NCBI RefSeq assembly: GCF_000024785.1
Contig: NC_013441.1
Span: 4,526,001-4,590,000, forward strand
Source: Gordonia bronchialis DSM 43247
GTDB lineage: Bacteria; Actinomycetota; Actinomycetes; Mycobacteriales; Mycobacteriaceae
Length of the DNA: 64,000 nucleotides
Direction: 5' to 3'
Positions 1-64,000 of the stretch are shown here, piece by piece. Numbering within the stretch: the first letter of the stretch is position 1; the number at the start of each line of letters is the position of its first letter. The position numbers and the translations under genes were made by a program. The notes beneath the pieces are model-generated. The model saw only the letters and a program-made list of their open reading frames with translations, did not search any database and was not told the origin of the DNA.

Positions 1-275
1 GTTCGCACGTCGTAAAGCTGGGCCGGAAACGTCGCCTGCCCGCTCAGGCGGTACTCGATGGCGGCCATCGCGAGGCCTCGCTCGGCGAAGTGGACGGACA
101 GATCCGGTGCCAGCGTGCGATCGCCGGTGAACCATCCGCCGCCGTGCAGCCAGATGACCACCGGGACCGTCGTCGCCGCGGGCGGCAGATAGAGGTCCAT
201 CTGGAGGGGGCCGCTGGGTCGTTCGGCAAAGGTCACAGTCCGGAACCCGGTGTCCGGTGTCGATGTTGCGGTCAC
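1..275 (-). CDS. alpha/beta hydrolase, N-terminal part (cut by window edge)
   Basis: Reads from a GTG at 275 to the window edge, about 91 residues. A stop lies in frame just upstream, so the GTG is the likely start. The visible part contains the HGGGW oxyanion-hole motif after a hydrophobic strand, then a YRLS segment typical of the hormone-sensitive-lipase-like/carboxylesterase group. The catalytic Ser, Asp and His lie beyond the window. It follows the LysR gene on the same strand with a 75-nt gap, so it could be its target or co-transcribed with it. Substrate cannot be told. Confidence 0.75.
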   Translation of the reverse strand, partial: MTATSTPDTGFRTVTFAERPSGPLQMDLYLPPAATTVPVVIWLHGGGWFTGDRTLAPDLSVHFAERGLAMAAIEYRLSGQATFPAQLYDVR

Positions 276-350
276 CCGACCATGGTGCGGGTGTGGGCGC
301 GGTCACGTCCATCAGGAATTCACGGACGCTCATCCGGATATCCCGAATGG

Positions 351-1223
351 TCAATCGGCGACGTACCGCTCGCACACCAGGTCGACGAACCGTCGCACTG
401 CCGGGCTCGGATCGGCGGGCGGGCAGAGATAGGTGGTGATGTCACCGGCGTCGACGAGCGGTACGAAGGCCACATCGGAGTGCGTGTACATGTCGACCGC
501 GGATGCACCCGCGACGTTCACACCGATTCCGGCGCTGCACAATTCGAGGACCTCCTCGAACGAGTCGGCGATGGCGAGCATCTCGATATCCCGACCGCCG
601 AGCAACTCCTGCGTCCAGCGCCCCGACGTCGCGCGATCGGTGTTGGTGATCAGCTTCTCACCGGCAAGGTCGGCGATCGTCGCCTGCGGGAGTCGAGCGA
701 GCCGATGGTGGCGGGAGGTGACCACGACACAGCCCTCCGACCACAACCGTGTACCCCGCCGTCCCGCCGGCAGGTCGCCCGCAGCCGTGACGAAAACGGC
801 ATCGACCTGGCCATCGTCGAGCGCCCGATAGCAGCCGTCGAAGCCGAGCATCTTGATCTCCCACGAGATCTCACCGAGCGCGTGAGCGGCTTCGGCGAGG
901 ACGGCCCGAATACGCGGACTCGACACCATCAGCCCGACTCGGATGGTGCCGATGTCCGGATCCTCGTCCCGAATCCAGGACCCCACGGCATCCATCGATG
1001 ACTGCACCTGCTGGGCCAGCGGGAGGAGTTCCGCACCGGCCTCGGTGAGCGCCACCCGCCGCGGATCGCGGCGAAAGAGCTTGCGGCCCACCCTCTTCTC
1101 CAGGGCAGCGATGGTGTCGCTGAAGGTCGAGGGACTGATATGCAGTTCTTGTGCGGCGTTGCCGAAGTGCAGGGTGCGCGCGGTCACCACAAAGCACCTG
1201 AGCTGCTGGAAGGTGATGTCCAC
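351..1223 (-). CDS. LysR-family transcriptional regulator
   Basis: 290 residues, the usual LysR length. An N-terminal winged helix-turn-helix (about residues 3-62, with the LHFGNAAQELHISPSTFSDTI recognition region) is followed by a periplasmic-binding-protein-like effector domain (about 90-285). Start is GTG 1223. It lies between an alpha/beta hydrolase downstream and a tautomerase upstream, all on the minus strand, which suggests control of a small catabolic cluster (inference). No effector can be named. Confidence 0.9.
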   Translation of the reverse strand: MDITFQQLRCFVVTARTLHFGNAAQELHISPSTFSDTIAALEKRVGRKLFRRDPRRVALTEAGAELLPLAQQVQSSMDAVGSWIRDEDPDIGTIRVGLMVSSPRIRAVLAEAAHALGEISWEIKMLGFDGCYRALDDGQVDAVFVTAAGDLPAGRRGTRLWSEGCVVVTSRHHRLARLPQATIADLAGEKLITNTDRATSGRWTQELLGGRDIEMLAIADSFEEVLELCSAGIGVNVAGASAVDMYTHSDVAFVPLVDAGDITTYLCPPADPSPAVRRFVDLVCERYVAD

Positions 1224-1511
1224 GAAGTCGCCGCCTCCCGGGTGTCGATCACACCGACGTCATGCCGTCGGTCCACTCTCACGATAACGGCCTCGGGCTG
1301 GTCGAGGTTCGTTCCGGCTGGTCGAGCCGGTGAGGAGGTGAGCACGGTGCGGATCACAGTCGAATCCCTCGCCTGTCCAGACATCCTCGTAGTCCGCCGA
1401 TGCCGGTTCCCGTCGGACGAGGCCGTGGGTGCGAACATCGTTGTCTCGCCGGTGGTTTCGACGCGCGTCGGTGATGCTCGACGACGATGATCGGATGATC
1501 GGCGCGACGCC

Positions 1512-1907
1512 TCACGCCAGGGAACCGTCGACAAACTGTGCGACTCCCTCGCCGAAGGACCAGTCCTCACGAGTGTTCTCCGACACCGAGATCACGAGAT
1601 CGGCTGGGCGCAAACCGGTTTCGGATTCCAGGCGGTCAGCGAGTGCACGGAACGCTGCACGCTTGTGATCCAGCGTCCGGCCCTGTTGGAAGATCTGAAT
1701 GACCACCGCATCGTCGGTGCGATCGAAACCGAGGCCGGTGTCCTCCAGGATGATTCGTCCTGGTTTGTGCTCGGTGATGATCTGGTAGCGGTCGCGATCG
1801 GGTGCGGCGAAGTGTTCGAGCATGACGTCCTGAACAACATCGGCGAAGCGCCGGAGTTCGTCGTCGCTGCGACGACCCTCGGTCACGTGAATGTGGACCA
1901 GTGGCAT
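1512..1907 (-). CDS. tautomerase family protein
   Basis: 131 residues starting MPLVHIHV: the Pro directly after the initiator Met is the catalytic base of the 4-oxalocrotonate tautomerase superfamily. The length and the segment around residues 36-60 (APDRDRYQIITEHKPG, EDTGLG) fit the longer, fused type (Tautomerase_2) rather than the 62-residue enzymes. An open frame continues upstream to about 2789, but that extension is low-complexity antisense sequence. The ATG giving Pro-1 is clearly the start. A palindrome 31 bp upstream probably controls it. A frameshifted paralogue lies at 33084. Confidence 0.88.
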   Translation of the reverse strand: MPLVHIHVTEGRRSDDELRRFADVVQDVMLEHFAAPDRDRYQIITEHKPGRIILEDTGLGFDRTDDAVVIQIFQQGRTLDHKRAAFRALADRLESETGLRPADLVISVSENTREDWSFGEGVAQFVDGSLA

Positions 1908-1937
1908 GGTGGCATCCTCTCGATTCGGAGTGAACCT

Positions 1938-1955
1938 AGTATGTCCGGACATACT
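1938..1955. promoter_or_regulatory. 18-bp perfect palindrome between tautomerase and truncated NTF2-like gene
   Basis: AGTATGTCCGGACATACT is a perfect inverted repeat in the divergent intergenic region between the minus-strand tautomerase (start 1907) and the plus-strand NTF2-like gene (start 2058). It has the size and place of a repressor or activator operator. The LysR protein encoded at 351-1223 is the nearest candidate binder, but perfect symmetry also fits a TetR/GntR/MarR protein encoded elsewhere. A half-matching site lies near 1373. Confidence 0.6.
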
Positions 1956-2057
1956 GACAACTGCAATAGCCGTGCTGATTGGCACGCGATCAGACACCTG
2001 TCTATCTTGTGATCCAGGGCACAGCACGCAGCGACCCGCTCCCGACGAGGAGGACTC

Positions 2058-2237
2058 ATGTCCGATATCGCGAATCGCGATCAGATTGACGAACTCCTTG
2101 CCCGGCAAGCGATCACCGATCAATTGGCCGTCTACTGCCGTGGTATGGATCGGATCGACGTCGACCTTGCCCGCTCGGTGTTCCATCCGGACGCCGTCGC
2201 CGACTACGGTGCGATGTTCCGGGGTTCGGGATACTGA
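2058..2237 (+). pseudogene. NTF2-like (SnoaL-type) protein, truncated after 59 residues
   Basis: An ATG with a good Shine-Dalgarno sequence (GAGGAGG) opens a 59-residue frame. Residues 8-50 (DELLARQAITDQLAVYCRGM, then VFHPDAVADYG) are the N-terminal helix and first turn of the SnoaL_4/NTF2-like fold, usually 140-190 residues. The frame stops at TGA 2235-2237 and no continuation is seen in other frames. The homology ends just before the copper island, so the break may mark the left edge of inserted DNA (inference). Confidence 0.7.
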
Positions 2238-2420
2238 TCCGATTGCCGAGTTGGCGTTGAGGGCAGAGCTCAATCGACCCCCGAGGTGGGTCCGTACTGG
2301 CAGTGTGATCGCGATTTTCGGTCTGGTGGCCGCGATAGTCTTCCGCCTGGCCCGGCCGGCCTCCTGTGGTGATTGCTTCGAGACCCTCGTTCCCGGCGCC
2401 CACGCCCGATGGCCACAAAA

Positions 2421-2438
2421 TACGAAGGTGGTTAGTAG
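2421..2438. promoter_or_regulatory. BlaI/CopY-type operator, site A
   Basis: TACGA-N7-TAGTA followed by G, 41 bp upstream of the small membrane protein at 2479. It matches the TACTA-N7-TAGTAG pattern seen at three other promoters of the island with one mismatch in the left arm. The right arm runs into a -10-like TAGAAG, so a bound repressor would block RNA polymerase. Confidence 0.6.
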
Positions 2439-2478
2439 AAGTGGGGTGTGATGCGGGTGTGCGGGGAGGTGGTGAGGC

Positions 2479-2808
2479 ATGACTGACGGTGTCGCGGTGC
2501 GGCGTGCGGGTCGGTTCGGCCCGCGCGGTCCTGCCCGTACGATCTCCCGTGCGGTGGGTCTTGCTGTGGTGATGTTTGAGGCGGTGGCCGCGTTCTGGCT
2601 GGTGATGCTGCTCCGAACGTCGGATCTCGTGCCATCCGACCCCCGCTCAGGAGTCGGGCGCGGTGATCCGGTTGAGCTGCGGGTGCTGACCGCTGTGGAT
2701 GTGCACGACTGGGTGTCGGCTCTGAGTGCTGCGGCCTTCGCTGCGGGTGTGGCCGGTGCGCTGGTGGCGCGTCTACTCCCAGCAGTCAAGGGGCGCGCGA
2801 CCGGTTGA
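2479..2808 (+). CDS. small membrane protein of the copper island
   Basis: 109 residues, not recognised. Two hydrophobic segments (about 25-46 and 83-104) with a short hydrophilic loop rich in Asp and Arg suggest a two-helix inner-membrane protein. An N-terminal Arg-rich stretch would sit in the cytoplasm. The start ATG has GGAGGTGG upstream. It is transcribed divergently from, and probably repressed by, the BlaI-family protein next door, because operator site A lies 41 bp upstream. A sensor or accessory role alongside the M56 protease is possible but not shown. Confidence 0.65.
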   Translation: MTDGVAVRRAGRFGPRGPARTISRAVGLAVVMFEAVAAFWLVMLLRTSDLVPSDPRSGVGRGDPVELRVLTAVDVHDWVSALSAAAFAAGVAGALVARLLPAVKGRATG

Positions 2809-2861
2809 GTAGTCGGGCCTGGGCCTCGCCGGAGTTTCCCTTGTCGGAGGGTTTCTATGGC

Positions 2862-3248
2862 TTAGGCTTTGGTGCCGCCGCCGCGGGTGTGGCGAGGTTT
2901 AAGGGTGAGGTATTCGCTGAGCACTTCACGCTCGGCGGGTGTCACGGTCTGGGCGAAGTGCATCAGTACTGCCGCGGAGTCCCCGCTGGCGTCGAGGACC
3001 TGACGCAAGGTGCGTGAGGTGGCCTCTTCACGGGTCTGCATGGGGAAGTACCGGTAGGCGCGGCTGACTTTTTCTCGACCGACGAACCCTTTTTTGTGCA
3101 GGTTGGTGACGACGGTGAGCACTGTGGTGTAGGCCGGTTCGCGGTCGTGGAGTTCCTCGACTAGGTCGTGCACCGACATCGCCGCACCGGCTGACCACAG
3201 CACGTCCATCACTGCGCGTTCCAGTGAACCCAGCCCAGTCATTTTCAC
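2862..3248 (-). CDS. BlaI/MecI/CopY-family repressor
   Basis: 128 residues with an N-terminal winged helix (about 5-75: LGSLERAVMDVLW, MSVHDLVEEL, AYTTVLTVVTNLHKKGFV), the signature of the penicillinase-repressor family, and a C-terminal dimerisation helix. These repressors are inactivated by cleavage through an M56 metalloprotease (BlaR/MecR) or, in CopY, by metal. There is no CxC metal-binding tail here, so proteolysis is more likely. An M56 protease is encoded at 17451 in the same island. Its own promoter carries operator site B. It lies 41 nt downstream of the sensor kinase gene. Confidence 0.9.
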   Translation of the reverse strand: MKMTGLGSLERAVMDVLWSAGAAMSVHDLVEELHDREPAYTTVLTVVTNLHKKGFVGREKVSRAYRYFPMQTREEATSRTLRQVLDASGDSAAVLMHFAQTVTPAEREVLSEYLTLKPRHTRGGGTKA

Positions 3249-3282
3249 CCACCATCTCTAGATGCGGGTCAATCTTACGACG

Positions 3283-3300
3283 GACTACCTCAGTTAGTAG
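3283..3300. promoter_or_regulatory. BlaI/CopY-type operator, site B (autoregulatory)
   Basis: GACTA-N7-TAGTAG, 35 bp upstream of the blaI-family start codon and overlapping the stop codon of the upstream histidine-kinase gene. On the minus strand a -10-like TAAGAT (3277-3272) lies between the site and the start. This fits autorepression of the regulator from an internal promoter of the operon. Confidence 0.6.
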
Positions 3301-4522
3301 CTTGGTCCCGTTGGAGCGCATCGGCAGCGCCGCGACGCGGGCGGTGTTTGAAGGCCACGGAGAATTCGGTTCCAGGGGTGCTGCGGTGGATGTGACGTCG
3401 GGTGGTGGTCGGCAACGTGATGGTGAAGGTGGCTCCGTGTCCGGCTCCCAGGCTTTCGGCGAGCAAGGTGCCCCCATGGTCTTCGACGATAGAGCGGGCG
3501 ATGGTGAGGCCGATTCCGCTGCCGCCGGCGTCTCTGGTGCGTGAGGAGTCGGTGCGGTAGAAGCGGTCGAAGATGTGTGGAAGGTGTTGAGGGGGAATGC
3601 CGTCACCGCAGTCGACGACGCTGATGCGCACCGCGTGTGCCGGGGCGGTGTCGGCTTTCACTACGACTCGCTGGCCCGGGGAGCTGTGTCGCAGCGCGTT
3701 GGTGAGCAGATTGAGCAGTACTTGGCTCATTCGTTCGGCGTCGACATGGATGTGTACGCGCGCGGCGGTGGTGACGATGCCTAGCGTGACTTTGGCGTCG
3801 GTGAACAGGTCGGCGGCTTCTTCGTAGGTCGCGATGAGCAGTTCGTTGACAGTGATCGTCGCCGGGTGGAGGGGCATCTGATGCTCGTCGGCGCTGGATA
3901 CGGTCGCGATGTCCTCGGCGAGACGCTGCAGGCGGGTGGTGGCGGTGCGCACGACGTCAAAGGTCTGTGAGTCGGGAGCCCGGATTCCGTCTTCGATGGC
4001 GTCGGTGATCGCGCCGATGGTGGTCAGTGGGGTGCGCAGTTCGTGGGCAAGGTCTGACAGCATCCGCTTACGGATGTCGTCTTGTGAATCCAGCCGTTGT
4101 GCAAGTTGGTTGATAGCTCGGCTGAGCTGGGTGAACTCGGTGCCGAGCTGGCGATCGGGTACGCGCGTGCGGTAGTTGCCGGCGCCAATAGCCACGGCTG
4201 AGCGGGCGACACTGGCGACTGACTGTTGTACGCGGCGAGCCAGGAACCAGCTGACGGCCGTGGCCAGGATCGTCGAGGTGATCAATGCGGCAGACATTGA
4301 GACGACGATCGAGGAAGTGAACGCGGCTTCGACATGGTCGGCCTGAACTGACCCTGGCTCGAGGCGAGCTTGGCCGAGGTGGTCGTGGAAGGTGTGTGGA
4401 GCCACGAATAGTGCCACGATCGCGACGCTGATGCCGCCGCCGGCGATGACGATAGCTTGAGCGAGCATGAGCCGGGAGCCGAAGCTGCCGGGGATACGTA
4501 ACCGTCGACGTTCATCGTTCAT
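3290..4522 (-). CDS. sensor histidine kinase of the copper island
   Basis: 410 residues from ATG 4522 (an in-frame start 27 nt further upstream also exists). It has two membrane helices (about 20-42 and 72-95) flanking a short extracytoplasmic sensor, HAMP (about 97-150), a HisKA box with LAHELRTP (phospho-His), and HATPase_c with N (LLNLLTNALRHS), GDGIP and GGSGIGL boxes. Its start overlaps the response-regulator stop by 11 nt, so the two are translationally coupled. Similar pairs (CusS/CopS-like) often sense periplasmic copper. The signal here is inferred from context only. Confidence 0.9.
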   Translation of the reverse strand: MNDERRRLRIPGSFGSRLMLAQAIVIAGGGISVAIVALFVAPHTFHDHLGQARLEPGSVQADHVEAAFTSSIVVSMSAALITSTILATAVSWFLARRVQQSVASVARSAVAIGAGNYRTRVPDRQLGTEFTQLSRAINQLAQRLDSQDDIRKRMLSDLAHELRTPLTTIGAITDAIEDGIRAPDSQTFDVVRTATTRLQRLAEDIATVSSADEHQMPLHPATITVNELLIATYEEAADLFTDAKVTLGIVTTAARVHIHVDAERMSQVLLNLLTNALRHSSPGQRVVVKADTAPAHAVRISVVDCGDGIPPQHLPHIFDRFYRTDSSRTRDAGGSGIGLTIARSIVEDHGGTLLAESLGAGHGATFTITLPTTTRRHIHRSTPGTEFSVAFKHRPRRGAADALQRDQATN

Positions 4523-5330
4523 CGCTGGCTCCTCGAGGTTGGCCGTCACCCATCCGGTAGCCCACTCCGCGAACGGTGCGGATGAATCGGCCGGCTACGG
4601 CGCTGTCACCGAGTTTGCGGCGCAGACTGGCGACATGGACTTCGACGACGTGGGCATCGCCGACCCAGTCGGGTCCCCAGATTTCGGTGAGCAGTTGCTC
4701 TCGACTGAACACAACACCGGGCCGCCGCGTGAGCGCTTCGAGAACGTCGAACTCAGTCCGAGTCAGCTCCACGGGTGTGCTCTCCACCTGGACTTCACGA
4801 CCCTGAGGGTCGAGGGTGAGCTCCCCTATCGTCCGCGGGTGCGACTCGCCGGTTGGGGTCGGCCGTGGTCGGCGCAGCATGGCGTCGATGCGCGCCATCA
4901 GCTCACGAGGGCGAAATGGTTTCGTGAGGTAGTCATCGGCCCCCACCGACAGGCCAACGACTGTGTCGACTTCGTCCGCGCGGGCCGTGACCATCACGAT
5001 GTAGGCGTTGGTGAAGGTGCGCAACTGTCGACAGACCTCGACGCCATCGAGTGACGGCAAGCCCAGGTCGAGGATGACTACTGCCGGACTCGCCGTGCGT
5101 GCGGCGGCGACTCCCTCCTGGCCGTCGGGCGCAACGGTGACCGTGAATCCGCTGCGCTGCAGGTAGTCAGCAACGACTTCGGCAATGTCGGGCTCATCTT
5201 CGATCACCAGGGCGTGCAGACCGTGCGGTGGTCGGACCACCGGCATATGGAGGTCGTCGACGACGTTGCGATCTTGGGGCACGCTCCTATGGTGGCGGTG
5301 GTCTACACGATCATCCAACCTCGTGGGCAT
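4512..5330 (-). CDS. OmpR-family response regulator of the copper island
   Basis: 272 residues from ATG 5330. A second ATG at 5246 (244 residues) directly precedes the receiver domain and may be the true start. The receiver domain begins ALVIEDEPD (acidic pocket), with phospho-acceptor Asp in ILDLGLPSLDG and Lys in LTKPFRP. The C-terminal winged-helix DNA-binding domain ends VRGVGYRMG. It forms an operon with the kinase that follows. Likely targets are genes of the island, such as the divergently transcribed cysteine-synthase/MFS pair at 5490; no direct-repeat site was identified with confidence. Confidence 0.9.
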   Translation of the reverse strand: MPTRLDDRVDHRHHRSVPQDRNVVDDLHMPVVRPPHGLHALVIEDEPDIAEVVADYLQRSGFTVTVAPDGQEGVAAARTASPAVVILDLGLPSLDGVEVCRQLRTFTNAYIVMVTARADEVDTVVGLSVGADDYLTKPFRPRELMARIDAMLRRPRPTPTGESHPRTIGELTLDPQGREVQVESTPVELTRTEFDVLEALTRRPGVVFSREQLLTEIWGPDWVGDAHVVEVHVASLRRKLGDSAVAGRFIRTVRGVGYRMGDGQPRGASDER

Positions 5331-6006
5331 TCTTGAGCAGATCTTGATCCACGCTGCCGATCAGCCTTGAGGTTCGGTGGGCAAGGTGGCGGTGTCGCCG
5401 GGTGGAACGTTACGACACAGTTCCCTCTCACACTGATGATCTGATTTCTGCCCGGCGGCGTCCTGTTCAACAACGCAGAGGATGCCCGTGTGACTGTCTC
5501 CTACAGCCTCACCACCAGTGATCCATTCGCCAGTACCTTCCCCGCCGAAGCCGCGTCGCCCCGTGCTGGGCTGAGTCGTCAGCTGGTGGGCGGCACCCCG
5601 GTGTTGCGCATCGAGGAACCCTTCGCCGAGCACGGGCGCGGCTTCTGGGCCAAGCTGGAAGGCTTCAACCCCGGTGGTATGAAAGACCGGCCTGCGCTGC
5701 ACATGGTGGAACGCGCCCGCGCCCGTGAAGAGCTGGCCCCGGGGGCGCGGATCATCGAATCAACTAGTGGGACACTGGGATTAGGCCTGGCTTTAGCGGG
5801 CATCGTGTTCGGGCATCCGGTGACCTTGGTGACCGATCCAGGACTGGAACCGATCTTGCGGCAGATGCTCGCCGCATACGGCGCCCAGGTCGATGTCGTC
5901 AGCGATCCCCATCCGGTCGGGGGTTGGCAACAAGCCCGCCGCGACCGCGTGCGCACCCTGCTCGAGCGCGACGAGGCTGTGATCCACCCCGGCTTTTCCG
6001 GAGAGC

Positions 6007-6960
6007 TCAGGTTGTGAGTGCCCCCTCCGGATTGAGGGTGCGCATGTGATCGTAATGGAGTCGCTCAGCGTGGTCGGGGGTGAGGTCGTCGCAGTAACTG
6101 TGTGGGCGTTCACGGTTGTAGAACGCCACCCATTCGGCCGTGCCCAGTGACAGTTCGGTCGCGCCGTGAAATCGCGGCTGGTTGTCGACGAGTTCGTTCT
6201 TGTAGTCAGAGTTCACCGACTCCGCGAGCGCGTTGTCGTAGCTATCCCCAACGCTGCCAATAGAAGCCGCGATGCCTTCCTCGGCCAACCGCTGCCCGAA
6301 CACAATCGCTGTGTACTGCGATCCCGCGTCTGAATGGTGTATGAGTCTCGTTAAATCAACTACACCGCAACGCTTTCGGTTGTCTATCGCGTTGTTGATG
6401 GCATCGGTAACCAGGTTCACTGTCATTTCCGAGGCCACTTTCCAGCCGACAATCTTGCGGGCGAACACATCGATGACGAACGCCGTGTACGCCCACCCCG
6501 ACTTGGTGCGGCAGTAGGTAAAATCGGCTACCCACAACCGATTTGGTGCCGCAGCATAGAACTGTCTGTCGACCAGATCCGCCGGCCGCGACGCTGCCGC
6601 ATCAGGGATGGTCGTACGCACTCGCTTCTTCTTACTCGCGCCATGCCATCCCATCTCCCGCATCACTCGTTCAACAGTGCATCGAGCAACATCAATACCA
6701 CTGCTGCGCAATACTATCCATGTCTTGCGTGAACCCAGAACCCGCATCAGCGGTCGCTTCCGGCGCAAAGCGAAGATCGCATCGATGACCTGCGCATCGG
6801 CGAACATGCGGGCGCTCGGCCCGCGGTTGATGTGATCATAGTAAGTGGACGGGGCGATGTGGATACCATGCTCGCAGAGCACGGCGCACATCGAATCGAC
6901 GCCCCAGACAAGGCCATCCGCACCCACCTGGTGTCCCTGGTGAGTGCGGATGAACTCCAC
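6007..6960 (-). CDS. IS3-family transposase OrfB (DDE integrase)
   Basis: 317 residues from a GTG at 6960. An HTH_21-like N-terminal region is followed by an rve integrase core. The DDE residues are visible in WVADFTYC (first Asp), [10 protein letters not shown] (second Asp) and [11 protein letters not shown] (Glu). OrfB lies in a different frame from OrfA, and an open frame continues upstream of the GTG into the orfA end, so the active enzyme is probably an OrfAB fusion made by programmed frameshifting, as in other IS3 elements. No disruption seen. Confidence 0.93.
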
Positions 6961-6962
6961 AA

Positions 6963-7292
6963 TTAGCGGTGTGGCCGGTCGATCTCGGCCGCGAAGAAAG
7001 CCGACGCCGCCTTCAGGATCCCGTTCGCTCGTTTGAGCTCGGCCACCTCGCGCTTGAGTCGTCGAATCTCCTCGCTATCGGCCTTGGCTGGCGCGCTGGC
7101 GGCGCCCGACGGCGCCTTGCGCACCCACTGGCGAACCGTCTCCGCCGAGCCGACTCCGAGCAAATCCGCAGTCTTGCCCATCGCCGCCCACTCGGTGGAC
7201 CCCTGAGCCACCAACTGCTCGACCATGTCCACCGCGTCGCGCTTCAACTCATCCGAGTATCGCTTCGATCCTGCCACTGCCATAGGTTTCAT
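6963..7292 (-). CDS. IS3-family transposase OrfA (helix-turn-helix)
   Basis: About 109 residues from ATG 7292, preceded by AAGGGAG (ATG 7283 is an alternative with better spacing). The N-terminal helix-turn-helix ([15 protein letters not shown] to [15 protein letters not shown]) is followed by a leucine-zipper-like coiled coil ([20 protein letters not shown]), the OrfA layout that binds IS ends and allows OrfAB assembly. It stops with TAA at 6963, 3 nt before the first start codon of orfB. Confidence 0.92.
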
Positions 7293-7987
7293 TCTCCCTT
7301 GAGACGAACCCTCCGGAAACACCGGGACGGATCACTGCGTGGTGTCCCGACCAGTATTCCAACCCCGACAACGTGACCGGTTACAGCTCGTTGGGTGTGG
7401 AGTTGATCGCGCAGCTGCGACATATCGATGTGCTGGTGTGCTCGGTGGGCACCGGTGGGCACTCAGCCGGTGTGGCTCATACTCTGCGGCAGTTCAACCC
7501 TGAGCTGGAGGTTGTGGGCGTAGACACCATTGGCTCGACGATTTTCGGCCAGCCGGCACAGTCACGGATTATGCGGGGACTCGGCTCGAGTATCTACCCC
7601 CGCAACGTTGCCTATGACCAGTTCAGTGAGGTGCACTGGGTGGCGCCGGCCGAGGCAGTCTGGGCATGTCGCACCCTGGCCGCCACGCATTACGCCACCG
7701 GCGGCTGGAGCGTGGGCGCGGTGGCCCTGGTCTCGGGCTGGCTGGCGCGTACTCGTTCGGCCGATACGCGCATCGCGGCGGTGTTCCCCGATGGCCCCGC
7801 TCGCTACTACTGAACCATTTACAACGATGAGTACTGCCGCGCTCACGACCTGATCGGCGCCCCGGCGCCGCCCACTGAACCCCGCACCATCAGCGATCCG
7901 CTCACTCAGGTCGCGAGCAGCTGGACGCGGTGCCCTACCATCATCGACCCCACTTGCGTGCCGCACGCCGAGCCCACGAGCTGATCT

Positions 7988-9256
7988 ATGCGACGCCTCT
8001 ACCGCAGTTTCCGCAGCTTCGATCGCCCCAGCCAAGTGCTGATGGTCAATCAGTTCACCATCAATCTCGGCTTCTACATGCTCATGCCCTACCTCGCCGC
8101 CTACCTCGCCGGCCCGCTGGCCCTGGCCGCATGGGCAGTGGGCCTGGTCCTGGGGATACGCAACTTCTCCCAACAGGGCATGTTCCTGATCGGGGGAACA
8201 CTCGCTGACCGCTGGGGTTACAAACCGCTCATCATCGCCGGATGCCTGATGAGGGTCATCGGATTCGTCCTACTGGCCCTGGTCAGTTCGCTGCCGGCGA
8301 TCCTGATCGCCTCGGCGGCAACGGGATTCGCCGGGGCGCTGTTCAACCCCGCCGTACGGGCCTACCTGGCCGGCGACGCCGGTGAGCGCCGCATCGAAGC
8401 ATTCGCCGTGTTCAACGTGTTCTACCAGGCCGGGATCCTGCTCGGGCCGCTGGTCGGACTAGCCCTGACCGCCCTGGACTTCCGGCTCACCTCTCTCTGT
8501 GCGGCAGCAGTTTTCGCGGTCCTGACCCTCGTGCAGATCAAAGCGCTACCCGCAACAACACCTGCCCCGAGCAGCACCTCAATCATTCAGGACTGGCGCA
8601 GCGTCGTCCGTAACCGGCGATTCCTGCTCTTCGCTGCGGCGATGGCCAGCTCTTACGTGCTGTCCTTCCAGATCTACCTCGCCCTGCCCCTACATGCCGA
8701 CCGCATAGCAGACAACCCCACCCTCGCCACCAGTGTTGTCACCGCAATGTTCGTGGTGACCGGTCTGGTGGCCATCGCCGGCCAGCTACGCATCACCACA
8801 TGGTTCGGCAACCGCTGGGGCAGCACCGGCAGCCTGAGCGTGGGAATGACGCTGATGGCTGCAGCTTTCCTGCCCCTAGTCGCCAGCACCGCAACGCATC
8901 AGCGCAACATCGCCCTCAACATCGCCGCCCTGCTACTCACCGCAGCTCTGCTCGCCGCCGCCACCGCAGCAGTGTTCCCATTCGAAATGGACACGGTGGT
9001 GGGACTGGCCCGCGGCACGCTTGTCGCCACCCACTACGGGCTCTACAACACCATCGTCGGGATCGGGATTCTGCTCGGCAACGCCGCGACCGGGTGGCTG
9101 TTCAGCGCGGCCACCACCCGCGACATGCCCGAACTGGTGTGGATCGCTCTAGTCCTCACCGGCATGGCGGCGGCGTCTGCCCTGTTGCTGTTGCACCGCC
9201 GCGGATGGCTCAGTGTCGCCGCCCCCACCGAAGCTCAGCCCACCACAACCCATTGA
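7988..9256 (+). CDS. MFS transporter
   Basis: 422 residues with 12 predicted membrane helices. The loop between helices 2 and 3 carries GGTLADRWGYK, the major-facilitator signature A (G-x3-D-R-x-G-x-[KR]). It resembles MdtH-like drug/metabolite exporters. The start codon lies 3 nt after the native end of the interrupted cysteine-synthase-like gene, so the two were built as one operon and this protein may export a thiol or amino-acid product (inference). The IS insertion upstream may have cut it off from its promoter. Confidence 0.88.
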   Translation: MRRLYRSFRSFDRPSQVLMVNQFTINLGFYMLMPYLAAYLAGPLALAAWAVGLVLGIRNFSQQGMFLIGGTLADRWGYKPLIIAGCLMRVIGFVLLALVSSLPAILIASAATGFAGALFNPAVRAYLAGDAGERRIEAFAVFNVFYQAGILLGPLVGLALTALDFRLTSLCAAAVFAVLTLVQIKALPATTPAPSSTSIIQDWRSVVRNRRFLLFAAAMASSYVLSFQIYLALPLHADRIADNPTLATSVVTAMFVVTGLVAIAGQLRITTWFGNRWGSTGSLSVGMTLMAAAFLPLVASTATHQRNIALNIAALLLTAALLAAATAAVFPFEMDTVVGLARGTLVATHYGLYNTIVGIGILLGNAATGWLFSAATTRDMPELVWIALVLTGMAAASALLLLHRRGWLSVAAPTEAQPTTTH

Positions 9257-9273
9257 TTACCCTAGGGGGGTAA
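9257..9273. promoter_or_regulatory. CsoR-type operator upstream of copZ
   Basis: TTACCC-TAGGG-GGGTAA is a GC-centred inverted repeat of the kind bound by copper-sensing CsoR. It overlaps the 3' boundary of the MFS gene and sits next to a -10-like GGTATAA (9275-9280) that would drive copZ and the genes behind it. CsoR is encoded at 15194. Confidence 0.75.
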
Positions 9274-9359
9274 GGTATAACGGTGGTGTGGCGAGACGCC
9301 ACAGCGACAGGCCCCCTGAGGGTCGTTGGCACCACTGCTGTACCGAAAGGGCACATCTC

Positions 9360-9566
9360 ATGAGCACATCGACAGTGATCGTCTCCGGAATGACGTGTGG
9401 GCACTGCGCGGCGTCGGTGCGTGAAGAAGTCGGCGCACTGGCCGGCGTAACTGACGTCGACGTCGACGTGGCCAGCGGGCGAGTCACCATCTCTAGCTCG
9501 GCCCCGATCGAGGCCGACGCGATCCGCGGCGCGATCGAAGAGGCCGGCTACCACCTGGCGCAGTAG
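9360..9566 (+). CDS. copZ: copper chaperone, heavy-metal-associated (HMA) domain protein
   Basis: 68 residues forming a single HMA ferredoxin-like domain. GMTCGHCAASV carries the CxxC Cu(I) site, and the end GAIEEAGYHL is typical. An open frame reaches back to 9213 through the operator, but the ATG at 9360 with GAAAGGG upstream gives the standard length. It would carry Cu(I) in the cytoplasm to the ATPases encoded behind it and possibly to CsoR. Confidence 0.93.
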   Translation: MSTSTVIVSGMTCGHCAASVREEVGALAGVTDVDVDVASGRVTISSSAPIEADAIRGAIEEAGYHLAQ

Positions 9567-9658
9567 CCGACGAGGGGCTGAAGTGTCTGCCCCACTGGCG
9601 ACTTCAGCCTCTCCCGGGCGGCGTGGGTGTCGCCACCACCGATGACAGGAATCCAGCG

Positions 9659-10618
9659 ATGAATGTTCCAACCAAGCTCGGCGTCTTCGCCGCGGCCCTG
9701 CTGATAGTTTTCGCTGCGGCGTACGCCATCGCCGCTGGTGTCGCTCCCGACAGGGCGTCGACCTCCCCGGCTGAGTCCGCCCATGCCGATCACAATGCTG
9801 CACCACAGTCGCGAACATCCGCCTCGTCTCCGGGGGCCGATCAGGTTCGCGGAGTTTCGATGGCAGCAGCCGGCTTCATCCTGGGGAATGTGGTGGCACC
9901 CCATGCGTCCGGGGTGCAGGCACCGCTGAGCTTTGAGATCCTCGACGCCGCCGGGGCCGCGGTCACCGACTTCGCCACCGAGCACGACAAGCAGCTGCAC
10001 CTGATCGTCGTCCGCGCGGATGGCACCCACTTCCGACACGTGCACCCCACTCTCTCGCCCGAAGGGCGCTGGACGCTGCCCTGGCAGTGGGCGACGGGAG
10101 GCAGCTACCGGATCTACGCCGACTTCGTGCCCGCCGCCACCGGCCAACCCCTCACCCTCACCAGCACCGTCGAAGTCAGCGGTGACTACCAGCCGGCCCC
10201 ACCCGCCGCCGAATCACGACAGTCATCCGTCGACGGGTTCGACATCGGGCTGGCCGGTCATCTGCGCGCGGGCGTCGAGTCCGAACTGACCGTCACCGTG
10301 CGCCGAGCAGGACAACCGGTCACCACCCTGCAGCCGTATCTGGGCGCTTTCGGTCACTTGGTGGCCCTGCGACAGGGTGACCTGGCCTACCTGCATGTTC
10401 ACCCTGAGGGCGCGGCACCGACTGCCGGTCAACTCGCGGGACCACAGGTCCGCTTCGCCACCACCGCCCCCACCCCGGGCCGCTATCTGCTCTACCTCGA
10501 CTTCCAGGTCCAGGGCGCTGTGCATACCGCCACCTTCGTTCTCGACGTCCCCACCGGCGCCCCGGCCCCGACACCTGACTCCACGGCCCCCTCGGCCGAT
10601 CCGCACGCCGGACACTAA
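9659..10618 (+). CDS. membrane-anchored/secreted His-rich protein of the copper operon
   Basis: 319 residues from ATG 9659. An N-terminal hydrophobic segment (about 6-26) acts as signal or anchor. A Ser/His-rich linker (AESAHADHN) follows, then two beta-sandwich-like regions each with a HxH pair (FRHVHP near residue 130, YLHVHPEG near 250) and a C-terminal DPHAGH tail. The histidines suggest metal binding outside the membrane. It lies between copZ and copA, so it probably handles copper in the cell envelope. The family is usually annotated only as heavy-metal-binding or hypothetical. Confidence 0.7.
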   Translation: MNVPTKLGVFAAALLIVFAAAYAIAAGVAPDRASTSPAESAHADHNAAPQSRTSASSPGADQVRGVSMAAAGFILGNVVAPHASGVQAPLSFEILDAAGAAVTDFATEHDKQLHLIVVRADGTHFRHVHPTLSPEGRWTLPWQWATGGSYRIYADFVPAATGQPLTLTSTVEVSGDYQPAPPAAESRQSSVDGFDIGLAGHLRAGVESELTVTVRRAGQPVTTLQPYLGAFGHLVALRQGDLAYLHVHPEGAAPTAGQLAGPQVRFATTAPTPGRYLLYLDFQVQGAVHTATFVLDVPTGAPAPTPDSTAPSADPHAGH

Positions 10619-10680
10619 CTCGCTGACCAGCGCCACCCGGGGCACTGCGCCGAGGCATTCACCCAACGAGGAACCCCCCC

Positions 10681-13038
10681 ATGACCACCTCAGCTCCGAT
10701 CCACCCACCTGCGGCCACCGCCGAGCAGACAGGCGCCGTCGATATCGAACTCGCCGTGTCGGGCATGACGTGTGCATCGTGCGCGGCACGCATCGAACGC
10801 ACACTGAACAAACTCGACGGAGTGAGCGCCTCGGTGAACTACGCCACCGAAAAAGCTCACGTCAGCGCACCCGCCGGTGTCGACCCACACCTGCTGATCG
10901 AGACCATCGAACAGGCCGGATACCACGCTGCGCTGCCCGCCACTCCCACCAAAGGTGCCGCCCCCGACGATGACCCTTCGGACGACGACGGGGAGCTCGT
11001 GGCCTTGCGTCACCGACTGATCGGTGCGGTGGTTCTCTCGGTACCGGTGATCGCGCTGGCAATGGTCCCGGCGTTGCAGTTCACCTACTGGCAGTGGGCG
11101 TCGTTGACGTTGGCCGCGCCAGTGATCGTGTGGGCGGCATGGCCGTTTCATCGCGCCGCGTTGCTCAACCTGCGCCACGGTGCGGCCACCATGGACACCC
11201 TCATCTCGGTCGGCACCACCGCGGCGCTGTTGTGGTCGTTGTATGCGTTGTTCTTCGGCACCGCCGGACAACCAGGCATGACCCACGGATTCACCCTGAC
11301 GGTCAGCGCTTCTGACGGTGCAGGCAACATCTACCTTGAGGTAGCCGCGGGGGTCACGATGTTCGTCCTGGCCGGCCGATACTTCGAGAAGCGGTCCAAA
11401 CGGCGCGCCGGTGCGGCGTTGCGGGCCTTGTTGGAGCTGGGCGCCAAAGACGTCACAGTGATCAGGGACGGCCACCAGCATCGGATCCCGATCGGCGAGC
11501 TCGCCATTGACGACGAGTTCAATGTGCGCCCCGGCGAGAAGATCGCCAGCGACGGTGTGGTGGTGTCCGGCACCTCGGCAGTCGATGCCAGCATGGTCAC
11601 CGGCGAGTCGATGCCAGTCCAGGTCGCCCCCGCCGACACCGTGACCGGCGGAACGGTCAACGCCGGCGGGCACCTGCGGGTGCGGGCGACCCGCGTGGGA
11701 GCGGACACCCAACTCGCGCAAATGGCCGCGATGGTCGAACGCGCCCAGACCGGCAAAGCCCACGCCCAGCGACTGGCCGACCGGATCTCAAGTGTCTTCG
11801 TGCCGGTGGTCATCGCCGTCGCCATCGCTGTCCTCGGCGCGTGGATCGGCGCCGGCTATCCCCTGCAAGCGGCGTTCACCGCCGCGGTCGCTGTGCTGAT
11901 CATCGCCTGCCCCTGCGCTCTGGGACTGGCCACCCCGACCGCACTTCTGGTCGGTACCGGCCGCGGAGCCCAACTCGGCATCGTGATCAAAGGCCCCGAA
12001 GTCCTGGAATCCACCCGAACCGTCGACACCGTTGTCCTCGACAAAACCGGCACGGTCACCACGGGACAGATGACACTCGTCCAGGTCACCACTGCTCCCT
12101 CCACCACTCGCGAAGACGTGCTCGCCCTCGCGGGGGCGGTGGAGAATGCCTCCGAGCACCCCGTCGCGGCCGCCATCGCTGCTGGTGCAGCCGCCGAAGT
12201 CGGGCCGCTCGACGAGGTCGACGACTTCCGCAACTTCGAAGGTCGAGGCGTGCGCGGTCTGGTCCAGGGACGTGTGGTCACCGTCGGGCGTCCGACGCTG
12301 CTGGCCGAACACGGCATCGCCGTGGATGACCCTCACCTCAACGAGGCGCAGACCGCCGCCGAAGAAGCCGGACAGACCGCCGTACTCGTCGCCTGGGACG
12401 GCCGCGCCCATGCGGTCCTGGCGGTCGCCGATGCGATCAAACCCACCAGCGCACACGCCATCGCCCGGCTCGCCGCACTGGGTATGACGCCCATCCTGTT
12501 GACCGGCGACAACCAGACCGTCGCCGATGCCGTGGCCGCTGAGGTCGGTATCGACACCGTCATCGCTAACGTCTTGCCGGCCGACAAAGCCGCCGTCATC
12601 ACCGACCTGCAATCCGACGGCAAGGTTGTGGCCATGATCGGCGACGGCGTCAACGACGCCGCTGCCCTGGCCCACGCCGATCTCGGGCTGGCGATGGGCA
12701 CCGGCACCGACGCCGCCATGCATGCCGCTGACATCACCCTGGTCCGCGGCGACCTCAACGCTGCCGCCGACGCGATCGCCTTGGCACGCACCACTCTGAA
12801 AACGATCAAAATGAACCTGTTCTGGGCATTCGCCTACAACGTCGCCGCGATACCGCTGGCCGCGCTGGGACTGCTCAACCCCATGCTGGCTGGGGCCGCC
12901 ATGGCGTTGTCCAGCGTGTTCGTCGTCAGCAACAGCCTGCGGCTGCGCGCCTTCACCAGCCCGCCCCACTCATCGTCCACAGTTCCACCCACCAACCCCT
13001 CGACGTATACCCCCCAGGGGTATAAGGTAGCGGCATGA
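10681..13038 (+). CDS. copA: Cu(I)-exporting P1B-type ATPase (CPC type)
   Basis: 785 residues. One N-terminal HMA domain (GMTCASC, CxxC at 31-34), eight membrane helices, A-domain TGE (VTGESMPV), the intramembrane CPC metal motif at 410-412, the phosphorylated Asp in DKTGT at 454-458, the SEHP motif in the N-domain, and GDGVND at about 654-659. This is the P1B-1 Cu+ export layout. The last codons overlap the CsoR box and the start of the next ATPase (ATGA, 13035-13038), so the C-terminus TPQGYKVAA is partly dictated by an operator. Confidence 0.95.
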   Translation: MTTSAPIHPPAATAEQTGAVDIELAVSGMTCASCAARIERTLNKLDGVSASVNYATEKAHVSAPAGVDPHLLIETIEQAGYHAALPATPTKGAAPDDDPSDDDGELVALRHRLIGAVVLSVPVIALAMVPALQFTYWQWASLTLAAPVIVWAAWPFHRAALLNLRHGAATMDTLISVGTTAALLWSLYALFFGTAGQPGMTHGFTLTVSASDGAGNIYLEVAAGVTMFVLAGRYFEKRSKRRAGAALRALLELGAKDVTVIRDGHQHRIPIGELAIDDEFNVRPGEKIASDGVVVSGTSAVDASMVTGESMPVQVAPADTVTGGTVNAGGHLRVRATRVGADTQLAQMAAMVERAQTGKAHAQRLADRISSVFVPVVIAVAIAVLGAWIGAGYPLQAAFTAAVAVLIIACPCALGLATPTALLVGTGRGAQLGIVIKGPEVLESTRTVDTVVLDKTGTVTTGQMTLVQVTTAPSTTREDVLALAGAVENASEHPVAAAIAAGAAAEVGPLDEVDDFRNFEGRGVRGLVQGRVVTVGRPTLLAEHGIAVDDPHLNEAQTAAEEAGQTAVLVAWDGRAHAVLAVADAIKPTSAHAIARLAALGMTPILLTGDNQTVADAVAAEVGIDTVIANVLPADKAAVITDLQSDGKVVAMIGDGVNDAAALAHADLGLAMGTGTDAAMHAADITLVRGDLNAAADAIALARTTLKTIKMNLFWAFAYNVAAIPLAALGLLNPMLAGAAMALSSVFVVSNSLRLRAFTSPPHSSSTVPPTNPSTYTPQGYKVAA
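13006..13024. promoter_or_regulatory. CsoR-type operator inside the 3' end of copA
   Basis: TATACCCC-CCA-GGGGTATA: perfect 8-bp arms, 3-bp spacer, a strong CsoR box. It lies within copA codons and only 10 bp before the ATG of the second ATPase. The right arm supplies TATAAG (13021-13026), a -10 element that would start transcription at about 13033-13035, giving a leaderless or nearly leaderless mRNA. Confidence 0.8.
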
Positions 13039-15197
13039 ACGAGCACTCTTCCCCTGAGCACGTCGGTCACGACGCCGCCGATGAACGCCACCACGGCCAA
13101 CTCGCCGCAGCGTCACACAACCACCACGATCACCATGCTGAGCGCGCCCGCGCAGACCATGATCACGCTGGGCATGGGGGGCATGGTGATCACGTCGGGC
13201 AGTTCCGGCGGCTGTTCTGGATCATGCTGGCCCTGGCTGTGCCGGTCGTGGCCTTTTCGCCCATGTTCGCGATGCTCATCGGCTATGACCTACCCGATGG
13301 TGAGGTGTTGAAGTGGGTCTCACCGGTGCTGGGTACGGTGATGTACTGCTGGGGTGGGCGGCCGTTCCTGGTAGGCGCCTATTCAGAACTGCGGTCGCGT
13401 GCACCGGGAATGATGCTGTTGATCGCCTTGGCGATCACGGTGGCCTTCGTGGCGTCCTGGGGTGCGAGCATCGGTGTGTTGCACCACGAACTGGACTTCT
13501 GGTGGGAACTGGCGCTGCTCATCGTGATCATGCTGTTGGGGCATTGGATCGAGATGCGGTCGCTGGCCCAGACGACCTCGGCCCTGGACTCGCTGGCCGC
13601 GCTGCTGCCCGATGAGGCCGAACGCGTCGATGGCGACCAGATCACCACGGTTGCTCCCAGTGAGCTGCAGGTCGGAGATGTGGTGATCGTGCGCCCGGGG
13701 GCCAGCGTGCCGGCCGACGGTCGCGTCGTAGACGGCTCGGCCGAGCTCGATGAATCCATGGTCACCGGAGAATCGCGCACGGTGCGCCGCGGCATCGGCG
13801 ATCAGGTGGTGGCCGGCACGGTGGCCACCGACTCGGGGCTGCGGGTCCAGATCACCGCCACCGGCGATGACACGGCGCTGGCCGGGATTCAGCGCCTGGT
13901 GGCAGACGCGCAGAACTCCACCTCCCGCGCCCAGCGGCTGGCCGATTCCGCTGCAGCGCTGCTGTTCTGGTTCGCGCTCGGCTCAGCGATCATCACGGCC
14001 ATCGTGTGGACGGTCATCGGCCAACCCGACCAGGCGGTGATTCGAACCATCACCGTGCTGGTCATCGCCTGCCCGCACGCACTCGGCTTGGCTATCCCCC
14101 TGGTGGTGGCCATTGCCACCGAACGCGCCGCCCGCGGCGGCGTGCTGGTTAAAGACCGGTTGGCACTTGAGGCCATGCGCACTGTGGATGCGGTGCTGTT
14201 CGACAAGACCGGAACCCTGACCAAGGGTGAGCCCACGGTCATCGAGATCGCGGCCGCCGACGGCGTCGATGAGGACACCGTGCTCGCCCTGGCCGCCAGC
14301 GCCGAAGCCGACAGTGAGCACCCGTTGGCGCGAGCGATTGTCGCAGCTGCCGGAGACCGCGCGCGGCCGGTGCCGGCGGCCACCGACTTCACCTCGTCAC
14401 CGGCGGTCGGTGTGACCGCTCGCGTCGAGGGCGCCACAGTGCGGGTGGGCGGGCCCCGCATGCTCGAGGAACAGGGCCATCAGGAACTGGCCATCGCTGA
14501 TCGCTGGCGCGCCGACGGCGCAATCATCCTGCATGTCACCCGCGACACTGAGCTGATTGGAGCTCTCAAACTTGCTGATGAGGTGCGCGGGGAATCCCGC
14601 CAAGCCGTCGAGGTGCTGCACGCCCGCGGGGTCGAGGTTGTGATGATTACCGGCGACGCCGAAGCAGTGGCGCACACCGTCGCTCACGACCTCGGTATCG
14701 ATCGGGTGTTCGCCGGTGTACGGCCGGAAGACAAAGCCAGCAAGGTGGCCGAACTGCAGCACGAAGGCCGCAAGGTGGCGATGGTGGGCGACGGCGTCAA
14801 CGACGCCCCCGCCCTGGCCCAGGCCGATGTGGGCATCGCGATCGGGGCCGGCACCGACGTCGCGATCGCCTCGGCCGGGGTCATCCTCGCCAGCGACGAC
14901 CCCCGCTCGGTGCTGTCGGTCATCGAGCTGTCGGACGCCAGCTACCGAAAAATGAAGCAGAACCTGTGGTGGGCAGCGGGATACAACCTGATCTCTGTAC
15001 CGCTGGCCGCCGGAATTCTCGCGCCCATCGGGTTCGTCCTGCCGATGTCGGTCGGAGCGATTCTGATGTCAGCCTCGACGGTCGTGGTCGCACTCAACGC
15101 GCAACTGTTACGCCGACTCGACCTGCAGCCAGGCGCGAGTACAGTGCGTGGACTGCAGCACAACCGACCGAGATCCATTGAGAAGGTGAGTCCATGA
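13035..15197 (+). CDS. CopB-like P1B-type ATPase (CPH type) with His-rich N-terminus
   Basis: 720 residues. The N-terminal 55 residues hold many His (clusters such as HNHHDHH and HAGHGGHGDH) in place of an HMA domain. TGES, the intramembrane CPH at 346-348, DKTGT at 390-394, SEHP and GDGVND are present. CPH with a His-rich tail marks the P1B-3 group, reported to prefer Cu(II) or Cu(I) over other metals. Its start overlaps copA by ATGA and its end overlaps csoR the same way, so copA, this gene and csoR are coupled, with an extra promoter inside copA. Confidence 0.92.
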   Translation: MNEHSSPEHVGHDAADERHHGQLAAASHNHHDHHAERARADHDHAGHGGHGDHVGQFRRLFWIMLALAVPVVAFSPMFAMLIGYDLPDGEVLKWVSPVLGTVMYCWGGRPFLVGAYSELRSRAPGMMLLIALAITVAFVASWGASIGVLHHELDFWWELALLIVIMLLGHWIEMRSLAQTTSALDSLAALLPDEAERVDGDQITTVAPSELQVGDVVIVRPGASVPADGRVVDGSAELDESMVTGESRTVRRGIGDQVVAGTVATDSGLRVQITATGDDTALAGIQRLVADAQNSTSRAQRLADSAAALLFWFALGSAIITAIVWTVIGQPDQAVIRTITVLVIACPHALGLAIPLVVAIATERAARGGVLVKDRLALEAMRTVDAVLFDKTGTLTKGEPTVIEIAAADGVDEDTVLALAASAEADSEHPLARAIVAAAGDRARPVPAATDFTSSPAVGVTARVEGATVRVGGPRMLEEQGHQELAIADRWRADGAIILHVTRDTELIGALKLADEVRGESRQAVEVLHARGVEVVMITGDAEAVAHTVAHDLGIDRVFAGVRPEDKASKVAELQHEGRKVAMVGDGVNDAPALAQADVGIAIGAGTDVAIASAGVILASDDPRSVLSVIELSDASYRKMKQNLWWAAGYNLISVPLAAGILAPIGFVLPMSVGAILMSASTVVVALNAQLLRRLDLQPGASTVRGLQHNRPRSIEKVSP

Positions 15198-15541
15198 CCG
15201 CTGCGTCCGCACCGGGACAATCCTCCACCCCGGAAGAATCCTCTGCCTCGGAACACTCTTCCCACGGTTACATCAGCGATAAGGGCAAATACCTGGCCCG
15301 CCTCAAGCGCATCGAGGGGCAATCCCGAGGTATCTATCGGATGGTCGACGAGGAGCAGTACTGCATCGACATCCTGACCCAGATTTCGGCGCTGACCAAG
15401 GCGCTGGAGGGGGTCGCGCTGGGTTTGCTCGACGACCATCTCACCCACTGTGTGCTCGATGCCGCCCACGCCGGCGGGGACGAGGCGCAGGAGAAGATCG
15501 CTGAAGCCTCGGCGGCCATCGCTCGCCTCGTTCGTTCCTGA
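15194..15541 (+). CDS. csoR: copper-sensing repressor CsoR
   Basis: 115 residues, DUF156/CsoR-RcnR family. The Cu(I) ligands fit exactly: Cys57, His82 and Cys86 keep the 25- and 4-residue spacings of Mycobacterium tuberculosis C36-H61-C65. RLKRIEGQSRGIYRM is the family's DNA-binding helix. An N-terminal Ser-rich extension of about 28 residues is unusual. It is the last gene of the operon that begins with the CsoR box at 9257. Cu(I) binding would release both boxes. Confidence 0.95.
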   Translation: MTAASAPGQSSTPEESSASEHSSHGYISDKGKYLARLKRIEGQSRGIYRMVDEEQYCIDILTQISALTKALEGVALGLLDDHLTHCVLDAAHAGGDEAQEKIAEASAAIARLVRS

Positions 15542-15548
15542 GCCACCC

Positions 15549-15576
15549 ACCACGCCGGGTTCGTCACAGGCGTGGT
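15549..15576. terminator. candidate bidirectional terminator between csoR and the M23 peptidase gene
   Basis: ACCACGCC and GGCGTGGT form an 8-bp stem around a 12-nt loop, between two convergent genes and overlapping the M23 stop. There is no U-tract, so it is only a candidate. Confidence 0.4.
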
Positions 15577-16499
15577 TCGCCGACCCGCTGCGGCACCACC
15601 GGCCCCGGCGCGCGGGCGTCTGCATCAGCGGCCATCGCCAGAACCACCCCGCGATCGGCCAGCCACTGTGCCGGATCGACGTTGACTCCCGTCGGGTCGA
15701 GAACCTCGAAATGCAGATGCGGGCCGGTCGAGACCCCACGGTTGCCCACTGTGGCGATCGATTGGCCCATCCGTACTCGCGCGCCCTGCTCGAGCAGATT
15801 CTCGTCGTTGTGGCCGTAGGTGGTGATCGTGCCGTCATCGTGCCGGATCCGCATCCACAACCCGAACCCCTCGGCAGGTCCGGAGGTGATGACCTCCCCG
15901 TCAGCTACCGCGACAATGGGCGCGCCCAGATCATTGCCGATATCAATGCCCTGATGGCCCCGTCCGTCACCGAAGGTGGACGTGATCTCGCCCGCAGTCG
16001 GCGCCACCGCACCGCCACTACCGGGCAGCAGCGGTGTCGGCGTTCCGGGTTCCTGCGGCTGGGGGCCATGCGGCTCGTTCGGATCGTGCGGCACGATTGC
16101 GGCGATCAGGGTGGCTACCAGCCGAGCCAGCGGTAACGCGTCGATGATCCGGAACCCGTCTATCGGATCAATGAGCGAAAACGTGCCGAAGCACTGCAGT
16201 GCGGCTGCACTGCCCGCATCGCCGACGCTGCCCGACTGGGCCTGAGCGCCCAGGCAGGACGCCGTCTGCGTGATCGGCTTCCCCAAATTCGCCGCCGCGG
16301 CACCACCCAAAGCGGCCTTCACCGAGTCCTGCACGATCGCGATCAGCTCCCCGGCCACATGTCCATCGGTCGAGGCCGCCGCCGGTGCGGTGGCAATCAC
16401 AGGCGCAACGCCCACGCACACCGCCGCTGCCACCCCCAGCGCTTTGGGGCCCCACTGCTGCCCCGCCTTGACCCGTAGCGATGTCAACACCATCTGCAT
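15564..16499 (-). CDS. secreted M23 (LytM-type) peptidase
   Basis: 311 residues from ATG 16499, which has GGGAAAGG upstream (longer frames exist but lack this). A signal peptide ends at about APAAAS. A Pro-rich linker leads to a C-terminal peptidase M23 domain with Zn ligands in GHQGIDIGN and GPHLHFEV, plus TYGH. Such enzymes cut peptide cross-bridges of peptidoglycan or serve as activators. It lies inside the copper island, convergent with csoR, and may remodel the wall around envelope copper proteins (inference). Confidence 0.85.
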   Translation of the reverse strand: MQMVLTSLRVKAGQQWGPKALGVAAAVCVGVAPVIATAPAAASTDGHVAGELIAIVQDSVKAALGGAAAANLGKPITQTASCLGAQAQSGSVGDAGSAAALQCFGTFSLIDPIDGFRIIDALPLARLVATLIAAIVPHDPNEPHGPQPQEPGTPTPLLPGSGGAVAPTAGEITSTFGDGRGHQGIDIGNDLGAPIVAVADGEVITSGPAEGFGLWMRIRHDDGTITTYGHNDENLLEQGARVRMGQSIATVGNRGVSTGPHLHFEVLDPTGVNVDPAQWLADRGVVLAMAADADARAPGPVVPQRVGEPRL

Positions 16500-16692
16500 G
16501 CGGTCGGACCTTTCCCGCGGACGTCGTAGACCCACGCACGAGTGCCATGCGTGTACCCGCGAGATCACACCACAAGTCACTTGTGCCCCACCAGTCACAC
16601 GCGGCTCCACTACGAAGCGAACTAATCAGGCATTAGCGGCTTTGTTTGCGCAGTTCACCGCCCGTTTTGTGGGTGCCGGGCAGGCGACTAAC

Positions 16693-16710
16693 TACTATCG
16701 GTGTTAGTAG
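16693..16710. promoter_or_regulatory. BlaI/CopY-type operator, site C
   Basis: TACTA-N7-TAGTAG, the best copy; within CTACTA-N7-TAGTAG both arms are perfect. The right arm runs into a -10-like TAGAAT (16708-16713), 59 bp upstream of the DUF305 start. It should place the DUF305 lipoprotein under the BlaI-family repressor. Confidence 0.68.
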
Positions 16711-16768
16711 AATTGTTATCGAAGCGCCGCCGGGCGGTGGCGAAGTATCACTCTTGAGGAGGAGATCG

Positions 16769-17422
16769 ATGAGAGTCACACGAACCGGTGTCGTCGTTGC
16801 TGCCGCGGCGGCTGTTCTGACAGTGGTGGCCGCGTGTTCGGACACCTCGACTGAGGATCATTCCTCGATGTCGGGGATGGGTACCAGCACGGTCAGTACC
16901 GAATCGTCAGCGGCGGCCTCTGCCGAACACAACAGCGCGGACATCTCGTTCGCCCAGCAGATGATCCCGCACCACACCCAGGCGATCATGATGAGCGACA
17001 TCCTGTTGGAGAAGGACAACATCAACCCCCAGGTCGTCAGTCTGGCCCAGCAGATCAAAGACGCTCAGCAGCCTGAGATCGAGCAGATGCAGTCGTGGCT
17101 GAAGCAATGGGGAGCCCCACTCGAGGGCCAGGGACACAACATGGACATGGGTACGTCGATGGCGCCGGGTTCCTCCCCGATGCCGTCGATGATGGGCATG
17201 ATGTCGCCAGAACAGATGCAGCAGCTACGCCACGCGCAAGGAGCCGAGGCGTCGCGCCTGTTCCTGACGCAGATGATCGAACACCATCGCGGCGCCATCG
17301 CCATGGCCAAGACCGAGATTCAAGACGGCCAATCGCCCGAGGCGATCGCTCTGGCACGTCAGATCGTCACTGATCAGGAGAGCGAAATTGCGAGGATGCA
17401 GCAGCTTCTCAACAACCCCTAG
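16769..17422 (+). CDS. DUF305 lipoprotein
   Basis: 217 residues from ATG 16769 with AGGAGGAG upstream; an open frame back to 16646 lacks a start of equal quality and crosses operator site C. A lipobox (VVAAC) gives a lipidated envelope protein. Two DUF305 modules carry MIPHHTQAI and MIEHHRGAIAMA, and the Met/His-rich middle (MDMGTSM, MMGMM) is a plausible copper ligand set. DUF305 proteins are common in metal-resistance islands. The role is probably periplasmic copper binding, regulated by BlaI/M56. Confidence 0.88.
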   Translation: MRVTRTGVVVAAAAAVLTVVAACSDTSTEDHSSMSGMGTSTVSTESSAAASAEHNSADISFAQQMIPHHTQAIMMSDILLEKDNINPQVVSLAQQIKDAQQPEIEQMQSWLKQWGAPLEGQGHNMDMGTSMAPGSSPMPSMMGMMSPEQMQQLRHAQGAEASRLFLTQMIEHHRGAIAMAKTEIQDGQSPEAIALARQIVTDQESEIARMQQLLNNP

Positions 17423-17450
17423 CGGTCGGACCTGCCCGGGTCGGTCTCGG

Positions 17451-18401
17451 CTACACACACATCGCGATCACCATCGCCGAGACGACACCGGACACCGCTA
17501 GCGTGGTCGGCACCGCCACCACACCAGCCACCGCCGCGGCAGCACCCACATGATGACGTCGCGACCGGCACCGGTGACCGGAGTCCAAGCGGCTCAACCG
17601 AGGCCCCACCGACGACGAATCGCTGATCGACAACACACCCACCGGGCCCGCTACAGGTCCCGAACGGGCCAACGTTCCCAACGCCGAGCAGACCGCCCGC
17701 GCACCCACCAGCTGGGCCGCGCGGGCATCGGCGGCTTGCTCGACCAAGCCGGCGACCTCACGGCCCGCGCGGCTGAACAACGGAATCAGCGGGAACGCAC
17801 GCCCGAGAGCGCGGGCCGCCAACACCACGGTGTGATGACGTTGCCGCCGGTGTGCGCGCTCATGAGCAACGACGGCATCGAGTTCCTCACCGGACAACGC
17901 CGCCTGCAACCCGGTCGTGGCGGCAATGCCGGCATCCTTGCCCGGCAGACAAAACGCCATCGGCCGCCCGTCGGCGAGCCACCACACATCGGGATAGCGC
18001 TCACTGCGGGCGCCCACCAACCGCAACGACTGAAGATACTCCTCACGAGCAACACGCATCCGCACCGCCGATCGCACCGCGATCGTCACCGCTCGGACAA
18101 TCGCTGCCACGGTCACCACCGCCAGCACGCCACCAGAGATCGCTTCCACCCGCGGGGATGCGCCGTGTGACAACACCCGCAGACACGACACCACCTCAGA
18201 CAACGAATGGATGCCGAAATGACCGGGAACCGCCAGCGTCACAACAGCTCCCACCCACAACAACGCAAACACGACCTGCGCGGCCGGCCAGGCCACCAAC
18301 ACCCAACGAGCATCGATACGGCCCTGCACCCGAACCATCCATCGAGGCCACAGCCAGCCCAGCACACCTGCGGCGACAACTAACACCACCGCTGCACTCA
18401 T
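17451..18401 (-). CDS. M56-family membrane metalloprotease (BlaR/MecR-type, no sensor domain)
   Basis: 316 residues. Membrane helices at about 3-20, 35-58, 88-110 and 290-312. The zinc motif HERAH (180-184) lies in the cytosolic peptidase region. BlaR1/MecR1 have a C-terminal penicillin-binding sensor domain, which is absent here, so the signal must come from the membrane part or a partner. It is the natural protease for the BlaI-family repressor at 2862, although 14 kb separates them; the pair is usually adjacent. It is convergent with the DUF305 gene. Confidence 0.88.
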   Translation of the reverse strand: MSAAVVLVVAAGVLGWLWPRWMVRVQGRIDARWVLVAWPAAQVVFALLWVGAVVTLAVPGHFGIHSLSEVVSCLRVLSHGASPRVEAISGGVLAVVTVAAIVRAVTIAVRSAVRMRVAREEYLQSLRLVGARSERYPDVWWLADGRPMAFCLPGKDAGIAATTGLQAALSGEELDAVVAHERAHRRQRHHTVVLAARALGRAFPLIPLFSRAGREVAGLVEQAADARAAQLVGARAVCSALGTLARSGPVAGPVGVLSISDSSSVGPRLSRLDSGHRCRSRRHHVGAAAAVAGVVAVPTTLAVSGVVSAMVIAMCV

Positions 18402-18566
18402 GGATGCTCACCCATCGTTCGCCTCGATCCTCGACGCCCGCCGTCGTGCTCGCTGAGACCCACGCTCAATACACCTTCCCGGCGGTCCGCCACCTGCACC
18501 ACCAGCCAGTATGCCCCAGGGGCTCGTCCGTGACGCCGCAACTCCAGCACCCACCGCGCCGCCAAT

Positions 18567-18584
18567 TACTAGGCCCTATAGTAG
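18567..18584. promoter_or_regulatory. BlaI/CopY-type operator, site D
   Basis: TACTA-N7-TAGTAG in the divergent region between the M56 gene (minus, start 18401) and the hypothetical gene at 18637. On the plus strand it overlaps TATAGT (18577-18582), a -10 element placing transcription start near the ATG at 18589, which opens a 10-codon frame (MTRVDPACAY). The site could control either or both flanking genes. Confidence 0.62.
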
Positions 18585-18636
18585 TTAGATGACGCGGGTT
18601 GACCCAGCCTGCGCGTACTAGTTCGAGGGATGCGCT

Positions 18637-18954
18637 GTGACCGAGAACCCGAGGGGGACGCACTCGCCCCCGGACGACCACCGTCGTCAGTATCTGCATG
18701 CCATGCGCGACGTCTACCGGGCACCCACGCCATACTCGGCCCACCAGTTCTTCCACCGCGCCCATCACCTCAGCGTCACCTCGAACCGACGCCGCCACCT
18801 CGCCGCACACATCGGTCTCGTCCGCCACCTCGCTGCGATCGGCGACCTCTCCGGGGCGCGTCACCACCTCGGTACCGTCCTTGCCTCCCTCGTCCTCCAA
18901 AGACATTGCGGCCAACAACCTTCGCAGGCTTCCATCCCCATCCAGAAGTCGTGA
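18637..18954 (+). CDS. hypothetical protein, His/Arg-rich
   Basis: 105 residues from GTG 18637, not recognised. No membrane segment. Composition is rich in His (14) and Arg, with a helical stretch from about 18 to 90 (QYLHAMRDVYRAP, HFFHRAHH-like pattern, LAAHIGLVRHLAAIGDLSGA) reminiscent of a small helical DNA- or metal-binding protein. It is downstream of BlaI-type operator D and 135 nt upstream of the lipoprotein gene, so the two may be co-transcribed. Several competing frames exist, so coding is probable but not certain. Confidence 0.5.
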   Translation: MTENPRGTHSPPDDHRRQYLHAMRDVYRAPTPYSAHQFFHRAHHLSVTSNRRRHLAAHIGLVRHLAAIGDLSGARHHLGTVLASLVLQRHCGQQPSQASIPIQKS

Positions 18955-19089
18955 CCACGACCACGACGCCCCAGAGGGCCAGGGTGGCTCTCTACCGACC
19001 CTCGATCCCGGTCTCGCCGCCACACCGAGCACACCATCCAGCGCCGCCACCACCGAACACGGCCCTATCCACACGAAAGTCCTAGCCGC

Positions 19090-19926
19090 TTGCCTGTCTC
19101 GAGCCTGTCCATCCGCACTGTTGCGGTCGTAGTCATCGCCACGCTGACTGTGCTGAGCGGTTGTGCCACCCAGGAACAACCCACATCCCCACCCCCGCCG
19201 GCAACCTCACCAGAGATAGTCGCAACACTGACCCCAGAACTCGACCACCTCCACGCCCTACACATCCGCGCCGACGGCACCATCCTCGCCGGAACTCACA
19301 CCGGCGTAGTCGCCCTCACCGCAGACGGAACCACCAGCCGGGTCGGCGCCTCCGACGACGACTTCATGGGACTGACCGGGGTACCCGGCTCTGACCGGCT
19401 CTTCGCCTCCGGCCATCCCAGCCCGCGGAGCTCGGCACCCAACCCGCTGGGACTCGTCGCCAGCGAAGATGGCGGGCAGACATGGACACCGAGATCGGTG
19501 GCCGGCCAAATCGACTTCCACGCGCTCGCCACCAACGGACAACTACTCGTAGGCTTCGACGGAATCAACCGCCTGCTCGTATCGACCGACGACGGGACAA
19601 GCTGGACCACCGGCGCGTCCCTGGCCGCAGCAGCACTCACGATCACCGACCACGGCGTCTGGGCGACCACCCCCGCAGGGCTGCAACACAGCACCGACGA
19701 CGCCCAGACCTTCACAATCGTCCCCGATGCGCCGGCCCTAGCCCTCCTGGCGGCCGCACCCGATGGCACGCTCTGGGGCATTGACACCGCCAACACCGTC
19801 TGGCGCAGCCCAGACGGCACACACTGGGAACAACGCAGCACCATCAGCAGTGTCACCGCGCTGGTCGCCAGAGACGCCGAAACTGCATACGCCGCAAACG
19901 GGCAATCGCTATACACGCTCAGCTAA
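19090..19926 (+). CDS. lipoprotein with BNR/sialidase-like repeats (F510_1955-type)
   Basis: About 278 residues; the start is uncertain (TTG 19090 used). A signal peptide with lipobox LSGC predicts lipidation. The rest is a beta-propeller-like series with BNR Asp-box motifs SEDGGQTWT, STDDGTSWT, STDDAQTFT and SPDGTHWE. Proteins of this build are found in metal-resistance islands of Actinobacteria and are annotated as F510_1955-family glycosyl-hydrolase-like or exo-sialidase-like, without shown catalysis. It is probably an envelope protein of the copper island and marks its right end as far as can be seen. Confidence 0.75.
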   Translation: MPVSSLSIRTVAVVVIATLTVLSGCATQEQPTSPPPPATSPEIVATLTPELDHLHALHIRADGTILAGTHTGVVALTADGTTSRVGASDDDFMGLTGVPGSDRLFASGHPSPRSSAPNPLGLVASEDGGQTWTPRSVAGQIDFHALATNGQLLVGFDGINRLLVSTDDGTSWTTGASLAAAALTITDHGVWATTPAGLQHSTDDAQTFTIVPDAPALALLAAAPDGTLWGIDTANTVWRSPDGTHWEQRSTISSVTALVARDAETAYAANGQSLYTLS

Positions 19927-20203
19927 CGGACTCGTGGGGAGCAACGAAGGAAGGAGGCGACTGAGATCCGGAAGAGCGTTTAGATCTCGCCCACTCCTCG
20001 CGAGAACCGCCTAGGTCGCCCGGGCACCCCCCTCTGTCAGATCGCCTTGGGCGGGGACGGCCATCGAAGGCCCCGCCAATCGACTGTCCTGGTAGCTGCA
20101 TACTGGTAACACTGCATATTCGTTCGCTCCATATTGCACGGTCCGACCGTCGTCGTCCTCGCCCAGGTGTCAGGGCGGGTGCGATTCTTGCGACGATGGA
20201 ATC

Positions 20204-20590
20204 GTGAGCGGACATGGCGACGTAGATCGTGAGCTGGAGGCCTTGGAGCCGATCTTCCACAGACTCCCGCCCCGAGCTGATCGCCGCGCGGTTGAAGCGC
20301 TGATCGAGCCGGACTTCTACGAGGTAGGCGCATCCGGCGCGGTGTACACCCGAAGCCACGTTCTCGACGTCGTCGAACAGCGGTATCGCGAGGGTCTAGA
20401 CCCAGATGATGCCGCTTGGACGGTCACAGACTTCCATTGCCACGCACTCACCGATCGCGTTTATCTCGTCACCTACCGCTTGACGCTGCTGGAGCGAACG
20501 TCCCGACGATGCACCCTGTGGGTTCGGCGGGGATCGACATGGAGGGCCGCCTATCACCAGGGGACGATATGTGACCCCGTCGGCGATTGA
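20204..20590 (+). CDS. DUF4440 / NTF2-like protein
   Basis: 128 residues from GTG 20204. ELEALEPIFHRLPPRAD, LIEPDFYEVGASGAVYTR, VTDFHCHALTDRVYLVTYRL and the C-terminal SxWRAAYHQGT pattern are the DUF4440 fold, a cone-shaped NTF2-like domain. Function is not defined; members act as small-ligand binders or as immunity-like partners. It stands alone between the copper island and the potassium-uptake genes. Confidence 0.75.
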   Translation: MSGHGDVDRELEALEPIFHRLPPRADRRAVEALIEPDFYEVGASGAVYTRSHVLDVVEQRYREGLDPDDAAWTVTDFHCHALTDRVYLVTYRLTLLERTSRRCTLWVRRGSTWRAAYHQGTICDPVGD

Positions 20591-20993
20591 CGGGCAGGGT
20601 CGCGAGTGACGATTGGCCTGTTTCATCCGATGAATCATTGATTCATCCAATGCATCACCGGTGCTAACTGTGCTGGTCAGCGAGCTACGGTATTGGGTGC
20701 GCTCGGGCAGCACGTGGTCCGACATAGTCCGGAGGGGACCAGCGAGTGGGCTCGAATGTCGCGGTCCGACAGTGATGTTCGTGACTACGACCAGACCACG
20801 GACGAGGGACCGGATGCGATGTGCATCTGATGCAATATGCAGGGGTTAAAATGTCGTAAACTAAGTTATCGGCACTTCAAATCGGCTGGGGGAACTAGTA
20901 ATTCGGGTTCGAGTCGACATAAGTCGCCTGCCGGGCGGAGGTTGAGTTTCCGGGCGGGTCTCCAGATTCTTCCAGAGAGGTTGGGAGACAAAA
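20591..20993. other. non-coding stretch with one inverted repeat
   Basis: About 400 bp with no convincing gene on either strand and a more AT-rich middle than the neighbours. Apart from the inverted repeat at 20629 and a purine-rich GGTTGGGAGAC before the Lsr2-like ORF nothing is recognised. A T-loop-like GGTTCGAGTC near 20906 does not belong to a foldable tRNA. Confidence 0.5.
20629..20647. promoter_or_regulatory. 19-bp inverted repeat downstream of DUF4440 gene
   Basis: GATGAATCA-T-TGATTCATC has perfect 9-bp arms around one base. It is AT-rich and lacks a T-tract, so it looks like a protein-binding site rather than a terminator. No dedicated regulator gene is adjacent. It could control the Lsr2-like/Trk genes about 350 bp downstream. 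Confidence 0.4.
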
Positions 20994-21116
20994 GTGTCCA
21001 TAACCCGGCGTCACGCGGGCGGCAGTGTGAGGCGTCGTCGCACTCGGACGCAGGCCATCCGACAGTGGGCCCGCGACAACGGCTACGACGTCTCTGCGCG
21101 TGGCCGCACCGCCTGA
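20994..21116 (+). CDS. 40-residue Lsr2-type DNA-binding-domain ORF
   Basis: GTG start with GGGAG at suitable distance, stop TGA 21114-21116. Residues 17-39 (RTQAIRQWARDNGYDVSARGR) match the C-terminal DNA-binding domain of Lsr2, including the RGR motif that inserts in the AT-rich minor groove. The N-terminal dimerisation domain of Lsr2 is missing, and so is the last helix that normally follows RGR. It could be a true microprotein competing with Lsr2 or the remnant of a lost gene. It sits 118 bp upstream of the TrkH-type gene. Confidence 0.5.
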   Translation: MSITRRHAGGSVRRRRTRTQAIRQWARDNGYDVSARGRTA

Positions 21117-21234
21117 CGGGAAGGTATCACCGGCCCTTCTCGCGTCAAGGGCGCCCGGGGGCGCGCGTATCGGCCCACGCGCACGAGTAGTGCGGCGACC
21201 GGCAACCTTATTGCTTGGTCTACCGTGGGCGGTC

Positions 21235-22623
21235 GTGACCGAACACTCGAGTGGTCGCCGTCGTGCACTCCGTCGAGCGGCGGCACATGCCTTGCTGACC
21301 CCGGTCCGTATGGTCGCGCTCGGGTTCGCGGCTGCGATCGTGGTCGGAACAATCCTGCTGATGCTGCCGCTCGCGTCACAGGGTGGAACCGGCCCGGGCC
21401 TGGTGGATGCCCTGTTCACCTCCACCTCGGCCACGTGCCTCACCGGCCTCATCGTGGTCGACACCCCCACGTACTGGTCGGGCTTCGGGCAGGGCGTGAT
21501 TCTGGCGCTCATCCAGATCGGCGGGCTCGGCATCATGACGATGGCCTCGCTGGTCGGCCTCTTGCTCGCCAACCGGATCGGCCTGAAGGCCAAACTCAAC
21601 ACGGTCGCCGAGGCCAAGTCCTCCGGACTGGGCGACGTCCGCTCGGTGGTCTTCGGGGTGGTGCGGGTGAGTCTGGTGTTCGAAGCGGTCACGGCCGCGA
21701 TCCTGGCCCTCCGATTCGCAATCGGCTACGACGAGAACCCCCTGCGTGCGCTGTGGCTGGGCACCTTCCACTCGATCTCGGCGTTCAACAACGCCGGGTT
21801 CGCGCTCTTCAGCGACAACATGATCGGCTTCGCCGAGGACCCATGGATCTGCGTGCCCTTGATGATCGCAGTCATCTGCGGTGGACTCGGATTCCCTGTC
21901 CTCTTCGAGATCGGGCGCAGGGTTCGACGGGACCGCACACGTCAGAGGTCGCGCCGGTGGAGCCTGCACACCCGTCTGACCGTCAGCGTGACCGCAATCC
22001 TCCTGGCGGCAGGTTTCGGCTCGGTTCTCGCGCTCGAATGGTTCGGCACTCTGCAGCACCACGGCCTCGGTTCGAAACTCCTGATCGCCGCATTCCAGGG
22101 CGTGATGCCACGAACCGCCGGCTTCAACAGTGTCGACTATGCCCAGATGGACGACGCGACCCTCCTGGTCACCGACATCTTGATGTTCATCGGCGGCGGC
22201 AGCGGGGGCACCGCCGGCGGAATCAAAGTCACGACTTTCGCCATACTGTTGTACGTAATCATCGCCGAGGTCCGGGGTGACAAATCAGTCACGGTGTTCG
22301 ATCGCCGCATCGAACCGCGACTACAGCGACAGGCTTTGACCGTCTCCGCAATCGGCATCGCCCTCGTCGTCGTACCGACCGTGGTGCTCCTGGCCGGCAC
22401 CTCCTTCGATCTCAACGTCCTCCTGTTCGAGGTGACCTCCGCCTTTGCCACCGTCGGTCTTTCCACCGGAATCACCGCGGCACTACCGGTATGGGGTCAG
22501 CTGATTCTGGTCGCGCTCATGTACCTCGGACGGGTCGGGCCCATCACCCTCGTCAGTGCACTCGCTGCGCGACAGCGCGGCCGTCGCTACGAACTCCCGA
22601 CAGAAAGGCCGTTCATTGGCTAG
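21235..22623 (+). CDS. TrkH/KtrB-type potassium uptake membrane subunit
   Basis: 462 residues from GTG 21235 (the frame is open from 21100, but the extra residues are low complexity and overlap the Lsr2-like ORF). Four M1-P-M2 repeats: selectivity-filter-like loops include TSATCLTG, FNNAGF and the intramembrane gating loop GGGSGGTAGGIKV. It forms the K+ pore that works with the RCK subunit encoded next, the two genes overlapping by 8 nt. The length and the single-RCK partner fit Ktr more than classical Trk. Confidence 0.92.
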   Translation: MTEHSSGRRRALRRAAAHALLTPVRMVALGFAAAIVVGTILLMLPLASQGGTGPGLVDALFTSTSATCLTGLIVVDTPTYWSGFGQGVILALIQIGGLGIMTMASLVGLLLANRIGLKAKLNTVAEAKSSGLGDVRSVVFGVVRVSLVFEAVTAAILALRFAIGYDENPLRALWLGTFHSISAFNNAGFALFSDNMIGFAEDPWICVPLMIAVICGGLGFPVLFEIGRRVRRDRTRQRSRRWSLHTRLTVSVTAILLAAGFGSVLALEWFGTLQHHGLGSKLLIAAFQGVMPRTAGFNSVDYAQMDDATLLVTDILMFIGGGSGGTAGGIKVTTFAILLYVIIAEVRGDKSVTVFDRRIEPRLQRQALTVSAIGIALVVVPTVVLLAGTSFDLNVLLFEVTSAFATVGLSTGITAALPVWGQLILVALMYLGRVGPITLVSALAARQRGRRYELPTERPFIG

Positions 22624-23281
22624 GCAGACACCCTCCGACGTGGTCGTCGTACTGGGACTCGGACGCTTCGGAAAATCTCTCGCCTTGGAACTGATGGACC
22701 AGGGCACCGAGGTGCTCGGACTCGATTCGAGCGAACCCGTCGTCCAGAAACTGGCCCACCGGTTGACCCACGCGGCGGTGGTGGACACGACCGACGACGA
22801 ATCGTTGCGCCAGTTGTCAGTCCACGAATACGACAGGGCAGTCGTGGGGATCGGCTCGGACCTCGAGGCGAGCCTGCTCACGGCCTCGGCGTTGATCAAC
22901 CTCGGGGTGCCGAACATCTGGGCCAAGGCCATCAGCCACTCTCACGCGAAGATCTTGACCCAGATCGGGGTACATCACGTGGTCAGACCCGAGCACGACA
23001 TGGGCAAACGAGTCGCTCACCTCGTTCGGGGACGCATGATCGACTACATCGAGTTCGACGACGGTTTCGCGATGGTCAAGACATCGCCTCCGGCATCTGT
23101 GGTGGGTCGCCCCTTGTCCGAGACCGCGATCCGTACCGCGTTCGGCGTCACGGTGGTGGCCATCAAGCGACCCGGCGAGGGATTCACCTATGCGACATCA
23201 GATACCGTCCTCGCAGCAGACGACACAATCATCGTCTCCGGGCAAGTCCGCGACGTCGAACGTTTCGCCAACCAGGCCTAA
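22616..23281 (+). CDS. TrkA/KtrA-type potassium uptake regulatory subunit (RCK)
   Basis: 221 residues from TTG 22616, which has AGAAAGG upstream; starts further upstream would lie deep in the pore gene. The Rossmann-type RCK_N domain (VLGLGRFGKSLA, nucleotide-binding GxGxxG) is followed by a TrkA_C domain (about 140-218). One RCK unit, so an octameric ring on the pore is expected, gated by ATP/ADP or c-di-AMP in related systems. Confidence 0.92.
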   Translation: MARQTPSDVVVVLGLGRFGKSLALELMDQGTEVLGLDSSEPVVQKLAHRLTHAAVVDTTDDESLRQLSVHEYDRAVVGIGSDLEASLLTASALINLGVPNIWAKAISHSHAKILTQIGVHHVVRPEHDMGKRVAHLVRGRMIDYIEFDDGFAMVKTSPPASVVGRPLSETAIRTAFGVTVVAIKRPGEGFTYATSDTVLAADDTIIVSGQVRDVERFANQA

Positions 23282-25647
23282 CCGACGACCCGGCCGTTCG
23301 CAGTCAGTGGCCGCGGGCGATCCCCACTCAATACACAAATGGCGATCCGTGGCATTGAAAAGAATCTGTCCGCCTTGGGTTTACGCGCTGATTCGTCGCC
23401 GACGTCGGTGACTGTCCAGGACCATGTCTGTGAACAGCCCGTCCATGGCATCGATGCAGCCCGGGAAGCGAAGAGTCAGGGGAAATGGGCCGGACTGACT
23501 TTCCAACCCCAGGCGGAGGGTGGATCTGGACGTACTGAAACCCCGGCGAGTGGTGATGTCCCTACGCGCACAGGTCGCGGCCGCGCAAGCCGCTGCAGCT
23601 GGGCAAGCAGACACGCACGACTACGACGAAGCCCGCACCCGAACGGACATCATCGATCTGCTGCTACGCGAAGCCGGATGGGATGTCGACGCTCCACGCG
23701 TGAGGGAATACCCGGTTACCGGGATGCCCGACGGCAAGAACGGGTTTGCCGACTACGTACTGTGGGGTACCGACGGTTTACCGCTGGCAGTAGTGGAAGC
23801 CAAACGTACTTCGAAGGATGCGTCCGTCGGGCAGCACCAGTCCAAGCTCTACGCTGATTCCCTGGAGAAGATGCATGGACAGCGTCCGATCATCTTCTAC
23901 ACCAACGGTTTCGACACCTGGCTGTGGGACGACCTCAACTATCCGCCGCGTGAAGTCGAAGGTTTCTACACCCGTGACGAGTTGGCTCTGGAGATCCAGC
24001 GCCGGATCACCCGCAAGAAGCTTGCCGATGTCGACATCAACACGAAGATCGTCGAACGCCCCTATCAGACGCGGGCGATCCGCAATGTCACCGAAGGCTT
24101 CGAGGACAAACGACAGCGGGCTGCGCTCTTGGTGATGGCGACCGGGTCCGGCAAGACCCGCACAGTGATAGCCCTCTCAGACATGCTGATGCGCGCTAAC
24201 TGGGCCAAACGCATCCTGTTCCTCGCCGACCGCAAAGCCCTAGTCAAACAAGCCGTCAACGCCTACAAGACGTTCTTGCCAGACACTTCACCGGTCAACC
24301 TGCTCACCGAGAAGACCACCGATGGACGCGTGTACGTGTCGACATACCCGACGATGATGGGGCTCATCAACGATCTCGATAACGGCCGACGACGCTTCGG
24401 CCCCGGGCACTTCGACCTCGTCGTCATCGACGAGGCCCATCGATCGGTCTACCAGAAGTATCGGCGCATCTTCGAATACTTCGACTCCTACCTCCTCGGG
24501 CTGACCGCCACTCCCAAGGACGAGGTCGACTACAACACCTACCAGCTCTTCAATCTTGAAACAGGTATTCCCACAGATGATTACAGTCTCGACGAGGCAA
24601 TCAAGGATCGCTACCTCGTACCTCCGCGAGCTGTGACGGTGCCCTTGGCGTTCCCTCGATCGGGCATCAAGTACGACGACCTGTCCGACGAGGAGAAGAA
24701 GCGCTGGGAGGGTGAGGATTGGGGCGAAGACGTCGACCCCGACGAGTTTCCCGACGAAGTGTCCTCCGAGGCAGTCAACAAATGGCTGTTCAACACCGAT
24801 ACCGTCGACAAGGCCCTCGAAGTCCTCATGACTCGCGGACACCACGTCGCCGGCGGTGATCGTCTCGGCAAGACCATCATCTTCGCCAAGAACCAGAAGC
24901 ACGCCGACTTCATCGCCCAACGTTTCGACCACAACTATCCGCAATACAACGGCCACTTCGCCGCCGTCATCACCCACGCCGTATCCCACGGGCAAGACCT
25001 CATCGACCAGTTCTCCCAACCGGATTCGAGTCCGCACATCGCAATCTCGGTCGACATGCTCGACACCGGGATCGACGTCCCCGAGGTCGTCAACCTGGTG
25101 TTCTTCAAACCTGTTCGCTCCAAGACCAAGTTCTGGCAAATGGTCGGCCGCGGCACCCGCCTCCGCCCAGACCTCTACGGGCCAGGACAGGACAAGACCG
25201 ACTTCTTCATTTTCGACCTCTGCGGCAACGTCGAGTTCTTCAACGCGCACCCCGTACCCGCCGAAGCTCGGTTACCAGACTCGCTGTCGGAGCGGCTGTT
25301 CACCGTCCGCACTGATGTGGTGTGGGCGCTGGACCGCGCCCACACAAGCACCGAGTTGCGCGAAGAGATCACCGACGTCCTGCACACCCAGGTCGCCGGG
25401 ATGAACCTCGACAACTTCCTCGTCCGACCACGGCGTCGGCAAGTCGAGGTCTACCGTGACCGCACCGAATGGGAATCGCTGACCGAGCACAAGATTCGTG
25501 AGATCGTCGACAACCTTGCCGACCTCCCCACCACGATTCGCGACACCGACGAAATGGCTGTCGACGGTCACGTAATTCCCCAGGTGTGTCCGTCACGGAT
25601 TTCCCCATGTTCGGGTGTGCTGGGTTGAGGGTAGCTGGGGTTGTGGG

Positions 25648-26409
25648 TTAGGTGGTTTTCGGTGTTCGTCCGGGGCGTTTGCGTGGTCGGTAGGACGGGC
25701 CGTCCATGAGGATCTGGTGGCTGGTGTTGATGAGTCGGTCGAGTAGTGATTCGGCGACGACGGGGTTGGGGAACAGGGGGTACCAGTCTTTGGGTGCGCG
25801 GTTGCTGGTGAGGATGACGGGTTTGGCTGCGATGGCGCGGTCGGAGACGAGGTCGTAGAGGTCGTCGGAGCCGGTGGTGGTGTGTTCGCGCATGGCGAAG
25901 TCGTCGATGATCAGGACGGCGGGGCGGGTGTATTCGCGCATGCGTTGCCCGATGGTGCGATCGGCGTGGCCGCCGGCGAGGTCGGCGAGCATGCGGGCGC
26001 ATTTGACGAATCGGATGTCGTGTCCGCGTAACGCGACTTGGTGGCCGAGTGCTTGTGCCACATGGGTTTTGCCGACTCCGACGGGTCCGTAGAGGATGAC
26101 TGATTCGCCGGCGTCGAGCCAGCGCAGGGCGGCGAGGTCACGCAGCATCGCGGCGGGCAGTTTCGGGTTGGCGGTGAAGTCGAAGTCGTCGAAGGTTGCT
26201 GATTGTTCGAAGCGGGCCCGGCGCACGCGCCGCGCCAGGGCGGCGGACTCACGGCGGGCGATCTCGTCTTCGCACAACACCTGCAGGAACTCCAGGTGAC
26301 CCAGTTCGCCGGCGCGGGTTTGGGCCAGCCGGGCGTCGAGGGTGTCGAGCATGCCGGTCAACTTCAACGTTTTCAACGCGGCTCGCAGGCTGGGATCATG
26401 AATGGTCAT
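25648..26409 (-). CDS. istB: IS21-family helper ATPase IstB
   Basis: 253 residues with an IstB N-terminal region and an AAA+ DnaC-like ATPase: Walker A GPVGVGKTH, Walker B VLIIDDFAM, sensor-1 ILTSN. IstB assists IstA by target selection and complex assembly. It lies 52 nt downstream of istA in the same operon. Its C-terminal tail is basic (RPRKRPGRTPK). Confidence 0.95.
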   Translation of the reverse strand: MTIHDPSLRAALKTLKLTGMLDTLDARLAQTRAGELGHLEFLQVLCEDEIARRESAALARRVRRARFEQSATFDDFDFTANPKLPAAMLRDLAALRWLDAGESVILYGPVGVGKTHVAQALGHQVALRGHDIRFVKCARMLADLAGGHADRTIGQRMREYTRPAVLIIDDFAMREHTTTGSDDLYDLVSDRAIAAKPVILTSNRAPKDWYPLFPNPVVAESLLDRLINTSHQILMDGPSYRPRKRPGRTPKTT

Positions 26410-26461
26410 CAGAACGTCCTTAGTGGAATAAGCTGGTAGTTAATGGGATTGGGTGTGAGGT

Positions 26462-28018
26462 CTACTGGCCGGCTGCCGTGTCGAGGTCGTCGGCGAAGGC
26501 GTGCGGGCCACGCAGAAATGCCGGTGGTGTCGGCGCTACCGGCGATGTGGTGATGGTGTCGTCGTATTCGGTACCGGCGATCAGGATGCCTTTGATGGTG
26601 CGTGGCCCGACATCGCCGACGGCGATCGCGCGGGCGCAGGCGGCGTTGATGCGGTCATCGGGATACTTGGTGCGCAAGCCGACGATGGACTGGATCGCGC
26701 GCAGGCGGTGGATCGCATTGACCTCGGAGAGTTCAGCGACGACTGCGACCGCGTGCTCGCCGATCTCTTCGGCCTGCTTGCGGCACCACGCCACCGGGCG
26801 GGAGTGGTAGGCGACCTTGTGCGGCGGATAGTGCTCGAGGTTGGTTGCTCGTCCGCTCAGGTGCAGTACGTGGGTTGCCACGACCTGGTCGTCGGCGAAG
26901 ACCTGGACCATATCCCCGCACGTGCGGACCCGCACGTGTGAGCCGATCAGCCGCCACGGCACCGAGTACAACGCTGTGCCCGCCTTGACATGACAGTCGG
27001 GGGCGACCTTGCCCACGTGGTAGGTGACACGTTCAAATCGTCTGGGCGGCAACGGAGTCAACACATCCCGTTCGATCTGCGCGAACAGTTCGGCGGGCGG
27101 CACCCCATCGATCCCGCGGTGGGCGTGGCGGCCGTACACGTTCAGACACCAGTCGAGGGCGGCCTGTTGCATCTGCGGCAGGCTGGTGAACTCGCGGCCC
27201 GTGAAGAACGAGTCCCGAATGTAGGGCATCGGGCGCTCGATGCGCGGTTTGTCTTTCGGAGTGAACGCGCGCGCCGGATCGATCAGCACCTCGTAGAACG
27301 AGGCGAGTTCGGCGTAGGCCCGGTTGATCTGCGGATCGTAGAGATCAGGCTTGCTGACCCCGGTCTTGAGGTTGTCACAAACGATTCGCTCGGGCACGCC
27401 GCCGAAAAACTCGAACGCATCCACATGCGAAGCGCACCAAGATGTTTGGTCCATCTTGAGGACCGGCTGCACAAACAACCACCGCGAGCACGACAGGATG
27501 ATCGCGAACGCCCACACCGACACCCGCTTCCCGGTCTCAGGGTTGGTCCACATCCCGAGCTTGCCGTAATCGACTTGGGCTTCCTCGCCTGCAGGTACCG
27601 GGGGTCGTGGTGGGGTTGCGCGTTTCTCGTTGATCTTGTCAGCGAAATGTGCTGTCACATAACGGCGTACCGACGATTCCGACACATCAACCCCGTGGTC
27701 GTCGCGCAGACGTTGCGCGATCGTGGCCACCGTCACCGTGGCATCGAGCTGGCCGCTGATCCACTTATGATGCTTGGCGATCGGCGGCCACGTCACCGCC
27801 CGCGTCGAGGGATCGACAACTTCGGGGAACCAGCCGCCGATCAACTCCCGCCACACCGACTCGTCGAACTTGTCCCCGGTGCCCGGGCTCATTCCCGCCG
27901 CCAGCGCCGGCGCGAGATACTTGCGGATGGTCTTGCGATCCAGGCCCAACGCCTGGGAAATCTGTACCTGCGAGCGTCCGGCATACCAATGCCGAAACAA
28001 CTCCAACAGCTGGGTCAT
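26462..28018 (-). CDS. istA: IS21-family transposase IstA
   Basis: 518 residues from ATG 28018, which has GGAGGAC at proper spacing (the frame is open to 28117). An N-terminal HTH (LFRHWYAGRSQVQISQALGL, then DRKTIRKYL) is followed by the rve DDE core (AQVDYGKLG with the first Asp, VCDNLKTGV with the second, and the Glu in the following helix) and a C-terminal beta-barrel domain. Confidence 0.95.
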   Translation of the reverse strand: MTQLLELFRHWYAGRSQVQISQALGLDRKTIRKYLAPALAAGMSPGTGDKFDESVWRELIGGWFPEVVDPSTRAVTWPPIAKHHKWISGQLDATVTVATIAQRLRDDHGVDVSESSVRRYVTAHFADKINEKRATPPRPPVPAGEEAQVDYGKLGMWTNPETGKRVSVWAFAIILSCSRWLFVQPVLKMDQTSWCASHVDAFEFFGGVPERIVCDNLKTGVSKPDLYDPQINRAYAELASFYEVLIDPARAFTPKDKPRIERPMPYIRDSFFTGREFTSLPQMQQAALDWCLNVYGRHAHRGIDGVPPAELFAQIERDVLTPLPPRRFERVTYHVGKVAPDCHVKAGTALYSVPWRLIGSHVRVRTCGDMVQVFADDQVVATHVLHLSGRATNLEHYPPHKVAYHSRPVAWCRKQAEEIGEHAVAVVAELSEVNAIHRLRAIQSIVGLRTKYPDDRINAACARAIAVGDVGPRTIKGILIAGTEYDDTITTSPVAPTPPAFLRGPHAFADDLDTAAGQ

Positions 28019-29322
28019 CGTCAACGTCCTCCGTGCCACCTCAGGCCCCTTCCAGGGGCCCGGGAAGGGGCCCTGCAAGGAGCGAACCTGTAGCAGCACC
28101 CCAACCCCGCCCGACACGCCCCAGGGTGGGGAATTACGTGACGGACAGGTGAGGAATTACGTGACGGACAACCCCACCAACCTGGGGAATTACATGACCG
28201 CTGACAATGGCCAAACGCTTCGACCTCATCGTCCTGCGCGGTCAGCTCGCCGTCATCGAAGCCGATGACACCAGCCCACCCTCGAACGGCAGAAGGAAAA
28301 GGTCCGCGCCATCGCCGACGGCCTGTTGGAGCAGCTCACCATCCCCAAGATCAAAGCCGAGGAAGAACTCCTCCGTGAAGTGGCCTCCGAGGAGTGGTGG
28401 GTCGATGTCACCCCTGAGATGCTCGAGGACGCGCGCAAGGAACTACGTTCTCTCGTCGGGCTACTCGAAAAGACGAAGCAGCCGATCGTCTACACCGATC
28501 TAGAAGACACTTTCACGGGCGACATCGCGGAAGTCGACATGCCGGACATGGCGACCGGCACCGACAAGGAACGGTTCAATGCAAAGGTTCGTGACTACCT
28601 ACGGCTGCAACCCGACAACCTTGCGTTGAAGAGGCTGCGAACTGGAAAACCGCTGACTCAGCACGATCTTGACTCGCTCCAGGAACTTCTTGCACGAAGT
28701 CGCGCCGGCTCCGAGCAGGAAATACAGCAAGCCATCGCGGATGCCCACGGATTCGGACGCTTCATCCGGTCGCTCGTCGGACTTGATCAGCAAGCAGTCA
28801 ACGACGCATTCGCAGAGTTCATCAACGACACCAACGCTACCGCCGACCAGATTCATTTCATCGGACTTGTCGTCGACTATCTCACCCGCAACGGCGCGAT
28901 GGATGCGTCTCTGCTCTTTGACCCACCTTTCACAGACAATGCACCGCAAGGGCCGACGCAAGTCTTTGAGATGGATCGCGTCACCAAACTGGTAACGATT
29001 ATCGACAAGATCAGTGGAACCGCAGACGGGCAGAGTGCCTGAACGACGCCATACTCGTCAGAATCAGAGGCAGGGAAACACCTGCCGCCACACAGAGCTC
29101 CTGATCGATCTCAGGCTACCGTCCAGGAGTCGAAAGTCGGGGTGGCCACTGAGTATGGACGACACACGTCACCACGCGAGTCAGGCGTGCCCCTAACACT
29201 GAGGGGCCGGCAGCAGGGGTCGCATCTGCGCACTCGTACCGACAGCGTCTCGGCACATGGGCGTGCATGCGGGCGAACCCAAACCCACTACCGTGGCGCG
29301 GATCGGCGGCGAGAGGTTCATG

Positions 29323-31863
29323 TCATGTGATGGTCTCAACGACTGTTTGAATCTGAAGGGAGACCGGGGTCCATAGGTCAATGTCCACATCGGGAGCTTC
29401 GATGCTGACAACGAGGGAGTAGTCGACACCGTTATCGCTCTGGTCCCAGGCGCGACGGTATTGCCACCAGCCGGCAACTGGGTAGACGGCGATCGCCCCC
29501 TTGCTGGCTAGATTGACCGCGGGGCCGGTCCAGATGTCGGTATGCAGAGAGCCGGGCTTCTGTTGTTGGGCGCTGCCGAAAAGCCATCCCTTCTCAGTCT
29601 TCGGGCTCGGGACTCGTTGTCCTTCACCGCGGGCGCGTTTGTTGATGCGCTGCCTGAATCGGCCGACGCTCTCATCGGCACGTTTGGTCGCGAATCGCAA
29701 GCCATGCGAGGGATAGACGTACCGGCCGGTCCAGCCACGGCTCGACGGGTTAGGTTCAACGAAGTACGACAGCGTGACCCGCATCGACACTTCGATCTCA
29801 CCGAGCGATTCCAGTTGCTCGATCGGCCACGGCAAGTCGTGGAGATTCATCTCGCGCACCTTGCTTGCGCCGTCGCCCCGCTCGAATGGATGAATGCGTG
29901 CCTGAGCGATCAGCGTCAGCGCGTCGGTAGCGCTCCGCAAGGCTCGGTCCAGATCAGGGACACCCATCCCATAGCGGCGCAACAGATTTGCCAGATCAGT
30001 CTTGTTGGCGTTGCAGTCTTCGAAGCGCGCGCGCATTGGTTCGGTCCACCGCGCGGAGTGCACGATCAGCGCCCGTATCGTCTCGGGAGTCAGATCTGGG
30101 TACGCCGCTCCGATACTGGCAGCGATGGCAGCAACCTGCGCGGTCGCGGCAGAAGTGGCGCTCGTAGTTGTAAAGAATCCGGTACCAAGTTGCTGCAATC
30201 TGGTCGTGAGCACACCGAGATTTGGCGGCGTGTCTGCGCTGGTCTTGTCCGGTGAAGCGGCGACGTTTCCGCCGTTCGCGACGACCTCGGGCTTGAACGG
30301 CCAGTCCCCGCCGTGTAGTACCGAAGTTCGACTGACTGGCGACAACTCCCCCCTTGCCGCGATGGGGGTGTAGCCCGCGAAAGCTGTTGGCGCGTCGGCC
30401 ATATCGTCGTGCTGAGAGTAGGCACCGACCGTCAACGAGTTCCATGACTGTGCCGGATCTTCGACAGGCGAAAGGTCACTGCGATCCAGGTGGTCGTCGG
30501 CTGGGTTGATTGAGTTGATGTTGCCTGCCGAGATGACGAACAGGCGCGGTGTGCGGGGTTCGTCGCGGTCGAGGTAGGTGAGTCTGGAGTCAGTGTCATC
30601 AATCGCGCGACCGAAGGTCAAGGCGTCTACCGCAGCGGACCACGACGTGGGCCGGCCCCGCTCGACGTCGTCGGTGGACTGCGACGCGTCGGCGTCGGTG
30701 TTTGGGGCGGTGACCGCGAGCATGAACACGCGGAGCCGCTCCGCCGCCTCGATTTCAGGACGGTCTACGGCCCGGGCCGTGATCGCCCCGTACAGGTCGC
30801 GCTCGTTCTGCCCGTGATCTGGCAGGATCTTGACCGACTCGAGCCGGTGATCCAATCGGACGGCGTGAGCAGTTGTGACTGCTCGATGCAGATCTCCGAA
30901 GAGTGCGAGCCCGGCCATCTCCGTTCCGTGGGCGTTCACGGGCCGACTCTGCCAAGTGATGTCAGCGACGTGCACGTCGGCCTCGGTTAGTGAGTCCGCC
31001 AGGAGCGGATGGCCGTTGTGGACGCCGGTGTCCAGGACACACACGACTGGGGAGTCTTGGTCGGCGACCTGCAATCGGCGGCGCAGGTCGTCGACCCACT
31101 CTGATTGCTCGACGGCAGACATATCGGTGAGCAGGCTGGCAACCTCGTGCGGCCTTCGCAGCTCAGCCAGGTCATCGAGAGAGTCGAGGCCATGTGCGAG
31201 TTGGTCTGCAGTGGCACGCACGAGCATGACCGTCCGATCTTGGAAGCCGAGAAAGTGTCCGCTGGCAAGCAATTGATTCCGCTCGGCAAATCCACGCAGC
31301 CTCTCCTGCTCGTGGCCATCGCGGCGGCGCAGCCAAACTTCCCACCACACAACCTCGTTCGAGTTGGTGGGAAACTCGTCGTCGGGATCGGTCCACAGCT
31401 CTCGGATGGTGGCGCGGCGAATGGCAGCAATGCCCTCCACAAGCGTGGCGTTCTTGGCTTTGTCCTCGGTGGTGGTCTCGACATAGTCGTTGAGGCGTCG
31501 GAGGAAGTAGTCCCGCTTGTCGTTCGGGATGTAGACGGTGGCGATTTGTATCGTGCCTGAGACTGTCCGGACCTCTTTGACCGCAACGAGTTCGGGTTGC
31601 TCGCCGCTGCGCTGCACATCGAGGCTCTGAAGTGCCAGCCCCAAACCGGGGAAGGATTCGAACGACACGTAGGTTCCCGCAGTGTCCGTCTCGTCGGGAG
31701 TGGGGACGGCCCGTTCGAACTGCCGGGCTAGGGATCGCCCGTGGTCTGCACGGTCGCCGGAAAACTCTGGCCTGTCGCTGCTTCCGCCACCTTGCGTCGA
31801 CGTGAAAGGTTCCGCTTCTGGCGGGGCAGGCACGAAAAGGTGCGGGCGGTCACGCTCGGCCAT
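29323..31863 (-). CDS. ietS: S8 (subtilase) serine peptidase of an IetAS-type system
   Basis: 846 residues. The N-terminal ~260 residues are specific to this group and have no signal peptide, so the protease is cytosolic. The catalytic triad is visible: Asp278 in VLDTGVHNGHP, His312 in NAHGTEMAG, and Ser near 571 in TSATSAATAQVAA; the oxyanion Asn is in VISAGN (445-448). A beta-rich C-terminal domain follows. It starts 5 nt after the ATPase gene ends. IetS/IetA pairs were described as a plasmid-stability and incompatibility locus in Agrobacterium and reported as a phage-defence system by Gao and co-workers. Assignment rests on domain pairing and order. Confidence 0.82.
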   Translation of the reverse strand: MAERDRPHLFVPAPPEAEPFTSTQGGGSSDRPEFSGDRADHGRSLARQFERAVPTPDETDTAGTYVSFESFPGLGLALQSLDVQRSGEQPELVAVKEVRTVSGTIQIATVYIPNDKRDYFLRRLNDYVETTTEDKAKNATLVEGIAAIRRATIRELWTDPDDEFPTNSNEVVWWEVWLRRRDGHEQERLRGFAERNQLLASGHFLGFQDRTVMLVRATADQLAHGLDSLDDLAELRRPHEVASLLTDMSAVEQSEWVDDLRRRLQVADQDSPVVCVLDTGVHNGHPLLADSLTEADVHVADITWQSRPVNAHGTEMAGLALFGDLHRAVTTAHAVRLDHRLESVKILPDHGQNERDLYGAITARAVDRPEIEAAERLRVFMLAVTAPNTDADASQSTDDVERGRPTSWSAAVDALTFGRAIDDTDSRLTYLDRDEPRTPRLFVISAGNINSINPADDHLDRSDLSPVEDPAQSWNSLTVGAYSQHDDMADAPTAFAGYTPIAARGELSPVSRTSVLHGGDWPFKPEVVANGGNVAASPDKTSADTPPNLGVLTTRLQQLGTGFFTTTSATSAATAQVAAIAASIGAAYPDLTPETIRALIVHSARWTEPMRARFEDCNANKTDLANLLRRYGMGVPDLDRALRSATDALTLIAQARIHPFERGDGASKVREMNLHDLPWPIEQLESLGEIEVSMRVTLSYFVEPNPSSRGWTGRYVYPSHGLRFATKRADESVGRFRQRINKRARGEGQRVPSPKTEKGWLFGSAQQQKPGSLHTDIWTGPAVNLASKGAIAVYPVAGWWQYRRAWDQSDNGVDYSLVVSIEAPDVDIDLWTPVSLQIQTVVETIT

Positions 31864-31868
31864 GCCAC

Positions 31869-32867
31869 CTACGCGTTCGGCCCGTGCTGCGCGTCAACCC
31901 GAGCCCGCTCCGCCAACGCAGACACGAGGTCGTCGGTCCGGATGCGGGCTCGTTCCGCCAGCACTGTCCGCTTCGCCGCGTTCTCAGCAGCAGTGGCGAT
32001 CTCGGCATGACTGAGGCCCTGTGCCGCGGAGATCACTCGTTTCCAACTCAGGTTGCTGATGTAGAACGAGGCGAGCCTGTTCTCGATCACAGTCCTTATG
32101 CTCTTGTCGTCAGGAAGGGCGAAATCCATCACGGTATCGAACCTGCGGAACAGCGCGTTGTCTAGCAACCGGGGGTGATTTGTGGCCGCGACGACCACGC
32201 TGTCGGAATCGTCTTCTTCCAGGAACTGTAGGAACGAGTTCAACACTCGTCGAATCTCACCGACATCGTTTGGTGCCGCACGATCCCCAGCGAGTGCATC
32301 CACTTCATCGAATAGGTAAACCCCACGCGTTTCCACCAACGCATCGAAGACCAGACGCAATTTTGCAGCCGTCTCACCCATGAACTTGGTGATAATCGAG
32401 TCCAGCCGGATCGCGAACAGCGGAAGGCCCAGCTCTCCGGCAATCACTCGAGCCGTCGAAGTCTTCCCGGTGCCCGGGGAGCCGATCAGAAGCAGCCGGC
32501 GAGCAGGCCGCAGGCCATGTCGGGCAAGCTCGTCACGCTGACGCTGTTCGAGGAGAACCTGGCGGAGCTGGTCGCCGAGGCTGTCGGATAACGCCAGGTC
32601 ACTCAGCCGCGCATCCGGATAGCTGACGGTCAGCAGCGATCCGAGTTCGCCTCGCGGCTGAGTGACCGCTACTACCGACGCCACCCGGGTCGAGGTGACC
32701 CCCCTTTGACGGAGGTCATCCACGAGGTCGCGAAGCTCCTGGGCGAACTTGGACTGCCCAGAACGTGCGGCCTTTGCTGCGACCTGCATCGCGACCGAGT
32801 AGAACTGGGAATCATCGCCGTCGGCGTGACTGACTACGAGCGCTTTGAGCTGATCGTTCGTCGCCAC
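31869..32867 (-). CDS. ietA: AAA+ ATPase of an IetAS-type system
   Basis: 332 residues from GTG 32867, preceded by GGGAGGTC; a longer frame to 32948 lacks such a signal. After about 110 residues of helical N-domain comes an AAA core: Walker A GSPGTGKTS (129-137), Walker B VYLFDEVD (183-190), sensor-1 VVVAATNHP and an arginine-finger-like NALFRRFD. It resembles FtsH/26S-type ATPases that act on partner proteins. In IetAS it is thought to control the protease. A single promoter upstream of 32867 is likely. Confidence 0.82.
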   Translation of the reverse strand: MATNDQLKALVVSHADGDDSQFYSVAMQVAAKAARSGQSKFAQELRDLVDDLRQRGVTSTRVASVVAVTQPRGELGSLLTVSYPDARLSDLALSDSLGDQLRQVLLEQRQRDELARHGLRPARRLLLIGSPGTGKTSTARVIAGELGLPLFAIRLDSIITKFMGETAAKLRLVFDALVETRGVYLFDEVDALAGDRAAPNDVGEIRRVLNSFLQFLEEDDSDSVVVAATNHPRLLDNALFRRFDTVMDFALPDDKSIRTVIENRLASFYISNLSWKRVISAAQGLSHAEIATAAENAAKRTVLAERARIRTDDLVSALAERARVDAQHGPNA

Positions 32868-33083
32868 GGACTGACCTCCCTTCGATCCACTCCAAGTCGA
32901 CCGACCGATTCGGCCAGGCTTATACGCCACAAGACTATCTGGGTCCAAGCTGTCCGCTTCAGCGCACCGCCGAACCGATTCAGAGACCGCTCACTGGCCG
33001 GCCTGGCCGAGGGCCTCGTCGACGACCTCAACGAATCGCAACAGAGAGGGCTAAGGCACGACAAACCCGGGTCGACTCAGGAC

Positions 33084-33264
33084 ATGCCTCTCCACGTAGG
33101 CGCGATCGAAGTCCGCCGAAGCCAGACGGAACTGGCCGATCTCGCCGACAGCGTCCAACAGGCTATGCCCGACCCCTTCGCGGCGCCCGAACGCGACCGC
33201 TACCAGCTGGTCAGCGAGCACAAGCCAGGTCACATCCATCGCCGAGGACACCGGTCTCAGCAGC
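33084..33264 (+). pseudogene. frameshifted remnant of a tautomerase paralogous to 1512-1907
   Basis: From ATG 33084 the first 51 residues (catalytic Pro after Met, then FAAPERDRYQLVSEHKPG) parallel the tautomerase at 1512 along its first half. After HKPGHI one extra C shifts the frame; the next frame continues IAEDTGLS, which matches the partner's ILEDTGLG. No similarity remains after that, so the gene lost its 3' half. It lies at the right edge of the hsdR/IetAS region. Confidence 0.72.
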
Positions 33265-33574
33265 GAAGGCCATCTCGACACCTACCCGCGTGAACCGCAG
33301 GTTGGCTTGTCGCGCCACCCGGACTTGCCCCTGAGCGCACAGCTGGCGGCGCGACGCACCGGTTGGCCACCCATTCACCCGCGCTGGCCGTTCGGCCCTC
33401 CACAGGGACGACTCCCATCACATCTGATCTACGCGCGGATTATCTGAAATCGGTCGAAATAGACTTGGACAAATCGGGTTTACACGTGGATCTCACAGCC
33501 GTTCGGCTTCTGGCATGGATTGACGGCTTCGAGGGCTCTCACTTATTGTTTGTCATACAAACAAGAGGAACGGT
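33265..33574. other. intergenic region with TetR operator
   Basis: Sequence between the tautomerase remnant and the TetR gene. Short frames are present but none has coding features. A perfect palindrome at 33546-33564 near its right end is the only site recognised. Confidence 0.4.
33546..33564. promoter_or_regulatory. TetR-type operator
   Basis: TTGTTTGT-CAT-ACAAACAA, perfect 8-bp arms with a 3-bp spacer, 10 bp before the start codon of the TetR gene. This is the expected place for an autorepressing TetR site that also controls the coupled acyl-CoA dehydrogenase gene. Confidence 0.75.
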
Positions 33575-34222
33575 ATGACAAACGCAGCGTCACCCACCCG
33601 ACGCGCCACCCGGGAGTCCGGCAAGGCCACACGGCAATCGTTGCTGCGCGCGGCCGGTGAGGTCTTCGCCGAACTCGGCGACACGGCCTCAGTGGCACAG
33701 ATCTGCGCCCGCGCCAACGCCTTTCCCAATCAGGTCACCTACTACTTCGGTTCCAAGGAGCAGCTGTTCGTCGAGGTGGCCTGCGCCGGAGTGCTGCGCG
33801 CGGGCCGTCACGCCGAGGAAGCGGCGTCGACGGCGACGACCGTCCGCGAATACACCCACGCACTGATCGGCTCACTCCTCGGCGCCGAGGCGCGCAACGT
33901 CGAGATGTTCACCACCGCGATGCTGCTGGTCTCGCGTCGCGAAGATCTGCGTGAGCACATCACCACAACCCTGCGCACCCTGCACGAACGCGGAGCCGAT
34001 GCCCTGATGGCAACACTGGTACGCACCGGGTGGCAGCTGCGCGCACCCATTGACGTGGAGGCCAAGGCGTTCTGGTCGGCGGTGTTCGGTCTCGTCGTCC
34101 AAAAGGCAGCCACCGGAGCCGAATTCGGCTACTCGCTCGAAGACGCCGTCGCCGTCATCTTCACCAACCTGCAGATCCCGGAATCCGTTCTCGATCAGCC
34201 CATGCGAAAGGCACGCTCATGA
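33575..34222 (+). CDS. TetR-family regulator
   Basis: 215 residues. N-terminal HTH (RQSLLRAAGEVFAELG ... VAQICARANAFPNQVTYYFGSKEQLF) and a helical ligand domain. The last codons overlap the next gene by ATGA, so the regulator and the acyl-CoA dehydrogenase are one coupled unit. The palindrome just upstream suggests autoregulation; the ligand may be an acyl-CoA or an alkylating compound (inference from the neighbour). Confidence 0.92.
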   Translation: MTNAASPTRRATRESGKATRQSLLRAAGEVFAELGDTASVAQICARANAFPNQVTYYFGSKEQLFVEVACAGVLRAGRHAEEAASTATTVREYTHALIGSLLGAEARNVEMFTTAMLLVSRREDLREHITTTLRTLHERGADALMATLVRTGWQLRAPIDVEAKAFWSAVFGLVVQKAATGAEFGYSLEDAVAVIFTNLQIPESVLDQPMRKARS

Positions 34223-35898
34223 CGCAATCGACCACCGTCCACCCGCAACCGCACCTCACCCACGAGGTACTCAACCAATCGCAGCCGCGGGTCGACGTCA
34301 ACGAATACGAACTCAATACCGTTCTGCAAGAGGCCGTCTCCCGGCACGACGCCGGCTGGGCCGATGCCGAGTTGCGCGAGATCGGCGCCCTGGTCGGCAG
34401 CGAGCAGTTCCAGCACGACGCCAAGCTCGCCAACACCATCACCCCCACCTTGCACACCTTCGATCGGTGGGGTCGACGCATCGACGAGGTCGAATACCAC
34501 CCCTCCTATCACCGCATCATCTCGGCCGCCATTTCCCATGGGGCGCATACGCGTTGCTGGGCGGACCCGCAGCCCGGGTCACACGTCGCACGTGCGGCGG
34601 CGTTCATGCTCTTCGGGCAGATCGAACCCGGTCACGCCTGCCCTGTGTCGATGACTCATGCGGTGATCCCCTCACTCGAACTGCAGCCCGACGTCGCCGC
34701 ACTCTGGGTACCCAAGGCGCTGTCCAGTGAGTACTCACCGGAACTGAGCGCGGACAAGCCGTCGGCGATCTTCGGGATGTCGATGACCGAGAAGCAGGGC
34801 GGCTCCGACGTGCGGGCCAACACCACCGTCGCACGACCCGCAGGTGCCGGTGGACCCGGGACCGAATACCTGCTCACCGGCCACAAGTGGTTCTGCTCGG
34901 CACCCATGTCCGACGCGTTCCTGGTGCTCGCGCAGGCCGAGGGCCCTGGCGGCGAGGGACTTTCGTGCTTCCTGCTACCGCGGGTCCTGCCCGACGGCAC
35001 CCACAATGTATTCCGCATCCAGCGACTCAAGGACAAGCTGGGCAACAAGTCCAACGCGTCGAGTGAGATCGAACTCGACGGCACCGTGGCCTACATGGTC
35101 GGCGAACCGGGGCGCGGCGTGCGGACCATCATCGAGATGGTCGCCCAGACCCGCCTGGACTGCGTTCTCGGCAGCGCGGCGGGTATGCGGCAGTCCGTCG
35201 CCGAAGCGGTGTGGCATGCCCGTCATCGCAACGCTTTTGGCGCTCGCCTCGTCGATCAGCCGGCCATGACCGCCGTACTCGCCGACCTCGCACTGGAATC
35301 CGAGGCAGCCACCGTCACCGCGATGCGGCTGGCCCGCGCCCACGACGAAGACGCCGACGACTCCGAGCGCGCCTTCCGACGACTGGCCACCGCCGTCGCC
35401 AAGTACTGGATCTGCAAACGCGGACCGCATCACGCCTACGAGTCGCTGGAATGCCTGGGCGGCAACGGATACACCGAGGACTTCCCGCTGGCCATGCGCT
35501 ACCGCGAACAGCCGGTGATGGCGGTCTGGGAGGGCTCCGGCAACGTCATCGCGCTCGACGTCCTACGCGCGATGACGCGCGAACCGGAATCGGTGGCCGC
35601 GTTCGACGCGGAGGTGTCCAAAGCCCGGGGTAGCCACCCGGTGCTCGACGCCCACCTCGACCGGCTGCGCGTCGACCTCGGTGAACTGGCCCGCCTCGAT
35701 GCCGCGGGCGCACAACGACGAGCGCGCAGCGTCGTCGAGGGGATGGCATTGGCTCTGGAAGCCTCACTGCTCGTGCAGTATTCACCGACTCCGGTAGCCG
35801 AGGCATTTGTGGGTGCACGGCTCGGCGCGGACCGCGGTTTCGAATACGGCACCCTGCCGGGCGGCGCTGATCTCGGTGCGATCCTGGATCGGCACTAG
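34219..35898 (+). CDS. acyl-CoA dehydrogenase, AidB-like
   Basis: 559 residues, longer than the usual ~380 of acyl-CoA dehydrogenases and matching AidB. Domains: AidB-type N-terminal extension, FAD-binding middle (FGMSMTEKQGGSDVRANTT, LTGHKWFCSAPMSDAFLV) and C-terminal helical part (YESLECLGGNGYTEDFPLAMRYREQPVMAVWEGSGNV). In E. coli AidB binds DNA and is part of the alkylation response; whether this one is a repair protein or a catabolic enzyme is open. A frameshifted paralogue lies at 60387. Confidence 0.9.
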   Translation: MTQSTTVHPQPHLTHEVLNQSQPRVDVNEYELNTVLQEAVSRHDAGWADAELREIGALVGSEQFQHDAKLANTITPTLHTFDRWGRRIDEVEYHPSYHRIISAAISHGAHTRCWADPQPGSHVARAAAFMLFGQIEPGHACPVSMTHAVIPSLELQPDVAALWVPKALSSEYSPELSADKPSAIFGMSMTEKQGGSDVRANTTVARPAGAGGPGTEYLLTGHKWFCSAPMSDAFLVLAQAEGPGGEGLSCFLLPRVLPDGTHNVFRIQRLKDKLGNKSNASSEIELDGTVAYMVGEPGRGVRTIIEMVAQTRLDCVLGSAAGMRQSVAEAVWHARHRNAFGARLVDQPAMTAVLADLALESEAATVTAMRLARAHDEDADDSERAFRRLATAVAKYWICKRGPHHAYESLECLGGNGYTEDFPLAMRYREQPVMAVWEGSGNVIALDVLRAMTREPESVAAFDAEVSKARGSHPVLDAHLDRLRVDLGELARLDAAGAQRRARSVVEGMALALEASLLVQYSPTPVAEAFVGARLGADRGFEYGTLPGGADLGAILDRH

Positions 35899-35997
35899 TC
35901 GCACACCGTCATCGTCTGCTGGTTGAGCCGGGACCGCGAGGAACGAGCGGCCCCGCGTCGAAACCACTGGCGACCCGCGAACTGGCGAGTGGATTCG

Positions 35998-36660
35998 TCA
36001 GCGCAGGCGATACCCCATGCCACGCACGGTTTCCAGACGCTGGGCGCCGATCTTGGTGCGCAGCGCGCGAACGTAGACGTCGACGACGTTGGAGGCCGGG
36101 TCGAAGTCGTACCCCCAGACGTGTCCGAGGATCTGCTCGCGGGAGAGCACCTGGTCGGGGTGGCGGAGGAATACCTCGAGCAGCGCGAACTCACGGGCGG
36201 TGAGATCGATCGTGTCCGAACCGACCTGCACGCGTCGCGACCGCAGATCCAGCCGCAGATCGCCTGTCGCCAACGAGGTCTCGGAGCCGGCGGCGGGTGC
36301 GTCGTGGTGGAGTCGCAGCCTGACCCGGGCGAGGAGCTCAGCGAACTGAAACGGCTTGGTCATGTAGTCGTTGGCACCGCCCTCGAGTCCGGCGACCGTA
36401 TCGGTGACGCTGTCGCGGGCGGTCAGCACCACCACCGGGGTGGACACCCCCTCGCCGCGCAGTTGCTGCAGGACACTGAATCCGTCCATCGCGGGCAGTC
36501 CGATGTCGAGGAGGATCATGTCGATCTCGGGGCTGCGGCCCATCAGCAGGGCGGTCTCCCCGTCGGCGACGTGCTCCACGGTGTAGCCGGCCGCGCGCAA
36601 ACCCTTCCCGACGAACGACGCGATCTGGACGTCGTCCTCGGCAATCAGGATGCGGCTCAT
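35998..36660 (-). CDS. OmpR-family response regulator (MprA/TrcR-like)
   Basis: 220 residues from ATG 36660. Receiver domain starts ILIAEDDVQ, phospho-Asp in LLDIGLPAMDG, Lys in MTKPFQF; C-terminal winged helix ends VRGMGYRLR. It overlaps the kinase stop by 4 nt (ATGA), here with the kinase gene upstream of the regulator gene, the reverse of the copper-island pair. Confidence 0.92.
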   Translation of the reverse strand: MSRILIAEDDVQIASFVGKGLRAAGYTVEHVADGETALLMGRSPEIDMILLDIGLPAMDGFSVLQQLRGEGVSTPVVVLTARDSVTDTVAGLEGGANDYMTKPFQFAELLARVRLRLHHDAPAAGSETSLATGDLRLDLRSRRVQVGSDTIDLTAREFALLEVFLRHPDQVLSREQILGHVWGYDFDPASNVVDVYVRALRTKIGAQRLETVRGMGYRLR

Positions 36661-38183
36661 GGGATCTCCTTGGTGACAGGCCGGGTGATGGGCCGGGTAT
36701 CGGCGGGCGCGGTGGAGTACTCGGTGGCGGTGCCGACCGGGACGTCGAGCCCGAACGTCGCCCCCTGGCCGTAGATGCTGCGGACCCAGGCGGTTCCGTG
36801 GTGGCCGTCGGCGATCGCCCGGACGATCGCGAGGCCGAGCCCGGCACCCGAGCGGCGGGTGGTGGCGGTGCGGTCGGCGGGACCGCCGCCGCGCTGGAAG
36901 CGTTCGAAGATGGTGGCGGCATCCTCGGGCCGCACGCCCGGCCCCTCGTCGGTGATCCACAACGACAGATAGCAGGTGCCGGCGTCCTCGACGTAGCGGG
37001 AGCCCAGACGGATGGTGGACCCGTCCTCGGTGTGGGCCACCGCATTTGACGCGAGCTGCAGGATGGCCTGGGTGACGCGTTCCGGGTCCAGGACGGCGTG
37101 ACCCTCGGCGACCTCCATCAGCAGCCAGCGCCGGTCCCCGAGTGCCTGCACCTTGGATTCGATGTCGAGTACCAGCGCGGCGACATCGACCGAGCGACCC
37201 ACCACGAAGTCGGGTTGCTCGGCCTTGGCCAGCATCAGCAGATCGCTGACGATGCGCCCCATCCGGACCAGCTCGCTGTCCACCAGGGCAAGCGTTTTCG
37301 CACGCTCCTCCGGGTCGTCGGGTAACAGTTCGAGATGTCCGCGGACCACCGTGATCGGCGTGCGCAACTCGTGCCCGGCGTCGTCGACGAACTGTCGCTG
37401 GGTGGTGTAGGCGCTCTCGATGCGGTCCAGCATCTCGTTGAAGGTTTCCGCCAGTGCCCCGATCTCGTCGCGGCCGTGCACGGGAACCCGTGTGGTGAGG
37501 TCACTTTCGCCGATGTCGGCGGCCACGGTACGGACCGTGCGTACCGGTGCGAGGATGCGACCGGCCACCAGGTACGCGATCCCGGTGGTCAGCATCAGGC
37601 CACCGAGACCCACCATGGTGATGGTGAAGATGGTGCGGTCCACCAGATCTCGGGCGGGCTGGGTGAACACGGCCACCACGAACGTGCCGGCGGCACCGCC
37701 GAGGTTGTCGATCGTCAGTCGTCCCCACCGGATGGCACCCGCGCCGGAATCGAGGACCCCGCCGGTCGCGGTGCCGCGGACCATCACGTCAAGGAGCGCG
37801 GGGTCGTCAGTGATGAGACGCAGCCGGCCGTCACTGGGACCTTCGATGATCCGGCCGCCGATGACGCCGAACATGACCTCGCCCAGCGCCGGCGACTGTC
37901 GGGACAGATAGACCTCCAGCATGCGTTCCACCGTGGTGAACGGGCGGGTCGTGGTGGGGTCGACACCTTCGGCGGCGAACCGACGCAGTTCGGCCACCTC
38001 CTGCTCGACGTCGTTGTTGGCGCGGACGTCGGCGTCGCGCAGCGACAGGTTGCGGGCGGTGACGAGGACCACCACGAGCAGCAGCAGCGTGGTGAGCATG
38101 ATCCACGCGGTGATCTTCCACCGCGCCGACACCGTGATGCCCCGCCGACGAGCGCGGGGCATCACGGGGTCAGTCGTCGTCAT
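36657..38183 (-). CDS. sensor histidine kinase
   Basis: 508 residues. Two membrane helices (about 27-48 and 185-210) flank a ~135-residue extracytoplasmic domain, then HAMP, HisKA with DDAGHELRTPI, and HATPase_c (LQLASNAVAHT, DEGPGV, GAGLGLAI). It forms a two-component pair with the overlapping regulator. Its start codon overlaps the end of the Asp-rich frame encoded upstream, so that small protein is probably part of the operon and may feed the extracytoplasmic sensor. Confidence 0.92.
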   Translation of the reverse strand: MTTTDPVMPRARRRGITVSARWKITAWIMLTTLLLLVVVLVTARNLSLRDADVRANNDVEQEVAELRRFAAEGVDPTTTRPFTTVERMLEVYLSRQSPALGEVMFGVIGGRIIEGPSDGRLRLITDDPALLDVMVRGTATGGVLDSGAGAIRWGRLTIDNLGGAAGTFVVAVFTQPARDLVDRTIFTITMVGLGGLMLTTGIAYLVAGRILAPVRTVRTVAADIGESDLTTRVPVHGRDEIGALAETFNEMLDRIESAYTTQRQFVDDAGHELRTPITVVRGHLELLPDDPEERAKTLALVDSELVRMGRIVSDLLMLAKAEQPDFVVGRSVDVAALVLDIESKVQALGDRRWLLMEVAEGHAVLDPERVTQAILQLASNAVAHTEDGSTIRLGSRYVEDAGTCYLSLWITDEGPGVRPEDAATIFERFQRGGGPADRTATTRRSGAGLGLAIVRAIADGHHGTAWVRSIYGQGATFGLDVPVGTATEYSTAPADTRPITRPVTKEIP

Positions 38184-38561
38184 CGTCGGAATCGTCGCCG
38201 TTCAGATCGTCGTCGTCATCGGGGTGGTCGTCGTCAAGGTGATCGTCTGAATCGTCGTCGGTGGTGTCGTCGTCGTGATCATCATCGACCCCGCCCCGGG
38301 GATGCGGAGCGATCTGGCCGTCGTCGTCATCGAAGCGGTCGTCGGGTCGTCGTCGAACTCCCGGGTGGGTGCGGCCGGCAGCGGTTGCGGAGGTGGTGCG
38401 GGCGCAGGTGTGGACGGCTCGACGGTCATCACCACCGGTTCTGGATCGACCTCCGGGTCCGGTGAGCGCACGACGAAGAAGACCAACGTGAAGACCGCGG
38501 CTGCGGCGCCGACGGCGGTCAGCAGGGCGAGGGTGCGTGAGGAGTTCATACCGACAACCAT
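38170..38561 (-). pseudogene. membrane-anchored Asp-rich protein, reading frame broken by an apparent 1-nt loss
   Basis: From ATG 38561 (GGGAG upstream) the frame gives an N-terminal helix (LALLTAVGAAAAVFTLVFFV), a Pro/Thr linker and REFDDD. As written it then runs through Thr-rich sequence to a stop at 38202. If one C were restored in the CCC run near 38345, the protein would continue PDDRFDDDDGQIAPHP and a tail made mostly of Asp, ending at TGA 38170, 14 nt inside the kinase gene. The Asp-rich tail and coupled end look like the native form: a secreted, acidic, possibly cation-binding protein. Sequencing error is possible. Confidence 0.5.
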
Positions 38562-38621
38562 CGGATGCTCCCGTGAGGCACCGATGAGACCAAGATGAAG
38601 GTTTCTTCACCTTGGCTGTCG

Positions 38622-39989
38622 TCACAACACGACCCCGGGATTCAGCAGACCCTCGGGGTCGAGTGCGTGTTTGATGAGCGCGGTCAGTTCCATCACGTCG
38701 GGTCCCACCTGGTCGGGCAGCCACGCCTTCTTGAGCCGGCCGACGCCGTGCTCGCCGGTGATGGTGCCGCCCAACGAGATCGCCAGATCCATGACCTGCC
38801 CGAAGGCGCGTTGTGCGCGGTCACGCTCATCGGCGTCGGCGGGGTCGAAGACGATCAGCGGATGAGTGTTGCCGTCACCGGCGTGCGCGATCACCGCGAT
38901 CATCACCCGATTGTCGGCGGCGATCGATTCCACCCCGTCGATCAGCGTCGGCAGCGCGGGCAGCGGCACACCCACATCCTCGAGCAGCAGCGATCCGAGC
39001 TTCTCCACCGCCGGGATCGCGGCGCGACGCGCGGCGGTGAACGCCTCCCCCTCGGCCGCGTCCTCGGTGGCGAAAACCTCGGTGGCGCCGTTGCTTTCGA
39101 AGGCCTTCTGGATCAACTCCACCTCGGCGACCCCGGCCGGGCCGGGCGCATCGGACTGGGCGACGAGCAGCGCCCCGGCCTCCCGGTCGAGCCCCATGCG
39201 CAGCAAGTCCTCGACCGCGTTGATGGACGGACGATCCATGAATTCGAGCATCGCCGGACGGATCTCGGCGGTCACCGCCAGCACCGCCTCGCTGGCGTCG
39301 TGCACGGAGGCGAAGGTGCCGACCACGGTGCAGGCGGGTGCCTGCGGCGGCAGGAGCCGCAAGGTGACCTCGGTGATGATGCCGAGCAGTCCCTCGCTGC
39401 CGACGAACAGTTTGGTCAGCGGCAGCCCGGCGGAGTCCTTGAGTTGTTTGCCGCCCACCCGCACGGCCCGGCCGTCGGCGAGCACGACCTCGAGGCCGAG
39501 CACGTAGTCGGTGGTCACCCCGTACTTGACGCAGCACAGCCCGCCGGCGTTGGTGGCGACGTTGCCGCCGATGGAGCAGATCTCGAACGACGACGGGTCC
39601 GGCGGGTACCACAGTCCGTTGGCGGCCGCGGCGGCCTTGACCTCGGAGTTGAACAGGCCCGGCTGGGTGACCGCGGTGCGGGTCGCGGTGTCGATGACGA
39701 GCTCACGCATCTTCTCCGTCGAGATCATCACCGCGCCGTCGACGGCCGTCGCGCCGCCCGACAGGCTGGTACCCGCGCCGCGGGTGATGATGGGAGTCTT
39801 GTTCTCGGCGCACCAGCGCACGGCCGTCTGTACCTCGACGGTGGTGGTCGGGCGGATCAGGGCCAGCGGTGTACCGGCGTCCGGATCGTTCGCCCGGTCC
39901 TGCCGGTAGCCGGCGAGAATGTCGGGATCGGTGACGACCATCCCGTCGGGTAGCTCGGACATCAACCCGGTCAGATCGGTACCACTCAT
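38622..39989 (-). CDS. FAD-linked oxidase, GlcD-like (glycolate/D-lactate type)
   Basis: 455 residues from ATG 39989. FAD_binding_4 domain (about 35-175: ITRGAGTSLSGGA, PDPSSFEICSIGGNVATNAGG) followed by FAD-oxidase_C (about 210-453, with AHAGDGNTHP and TGEHGVGRLKK), the two-domain layout of 2-hydroxyacid dehydrogenases. It would oxidise a D-2-hydroxy acid to the 2-oxo acid with FAD. The gene stands alone, divergent from the F420-type nitroreductase gene. Confidence 0.9.
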   Translation of the reverse strand: MSGTDLTGLMSELPDGMVVTDPDILAGYRQDRANDPDAGTPLALIRPTTTVEVQTAVRWCAENKTPIITRGAGTSLSGGATAVDGAVMISTEKMRELVIDTATRTAVTQPGLFNSEVKAAAAANGLWYPPDPSSFEICSIGGNVATNAGGLCCVKYGVTTDYVLGLEVVLADGRAVRVGGKQLKDSAGLPLTKLFVGSEGLLGIITEVTLRLLPPQAPACTVVGTFASVHDASEAVLAVTAEIRPAMLEFMDRPSINAVEDLLRMGLDREAGALLVAQSDAPGPAGVAEVELIQKAFESNGATEVFATEDAAEGEAFTAARRAAIPAVEKLGSLLLEDVGVPLPALPTLIDGVESIAADNRVMIAVIAHAGDGNTHPLIVFDPADADERDRAQRAFGQVMDLAISLGGTITGEHGVGRLKKAWLPDQVGPDVMELTALIKHALDPEGLLNPGVVL

Positions 39990-40011
39990 GGGTCCCACAC
40001 TAGAGCTCGAT

Positions 40012-40452
40012 ATGGCGCACAATGGCCGAGTGAGCGACTTCAACGCCCAGATCATCGATGAGTTTCGCGCCAACAGCGGCTTCGTGCAGACCGCGGGCTT
40101 CGGCCGGAACCTGATCCTGCTGCACACCGTCGGCGCGAAGTCCGGCGAACCCCGCATCAACCCGCTGCTCGCACTGCCCGACGACGACGGCTGGCTGGTC
40201 ATCGGGTCGGCGGCAGGCTCACCGAAGACCCCGGCCTGGGTGCACAATCTCCGCGCGGACTCGTCGGTGACCGTCGAGTCCCCGGGAATCGGCGGGGTGA
40301 CCACACAGCAGGCGACGGTCACCGAACTCACGCCCGACGAGTGGGACGACGCGTGGTCGAAGTTCACCACCAAGTCCGACGCCTTCACCAAGTACACGGA
40401 GACGGCGCAGGGCCGGCAGTTCCCGATCTTCCGGGTGACGCCGACCGACTGA
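40012..40452 (+). CDS. deazaflavin (F420)-dependent nitroreductase family protein
   Basis: 146 residues from ATG 40012 (GTG 40030 is an alternative). Split beta-barrel fold of the Ddn/DUF385 family: NLILLHTVGAKSGEPRINPL and the PAWVHNLRA segment are characteristic of F420H2-binding members found in mycobacteria and relatives. Possible substrates are quinones or nitro compounds. It starts 22 bp from the divergent FAD-oxidase gene, so the two share a promoter region. Confidence 0.88.
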   Translation: MAHNGRVSDFNAQIIDEFRANSGFVQTAGFGRNLILLHTVGAKSGEPRINPLLALPDDDGWLVIGSAAGSPKTPAWVHNLRADSSVTVESPGIGGVTTQQATVTELTPDEWDDAWSKFTTKSDAFTKYTETAQGRQFPIFRVTPTD

Positions 40453-40489
40453 GCCGCAGACGGTGGGGGCGGCGTCCTACGCTGAGTGC

Positions 40490-41410
40490 GTGTTCGAGCT
40501 CGGCGATATGGTGGCCGGCCACACCGTCGACGAGTTCCTCGGTGGTGGCGCCACCGCCGATGTGTTCCGGGTGCACCGCGCCGACACCCCGGAACCCTTG
40601 GCGCTCAAGGTGCTGCATCCCAACGGGTCGGATCGTGTCCGCGTGATCGAGCGCTTCGAGCGGGAGTTCACCATCGCACGCGTCCTCGACCACCCGCACA
40701 TCGTGCGGGTACATGCGCGCGGCGAGGTGCCCGACTCATCCGACGCGACGCACCCGCTGCTCTGGCTGTCGATGCAGTATGTTCCGGGCCCGCCGGCGAC
40801 CGCGCTGATCCCGCGCGACGGCGAACCGGACATGCCCGCCATCCTGGGGATCGCGGCGCAGATCGCCGACGCCTTGGACTACGCCCACTCGTGCGACGTG
40901 CTGCATCGCGACGTCAAACCCGCCAACATCCTCACCACAGCCCCCACCAGCGACGGCCTCATCGACGCGTACCTCTCCGACTTCGGCATCGCACAGTTCG
41001 TCGACGACACCCGGCCGCTGGCCCGCAACGGACGCGTACAGGGATCGATCGCCTACGCGTCGCCGGAACTACTGCAGGCACAACAGCTCTCCCCCGCCAC
41101 CGACCTCTACGCCCTTGCCTGCAGCCTGGTGGAGCTGTTCACCGGCGAGGCGCCCTACCCGCGAGCGACGGCCTTCGCGATCACCTACGCCCACCTCAAC
41201 GACGACCCGCCGCGGCTGACCCGGCGTCGACGATGGTTGCCCTCGGCGACCGACTCGATCTTCGCCAAGGCGCTGGCCAAGAATCCCGCGGACCGCTACG
41301 GCACGTGTCGCGAGTTCGTCGACATCCTCATCCGTCTCATGCGCGATGTGCCGGTCCCGGAAAGCGCTGAGCCGCAACGGGTGTTCGGGTGGGCACGCGG
41401 CCGATGGTGA
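40490..41410 (+). CDS. serine/threonine protein kinase, soluble
   Basis: 306 residues from GTG 40490. A single kinase domain: Gly-rich loop LGGGATADVF, ATP-binding Lys40, catalytic loop HRDVKPAN (139-146), DFG at 164-166 and the APE-like segment ASPE. No transmembrane helix, PASTA or other sensor domain follows, unlike PknB-type kinases, so it acts in the cytosol. It ends with a short basic tail. Substrates unknown. Confidence 0.9.
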   Translation: MFELGDMVAGHTVDEFLGGGATADVFRVHRADTPEPLALKVLHPNGSDRVRVIERFEREFTIARVLDHPHIVRVHARGEVPDSSDATHPLLWLSMQYVPGPPATALIPRDGEPDMPAILGIAAQIADALDYAHSCDVLHRDVKPANILTTAPTSDGLIDAYLSDFGIAQFVDDTRPLARNGRVQGSIAYASPELLQAQQLSPATDLYALACSLVELFTGEAPYPRATAFAITYAHLNDDPPRLTRRRRWLPSATDSIFAKALAKNPADRYGTCREFVDILIRLMRDVPVPESAEPQRVFGWARGRW

Positions 41411-41476
41411 GCGGCCGGCGAATGCGATCGGGTCACGGGCCTTGCTGGGTCGTCGCGCCTCGGGGAGCGTAGGGGC

Positions 41477-42613
41477 TCAGGAGGCGTCGGCGGCAGGGTC
41501 GATGCGGTAGACCCGCATCGCGTTGTCCCGGAACACTCTACGCAAGGTGTCGGGTCCCCAGCCGGACAGAATGTCGGCAAGTGCGCCCACCTGCATGTCC
41601 ATGCGCGCGTTGGGCTTGTCGATGGGAAAGTTGCTGCCGTACATGATGCGTTCGGTGCCGAAGTGGGCGATCACGTGCTCGACGAGCGGTCCCACCATCT
41701 CAGCAAGGGTCGATTGCCCGCCGATGTTGCCCCACCGCTCGTGCCCGTAGCCGAGGACCGGCATCGCCAGGCCGGACAGTTTCACCACCACGTTGCGGTG
41801 CGCGGCCAGCGTCGTCATCCGCTCCCGCCACAACCGCAGGATGTCGGCGCGGGCGGCCGCGGTGGCGCCGGTGCGCACCCCGATCGGCCCGAAAACCCCG
41901 GCCGGGATACCGAAATGGTCCAGGACGATGGTGGTGTCGGGATACTCCCGGGCCAGCGTGACGACATCGTAGAGCTGATGGGAGTACACCGAGGCATCGA
42001 AGACCAGTCCGCGACGGGCGATCTCGGCGAAACCCTCCAGGAAGGCCGCCGAGGCGAGCATGCCGTCGGCGTCGCCACCGTCGCGGACGCGCGGATCGGG
42101 GTGGCGTGAGGCGATGATGCGGATACCGCGGAATCGGTCGGACGCCGCCGCGTGCTCGTCGAGGATGCGGCCGAACTCGGCCGACCGCGGGTCTCCGTGG
42201 GCGATCAGCGCACCGAGCCGTGGGGCCGCGCCGGCACCGAACGGCAATCCGTCCACGTAGCGGGTCTCCTCCACCGCGGTGGTGTCAACGGCCGAGAGAT
42301 CCGTGGTGCTCTCCGCGCGCCAGTGCGACTCGATGTGGACCACGGTGTCGATGGGTACCCCGACCACCGCGGGAACCCCGGCCGCGTCGGCCACGTACTG
42401 GTGGGGTTCGTAGGTGCGGGCCACGGTGCGCGGTGTCAGCACGTACTCCCGGTCGGCTCGCGAGACGACGACCGGGAAGATCCGGTCCCCGATTCCCGGC
42501 ACGAAGCGGTACAAGCGGGAGGCCCGGTTGGCCGCCCATGGCGTACGGCGCGGATTCCACTGTTGCAGATGCGCGTCGACGATCCCCGAGATCACACCAT
42601 CCAGCGACGTCAC
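41477..42613 (-). CDS. amidohydrolase-2 family metal-dependent hydrolase
   Basis: 378 residues from GTG 42613. TIM-barrel of the amidohydrolase-2 (COG3618-like lactonase/decarboxylase) family: N-terminal IVDAHLQQWNP, VLDHFGIPAG in the middle and MYGSNFPIDK near the end with the catalytic Asp. The usual N-terminal HxH metal pair reads H-L-Q, so the second His is replaced by Gln, which occurs in some family members but could alter metal use. Divergent from the flavohaemoprotein gene. Confidence 0.85.
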   Translation of the reverse strand: MTSLDGVISGIVDAHLQQWNPRRTPWAANRASRLYRFVPGIGDRIFPVVVSRADREYVLTPRTVARTYEPHQYVADAAGVPAVVGVPIDTVVHIESHWRAESTTDLSAVDTTAVEETRYVDGLPFGAGAAPRLGALIAHGDPRSAEFGRILDEHAAASDRFRGIRIIASRHPDPRVRDGGDADGMLASAAFLEGFAEIARRGLVFDASVYSHQLYDVVTLAREYPDTTIVLDHFGIPAGVFGPIGVRTGATAAARADILRLWRERMTTLAAHRNVVVKLSGLAMPVLGYGHERWGNIGGQSTLAEMVGPLVEHVIAHFGTERIMYGSNFPIDKPNARMDMQVGALADILSGWGPDTLRRVFRDNAMRVYRIDPAADAS

Positions 42614-42708
42614 GATACGTACCCTGCCACAGCATTCGACACGGCCGCATACGATGGAGGATCGTGAATCGTCGTCGTTCCAGATCGAGTGGGAGGTGAG
42701 CGCGCGCG

Positions 42709-43860
42709 GTGGCCACACACTCACGGCATGCGCTGCATCATCTGCGCGCGGCGGTCAACCGCGATCCGGACGGCTTCGCCAAGAACGTCTACACCCGGAT
42801 GTTCGCCATCGACCCCGACCTGCGCGACCTGTTTCCCGCGATGATGGCCGGTCAGCGCGACGCCTTCTACCGCGTCATCGATCACGTTCTCGAGGTCATC
42901 CCGGCGCCGACGGGGCACACCGAGCTCGTCGAGTTCCTCGCGCAGCTCGGTCGTGATCACCGTAAGTTCGGCGTCGAACCCGAGCACTATCAGGTGATGG
43001 CCCAGGCCCTGATGGGCGAGTTCGCCGATCTCATGGGCGATTTCTGGGACCCGGAGACCGCCGAGACGGTCGCGCAGGCGACGATGCTGCTGACCGGCGT
43101 GATGCGCGGCGCGGCGGAGACGGCGTCGGGTCCGGCGCGTTGGACGGCCCGCGTGGTGGAGAAGTACCGGATCTCGCGGGATCTCGCGGTGATCCGGCTG
43201 ATCGCCGACGCACCGCTGCAGTTCACCGTCGGCCAGTACCTCGAGGTGCAGATCCCGCAGTGGCCCAAGGAGTGGCGCAACCTGTCGTCGGCGATCCCTC
43301 CGAATCCCGACGGCGAGCTCGAGTTTCACGTGCGGGCAATCAAGGGCGGCACGGTCAGCCCCACGATCGTCGCCGACACCCGCGTCGGCGATGTGTGGCA
43401 GCTCGCGCAGGGACACGGCACCCTGCACACCGATCGCGGCAGTGAGGTCCTGATGATCGCCGGCGGTACCGGCCTCGCGCCGCTGCGGGCGCTCATCATC
43501 GAGATGTCCAAACGCGCGGACTCCCCGCGCACCCACATCTTCTACGGCATGCGCTATCCGGGCGAGCTCTATGACCTGGCCGTGCTGCGTCGCATCGCGA
43601 CCACCAATCCGTGGCTGCAGGTGACCGCGGTGTCCGAGGAGACCACCGACCCGTGGTGGCTCAACTCGGTGGCCACCCCGTCGGATCTGGGGCTACCGCA
43701 CCGCATCGGCAGACTCGCCGATGTGGTGCTCGAGCAGGGGACGTGGGACGACCATCAGGTTCTGGTGGCCGGATCACCGCAGATGGTCGAGGCCACGCGA
43801 CGACGCCTGATCATCGCGGGGGTACCGGCGAGCCGCATTCAGCACGATCCGCTGTTCTGA
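42709..43860 (+). CDS. flavohaemoglobin-like protein (globin plus FAD/NAD reductase)
   Basis: 383 residues from GTG 42709. A globin domain (1-135) with proximal His84 (LGRDHRKFGV), a FAD-binding barrel (about 145-245; RNLSSA in place of RxYS) and a NAD-binding domain (GGTGLAPLRALI, YGMRYPGELYD, AGSPQMV). Such proteins turn NO to nitrate with O2 and NADH. The B-helix Tyr/E-helix Gln pair is not the classic Hmp one, so it belongs to the divergent actinobacterial type and its activity may differ. Confidence 0.85.
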   Translation: MATHSRHALHHLRAAVNRDPDGFAKNVYTRMFAIDPDLRDLFPAMMAGQRDAFYRVIDHVLEVIPAPTGHTELVEFLAQLGRDHRKFGVEPEHYQVMAQALMGEFADLMGDFWDPETAETVAQATMLLTGVMRGAAETASGPARWTARVVEKYRISRDLAVIRLIADAPLQFTVGQYLEVQIPQWPKEWRNLSSAIPPNPDGELEFHVRAIKGGTVSPTIVADTRVGDVWQLAQGHGTLHTDRGSEVLMIAGGTGLAPLRALIIEMSKRADSPRTHIFYGMRYPGELYDLAVLRRIATTNPWLQVTAVSEETTDPWWLNSVATPSDLGLPHRIGRLADVVLEQGTWDDHQVLVAGSPQMVEATRRRLIIAGVPASRIQHDPLF

Positions 43861-43871
43861 GGCGGCGTGAC

Positions 43872-44966
43872 CTACGGGGTGCCGTCCTCGTCATCACCGG
43901 TGCCGTTCTCATAGGGATTGCCGGGGATCTCCGGTGTCTGCGGAACGGTCTCGGTGACGGTGGTCGTCGCCGGCTCCGCGGTCTCGGTGACCGTCCGGGT
44001 GCGGGTCACCGGGCGTCCGGTGCTGGTGACCGTCGTGGTGCGGGTCGCGGTTTCGGTGACCGTCTCGGCGGCTTCGGTGCGGACGACCGTGCGGGTCGAC
44101 GGGGTCGCGGTGACCGTGGTGGTCACCGTGCTGGATTCGGTCACACCCTTCTCGGCGGCCAGGACCGCGGTGATGGCGATGGCGCCGAGCACGATCGCGG
44201 CCCCGATCGCCGCGCCGATGAACCACCAGCGTCGTCCCGTCGACGACGACGCCACGCGGGTCAGCGTCGTCGGGACCTCGGCGATACCGGCCAGCTCGGC
44301 AGCTCCGAGCGCGGGCGCCAGCGTGGGCTGATCGGCGATGGTGACGGGGCGTTGCACCGCGTACTCGAAGGCGGGGGCGACGCCGGGGATCTCCGCGCCC
44401 GGCCCGGTGCACAGCACCGAGGTGAGACGCTCACCGCCGGGCATCGTAGTCACCGTGTCGGCCAGCGCGGACGCGCCGTCGGCCTCGGTGACCGGTACCG
44501 CGTCGTCGCGACCGAACACCGACGTGCCGATGAGCCGGCCGGTGGCCACATCCACGGTGACCGCGCTCGGCCCGATCGACGGTGCCGCCGCGCGATCGAG
44601 GTCGACGACCGCGACAACCCCGTCACGAGTGGCCTGAGCCCGTGCGACCTCCACCAAAGCGGTGGGGAAATCGGTGATCTCCAGCTTCGAATACCAGTCC
44701 GCAGACCCCGGGCCGGGGGTGAAAGCACTGCTCAGGTGGGTTCGAAGCGCGTCGTCGGCGACGGCGATGCCGATCTGATCGATGTCCATCGGCACCGACG
44801 CCACGAGTTCTTCGATGGCGGCGGTCACCTGATCGGCAGTGGTGTCGGCGAGGTCGACGAGGTTGCTGGCGAGCACCGTGCCGTCACCGGCCCGAACCAC
44901 CGACGAGATCTGATCGTCGACGACGGAGATGCCGAGTGCCGTGGTGTCGGCGCGGGTGTCGGTCAT
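43872..44966 (-). CDS. membrane protein with cytosolic N-domain and Thr/Val-rich outer tail
   Basis: 364 residues from ATG 44966. Residues 1-240 form a soluble domain (LGISVVDDQISSVVRAGDG at its start resembles the N-domain of mycobacterial actin/hexokinase-like membrane proteins), one membrane helix lies at 247-270, and the outer tail is built of repeated TVT/TTTVT and TRT units ending in an acidic stretch. The low-complexity tail would sit in the cell wall. It lies directly downstream of hspR but is not obviously part of that operon. Function unknown. Confidence 0.7.
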   Translation of the reverse strand: MTDTRADTTALGISVVDDQISSVVRAGDGTVLASNLVDLADTTADQVTAAIEELVASVPMDIDQIGIAVADDALRTHLSSAFTPGPGSADWYSKLEITDFPTALVEVARAQATRDGVVAVVDLDRAAAPSIGPSAVTVDVATGRLIGTSVFGRDDAVPVTEADGASALADTVTTMPGGERLTSVLCTGPGAEIPGVAPAFEYAVQRPVTIADQPTLAPALGAAELAGIAEVPTTLTRVASSSTGRRWWFIGAAIGAAIVLGAIAITAVLAAEKGVTESSTVTTTVTATPSTRTVVRTEAAETVTETATRTTTVTSTGRPVTRTRTVTETAEPATTTVTETVPQTPEIPGNPYENGTGDDEDGTP

Positions 44967-45076
44967 CTCCAGCCCTTCGAGGCTCGTCGCTATCGCTCCT
45001 CGCTCCTCAGAGACCGGGAGGCTCAACGCGAAAGAGTCGGTTTTGACCGGTCAGGATAGACGGCGGGCAGTCGGGC

Positions 45077-45508
45077 TCAGCCGTCGGGTCGGTCGGCGCG
45101 GGCACGCCGGGTGCGGGGCTGCCACACGACCAGCGCGCTGGTCCGGGGAACCGGGACCAGCTCGCCGCCGCGTTTACCGCGTGCCGCGGACAGCTCGTCG
45201 CTCAGTTCCCGCACGCGCTGTTGCAGGGCGTCGACCTGATTCTCGAGGTCGATGATCCGTTTGATGCCGGCCAGGTTGACGCCCTCCTCCTGGGAGAGAC
45301 GCTGGATCTCGCGCAGCAACTCGACGTCGCGGGTGGAATAGCGTCGTCCGCCGCCGCTGGTGCGCTGCGGCGTGACCAGGCCGAGCCGGTCGTAGGTGCG
45401 CAGGGTCTGCGCGTGCATACCGGCCAGCTCGGCTGCCACCGAGATCAAGAACGTCGCCGCGTCGCGGGCGCCGTCCTTGCCGTCGAAGTTCGCGGGGCTC
45501 ATCATCAT
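45077..45508 (-). CDS. hspR: heat-shock repressor HspR
   Basis: 143 residues from ATG 45508, which overlaps the dnaJ stop (ATGA). MerR-type winged [29 protein letters not shown] and [18 protein letters not shown], then a coiled coil. HspR binds HAIR sites with DnaK as co-repressor, and heat titrates DnaK away. Four HAIR-like sites in this window (three before dnaK, one before lon) are its expected targets. Confidence 0.95.
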
Positions 45509-46707
45509 CGCCCCCACCCGGACCGCGGGTCGAAGCCACTGGCCCGCTCGGCCTCGGCGTAGCGGCGCATGGCCTCCACGGCGGCATCGTCGAGCTTGGG
45601 CGGGACGGCGACCTTGACGGTCACCAGCAGATCACCCGATCCGCCGGACCGCTTGGGCACGCCACGACCCCGCACCCGCAGGGTGCGTCCATCGGTGGTG
45701 TTGGCGGGGATCTTGACGCCCACCGAACCCTCGAGGGTCGGCACCGACACCGTCGCACCGAGGACGAGCTCGGAAATACTCACCGGCAGTTGAACTTTGA
45801 GGTCGTTGCCGCTGCGGGTGAACACCTTGTCCGGCGTCACGTGCACGACGACGTACAGGTCGCCCGACGGCGCGCCGCGACGTCCGGCCTCCCCCTGCCC
45901 GGCGAGCCGAATACGTTGTCCGTCTTCGACTCCCGCGGGGACACGCACGTTGATGGTGCGCGCGCGGACCTTGACGCCACTGCCGTCGCAGTCGTTGCAC
46001 GGGTCGTCGATCCGTGATCCGGTGCCCTGACAGTCCTGACAGGGTTCACTGAACCCGAAGGCACCCTGATTGCGGCTGATGAACCCGGAACCGTTGCAGC
46101 TCGGGCAGACTCGCGGACTCGTGCCCGGTTTGGCGCCGCTGCCGTGACAGGTGGTGCACGGCGACGGGCTGGTCACCCGGAGTTGGACGGTGGTACCGAG
46201 TGCGGCGTCCTTGAAGGACAGCGTGGTCTCGGTCTCGAGGTCGTTGCCCCGACGCGGCCGACTCGCGGTGGACGTACGCTGACCCCCGCCACCGCGATTG
46301 AACAGGCCCTCGAAGAGGTCGCCGAATCCCCCGGCACCGGTGTCGGCGCCGCCGCCGAACAGGTCACCGATGTTGAAATCGCCACCACCGGTGGTGGTGT
46401 AGGTCGTGCCTCCCCCGCCCGGGTATCCCCCGGGAAAACCGTTGGCGCCGCCGCGGAATCGTCCGCCGGCGAACATCGCGCGCGTCTCGTCGTACTCCTT
46501 GCGCTTGGCCGGGTCGGAGAGCACGCTGTGGGCTTCGGACACCCGCTTGAAGCGTTCTTCGGCCGCGGTGTCGCCCGGGTTCGCATCCGGGTGCAGCTCG
46601 CGTGCGAGCTTCCGATAGGCCTTCTTGATCTCTTCAGCCGAAGCGTCAGAAGCAACGCCCAGGTCCTTGTAGAAGTCGTGTTCAAGCCACTCTCGTTGTG
46701 GAGCCAC
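45505..46707 (-). CDS. dnaJ: chaperone co-factor DnaJ
   Basis: 400 residues. J domain with HPD ([11 protein letters not shown]), a Gly-rich region, four CxxCxGxG zinc-finger repeats ([32 protein letters not shown]) and the two C-terminal substrate domains. It stimulates DnaK ATPase and delivers substrates. Third gene of the dnaK operon, 140 nt after grpE; that gap contains a 16-bp direct repeat. Confidence 0.97.
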
Positions 46708-46807
46708 CAGACGTCACCTCCTTAAAAGTCTTCTGTTGTCTGGTTCTTCAATTGTCGTGTGATTCTATGCGCTTCCCGGACGCCTACCGCGCCGCTCCCC
46801 GAGGTGT

Positions 46808-46855
46808 AGGGCACCTCAGGGAGCGGCTGTGGAGCGGTCGGGGCACCTCAGGGAG
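46808..46855. repeat. two 16-bp direct repeats at the grpE stop codon
   Basis: GGGCACCTCAGGGAGC occurs at 46808-46823 and 46840-46855; the second copy includes the grpE stop codon. It looks like a small local duplication between grpE and dnaJ. No function suggested. Confidence 0.7.
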
Positions 46856-47488
46856 CCGGAGTGTCGGCTTCGGCGCCGGCCTCGGCCGGGTCGGTGACCG
46901 TGACCATGGCGGTCCGGATCACCTTGTCGCCGAGACGGTAACCACCGCGGTAGACCTGCCCGATGACCGGATGCGCCCCGTCGCCGTCGTGCTGGACGGC
47001 TTCGTGGAGCTCGGGATCGAACGGGTCACCGGGCACGCCGAACTTGGCGAGCCCCTCACTGCTGAGAGCCGCAACCAGTTTGTCGGCCACGCTGCGCAGC
47101 GGGCCGCTCTCGAGGTCGCCGTGCTCGCGGGCACGATCGAGATCGTCGAGGATCGGCAACAGTTTGTCGATGAGGAGTTGTTTGCCGTAGGCAACCGAAC
47201 CCTGCTTCTCCTCGGCGGCACGCCGCTTGAAGTTGGCGAACTGTGCACGCTCACGTTGCAGGGCCGCGGTGAGTTCGGCGATCTCCTCGTCGGCAACCGG
47301 GGTTTCGACGTGCTCCTCGGCACCCGTCGGTGTCTCGTCGGATGTCACGGCCGGCTCGGCTTCCGCCGGGCCCGGACCGGCGGCCGAATCGTCGCGCACC
47401 GCACCCGTTTCCGGGTCGATGCGACGACGATCGGTCACCGTGACCGGCTCGTCGGGACGAGTGTCACCCGCCGCCGGCCCGCCAGCCG

Positions 47489-47492
<4 letters not shown>
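46848..47492 (-). CDS. grpE: nucleotide exchange factor GrpE
   Basis: 214 residues. A ~70-residue acidic disordered N-terminus, the long dimerisation coiled coil ([22 protein letters not shown]) and a C-terminal beta domain ([27 protein letters not shown]). It releases ADP from DnaK. Start overlaps the dnaK stop (ATGA), typical of actinobacterial dnaK operons. Confidence 0.97.
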
Positions 47493-49330
<1,838 letters not shown>

Positions 49331-49401
49331 ATGTGTTTCCTCCTAGCTCGTGGGTCTGCACCCAAGTACGTCTCGAAACCTGAACTCCTGAAACTGCCGA
49401 A

Positions 49402-49422
49402 CTTCAGTGCATCCGACTCATG
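49402..49422. promoter_or_regulatory. hspR: HAIR-type HspR site 1
   Basis: CTTCAGT-N7-ACTCATG matches the HAIR consensus CTTGAGT-N7-ACTCAAG at 12 of 14 positions, 72 bp upstream of the dnaK start. Confidence 0.65.
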
Positions 49423-49455
49423 TCTTACTGAAGGCATTCGCCGTAGTCAAGCTCA

Positions 49456-49476
49456 GTTGAGTCGGAGTGACTCAGG
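49456..49476. promoter_or_regulatory. hspR: HAIR-type HspR site 2
   Basis: GTTGAGT-N7-ACTCAGG matches the HAIR consensus at 12 of 14 positions, 126 bp upstream of dnaK. Confidence 0.85.
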
Positions 49477-49533
49477 TTTCTCGTAGGGTCCAACGGGGTG
49501 GTCGCGCGGATTGTTCCCGATTCGACCAAAAAA

Positions 49534-49554
49534 GTTGAGTCTGATCGACTCAGG
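49534..49554. promoter_or_regulatory. hspR: HAIR-type HspR site 3
   Basis: GTTGAGT-N7-ACTCAGG with the same two arms as site 2 and exactly 78 bp further from dnaK. It lies closer to the divergent TetR gene (start 49710) and could influence that too. Apart from the three HAIRs the 49331-49709 region holds no recognised gene. Confidence 0.85.
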
Positions 49555-49709
49555 TTCGGCGAGGTCGCATCGGTGCTGGTCATTGCCGAGTCGGCCGAGC
49601 GCTCGGTCCGCGATTAGACTCGCGGCTGCGCCCACCGCGGGCGCCGTGGACCGTCGGCGGCCGCGCCACACCAGGTCGGGGGCTTGATCATCGTGACGAA
49701 TTTTCTGCT

Positions 49710-50309
49710 GTGACCGATCGTCGACTCCTGTTCGCGCGCACCACCCTCGAGATCATCTCGGCGAAGGGGTTGCACGCACTGACCCACCGGGCCGTCGACG
49801 AGGCGGCCGGCGTGCCCGCCGGTTCGGTGAACTACTACGCGCCGACGCGCTCCAAGCTGATGCAGCTGGCGCTCGGCGCGGCCCGGCAGTTGATGTGGGA
49901 CATCGCGATGGTCTCCTTCGCGCCGATGACCGACGTCTCCAACCTCGACGAGGACGTGGTCCTCGACTGCACCACCGACTTCGTCCTGAAGATGGCCACC
50001 GACGGCGAGAGCTTCGTCAAGGCGTACTACGCGATCCTCGTCGAGGCCCAGTTCGACGCGGAGCTGTTCGCCGAGATCATGCGTCAGCGAACGATGTTCA
50101 TCGAGTTCACCCAGCCGTTCGTGTCGGTCTTCGAACCCAATCACACCGAGCGCGTCGCCGAGCTGGTGGTCGCCCTGATGGAAGGTCTCATCCAGCAGCA
50201 GGCGCTGGTGGCCGCCGAGACGTTCCCGCGGTCGGTGATCCGCGGGATGATCGCGCGCATCTTCGGCTTCCAGGGTGGCGAGGTGCCCGTGCGGGAGCGG
50301 GTGGACTGA
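49710..50309 (+). CDS. TetR-family regulator
   Basis: 199 residues from GTG 49710. N-terminal HTH (ARTTLEIISAKGLHALTHRAVDEAAGVPAGSVNYY) with the VNYYAPTRSKLM variation of the family, followed by a helical ligand domain. Divergent from dnaK; no structural gene is adjacent on its strand, so its target is unknown. A strong hairpin follows the stop. Confidence 0.9.
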   Translation: MTDRRLLFARTTLEIISAKGLHALTHRAVDEAAGVPAGSVNYYAPTRSKLMQLALGAARQLMWDIAMVSFAPMTDVSNLDEDVVLDCTTDFVLKMATDGESFVKAYYAILVEAQFDAELFAEIMRQRTMFIEFTQPFVSVFEPNHTERVAELVVALMEGLIQQQALVAAETFPRSVIRGMIARIFGFQGGEVPVRERVD

Positions 50310-50367
50310 GGTCTGACAGGGTTCTGCGAGAACGATGTCCGATGGGTTGCCCTGACCCAACAGACGA

Positions 50368-50406
50368 GTGTGACGTTGTGCCCGGATTCCGGGCACAACG
50401 TCACAC
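50368..50406. terminator. bidirectional terminator between TetR gene and lon
   Basis: GTGTGACGTTGTGCCCGG pairs with CCGGGCACAACGTCACAC: 18 perfect base pairs with loop ATT, between convergent genes. No U-tract is present, as is common in high-GC Actinobacteria. The stem is unusually long and perfect. Confidence 0.85.
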
Positions 50407-50419
50407 AGAACTCGAAGGG

Positions 50420-52747
50420 TCAGGCCGCGGCGCTCGCCTCCTGCGCGGCCGGTTCCAGTGCCTGCGCGACGATCTCGGCCACGTCGGTCATCGGCTTGAC
50501 GTCCAGCGCGTCGAGCACCTCGGCCGGCACGTCGTCGAGGTCGGGCTCGTTGCGTTGCGGGATGAACACCGTCTTGAGTCCATTCCGTTGTGCGGCAAGC
50601 AATTTCTGCTTGACCCCGCCGATCGGCAGGACCCGCCCGTTGAGCGTGACCTCGCCGGTCATGCCGACGTCGGCGCGAACCTTGCGGCCGGTCGCCATCG
50701 ACACCAGGGCGGTGACCATGGTGACGCCGGCACTCGGACCGTCCTTGGGCACCGCACCCGCAGGCACGTGCACGTGGATGGTCTTGTTCAGTGATTCCGG
50801 GTCGATGCCGAGCTGATCGGCGTGCGCCCGCACGTAGGAGAGCGCGATCTGCGCGGACTCCTTCATCACGTCACCGAGTTGGCCGGTCAGCTGCAGAGAA
50901 GGCTTACCGTCTGTGGAGTTCACCTCGATGAACAGCACATCGCCGCCCATGCCGGTGACCGCCAGGCCGGTCGCCACACCCGGAACCGCCGTTCGCTCTT
51001 CGGATTCCGGCGTGAACCGGGCCCGGCCCACGTAGTCCTTCAGGTCGTCGACGCCGATGGTGATGGGCGCCTTCAACTTTCCGGATTCGATGTTGGTCGC
51101 CGCCTTGCGCAGTAGCTTGGCCAGCAGCCGTTCGTACTGTCGCACACCGGGTTCGCGGGTGTAGTTGGCCGCGATCTCACGCAGGGCGTCGTCGTCGACG
51201 ATCACCTCGTCGGTGGTCAGGGCCGCGCGCTCGGCCTGCCGCGGGAGCAGGAAGTCGCGGGCGATGGCCACCTTGTCATCCTCGGTGTAGCCGTCGAGCG
51301 TGACCAGTTCCATCCGGTCCAGCAGCGGTCCGGGGATGTTCTCGACGACGTTGGCGGTCGCCAGGAACAGGACGTCGGACAGGTCCAGATCCAGATCGAG
51401 GTAGTGGTCGCGGAAGGTGTGGTTCTGCGCGGGGTCGAGGACCTCGAGCAATGCGGCTGCCGGATCGCCCCGGTAGTCGGAGCCCACCTTGTCGATCTCA
51501 TCCAGCAGCACAACGGGATTCATCGATCCCGCCTCACCGATGGCACGCACGATCCGGCCGGGCAGCGCACCGACGTAGGTGCGCCGGTGGCCGCGGATCT
51601 CCGCCTCGTCGCGGACACCGCCGAGTGCGACGCGCACGAACTTGCGGCCGAGCGCACGCGCCACGGACTCACCCAGTGACGTCTTGCCGACGCCGGGCGG
51701 GCCGGCGAGCACCATGACGGCACCCGAGCCGCGTCCGCCGACGACCTGCATTCCCCGCTGCGCCCGACGCGCACGCACCGCCAGGTATTCGACGATGCGG
51801 TCTTTCACGTCGTCGAGGCCGTGGTGGTCGGCGTCGAGGATCTCGCGGGCACCCTTGATGTCGGTGGAGTCGTCGGTCTTGGTGTTCCACGGCAGGTCGA
51901 GCACGGTGTCGAGCCATGTTCTGATCCAACCGCTTTCGGGCGATTGGTCGCTGGCGCGTTCGAGCTTGCCGACCTCACGCAACGCCGCTTCGCGGACATT
52001 GTCGGGCAGGTCGGCGGATTCGACGCGGCCGCGGTAGTCGTCGGCGCCGTCGGGCTCGTCCTCGCCGAGTTCCTTGCGGATGGCGGCCAGCTGTTGGCGC
52101 AGCAGGAATTCCTTCTGCTGCTTCTCCATTCCGTTGCGCACGTCGTCGGCGATCTTGTCGGAGACCTCGGTCTCGGCGATGTGCTCGCTGGTCCAGTCGA
52201 TCAGCAGCTGCAGTCGTTCGCCCACGTCGGGCGTTTCGAGCAGCTGACGCTTCTGGACGCCGGTGAGCCACGACGAGTAGCCGGAGGTATCGGCGAGCTC
52301 CGACGGGTCACTCATCTTGTTGACCGCGTCGATGACCTGCCACGCCTCGCGGCGCTGCAGCATGGCCAGCACGAGTTGCTTGTACTCGGCCGCACGCGCC
52401 TTGGTCTCGTCGGTGATCTGCGGATCGTCGGCCTCGGTGACCTCGACCCACAGCGCGTTGCCGTTGCCGGTGGTCCCGGTGCCGATGTGGGCACGCTTCT
52501 CGCCCTTCACGACGGCCGCCATACCGCCCCCGGGGATGCGTCCGACCTGCACGATCGACGCGATCACGCCGTAGGTCGGGTACCGGTCGTCCAGGCGCGG
52601 GGCGACGAGCAGCTTCTTCGATTCACTCGCACGTGCCGCGTCGACGGTCGCCTGAGCTGCGTCGTCGAGCGGGATGGGAACGACCATCCCGGGGAGAACG
52701 ACGAGGTCGGGGACGAAGAGGACGGGCACTGAGTACGTATGGGACAT
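50420..52747 (-). CDS. lon: ATP-dependent protease Lon
   Basis: 775 residues from ATG 52747 (GGAGG upstream; an open frame to 52846 crosses the HAIR site and is not coding). Substrate-binding N-domain, AAA+ module (Walker A GPPGVGKTS, Walker B VVLLDEIDKV) and S16 protease domain with catalytic Ser in KDGPSAGVTM and its Lys partner near TGEVTLNG. It degrades damaged proteins. A HAIR site 13 bp upstream puts it under HspR, as described for lon in Streptomyces. Confidence 0.97.
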   Translation of the reverse strand: MSHTYSVPVLFVPDLVVLPGMVVPIPLDDAAQATVDAARASESKKLLVAPRLDDRYPTYGVIASIVQVGRIPGGGMAAVVKGEKRAHIGTGTTGNGNALWVEVTEADDPQITDETKARAAEYKQLVLAMLQRREAWQVIDAVNKMSDPSELADTSGYSSWLTGVQKRQLLETPDVGERLQLLIDWTSEHIAETEVSDKIADDVRNGMEKQQKEFLLRQQLAAIRKELGEDEPDGADDYRGRVESADLPDNVREAALREVGKLERASDQSPESGWIRTWLDTVLDLPWNTKTDDSTDIKGAREILDADHHGLDDVKDRIVEYLAVRARRAQRGMQVVGGRGSGAVMVLAGPPGVGKTSLGESVARALGRKFVRVALGGVRDEAEIRGHRRTYVGALPGRIVRAIGEAGSMNPVVLLDEIDKVGSDYRGDPAAALLEVLDPAQNHTFRDHYLDLDLDLSDVLFLATANVVENIPGPLLDRMELVTLDGYTEDDKVAIARDFLLPRQAERAALTTDEVIVDDDALREIAANYTREPGVRQYERLLAKLLRKAATNIESGKLKAPITIGVDDLKDYVGRARFTPESEERTAVPGVATGLAVTGMGGDVLFIEVNSTDGKPSLQLTGQLGDVMKESAQIALSYVRAHADQLGIDPESLNKTIHVHVPAGAVPKDGPSAGVTMVTALVSMATGRKVRADVGMTGEVTLNGRVLPIGGVKQKLLAAQRNGLKTVFIPQRNEPDLDDVPAEVLDALDVKPMTDVAEIVAQALEPAAQEASAAA

Positions 52748-52759
52748 CAAACCTCCAAA

Positions 52760-52780
52760 GTTCAGTCTGACCGACTCAAC
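52760..52780. promoter_or_regulatory. hspR: HAIR-type HspR site before lon
   Basis: GTTCAGT-N7-ACTCAAC, matching the HAIR consensus with one mismatch in the right arm and two in the left. It ends 13 bp before the lon start codon on the minus strand. Confidence 0.75.
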
Positions 52781-52863
52781 TGTGGTGGCAGGATGTTTGT
52801 TCCAGCGCGGTTTATGCCGTGGGTGAACGAGGACTGGGCCTCGCAAGGAGCGAGCATCCGTGC

Positions 52864-53436
52864 CTATCCCCGCCCCAACCCCGCGATCATCGCCCGCGCC
52901 AACGGCCTCGGGTCATACCCGGTGTCGTGCTCGGCACCGATACACAGGTTCCCGACGCCGCGCATGAGCTGGATTGGCTCGATGTCGGACTCGACTTCGC
53001 CGGCGGCGCGGGCCGCGTCGAGCAGCGACGCGCACACCGGGACGAGAGTGTCGAGGAAGAAGGCGTGCAGCGGATCGAAGCACGGGTCGTTGGACCGCAG
53101 CACCGAGGCAAGCCCATGCTTGGTGACCAGGAAATCGATGAAGCTGTCGATCCAACGGTCAAGGGCCCCAACGGCTGTCGACTCTGAGACGAGCAGCGCC
53201 GGCCCGGCCTTCGCGAGTTCCTCGACCTGATGGCGATACACCGCGATGACCAGATCGGCGCGCGTCGGGAAATGCCGGTAGATCGTGGCGGTGCCGACCC
53301 CGGCCCGCGTCGCGATCTCGCGGATCGGCACCTCGACTCCCCCGTCGACGAAGGCCGCCGCAGCGGCGTCGAGTAGTGCCTGCTCGTTGCGGCGCGCGTC
53401 GGCTCGTTTGGCACGTGGTGAAGCGCTGCTCGCCAT
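52864..53436 (-). CDS. TetR-family regulator
   Basis: 190 residues from ATG 53436. HTH with IREIATRAGVGTATIYRHFPTRADLVIAVY, the classic TetR pattern, then a SbtR-like C-terminal domain (about 85-180). It is divergent from a quinone-oxidoreductase-like gene, and a double palindrome between them (53462-53499) is the expected operator for both. Confidence 0.93.
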   Translation of the reverse strand: MASSASPRAKRADARRNEQALLDAAAAAFVDGGVEVPIREIATRAGVGTATIYRHFPTRADLVIAVYRHQVEELAKAGPALLVSESTAVGALDRWIDSFIDFLVTKHGLASVLRSNDPCFDPLHAFFLDTLVPVCASLLDAARAAGEVESDIEPIQLMRGVGNLCIGAEHDTGYDPRPLARAMIAGLGRG

Positions 53437-53461
53437 CAACGACCTCGATCCCTAGATAAAC

Positions 53462-53499
53462 GGGACGGTGTCCCGTATTGTTAGACGGGACACCGTCCC
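53462..53499. promoter_or_regulatory. double palindromic TetR operator
   Basis: GGGACGGTGTCCCG, a 10-bp spacer, then its exact complement CGGGACACCGTCCC. Each half is itself a palindrome (GGGAC-N3-GTCCC), so two dimers could bind side by side. It sits between the divergent TetR and oxidoreductase genes. Confidence 0.85.
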
Positions 53500-53540
53500 A
53501 CTTAGTCCAGTGTTCCATTCCCAGCCCCAGGAGGCCAGTC

Positions 53541-54521
53541 ATGGCACGCACCGTTGTTTTCGACGAGCCCGGCACACCCGATGTACTGCGGATCGTCGAC
53601 GATCCGGTCGCCGACCCCGGTCCCGGCGCGGTCCGTATCTCGGTCGCAGCGTTCGGCGTCAATCAGCTCGATGCGCTCATACGCTCGGGCGCCTCACCGC
53701 GACCGATTCGGTTGCCGCACGCTCGACTCGGGCTCGAGGCCACCGGCACGGTCGACGCGGTGGGACCCGAGGTCAGCACCGTTTCCGTCGGCGACCGGGT
53801 ACTCATCGCCGCGGTACCCGATTCCGACGTCAACGGCACCTACACCGAGCAGATCGTCGTCCCCGCCGAGCGCGTCGTGCGACGATCCGACGGACTCGAC
53901 GACGTCGGCGCCGCCGCACTGTGGGTCTCCTACTCCACGGCCTATGGCGCATTGGTCGAGAAGGCCGGGATGCGGCCGGGCGACCACGTACTCATCACCG
54001 CGGCATCCAGCGGCGTCGGGTTGGCCGCGATCCAGATCGCCAACCAGATCGGCGCCGTCCCGCTGGCGACCACCCGCACCGAGGCCAAGCGAGACGCACT
54101 CCTGGCCGCCGGCGCGAGCGCTGTCGCCGTGACCGACAACGACGACGTGGTGGCATTTGCCCAGCGCCACACCGGCGGTCGGGGCGTCGACATCATTCTG
54201 GACACGATCCTCGGACCCGGACTGGCCCACCTCGCCGGTGCGGCCCGCCCCGGCGGAACGCTGGTCACCGCAGGCTGGCTCGACCCGCGTCCGGCGTCGT
54301 TTCCCAGCGGCGGCCCGCTGACCATCCACCGCTACATGAGTTTTGAGCACACGCTCGATCCGGTGGTCACCCGCCGGATGGCCGCCTTCTTCGACGCGGG
54401 ACTGCGCAGCGGAGTCCTACGGCCGACCGTCGATCGGGTCTTCGGGTTCGACGAGATCATCGACGCGCACAAGTATCTGGAACAGGGCGCTCACGTGGGC
54501 AAGATCGTCGTCACGGTCTGA
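53541..54521 (+). CDS. zinc-type alcohol dehydrogenase-like / NADPH:quinone oxidoreductase family
   Basis: 326 residues from ATG 53541 with AGGAGG upstream. MDR fold: GroES-like N-domain (about 25-110) and Rossmann domain with SSGVGLAAIQIA as the NADPH loop. Zinc-ligand Cys are absent, so it is a quinone-oxidoreductase-like, zinc-free member. Probably a detoxification enzyme induced by the compound sensed by the divergent TetR. Confidence 0.9.
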   Translation: MARTVVFDEPGTPDVLRIVDDPVADPGPGAVRISVAAFGVNQLDALIRSGASPRPIRLPHARLGLEATGTVDAVGPEVSTVSVGDRVLIAAVPDSDVNGTYTEQIVVPAERVVRRSDGLDDVGAAALWVSYSTAYGALVEKAGMRPGDHVLITAASSGVGLAAIQIANQIGAVPLATTRTEAKRDALLAAGASAVAVTDNDDVVAFAQRHTGGRGVDIILDTILGPGLAHLAGAARPGGTLVTAGWLDPRPASFPSGGPLTIHRYMSFEHTLDPVVTRRMAAFFDAGLRSGVLRPTVDRVFGFDEIIDAHKYLEQGAHVGKIVVTV

Positions 54522-54677
54522 GCGGTAAGCCATCCACCGATCGGGGGACCCCACGATCACCCGCCCGATCCACCGGTCGGCGGAGGGTGCATCGTCGCTG
54601 GTTGCGGCACAGTCATAGGTGTCAGTAACAACCCGCCCAGCCCCACCGGGACCGGACGACACGATCAGGAGAACATC

Positions 54678-55145
54678 ATGACGATGTCGAAGAGCATCAA
54701 GAACCGCATCCTCGCCGGGACCGCTGCACTCGGGATCTCGGCAGCACTCGCCGCCGGCGGCGCGGGGCTCGCCCACGCCGGCACGGTGCCGGCGCGCCCG
54801 GGTGAACCGACCGTGGCGATGACACTTACCAACCACACCAACCACACCGAATGGCTGGTCTCGGCCACCCCCGGGACCGGCCAGTGGGTTCAGGCACCGA
54901 CCCGTGCGCTGGCGCCCGGCGCCTCGGAGACCATTGTCTCTGCCGCACCCGGCAGCTCATACGAGACCGTGTTCGTCACCTACCGGATCGGCGCCGTGGG
55001 ACCGCGGGCGACCTATAACATCGAGAATGTTCGCGGGAACGTCAACACGAACATGACCGGGACCACCGGCGGGCACTACTTCATCAACAGCCCGCATATC
55101 GCCACCGGCTACCCGAACGTCAACGTCAGCTACGACCTGTGGTGA
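54678..55145 (+). CDS. secreted protein of unknown function
   Basis: 155 residues from ATG 54678 (AGGAGAAC upstream). A Sec signal peptide (KNRILAGTAALGISAALAAGGAGLAHA) with predicted cleavage after AHA; the mature part of about 120 residues is beta-rich with Asn/Thr repeats (TNHTNHTEW, GNVNTNMTGTTGGH) and no Cys. Not recognised. A terminator hairpin follows at 55163, so it is monocistronic. Confidence 0.7.
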   Translation: MTMSKSIKNRILAGTAALGISAALAAGGAGLAHAGTVPARPGEPTVAMTLTNHTNHTEWLVSATPGTGQWVQAPTRALAPGASETIVSAAPGSSYETVFVTYRIGAVGPRATYNIENVRGNVNTNMTGTTGGHYFINSPHIATGYPNVNVSYDLW

Positions 55146-55162
55146 CCACGTCCCTCGTGCAG

Positions 55163-55193
55163 AGCCCGGCCGATGCCCCGCATCGGCCGGGCT
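55163..55193 (+). terminator. intrinsic-type terminator after the secreted-protein gene
   Basis: AGCCCGGCCGATGC and GCATCGGCCGGGCT form a perfect 14-bp stem with loop CCC, followed by TTCTACT. It is 18 bp past the stop codon. Confidence 0.85.
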
Positions 55194-55198
55194 TCTAC

Positions 55199-55325
55199 TC
55201 AGCGCCGTAGGCTCGCGACCACCTCACGCGCGGCGCGCTCGCCCGATTCGATCGCTCCCTCGATATAGCCGGGGTGTTCGCTTGCCGTTTCGGTACCGGC
55301 CCAGAACACAGTCGCGGCACGGCGC
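55199..55325 (-). pseudogene. 3' fragment of a flavin amine oxidase gene
   Basis: The minus strand encodes [20 protein letters not shown] and [14 protein letters not shown] then TGA 55199. This is the FAD-contacting C-terminal motif and end of amine oxidases. Similarity stops at about 55325, where an opposed fragment begins, so only about 42 residues survive. Confidence 0.72.
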
Positions 55326-55335
55326 CGCCCTGTCC

Positions 55336-55463
55336 GCACCCATCGGCCGCCTGCACTGGGCCCGTGCGGAGACCTCCGACGTCTGGGACGGCTACATGGC
55401 CGGCGCCGTGCGTTCCGGACACGAGCCGCCGCCGAGGTACTGGCGTGTCTGGGCGACGCATGA
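55336..55463 (+). pseudogene. 3' fragment of another amine oxidase, opposite orientation, frameshifted
   Basis: The plus strand encodes [20 protein letters not shown] and AGAVRSG, again the C-terminal motif of a flavin amine oxidase. After RSG a one-base shift is needed to continue [14 protein letters not shown] to TGA 55461-55463. It abuts the minus-strand fragment, so a rearrangement joined two oxidase ends head to head. Confidence 0.68.
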
Positions 55464-55471
55464 CGATGGCG

Positions 55472-55915
55472 TCAGAACAACGTCCCCTGCTCCGGCCGAC
55501 GGCTGGTCCGGCGACGCACATCGGGTGGCGGTGACGGCGTCGGACCGGTGTCCATCTCGACGCCGATCCAGCAGCAGATGACGTCGCAGACGTAGTCGAG
55601 TTCGTCGGGGGTGAGTGCGCGTCCCGGCGCGATCCCGTGCAGCCGGTCCAGGCACCCGCGACAGCAGGTGCCGGTGGCGTGCTGGGCCCGAAAGACGGGG
55701 TGCCCGCCCCACGGGGTTTGCTTGCCGTCGTTGCGCGGATGCGCCGGGGCCAGCCGGGTGGTCAGGAGTTCGGCGGCGTGCCGGCGGACCAGCGCCATCC
55801 CGTCGCGGACGACGATGGCGCGTTCATGGCGTCTAAGATGAAATCGCGAGCGGAAGCGGTGGCCGGAGACACGCCGCACCACGGCCTCGATCTCGCCGCC
55901 CACTTCGGTCACCAC
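55472..55915 (-). CDS. DUF4186 family protein
   Basis: 147 residues from GTG 55915. The core RSRFHLRRHERAIV, HPVFRAQHATGTCCRGCLDRLHGI and LTPDELDYVCDVICCWI is the DUF4186 signature. Its Cys pairs (GTCCRGC, VICCWI) suggest a metal site. Function is unknown. Divergent from the DUF488 gene with 56 nt between starts. Confidence 0.85.
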   Translation of the reverse strand: MVTEVGGEIEAVVRRVSGHRFRSRFHLRRHERAIVVRDGMALVRRHAAELLTTRLAPAHPRNDGKQTPWGGHPVFRAQHATGTCCRGCLDRLHGIAPGRALTPDELDYVCDVICCWIGVEMDTGPTPSPPPDVRRRTSRRPEQGTLF

Positions 55916-55971
55916 ACCGAGGATAGGCCCCGTGCGACGATCGAATCGGTGACCCGAAGGAGGGTGAGCGC

Positions 55972-56346
55972 ATGTCCGAGGACGACGCGGTGATCAAACG
56001 CATCTACGACGATCCCAGCGACGACGACGGTCAGCGGGTGCTCGTCGACCGGTTGTGGCCTCGCGGAATGAGCAAACAACGTGCAGCAATCGACGAGTGG
56101 TGTAAGACCGTCGCACCCAGCACTGACTTGCGGAAATGGTACGCACACGACCCCGTGCGGTTCGACGAGTTCCGCGCCCGATACGCCGACGAGCTGGCCG
56201 ATGGAGACCAGGCGTCGGCGTTCGCCCATCTGCGAGACCTGCATCAGCACGGACGATTGACTCTGCTCACCGCGTCCAAGGCGCTCGACATCAGCGAAGC
56301 GCGTGTCCTGGCCGATCTGCTGAACGAGGGAACACTGGCCAACTGA
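55972..56346 (+). CDS. DUF488 family protein
   Basis: 124 residues from ATG 55972 with GAAGGAGGG upstream. IKRIYDDPSDDDGQRVLVDRLWPRG, DEWCKTVAPSTDLRKWY and LTLLTASKALDISEA are the DUF488 (YeaO-like) hallmarks. The fold is known, activity is not; members have been linked to stress and metal responses. Confidence 0.92.
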   Translation: MSEDDAVIKRIYDDPSDDDGQRVLVDRLWPRGMSKQRAAIDEWCKTVAPSTDLRKWYAHDPVRFDEFRARYADELADGDQASAFAHLRDLHQHGRLTLLTASKALDISEARVLADLLNEGTLAN

Positions 56347-56391
56347 GTTAAGTTGTGCGGCAGTCCCTTCGAGATCCTCTGCTAGGGCGCC

Positions 56392-57852
56392 TCAGTGATC
56401 GGTTCGGACCTCCGGCCGCTGGCAACCGTGGTTGACGCCGGGTTGAACGTGCGGGGTGACCTCCGCACCGACGCGGATGGTCAGCGCGGCCACCACCCCG
56501 CCGACCGCGCAGCAGCCCGCGGAGATCAGCATCGCCGTCCCGAAGCCGTCGCCGAGGGGCTGACCGGGACCGGGATCGATACCGGCGACCAGCGGTAGCG
56601 TCGCGACGGCGAGCAGACCCGCCAGTCGCGCGACCGCATTGTTGACGCCCGACGCGGTGCCGGCCTGCCGTTGTTCCACCGCGCCGAGGGCGGCTGCGGT
56701 GAGCGGTGCGACGGTGATGGTCATCCCGAGTCCGAAGACCAGCATGGCCGGTAGCACGGTGGTGACGTAGGTGGCGCCCGGCACGATCCGCACCATCAAC
56801 GCCAGCCCGGCCGCGGCGATCAACGGCCCCACGGTCATCGGCAGGCGCGGGCCGGTGCGCTGGGCGAGCCTGCCGGAATGCGGCGACCCGAACAGCATGA
56901 TGACGGTGCTGGGCATCGTCGCCAGACCGGCTTCCAGCGCCGAATATCCCATGCTCTGCTGCAACTGCAGCGCGAGCAGGAACAGCGCCCCACCGAGCGC
57001 CGCGTAGACCATCAGGGTCGTCACGTTGGCCCCGGTGAACTGTGCCGACCGGAACAGACCGAGCGGCAGCAGCGCTGCCGCACTGCGGGATTCGACGACG
57101 AGGAACACGAGGATCGCGACCACCCCGACCACCGCCGCACCGATGATGGCCGGGCTCCACCCGTGGGCCGGTCCTTCGATGAGGGCGTAGATGATGCCGG
57201 CAAGGCCCACCGTCACCGTCACGGCGCCGGCCACGTCGAAGCCGCCCGCCACCGTCTCCTCGCGCGACTCCGGGACATGCCGGATCGCAATCGCGATGGC
57301 GGCCACCGCGATCGGCACGATCACGAAGAACACGCCGCGCCACGACGCGGCGTCGACCATCCACCCACCCACGAACGGACCGAGAGCAGTTGTGGCACCG
57401 GACATTCCGGCCCACAGACCGATAGCCCGGCCGCGATCGTCGGGCGAGATCTCCGCGTCGATGAGCGCGAGGCTCCCCGGCACCACGGCCGCGGCGCCGA
57501 TCCCCTGCGCGATCCGCGCGACGATCAACCAGTCGACCGACGGCGCCAATCCACACGCCATCGAGGCGAGTGCGAAAACGACCAGACCCCACACGAACAG
57601 TCGTCGTCGGCCGTAGCGGTCACCGGCCGCACCCCCGGCGAGCAGCAGTGCGCTCAATGTCAGCAGGTAGCCGTCGAGGACCCATTGCTGGCCGCCGAGC
57701 CCGGTGTCGAGGTCGCGGGCGATGACCGGCAGCGCGACGTTGACCACCGTGCCGTCGAGGAACGCGACGCCGGAGCCGAGGACGGCTGCGGCGATCAGCC
57801 AGCGGCCCGCGGGCGAGTCAGCCGGGATACCGGTCGGGGCGTCGGAGTTCAT
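56392..57852 (-). CDS. MFS transporter, DHA2 (EmrB/QacA) drug-exporter type
   Basis: 486 residues from ATG 57852; the frame is open to 57924 but lacks a better start. 14 membrane helices. Motif C-like and antiporter sequences include FLDGTVVNVALPVI in helix 1 and GDRYGRRRLFVWG in the loop after helix 2. It exports hydrophobic compounds using the proton gradient. Divergent from the subtilase gene. Confidence 0.92.
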   Translation of the reverse strand: MNSDAPTGIPADSPAGRWLIAAAVLGSGVAFLDGTVVNVALPVIARDLDTGLGGQQWVLDGYLLTLSALLLAGGAAGDRYGRRRLFVWGLVVFALASMACGLAPSVDWLIVARIAQGIGAAAVVPGSLALIDAEISPDDRGRAIGLWAGMSGATTALGPFVGGWMVDAASWRGVFFVIVPIAVAAIAIAIRHVPESREETVAGGFDVAGAVTVTVGLAGIIYALIEGPAHGWSPAIIGAAVVGVVAILVFLVVESRSAAALLPLGLFRSAQFTGANVTTLMVYAALGGALFLLALQLQQSMGYSALEAGLATMPSTVIMLFGSPHSGRLAQRTGPRLPMTVGPLIAAAGLALMVRIVPGATYVTTVLPAMLVFGLGMTITVAPLTAAALGAVEQRQAGTASGVNNAVARLAGLLAVATLPLVAGIDPGPGQPLGDGFGTAMLISAGCCAVGGVVAALTIRVGAEVTPHVQPGVNHGCQRPEVRTDH

Positions 57853-57949
57853 CTTCCCCAGTGTGCGCTCCCGCCGCGGTTGCCGACCCCATGTCGGTCC
57901 GTCCGCATAAGGTCGGGACCACACCGACGGGTATCAGGAGGGGGATCAC

Positions 57950-59125
57950 ATGACCACCAGCGAGACCAGCAGTCGGATGCTTGTCGTCTTCGGCGACCCG
58001 GAGGCCGACGCGGCCGCCGCGCTGCGTGACATCGCCGGGATCTCCCGGGTGCGAAGTACCGCCGACTTCCACGGGCAGGCCATCGACATGTCCGACGCCG
58101 CATCGGCGCAGGCCACGCTGTACGCGGAGCTCGGCGTCGTACTCGTGGACGTCGACGACGATCAGGGCGCCGCGCTACGTGCGGCCGCGCAGCGTCAGGT
58201 CCTGTCGGTGGAACCCGAGCTGGTGTTTCGCGCGCTACCCGGCCGGTCCGAGCGCGCGGCGCGCGTGCAGACCACCTTCGCCGACACCGATGCCTACACC
58301 TGGGGATTGCAGGCGACACGCGTGGATCACACCACCGCCACCGGCGCCGGGACCAAGGTCGCGGTGCTCGACACCGGATTCGCCTTCGATCATCCCGACT
58401 TCGAGGGCCGCCCCATCACCTCCGAGTCGTTTGTCGCGGGCGAGGACGCCACCGACCGGCAGGGCCACGGAACCCATTGTGCGGGAACGGTATGCGGGCC
58501 GGCGAAGCCTGACACGGGCCCCCGCTACGGGGTCGCACCGGCCGCCGAGCTGTACGTCGGGAAGGTGCTCGGCGACGATGGCACCGGCACGGACGGAAAC
58601 ATCCTGGCCGGCCTCAACTGGACCGTCGCATCGGGCTGCCAGGTGGTGTCGATGTCGCTGGGCGCCGACGTCCGCGCACCGTCGGCGGCCTACGAACGGG
58701 TCGGGTCACGCGCGCTCGCGGCCGGGACGCTGATCGTGGCTGCCGCCGGCAACAATGCGAATCGGCCCGCCGATCCGGGATTCGTAGGCGTCCCGGCCAA
58801 CAGCACCTCGATCATGGCCGTCGCAGCCGTGGACCCCGCACTGGCCGTCGCACCCTTCTCCGCGGCCGCCATCGACGTCGACGGCGGTGAGATCGACATC
58901 GCCGCACCCGGGGTCGACGTCTACTCCACGTGGCTGATGCCGCAGCGCTACAACACGATCAGCGGGACCAGCATGGCCACCCCGCATGTCGCGGCGCTCG
59001 CCGCGCTGTGGCATCAGCGCACCGGCGCCACCGGTGCCGACCTGTGGACGGCGCTGACCGGCGCGGCCGAGCGTCTGCGCGGCGCGCCGACCGATGTCGG
59101 CATCGGGTTGACCGTGGCTCCTTGA
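57950..59125 (+). CDS. S8 (subtilase) serine peptidase, non-secreted type
   Basis: 391 residues. The N-terminal ~105 residues look like an I9-like pro-domain (LVVFGDPEADAAAALRDIAG to VEPELVF). The catalytic domain has Asp in VLDTGFAFDHPD, His in GHGTHCAG, oxyanion Asn in AAAGNN and Ser in SGTSMATPHVAA. No signal peptide is seen, so it is cytosolic or exported by another path. A 77-residue gene follows 40 bp downstream and is probably its partner. Confidence 0.92.
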   Translation: MTTSETSSRMLVVFGDPEADAAAALRDIAGISRVRSTADFHGQAIDMSDAASAQATLYAELGVVLVDVDDDQGAALRAAAQRQVLSVEPELVFRALPGRSERAARVQTTFADTDAYTWGLQATRVDHTTATGAGTKVAVLDTGFAFDHPDFEGRPITSESFVAGEDATDRQGHGTHCAGTVCGPAKPDTGPRYGVAPAAELYVGKVLGDDGTGTDGNILAGLNWTVASGCQVVSMSLGADVRAPSAAYERVGSRALAAGTLIVAAAGNNANRPADPGFVGVPANSTSIMAVAAVDPALAVAPFSAAAIDVDGGEIDIAAPGVDVYSTWLMPQRYNTISGTSMATPHVAALAALWHQRTGATGADLWTALTGAAERLRGAPTDVGIGLTVAP

Positions 59126-59165
59126 TCGGCGGTTCGCGGCGGTGATCCACAGATAGCCTGGAGTC

Positions 59166-59399
59166 ATGCCGGACATCACACTGACTGTCGCCGACGATCA
59201 CCTCGCGAACATCGCCGCGGTCGCCGACGCGGCTCGGGCCGCCGGTATGCGAGTCGATCAGGTCCTCGACCAGGTCGGGGTGATCTGCGGTTCGGCATCC
59301 GACGACTGTGCGTCGACGCTGCGCGACCTCGACGGTGTGGATGCCGTCGAGGCCGCCGCCACGTTCCGTCTTCCGCCGCCGGATTCGAGAGTGCAGTAG
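59166..59399 (+). CDS. small protein resembling a stand-alone subtilase pro-domain/inhibitor
   Basis: 77 residues from ATG 59166. The pattern VADDHLANIAAVADAARAAG, QVLDQVGVICGSA, LRDLDGVDAVEAAATF, LPPPDS has the alternating strand-helix order of I9-type pro-peptides (chaperone and inhibitor of subtilisins). Homologues next to subtilases are often mis-annotated as ketohydroxyglutarate aldolase. Likely role: inhibitor or folding helper of the peptidase encoded just upstream (inference). Confidence 0.6.
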   Translation: MPDITLTVADDHLANIAAVADAARAAGMRVDQVLDQVGVICGSASDDCASTLRDLDGVDAVEAAATFRLPPPDSRVQ

Positions 59400-59403
59400 G
59401 GGT

Positions 59404-60390
59404 TCACCTCGCCTTCGCGTCCCCGAACACACCGTCACGTTCGGCGACGGCGTTACGGAAACCCGTTGCGGCGGCCCGCTGTTGGAAGGCATAACCTTCG
59501 GCGGTGTGTCGTGAGATGCCGTCGAAGACGGTGCTGATCATCCCCGAGTTGGCCACCCCCTGCGCCAGCAACGCACTGTTGAGGGCCAGTTTGGTCATGA
59601 TGAGCTGATTGATCGGGACAGCCGCGATCCGGGCGAGGAGGTCCTCGGTGCGCTCGTCGAGCAGGTCTGCGGGCACCGCCTCGACGGCCAGCCCCCATTC
59701 CGCCGCCTGCGCGCCGGTGATGCTGTCACCGGTCAACAGCAGACGTTTGGCCCGTTGATCGCCCACCCGATGCGCCCACATCCCCGCGGCGGGCACACCC
59801 CACACGCGCGTCGGTGGGTAGCCGATGCGCGTGTCGTCGGCGCAGATGATCTGATCGGCGTAGAGCGCGATGTCGGTGCCGCCGGCGATCGCGAACCCGT
59901 GCAGTTTCGCGACGGTGGGTTTGTTGGCGTAGAGCAGGCTCGCGAAGCCGCGGTTGAAGCGGCTCATCATCTGGTAGTCGATCATCGGATCCCAGGTGCC
60001 GTCCGGGTCGTGGTTGCGGGCCTGCACCACCGGGTCGAGCACGGTGCCGGTGGTGTCCGGGCGATCGCCTGGCGCCTCGGCGTTCTCGGCGAAGATCGAC
60101 AGGTCGTACCCACCGCAGAATCCCTTACCCCGCCCCGACACCACGATGACGTGCACACGGGGGTCGAGGTCGGCACGTTCCACCGCGGCGGCCAGATCGA
60201 TGGGTGTGTCGGCGGTGATCGCGTTTCCGCGTTCGGGGCGGTCGAAGGTGATGCGGGCGATACGGCCGGTCACCTCGTAGGTGAGCGTCGGATAGCGGGT
60301 TGGGCCGTCGGGCGTCGGACGTTCCGCGAATTGTGCTCGCTCGGTGAGTGGTTCACGCCAGGCGGCGGGGCGGTCGTCGGCCGTACTCAT
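59404..60390 (-). CDS. enoyl-CoA hydratase/isomerase (crotonase family)
   Basis: 328 residues from ATG 60390. Crotonase fold: RITFDRPERGNAI, the oxyanion loop SGRGKGFCGGYDLS, and HGFAIAGGTDIALYADQ. The insert of about 35 residues after the first loop (PDTTGTVLDPVVQARNHDPDG) fits the longer crotonases found in steroid or aromatic degradation clusters. Start overlaps the stop of the acyl-CoA dehydrogenase gene by 4 nt, so it is coupled to it. Confidence 0.9.
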   Translation of the reverse strand: MSTADDRPAAWREPLTERAQFAERPTPDGPTRYPTLTYEVTGRIARITFDRPERGNAITADTPIDLAAAVERADLDPRVHVIVVSGRGKGFCGGYDLSIFAENAEAPGDRPDTTGTVLDPVVQARNHDPDGTWDPMIDYQMMSRFNRGFASLLYANKPTVAKLHGFAIAGGTDIALYADQIICADDTRIGYPPTRVWGVPAAGMWAHRVGDQRAKRLLLTGDSITGAQAAEWGLAVEAVPADLLDERTEDLLARIAAVPINQLIMTKLALNSALLAQGVANSGMISTVFDGISRHTAEGYAFQQRAAATGFRNAVAERDGVFGDAKAR

Positions 60391-62044
60391 GCGAACGCTC
60401 CGACTGCGGGGATCGCGCGCTCGACGATGGTCGTGACGTCGACGCCGGACGGCAGGGTGCCGAACACATCGCCCCGATCGCCGGCGAGCCGGGTGGCCGA
60501 AAAGGCCCCGGCGACAGCATCGTTGCCGCGTCGAACCAACAGGGAGCCCTGAAGAAGCGCGGCCATGTCGCCGACGATACGTCGAGCGAGGTACTGCAAC
60601 GCGTCCGGGTCCGTCGGGTCGATCGATGTCATGGTCCGCTCGAACTCCTCGATAGCCCGGTCGAGTCGACGGTCTTCGCCTGCGGCGGATTTCACCTCGT
60701 CGAGGAACACGCCGAGGGTGTCGGGCTGACGGGCCATGGCGCGCAACGCATCCAGTGCGGCCACGTTGCCCGATCCCTCCCAGATCGACAGCAGCGGCGC
60801 CTCCCGGTAGAGGCGCGGCATCCGCGATTCCTCCACATAACCGTTGCCACCCAGACATTCCAGCGCCTCGGCGGCATGGATCGGGCCGCGTTTGCACACA
60901 TGGTATTTCGTGACAGCAAGCGTGATCCGGCGGAGGAGATCGGCGCGCTGATCGCCACCGGCGGCCCGATCGGTGAGTTCGGCGAGCCACAGCGCAACCG
61001 TGGTCGCGGCCTCCGCCTCGACCGCCAGATCGGCGAGCACGTTGCGCATCAGCGGCTGATCGGCGAGGCGCGCCCCGAAGGCGGTGCGGTGAGCAGCATG
61101 ATGGGCGGCCTGCGCCACGCCGGATCGCATCGCGGTGGCGGCTCCGATGGCGCAGTCGAGGCGGGTGAGGTTGACCATCTCGACGATGGTCTTGACGCCG
61201 CGACCCTCATCGCCCACCCGCCAGGCGACGGTGCCGTCGTACTCGACCTCGCCACTCGCGTTGGAACGGTTGCCGAGCTTGTCCTTGAGTCGTTGCAGCA
61301 GAGAGGGATTGCGAGAACCGTCGGGAAGGACCCGCGGTAGGAGGAAGCGGGTCAGCCCGTCGGGTGCCTGGGCGAGGGTGAGGAAGACGTCCGACATCGG
61401 GGCCGAGGTGAACCACTTGTGACCGGTGATCCGGTACGAGCCGTCGGGTTGTGGCACCGCCGTCGTGGTGTTGGTACGCACGTCGGAGCCGCCCTGCTTC
61501 TCTGTCATCGACATCCCCGCGATCAGTCCGCGTTTGGTCAGCGGCGCCCGCAGATGGGGGCCGTATTCCGGTGCACACAAAAGGGATTCGTATTGCGCGG
61601 CGAGTTCGGGGCGGCGCGCAGGGCGGGGACGGCGGCGTAGGTCATCGAGATCGGGCAGCCGTGTCCGGCGTCGACGTGACCCCAGACGCTGAACTTGGCG
61701 GCCCGGATGAGATGTGCGTGCGGACGGGGATCGGCCCACGGCGCGGCATGCAGCCCGTGGCGGACCGCGATGTCCATGAGTTGGTGGTAGGCGGGGTCGT
61801 AGGCGACCCCGTCGATGCGGTGGCCATACCGATCGTGCGTACGGAGTATCGGGGGATGCGCCTCGGCCCGGTCGCCGAGTTCGATGATCTCGGCGGTGCC
61901 GGCGAGCGCACCGAGCGCGCGGATCTCGTCGATCGCATCGTCTTGCAGGCCGGACCGAAGGAGGAGGTCGGCCACGGCGGGTACGTCGGCGGCATTCATA
62001 CCGACGAGCGGGGGGACCTGGTTGGTCACCTGATGAATGGGCAT
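60387..62044 (-). pseudogene. AidB-like acyl-CoA dehydrogenase with an apparent frameshift
   Basis: The 5' part reads from 62044 (MPIHQVTNQVPP ... YAAVPALR) and then runs out of frame; the 3' part in the -1 frame continues RRPELAAQYESLL and the FAD/C-terminal domains (MSMTEKQGGSDVRTN, LECLGGNGYVEESRMPRLYREAPLL) to the stop at 60387. One base appears missing in a GC-rich run near 61612-61622. Restored, it gives about 552 residues, like the intact paralogue at 34219. It may be a true pseudogene or an assembly error. Confidence 0.8.
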
Positions 62045-62169
62045 TCGCGAACTCCCTCGGTCAGTGGCTCATCGTCGGCGCGGCCGGCACGCCGCCTCGT
62101 CGCAGCATTACACATTTCGTTCGAGTGACACAAGGATGTAATGGGAATTGATGCACCGACGGGGTGCTA

Positions 62170-63284
62170 GTGGTCCGGGGGATAAAATAGTTTACGTTTG
62201 ATAGTATGTGGGAATGGTGAATCGTGCTGCGGCTCCGCTGTTGTTGGTTGATGGGGATCGGGCACGGTTGGAGGGGTTGGTGCGGGCTTCGACGACGCCG
62301 GCCGGTCTGACGCGGCGGGCTCGGATGTGTTTGATGTCAGCCGATGGAACAGCGAAGGCCGACATTGCCGCGGTGGTGGGGGTGTCACGGCCGACGGTCG
62401 ACAAGTGGCTGCAGCGCTACCGGGTTGGTGGGGTGGAGGCGTTGGTCGATGAGCAGCGCTCGGGGCGCCCGACCGAGATTGACGAGTCCAAGATCATCGC
62501 CGCCACCTTGCAGCGGCCACCGAAATCTCTGGGAGTCACCCACTGGTCGGCCCGCTTGTTGGCGCCGCGGGTCGGGGTCGATCACACCACGGTCTCGCGG
62601 GTGTGGCGCAAGTACAAGGTCACCCCCTGGCGCAGCGAGACGTTCAAGTTCTCCAACGACCCCGACCTCGACGCCAAGGTGGTCGATGTTGTTGGCCTGT
62701 ATATGAATCCGCCGGAGAATGCGATCGTGCTCAGCATCGATGAGAAAAGCCAGATCCAGGCTCTCGACCGCACTCAACCGACGTTGCCGATGGCGCCGGG
62801 GCACTGCGAGCAACGCACGCATGATTACATTCGTCACGGCACCACGACCTTGTTCGCCGCACTAAACATCGCCACCGGCGAGGTCACCACCCAATGCAAA
62901 CCGCGTCACCGCCATCAAGAGTTCCTCGCGTTCCTCAAACACGTCGCGAAAACCTATCCCGACCACCACCTGCACCTGGTCATGGACAACTACGGCACCC
63001 ACAAGAAAGCCGAGGTAAAGGACTGGCTCGCCCAGAACCCCCGGATCACAGTGCATTTCACACCGACTTCCGGATCCTGGATGAACATGATCGAGGCCTG
63101 GTTCGCCATCATCGAACGCCAAGCGATCCACCGCGGCACCTTCACCAGCGTTCCCGACCTCGTCGCCGCCATCCGCCGATTCGTCACCAGCTGGAACACC
63201 CGCTGCGAACCATTTGTGTGGACCAAACCCGCGAATGAAATACTCGACAAAATCAAACGTAAACGAATTTCAAACACGGGCCAC
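62170..63284 (+). mobile_element. IS630-family insertion sequence, 1115 bp, flanked by TA
   Basis: The ends read inward as GTGGTCCGGGGGATAAAATA and GTGGCCCGTGTTTGAAATTC, both leading into GTTTACGTTTGAT. TA flanks both sides (62168-62169, 63285-63286), the target duplication of IS630/Tc1-mariner elements. One transposase gene on the plus strand. It ends 15 bp before the start codon of the PaaX-type gene. Confidence 0.92.
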
Positions 63285-63287
63285 TAG
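62214..63287 (+). CDS. IS630-family transposase
   Basis: 357 residues from ATG 62214 (GTG 62208 is also possible). N-terminal paired HTH (KADIAAVVGVSRPTVDKWLQRY; GRPTEIDESKIIAATL), then the DDE_3 core: Asp in LSIDEKSQIQ, Asp in LVMDNYGTHK and Glu in SWMNMIEAWFA. The single frame is intact. Its stop codon TAG is made of the duplicated target TA plus the next flanking base. Confidence 0.93.
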   Translation: MVNRAAAPLLLVDGDRARLEGLVRASTTPAGLTRRARMCLMSADGTAKADIAAVVGVSRPTVDKWLQRYRVGGVEALVDEQRSGRPTEIDESKIIAATLQRPPKSLGVTHWSARLLAPRVGVDHTTVSRVWRKYKVTPWRSETFKFSNDPDLDAKVVDVVGLYMNPPENAIVLSIDEKSQIQALDRTQPTLPMAPGHCEQRTHDYIRHGTTTLFAALNIATGEVTTQCKPRHRHQEFLAFLKHVAKTYPDHHLHLVMDNYGTHKKAEVKDWLAQNPRITVHFTPTSGSWMNMIEAWFAIIERQAIHRGTFTSVPDLVAAIRRFVTSWNTRCEPFVWTKPANEILDKIKRKRISNTGH

Positions 63288-63299
63288 CCTCCGAACACG

Positions 63300-64000
63300 A
63301 TGGACAGCCCTCTCGTTCCCCCGGTCTCGGCGCGGTCAGCCGTGCTGAGCCTGCTGCTCGGCGCACAACCCCCGACGCTGAACGTGCGCGAAATAGTCGG
63401 CGCCATGGGCCTTTTCGGGATCTCCGAGTCGGCCACCCGAGTGGCCCTGACGCGGATGGTCGCCGGCGGCGACCTCTTGCGGCACGAGTCCGCGTACACG
63501 TTGTCCGAGCGGCTTCTGCGCCGACAGGAACAGGTGGAGCCACCGGCCCGGCGCCGATGGTCGGGGTCCTGGGAGATGGCGGTGGTCACCACCACCGGCC
63601 GCGCGGCGGCCGACCGCGTCGCCCTACGCACCGAGATGACCCGGCATCGGATCGCCGAGTTGCGCGAGGGTGTGTGGACCCGGCCCGCGAATCTCGTTCA
63701 CCACTGGCCCGATCGGCTGCGCGAGGTGTCGACGTTCTTCGAGGCGCGCCCTGACGGCGAGCCGGCCGAACTGGCTGCGCGGCTGTGGAATCTGGACGCC
63801 TGGGCTACCCGGGGTCAGGCCTACCTCGACGCGCTGGCGGCGGTGCACGACGAGCCGACTCGATTCGTCACCATGGTCGCTGCGGTCCACCATCTGCAGA
63901 CCGACCCGCTGCTGCCGACCGAACTGCTACCGGCGCACTGGCCGGGTGAGCGGCTCGCCACGATCTACGCGGACTACCGCGCCTGGCTTGCTGCGATGCG
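63300..64000 (+). CDS. PaaX-family transcriptional regulator, C-terminus beyond window
   Basis: From ATG 63300 the frame stays open to the window end, at least 233 residues. N-terminal winged helix (ARSAVLSLLLGAQPP, GISESATRVALTRMVAGGDLLR) and the PaaX central region (LRRRQEQ, RWSGSWEMAVV) are clear. PaaX represses phenylacetate or related acyl-CoA catabolism; here the neighbouring crotonase and acyl-CoA dehydrogenase genes could be targets. The IS630 end lies 15 bp upstream, so its promoter has been displaced. Confidence 0.88.
   Translation, partial: MDSPLVPPVSARSAVLSLLLGAQPPTLNVREIVGAMGLFGISESATRVALTRMVAGGDLLRHESAYTLSERLLRRQEQVEPPARRRWSGSWEMAVVTTTGRAAADRVALRTEMTRHRIAELREGVWTRPANLVHHWPDRLREVSTFFEARPDGEPAELAARLWNLDAWATRGQAYLDALAAVHDEPTRFVTMVAAVHHLQTDPLLPTELLPAHWPGERLATIYADYRAWLAAM

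Follow-up and report, generated by a model that had tools for sequence, protein, structure and literature searches.

Candidate BlaI operators dispersed over a duplicated copper region of Gordonia bronchialis and a possible M56 protease relay

A 64-kb stretch of the Gordonia bronchialis chromosome (hereafter the window, meaning the whole stretch of DNA that was analysed) raises the question of what a BlaI-family repressor, a distant M56-type metalloprotease and a set of matching palindromes may be doing among copper genes. That the neighbourhood is a copper locus, as the initial annotation had proposed, was borne out by domain searches, which recovered P-type ATPases, a CsoR-type repressor and a DUF305 protein passing the cut-off of the NCBIfam CopM family metallochaperone model (112.3 vs 90 bits) (Table 1). 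Two small products of the module stayed without domain assignment (the small membrane protein matched nothing in Pfam or NCBIfam at E 0.001, the 105-aa protein nothing in Pfam), and the 105-aa protein is kept in the paralogous copy described below and on plasmid pJH63-1.

A pattern search of the window confirmed TACTA-N7-TAGTAG or a near copy at four of four coordinates (two exact, two with one mismatch), all four sites being palindromes of the form TACTA-N7-TAGTA. At two or fewer mismatches, 11 matches (five places counted on both strands, plus 42396) were found in the window, as compared to a mean of 0.43 and a maximum of 3 in 100 dinucleotide shuffles, so that the four previously noted sites are real and lie far above the shuffled expectation. 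Their reported placement upstream of the small membrane ORF, blaI, the DUF305 gene and the M56/105-aa pair was likewise recovered, at 35 to 166 bp from the predicted starts. The matrix scores of the two imperfect sites are 22.1 (2421) and 13.4 (3283), within a range of 12.2-36.9 (the matrix was trained on the same sites that it ranks); a 137-aa ORF has the paralog of site 2421 in its 3' end, and operator 2, which extends into the 3' end of the kinase gene, probably serves blaI autoregulation.

Table 1. Genes and candidate operators of the window module (window coordinates).
Feature	Position	Strand	Remarks
Operator 1	2421..2437		TACGA-N7-TAGTA, 1 mismatch; 41 bp upstream of small membrane ORF start 2479; weak
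Small membrane protein, 109 aa	2479..2808	+	
BlaI-family repressor	2862..3248	-	PF03965
Operator 2	3283..3299		GACTA-N7-TAGTA, 1 mismatch; 35 bp upstream of blaI GTG 3248; weak
Sensor histidine kinase	3290..4549	-	HAMP, HisKA, HATPase_c
OmpR-type response regulator	4512..5330	-	
Heavy-metal/copper P-type ATPase with HMA domain	10681..13038	+	
Copper-translocating P-type ATPase	13035..15197	+	
CsoR-type metal-sensitive repressor	15194..15541	+	PF02583
M23 peptidase	15564..16499	-	divergent from DUF305 gene across operator 3
Operator 3	16693..16709		exact TACTA-N7-TAGTA; 59 bp upstream of DUF305 ATG 16769; ~190 bp upstream of called start of divergent M23 peptidase gene (193 bp in paralog)
DUF305 protein	16769..17422	+	
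M56-type membrane metalloprotease	17451..18401	-	HERAH, BlaR1-like model
Operator 4	18567..18583		exact TACTA-N7-TAGTA; between M56 gene and divergent 105-aa ORF; 166 bp to M56 ATG 18401, 53 bp to 105-aa ORF GTG 18637 (predicted starts)
105-aa protein	18637..18954	+	
F510_1955 family glycosylhydrolase-like protein	19090..19926	+	

Across the whole genome (5.29 Mb in two contigs; chromosome 5,208,602 bp) TACTA-N7-TAGTA occurs 33 times when up to one mismatch is allowed, and is thus not confined to the window: 4 places lie in the window, 23 in a 94-kb region (2.769-2.863 Mb; not all of them independent, since parts of this region are duplicated) and 6 elsewhere. With 27 of the 33 in the two copper regions, the density reaches ~245 per Mb there vs ~1.2 per Mb in the rest of the genome (about 200 times lower), which rules out that the motif is equally frequent elsewhere. 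Five of the six outlying places are upstream of cydA-like, atp, DUF3817-like, cytochrome-b-like and ctaB-like genes and the remaining one is inside a gatA-like gene (the gene names being a reading of the sequences and not Pfam results). The window segment itself duplicates part of the larger region in inverted order, at 93-99% (window 2398-5979 at 99.4%, 7335-19477 at 96.7% and 19470-19997 at 93.0%), and transposase genes occupy 5980-7334, which has no match there. The genome encodes four full-length BlaI-family proteins (a fifth PF03965 match is partial and lies in a 553-aa frame) and four M56 proteins: the core pair lies at 2.943 Mb, a second pair, of adjacent genes, at 2.798 Mb, and the rest make up two copies of the window-type split pair. 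The earlier picture of one repressor, one M56 protease and four operators therefore had to be abandoned in favour of a module that duplicates part of a larger operator-rich region.

In this larger region (gene assignment took in the places other than 2794090 and 2815614) operators were found upstream of three L,D-transpeptidase (Ldt) genes, of ctaD (two operators), of ResB, redoxin with CcdA, and DsbA-type genes (two copies each), and further of Lnt, M23 peptidases, a P-type ATPase, DUF305, M56, an ArsR-ATPase pair, and both BlaI-A and BlaI-B. The region copies have core counterparts, to which they are 89% (ctaD), 73% (ResB) and 39-54% (Ldt) identical, one core Ldt comparison spanning 128 residues only. 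No site with one or no mismatch was present in the stretches examined at six core counterparts (ctaD, ResB, Ldt); core ctaD has a two-mismatch site ~54 bp upstream of the longest-frame start, and core ResB has one inside the gene. The SNGC motif is found in all three Ldt copies, and 4 of 23 histidine columns differ in the ctaD alignment.

The connection of the motif with BlaI-family genes, suspected from the window, holds well beyond one genome. The window BlaI matches PF03965 at 92.1 bits (cut-off 22.6), its gene is 98-100% identical in five Gordonia, and 80 loci around its relatives contain 158 motif places (at most one mismatch) vs 4 for a half-swapped pattern. At the blaI promoter the motif was present in 55 of 77 loci (three of the 80 were omitted for having too little upstream DNA) vs 151 of 9628 background windows (1.6%), the loci not being independent since about half of the 77 are from Micromonospora. 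It was absent from the blaI promoter in the other 22 loci, and the stretch of the organism's own core blaI showed no motif even at two mismatches.

The window M56 (316 aa) is a membrane protein that resembles BlaR1 in topology and carries the HExxH zinc motif as HERAH; its model fits the transmembrane and protease part of BlaR1 (the alignment covers BlaR1 residues 1-291 only), the penicillin-binding sensor domain being absent; both this absence and the distance of about 14 kb from the window BlaI agree with the initial annotation. At E 0.001 the sole Pfam match is PF01435 (M48) and not PF05569, which we take to be the Pfam M56 family, so that the assignment draws on the zinc motif and the model, together with the alignment to BlaR1 and the annotation of the plasmid. 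Since the other M56 genes of the genome are open frames of 318-342 aa, the missing sensor is nothing special to the window protein. In each of the nine Gordonia genomes that have an intact BlaI of the window type, the remote M56 is present as well. Cys73 of the window M56 falls in the predicted TM2-TM3 outer loop, and the M56 proteins of copper loci, with few exceptions, group in a single clade (14 rows, SH-aLRT 99, in a quick tree without mixture and with long branches; Micromonospora M56 thinned to six, L032 omitted, five core Gordonia rows) with an invariant cysteine in the predicted outer loop, often followed by histidine. Loop cysteine and copper locus are associated (13 of 14 against 1 of 66, Fisher p 6e-13, a count that treats near-identical pairs such as window/region and L032/L033 as separate), and as the copper-locus proteins are one clade this link is not independent evidence. 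A cysteine at the same loop place is also present in four DsbA/CcdA-type rows (L230, L232, L233 and L238).

Comparison with known systems places the window BlaI closest in sequence to M. tuberculosis BlaI (Rv1846c), its best PDB match being 2g9w (E 2.2e-15), which we take to be that protein; Rv1845c is presumably the sensor-less M56 partner there. Several targets, the atp operon included, are described for Rv1846c in the available part of the literature; unlike it, the window BlaI is a second, accessory copy on duplicated and plasmid-borne DNA, with operators that adjoin copper genes and second gene copies. With the staphylococcal BlaI/MecI-BlaR1/MecR1 systems the window shares the repressor family and the transmembrane/protease architecture of the M56 model: H-F of the window BlaI aligns with N-F of MecI (presumably the scissile bond in the dimer domain), and a phenylalanine occupies that position in 9 of 10 aligned rows. 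It differs in having no penicillin-binding sensor, a repressor and protease ~14 kb apart and many operons. CopY/TcrY are likewise BlaI-family repressors in copper loci, and CopY copper repressors have a cysteine metal-binding motif, whereas the window BlaI is devoid of cysteine and scores 31.5 bits on the CopY model TIGR02698 (cut-off 121.95). As for Corynebacterium glutamicum, the accessible part of the source describes copper-induced operons under the two-component system CopRS, and a two-component system also adjoins the window blaI; the CopR site given there is a 9-bp tandem repeat, in contrast to the palindromes of the window. The titles and abstract openings searched (few subscription papers among them) held no link of BlaI or M56 to actinobacterial copper loci, which is weak evidence of novelty, and no signal of sensor-less BlaI-M56 pairs was found in the titles, abstract openings and passages covered. 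Within the BlaI-M56 kind, the pairs described here are accessory ones that lie on duplicated and plasmid DNA and probably command many operons.

Building on what is legible in the DNA itself (the sites, their clustering, the blaI-promoter tie, the second ctaD, ResB and Ldt copies, and the M56 clade), we lean towards the explanation that the sites are BlaI operators of a duplicated copper-region regulon, in which an M56 relay would respond to damage by inducing spare parts. BlaI dimers would bind and repress operons scattered over the copper region, until copper, or another oxidant damaging extracytoplasmic proteins, activates the sensor-less M56 (perhaps via the cysteine in its short outer loop), which would then cleave BlaI in the dimer domain and switch on the whole regulon. 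The induced set would comprise copper handling genes, second copies for respiration and thiol chemistry (cytochrome oxidase subunit I, cytochrome c maturation, thiol oxidoreductases) and second copies for the envelope (L,D-transpeptidases, lipoprotein acylation, M23 peptidases), i.e. machinery working outside the cytoplasm or in the membrane, for which they may act as replacement parts; the window would be a duplicated module of this larger regulon, found on plasmids too. The gene content points towards metal or envelope stress as the signal, as the initial annotation had suggested. Some of the second-copy enzyme types are reported copper targets in other bacteria, and copper is said to inhibit L,D-transpeptidases (thus the title of a 2018 paper by Peters). 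In Rubrivivax, copper excess harms cytochrome c assembly according to the accessible part of that report (PMC6247083). By analogy, such observations, none of them made on Gordonia, may account for the choice of second-copy genes. One repressor type appears to couple copper handling, over many operons, to respiratory and envelope enzymes that are present as second copies. Copper tolerance is usually accounted for by export, sequestration and oxidation; if our explanation is true, switching to spare parts upon damage would be a form of tolerance distinct from export and sequestration, and sensor-less BlaI-M56 pairs would be given a testable function. More tentatively, and with doubts outweighing confidence, we propose that the accessory BlaI-M56 pairs of Mycobacteriales are outer-surface sensors of copper or thiol damage, in which the loop cysteine of the M56 clade would do the sensing and the dispersed operators would summon a respiratory and cell-wall 'replacement kit' from mobile DNA.

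A different view of the same sites, which we judge unlikely, is that the core BlaI (place 2943260) reads them as a respiration regulon which the region genes have joined, with respiratory failure and not copper as the signal. A BlaI of ~40% identity, taken as the core type, is present in 59 of 59 Gordonia genomes; of 29 loci with first-listed exact sites in other Gordonia, 15 have the site upstream of cydA and 6 upstream of atpI. A family-wide search found an exact site in 66 of 81 genomes, and its 28 first-listed loci (9 without match to the query set, and three genomes again Gordonia) gave 16 upstream of cydA, 2 of atpI and 1 of a blaI gene. M. tuberculosis BlaI binds the Rv1303-atp promoter, as stated in the part of the source available, and the accessible text of a copper-starvation study of this species names blaI and BlaI-regulon atp genes (PMC7924339). 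On the favoured explanation, too, the motif probably serves the core BlaI of the family in controlling cydAB and the ATP synthase operon, as the exact sites before cydA and atpI indicate in agreement with this atp target, and BlaI control of cytochrome bd (cydAB) is predicted for many genomes of the family; ctaD and ResB, moreover, are among the region genes. On the other hand, extra operators accompany extra BlaI genes (a median of 2 exact sites per Gordonia genome with one BlaI match, n=38, vs 4.5 in the others, n=20; the comparison leaves out G000), the copper loci examined have their own BlaI and M56, and Ldt, M23, DUF305 and the copper ATPases are not respiratory.

It is also improbable, in our estimation, that the window copy is a duplicate in decay that does little by itself, the system at work being that of the region at 2.77-2.86 Mb, where BlaI-B and M56-B are neighbours. 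Consistent with decay, the window segment ends 23 bp before site 2421 and is without the strong operator found upstream in the paralog (2788110), and a transposon interrupts the cysteine-synthase-like gene of the window; yet the blaI, M56, CsoR, DUF305 and both ATPase frames are open in the window copy, and none of the 10 arm positions of any window operator varies among the 7, 7, 14 and 14 copies compared, as against 89 variable positions out of 1200 in the flanks. Furthermore, the same module occurs on the mobilizable plasmid pJH63-1, where a 49.6-kb stretch contains six sites and a single annotated BlaI and M56, ~13 kb apart (a query coverage of at least 80% was reached by 3 of 72,556 plasmid records). 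As to the palindromes serving another regulator or reflecting chance, which we consider very improbable, a two-component system and CsoR do adjoin the sites, and the reversed pattern is as common as the motif or commoner genome-wide (201 vs 33 at one mismatch, 12 vs 15 exact), as well as commoner in most other Gordonia. The reversed pattern is an unfair null and motif rarity was not used as an argument: what is unusual is the clustering, not the total. The blaI-promoter tie across many genera, the excess over the half-swapped control and the clustering in copper regions all speak against this last view.

Returning to the favoured BlaI-regulon explanation, other genera also have copper loci that are similarly rich in operators. 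Within ~20 kb around blaI, sites with at most one mismatch number 7 in Gordonia lacunae, 8 in Williamsia herbipolensis, 7 in Williamsia limnetica and 6 in Nocardia carnea. When operators were paired with a gene directed away within 450 bp (with Pfam searches on ten proteins of these loci), those of G. lacunae faced ctaD, redoxin-CcdA, DsbA and a P-type ATPase among others, those of W. herbipolensis ctaD, CtaG and Ldt among others, and those of N. carnea CopC and CopD-CtaG among others; in W. limnetica one of the seven sites faces such a gene, of CcdA type. A genome of another genus (G083) has 12 sites, 7 of them upstream of a gene directed away: a CopZ-CopA run, Lgt, a redoxin-CcdA-ResB run, blaI-M56, a run that includes a multicopper oxidase as well as a cytochrome c assembly protein, and Ldt. 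Complex I genes were rejected as part of this set, the nearest operator lying at the 3' end of the complex I run and site 38429 lying 0.8 kb before the first same-strand gene. No operator was found within 450 bp of the CopM-like and CsoR genes of this genome, nor within 450 bp of the multicopper oxidase gene of locus L227. In G116, five sites go with ctaD, a CopC-like gene, redoxin-CcdA, a run with DUF305, and a membrane protein. Three genomes with a BlaI of 42-43% (G036, G023 and G052) have 5 exact sites each, located upstream of Ldt, M23, redoxin-CcdA and a run holding blaI-M56.

Within the family, cydA is preceded by the operator motif (TACTA-N7-TAGTA) in many genomes (loci L183-L210 of the family-wide search and L112-L140 of other Gordonia), and this recurrence suggests that cytochrome bd is under BlaI control. 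In the copper region of another genus (L211), complex I membrane subunit genes form a run, the closest operator lying at its 3' end. Furthermore, another type of BlaI-M56 pair was identified in Gordonia (L230, L232-L235 and L238; Pfam search covering L232 only), in which an exact operator adjoins a thioredoxin/DsbA-type gene and, at five of the six loci, a CcdA-type gene is also present.

In the window, a cysteine-synthase-like (PALP) gene is broken by transposase genes, and its paralog elsewhere in the genome is without such interruption. The operator pattern, when two mismatches are allowed, has two more matches. Close to the edge of the duplicated segment a short ORF is cut off, perhaps representing a gene truncated by rearrangement.

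Coordinates of the features described
Feature	Sequence	Position
Short ORF	window	2058-2237
PALP gene with transposase genes	window	5980-7335
Two-mismatch operator match	window	9549
Two-mismatch operator match	window	42396
Uninterrupted PALP paralog	genome	2.784 Mb
Complex I run	L211	7068-14812
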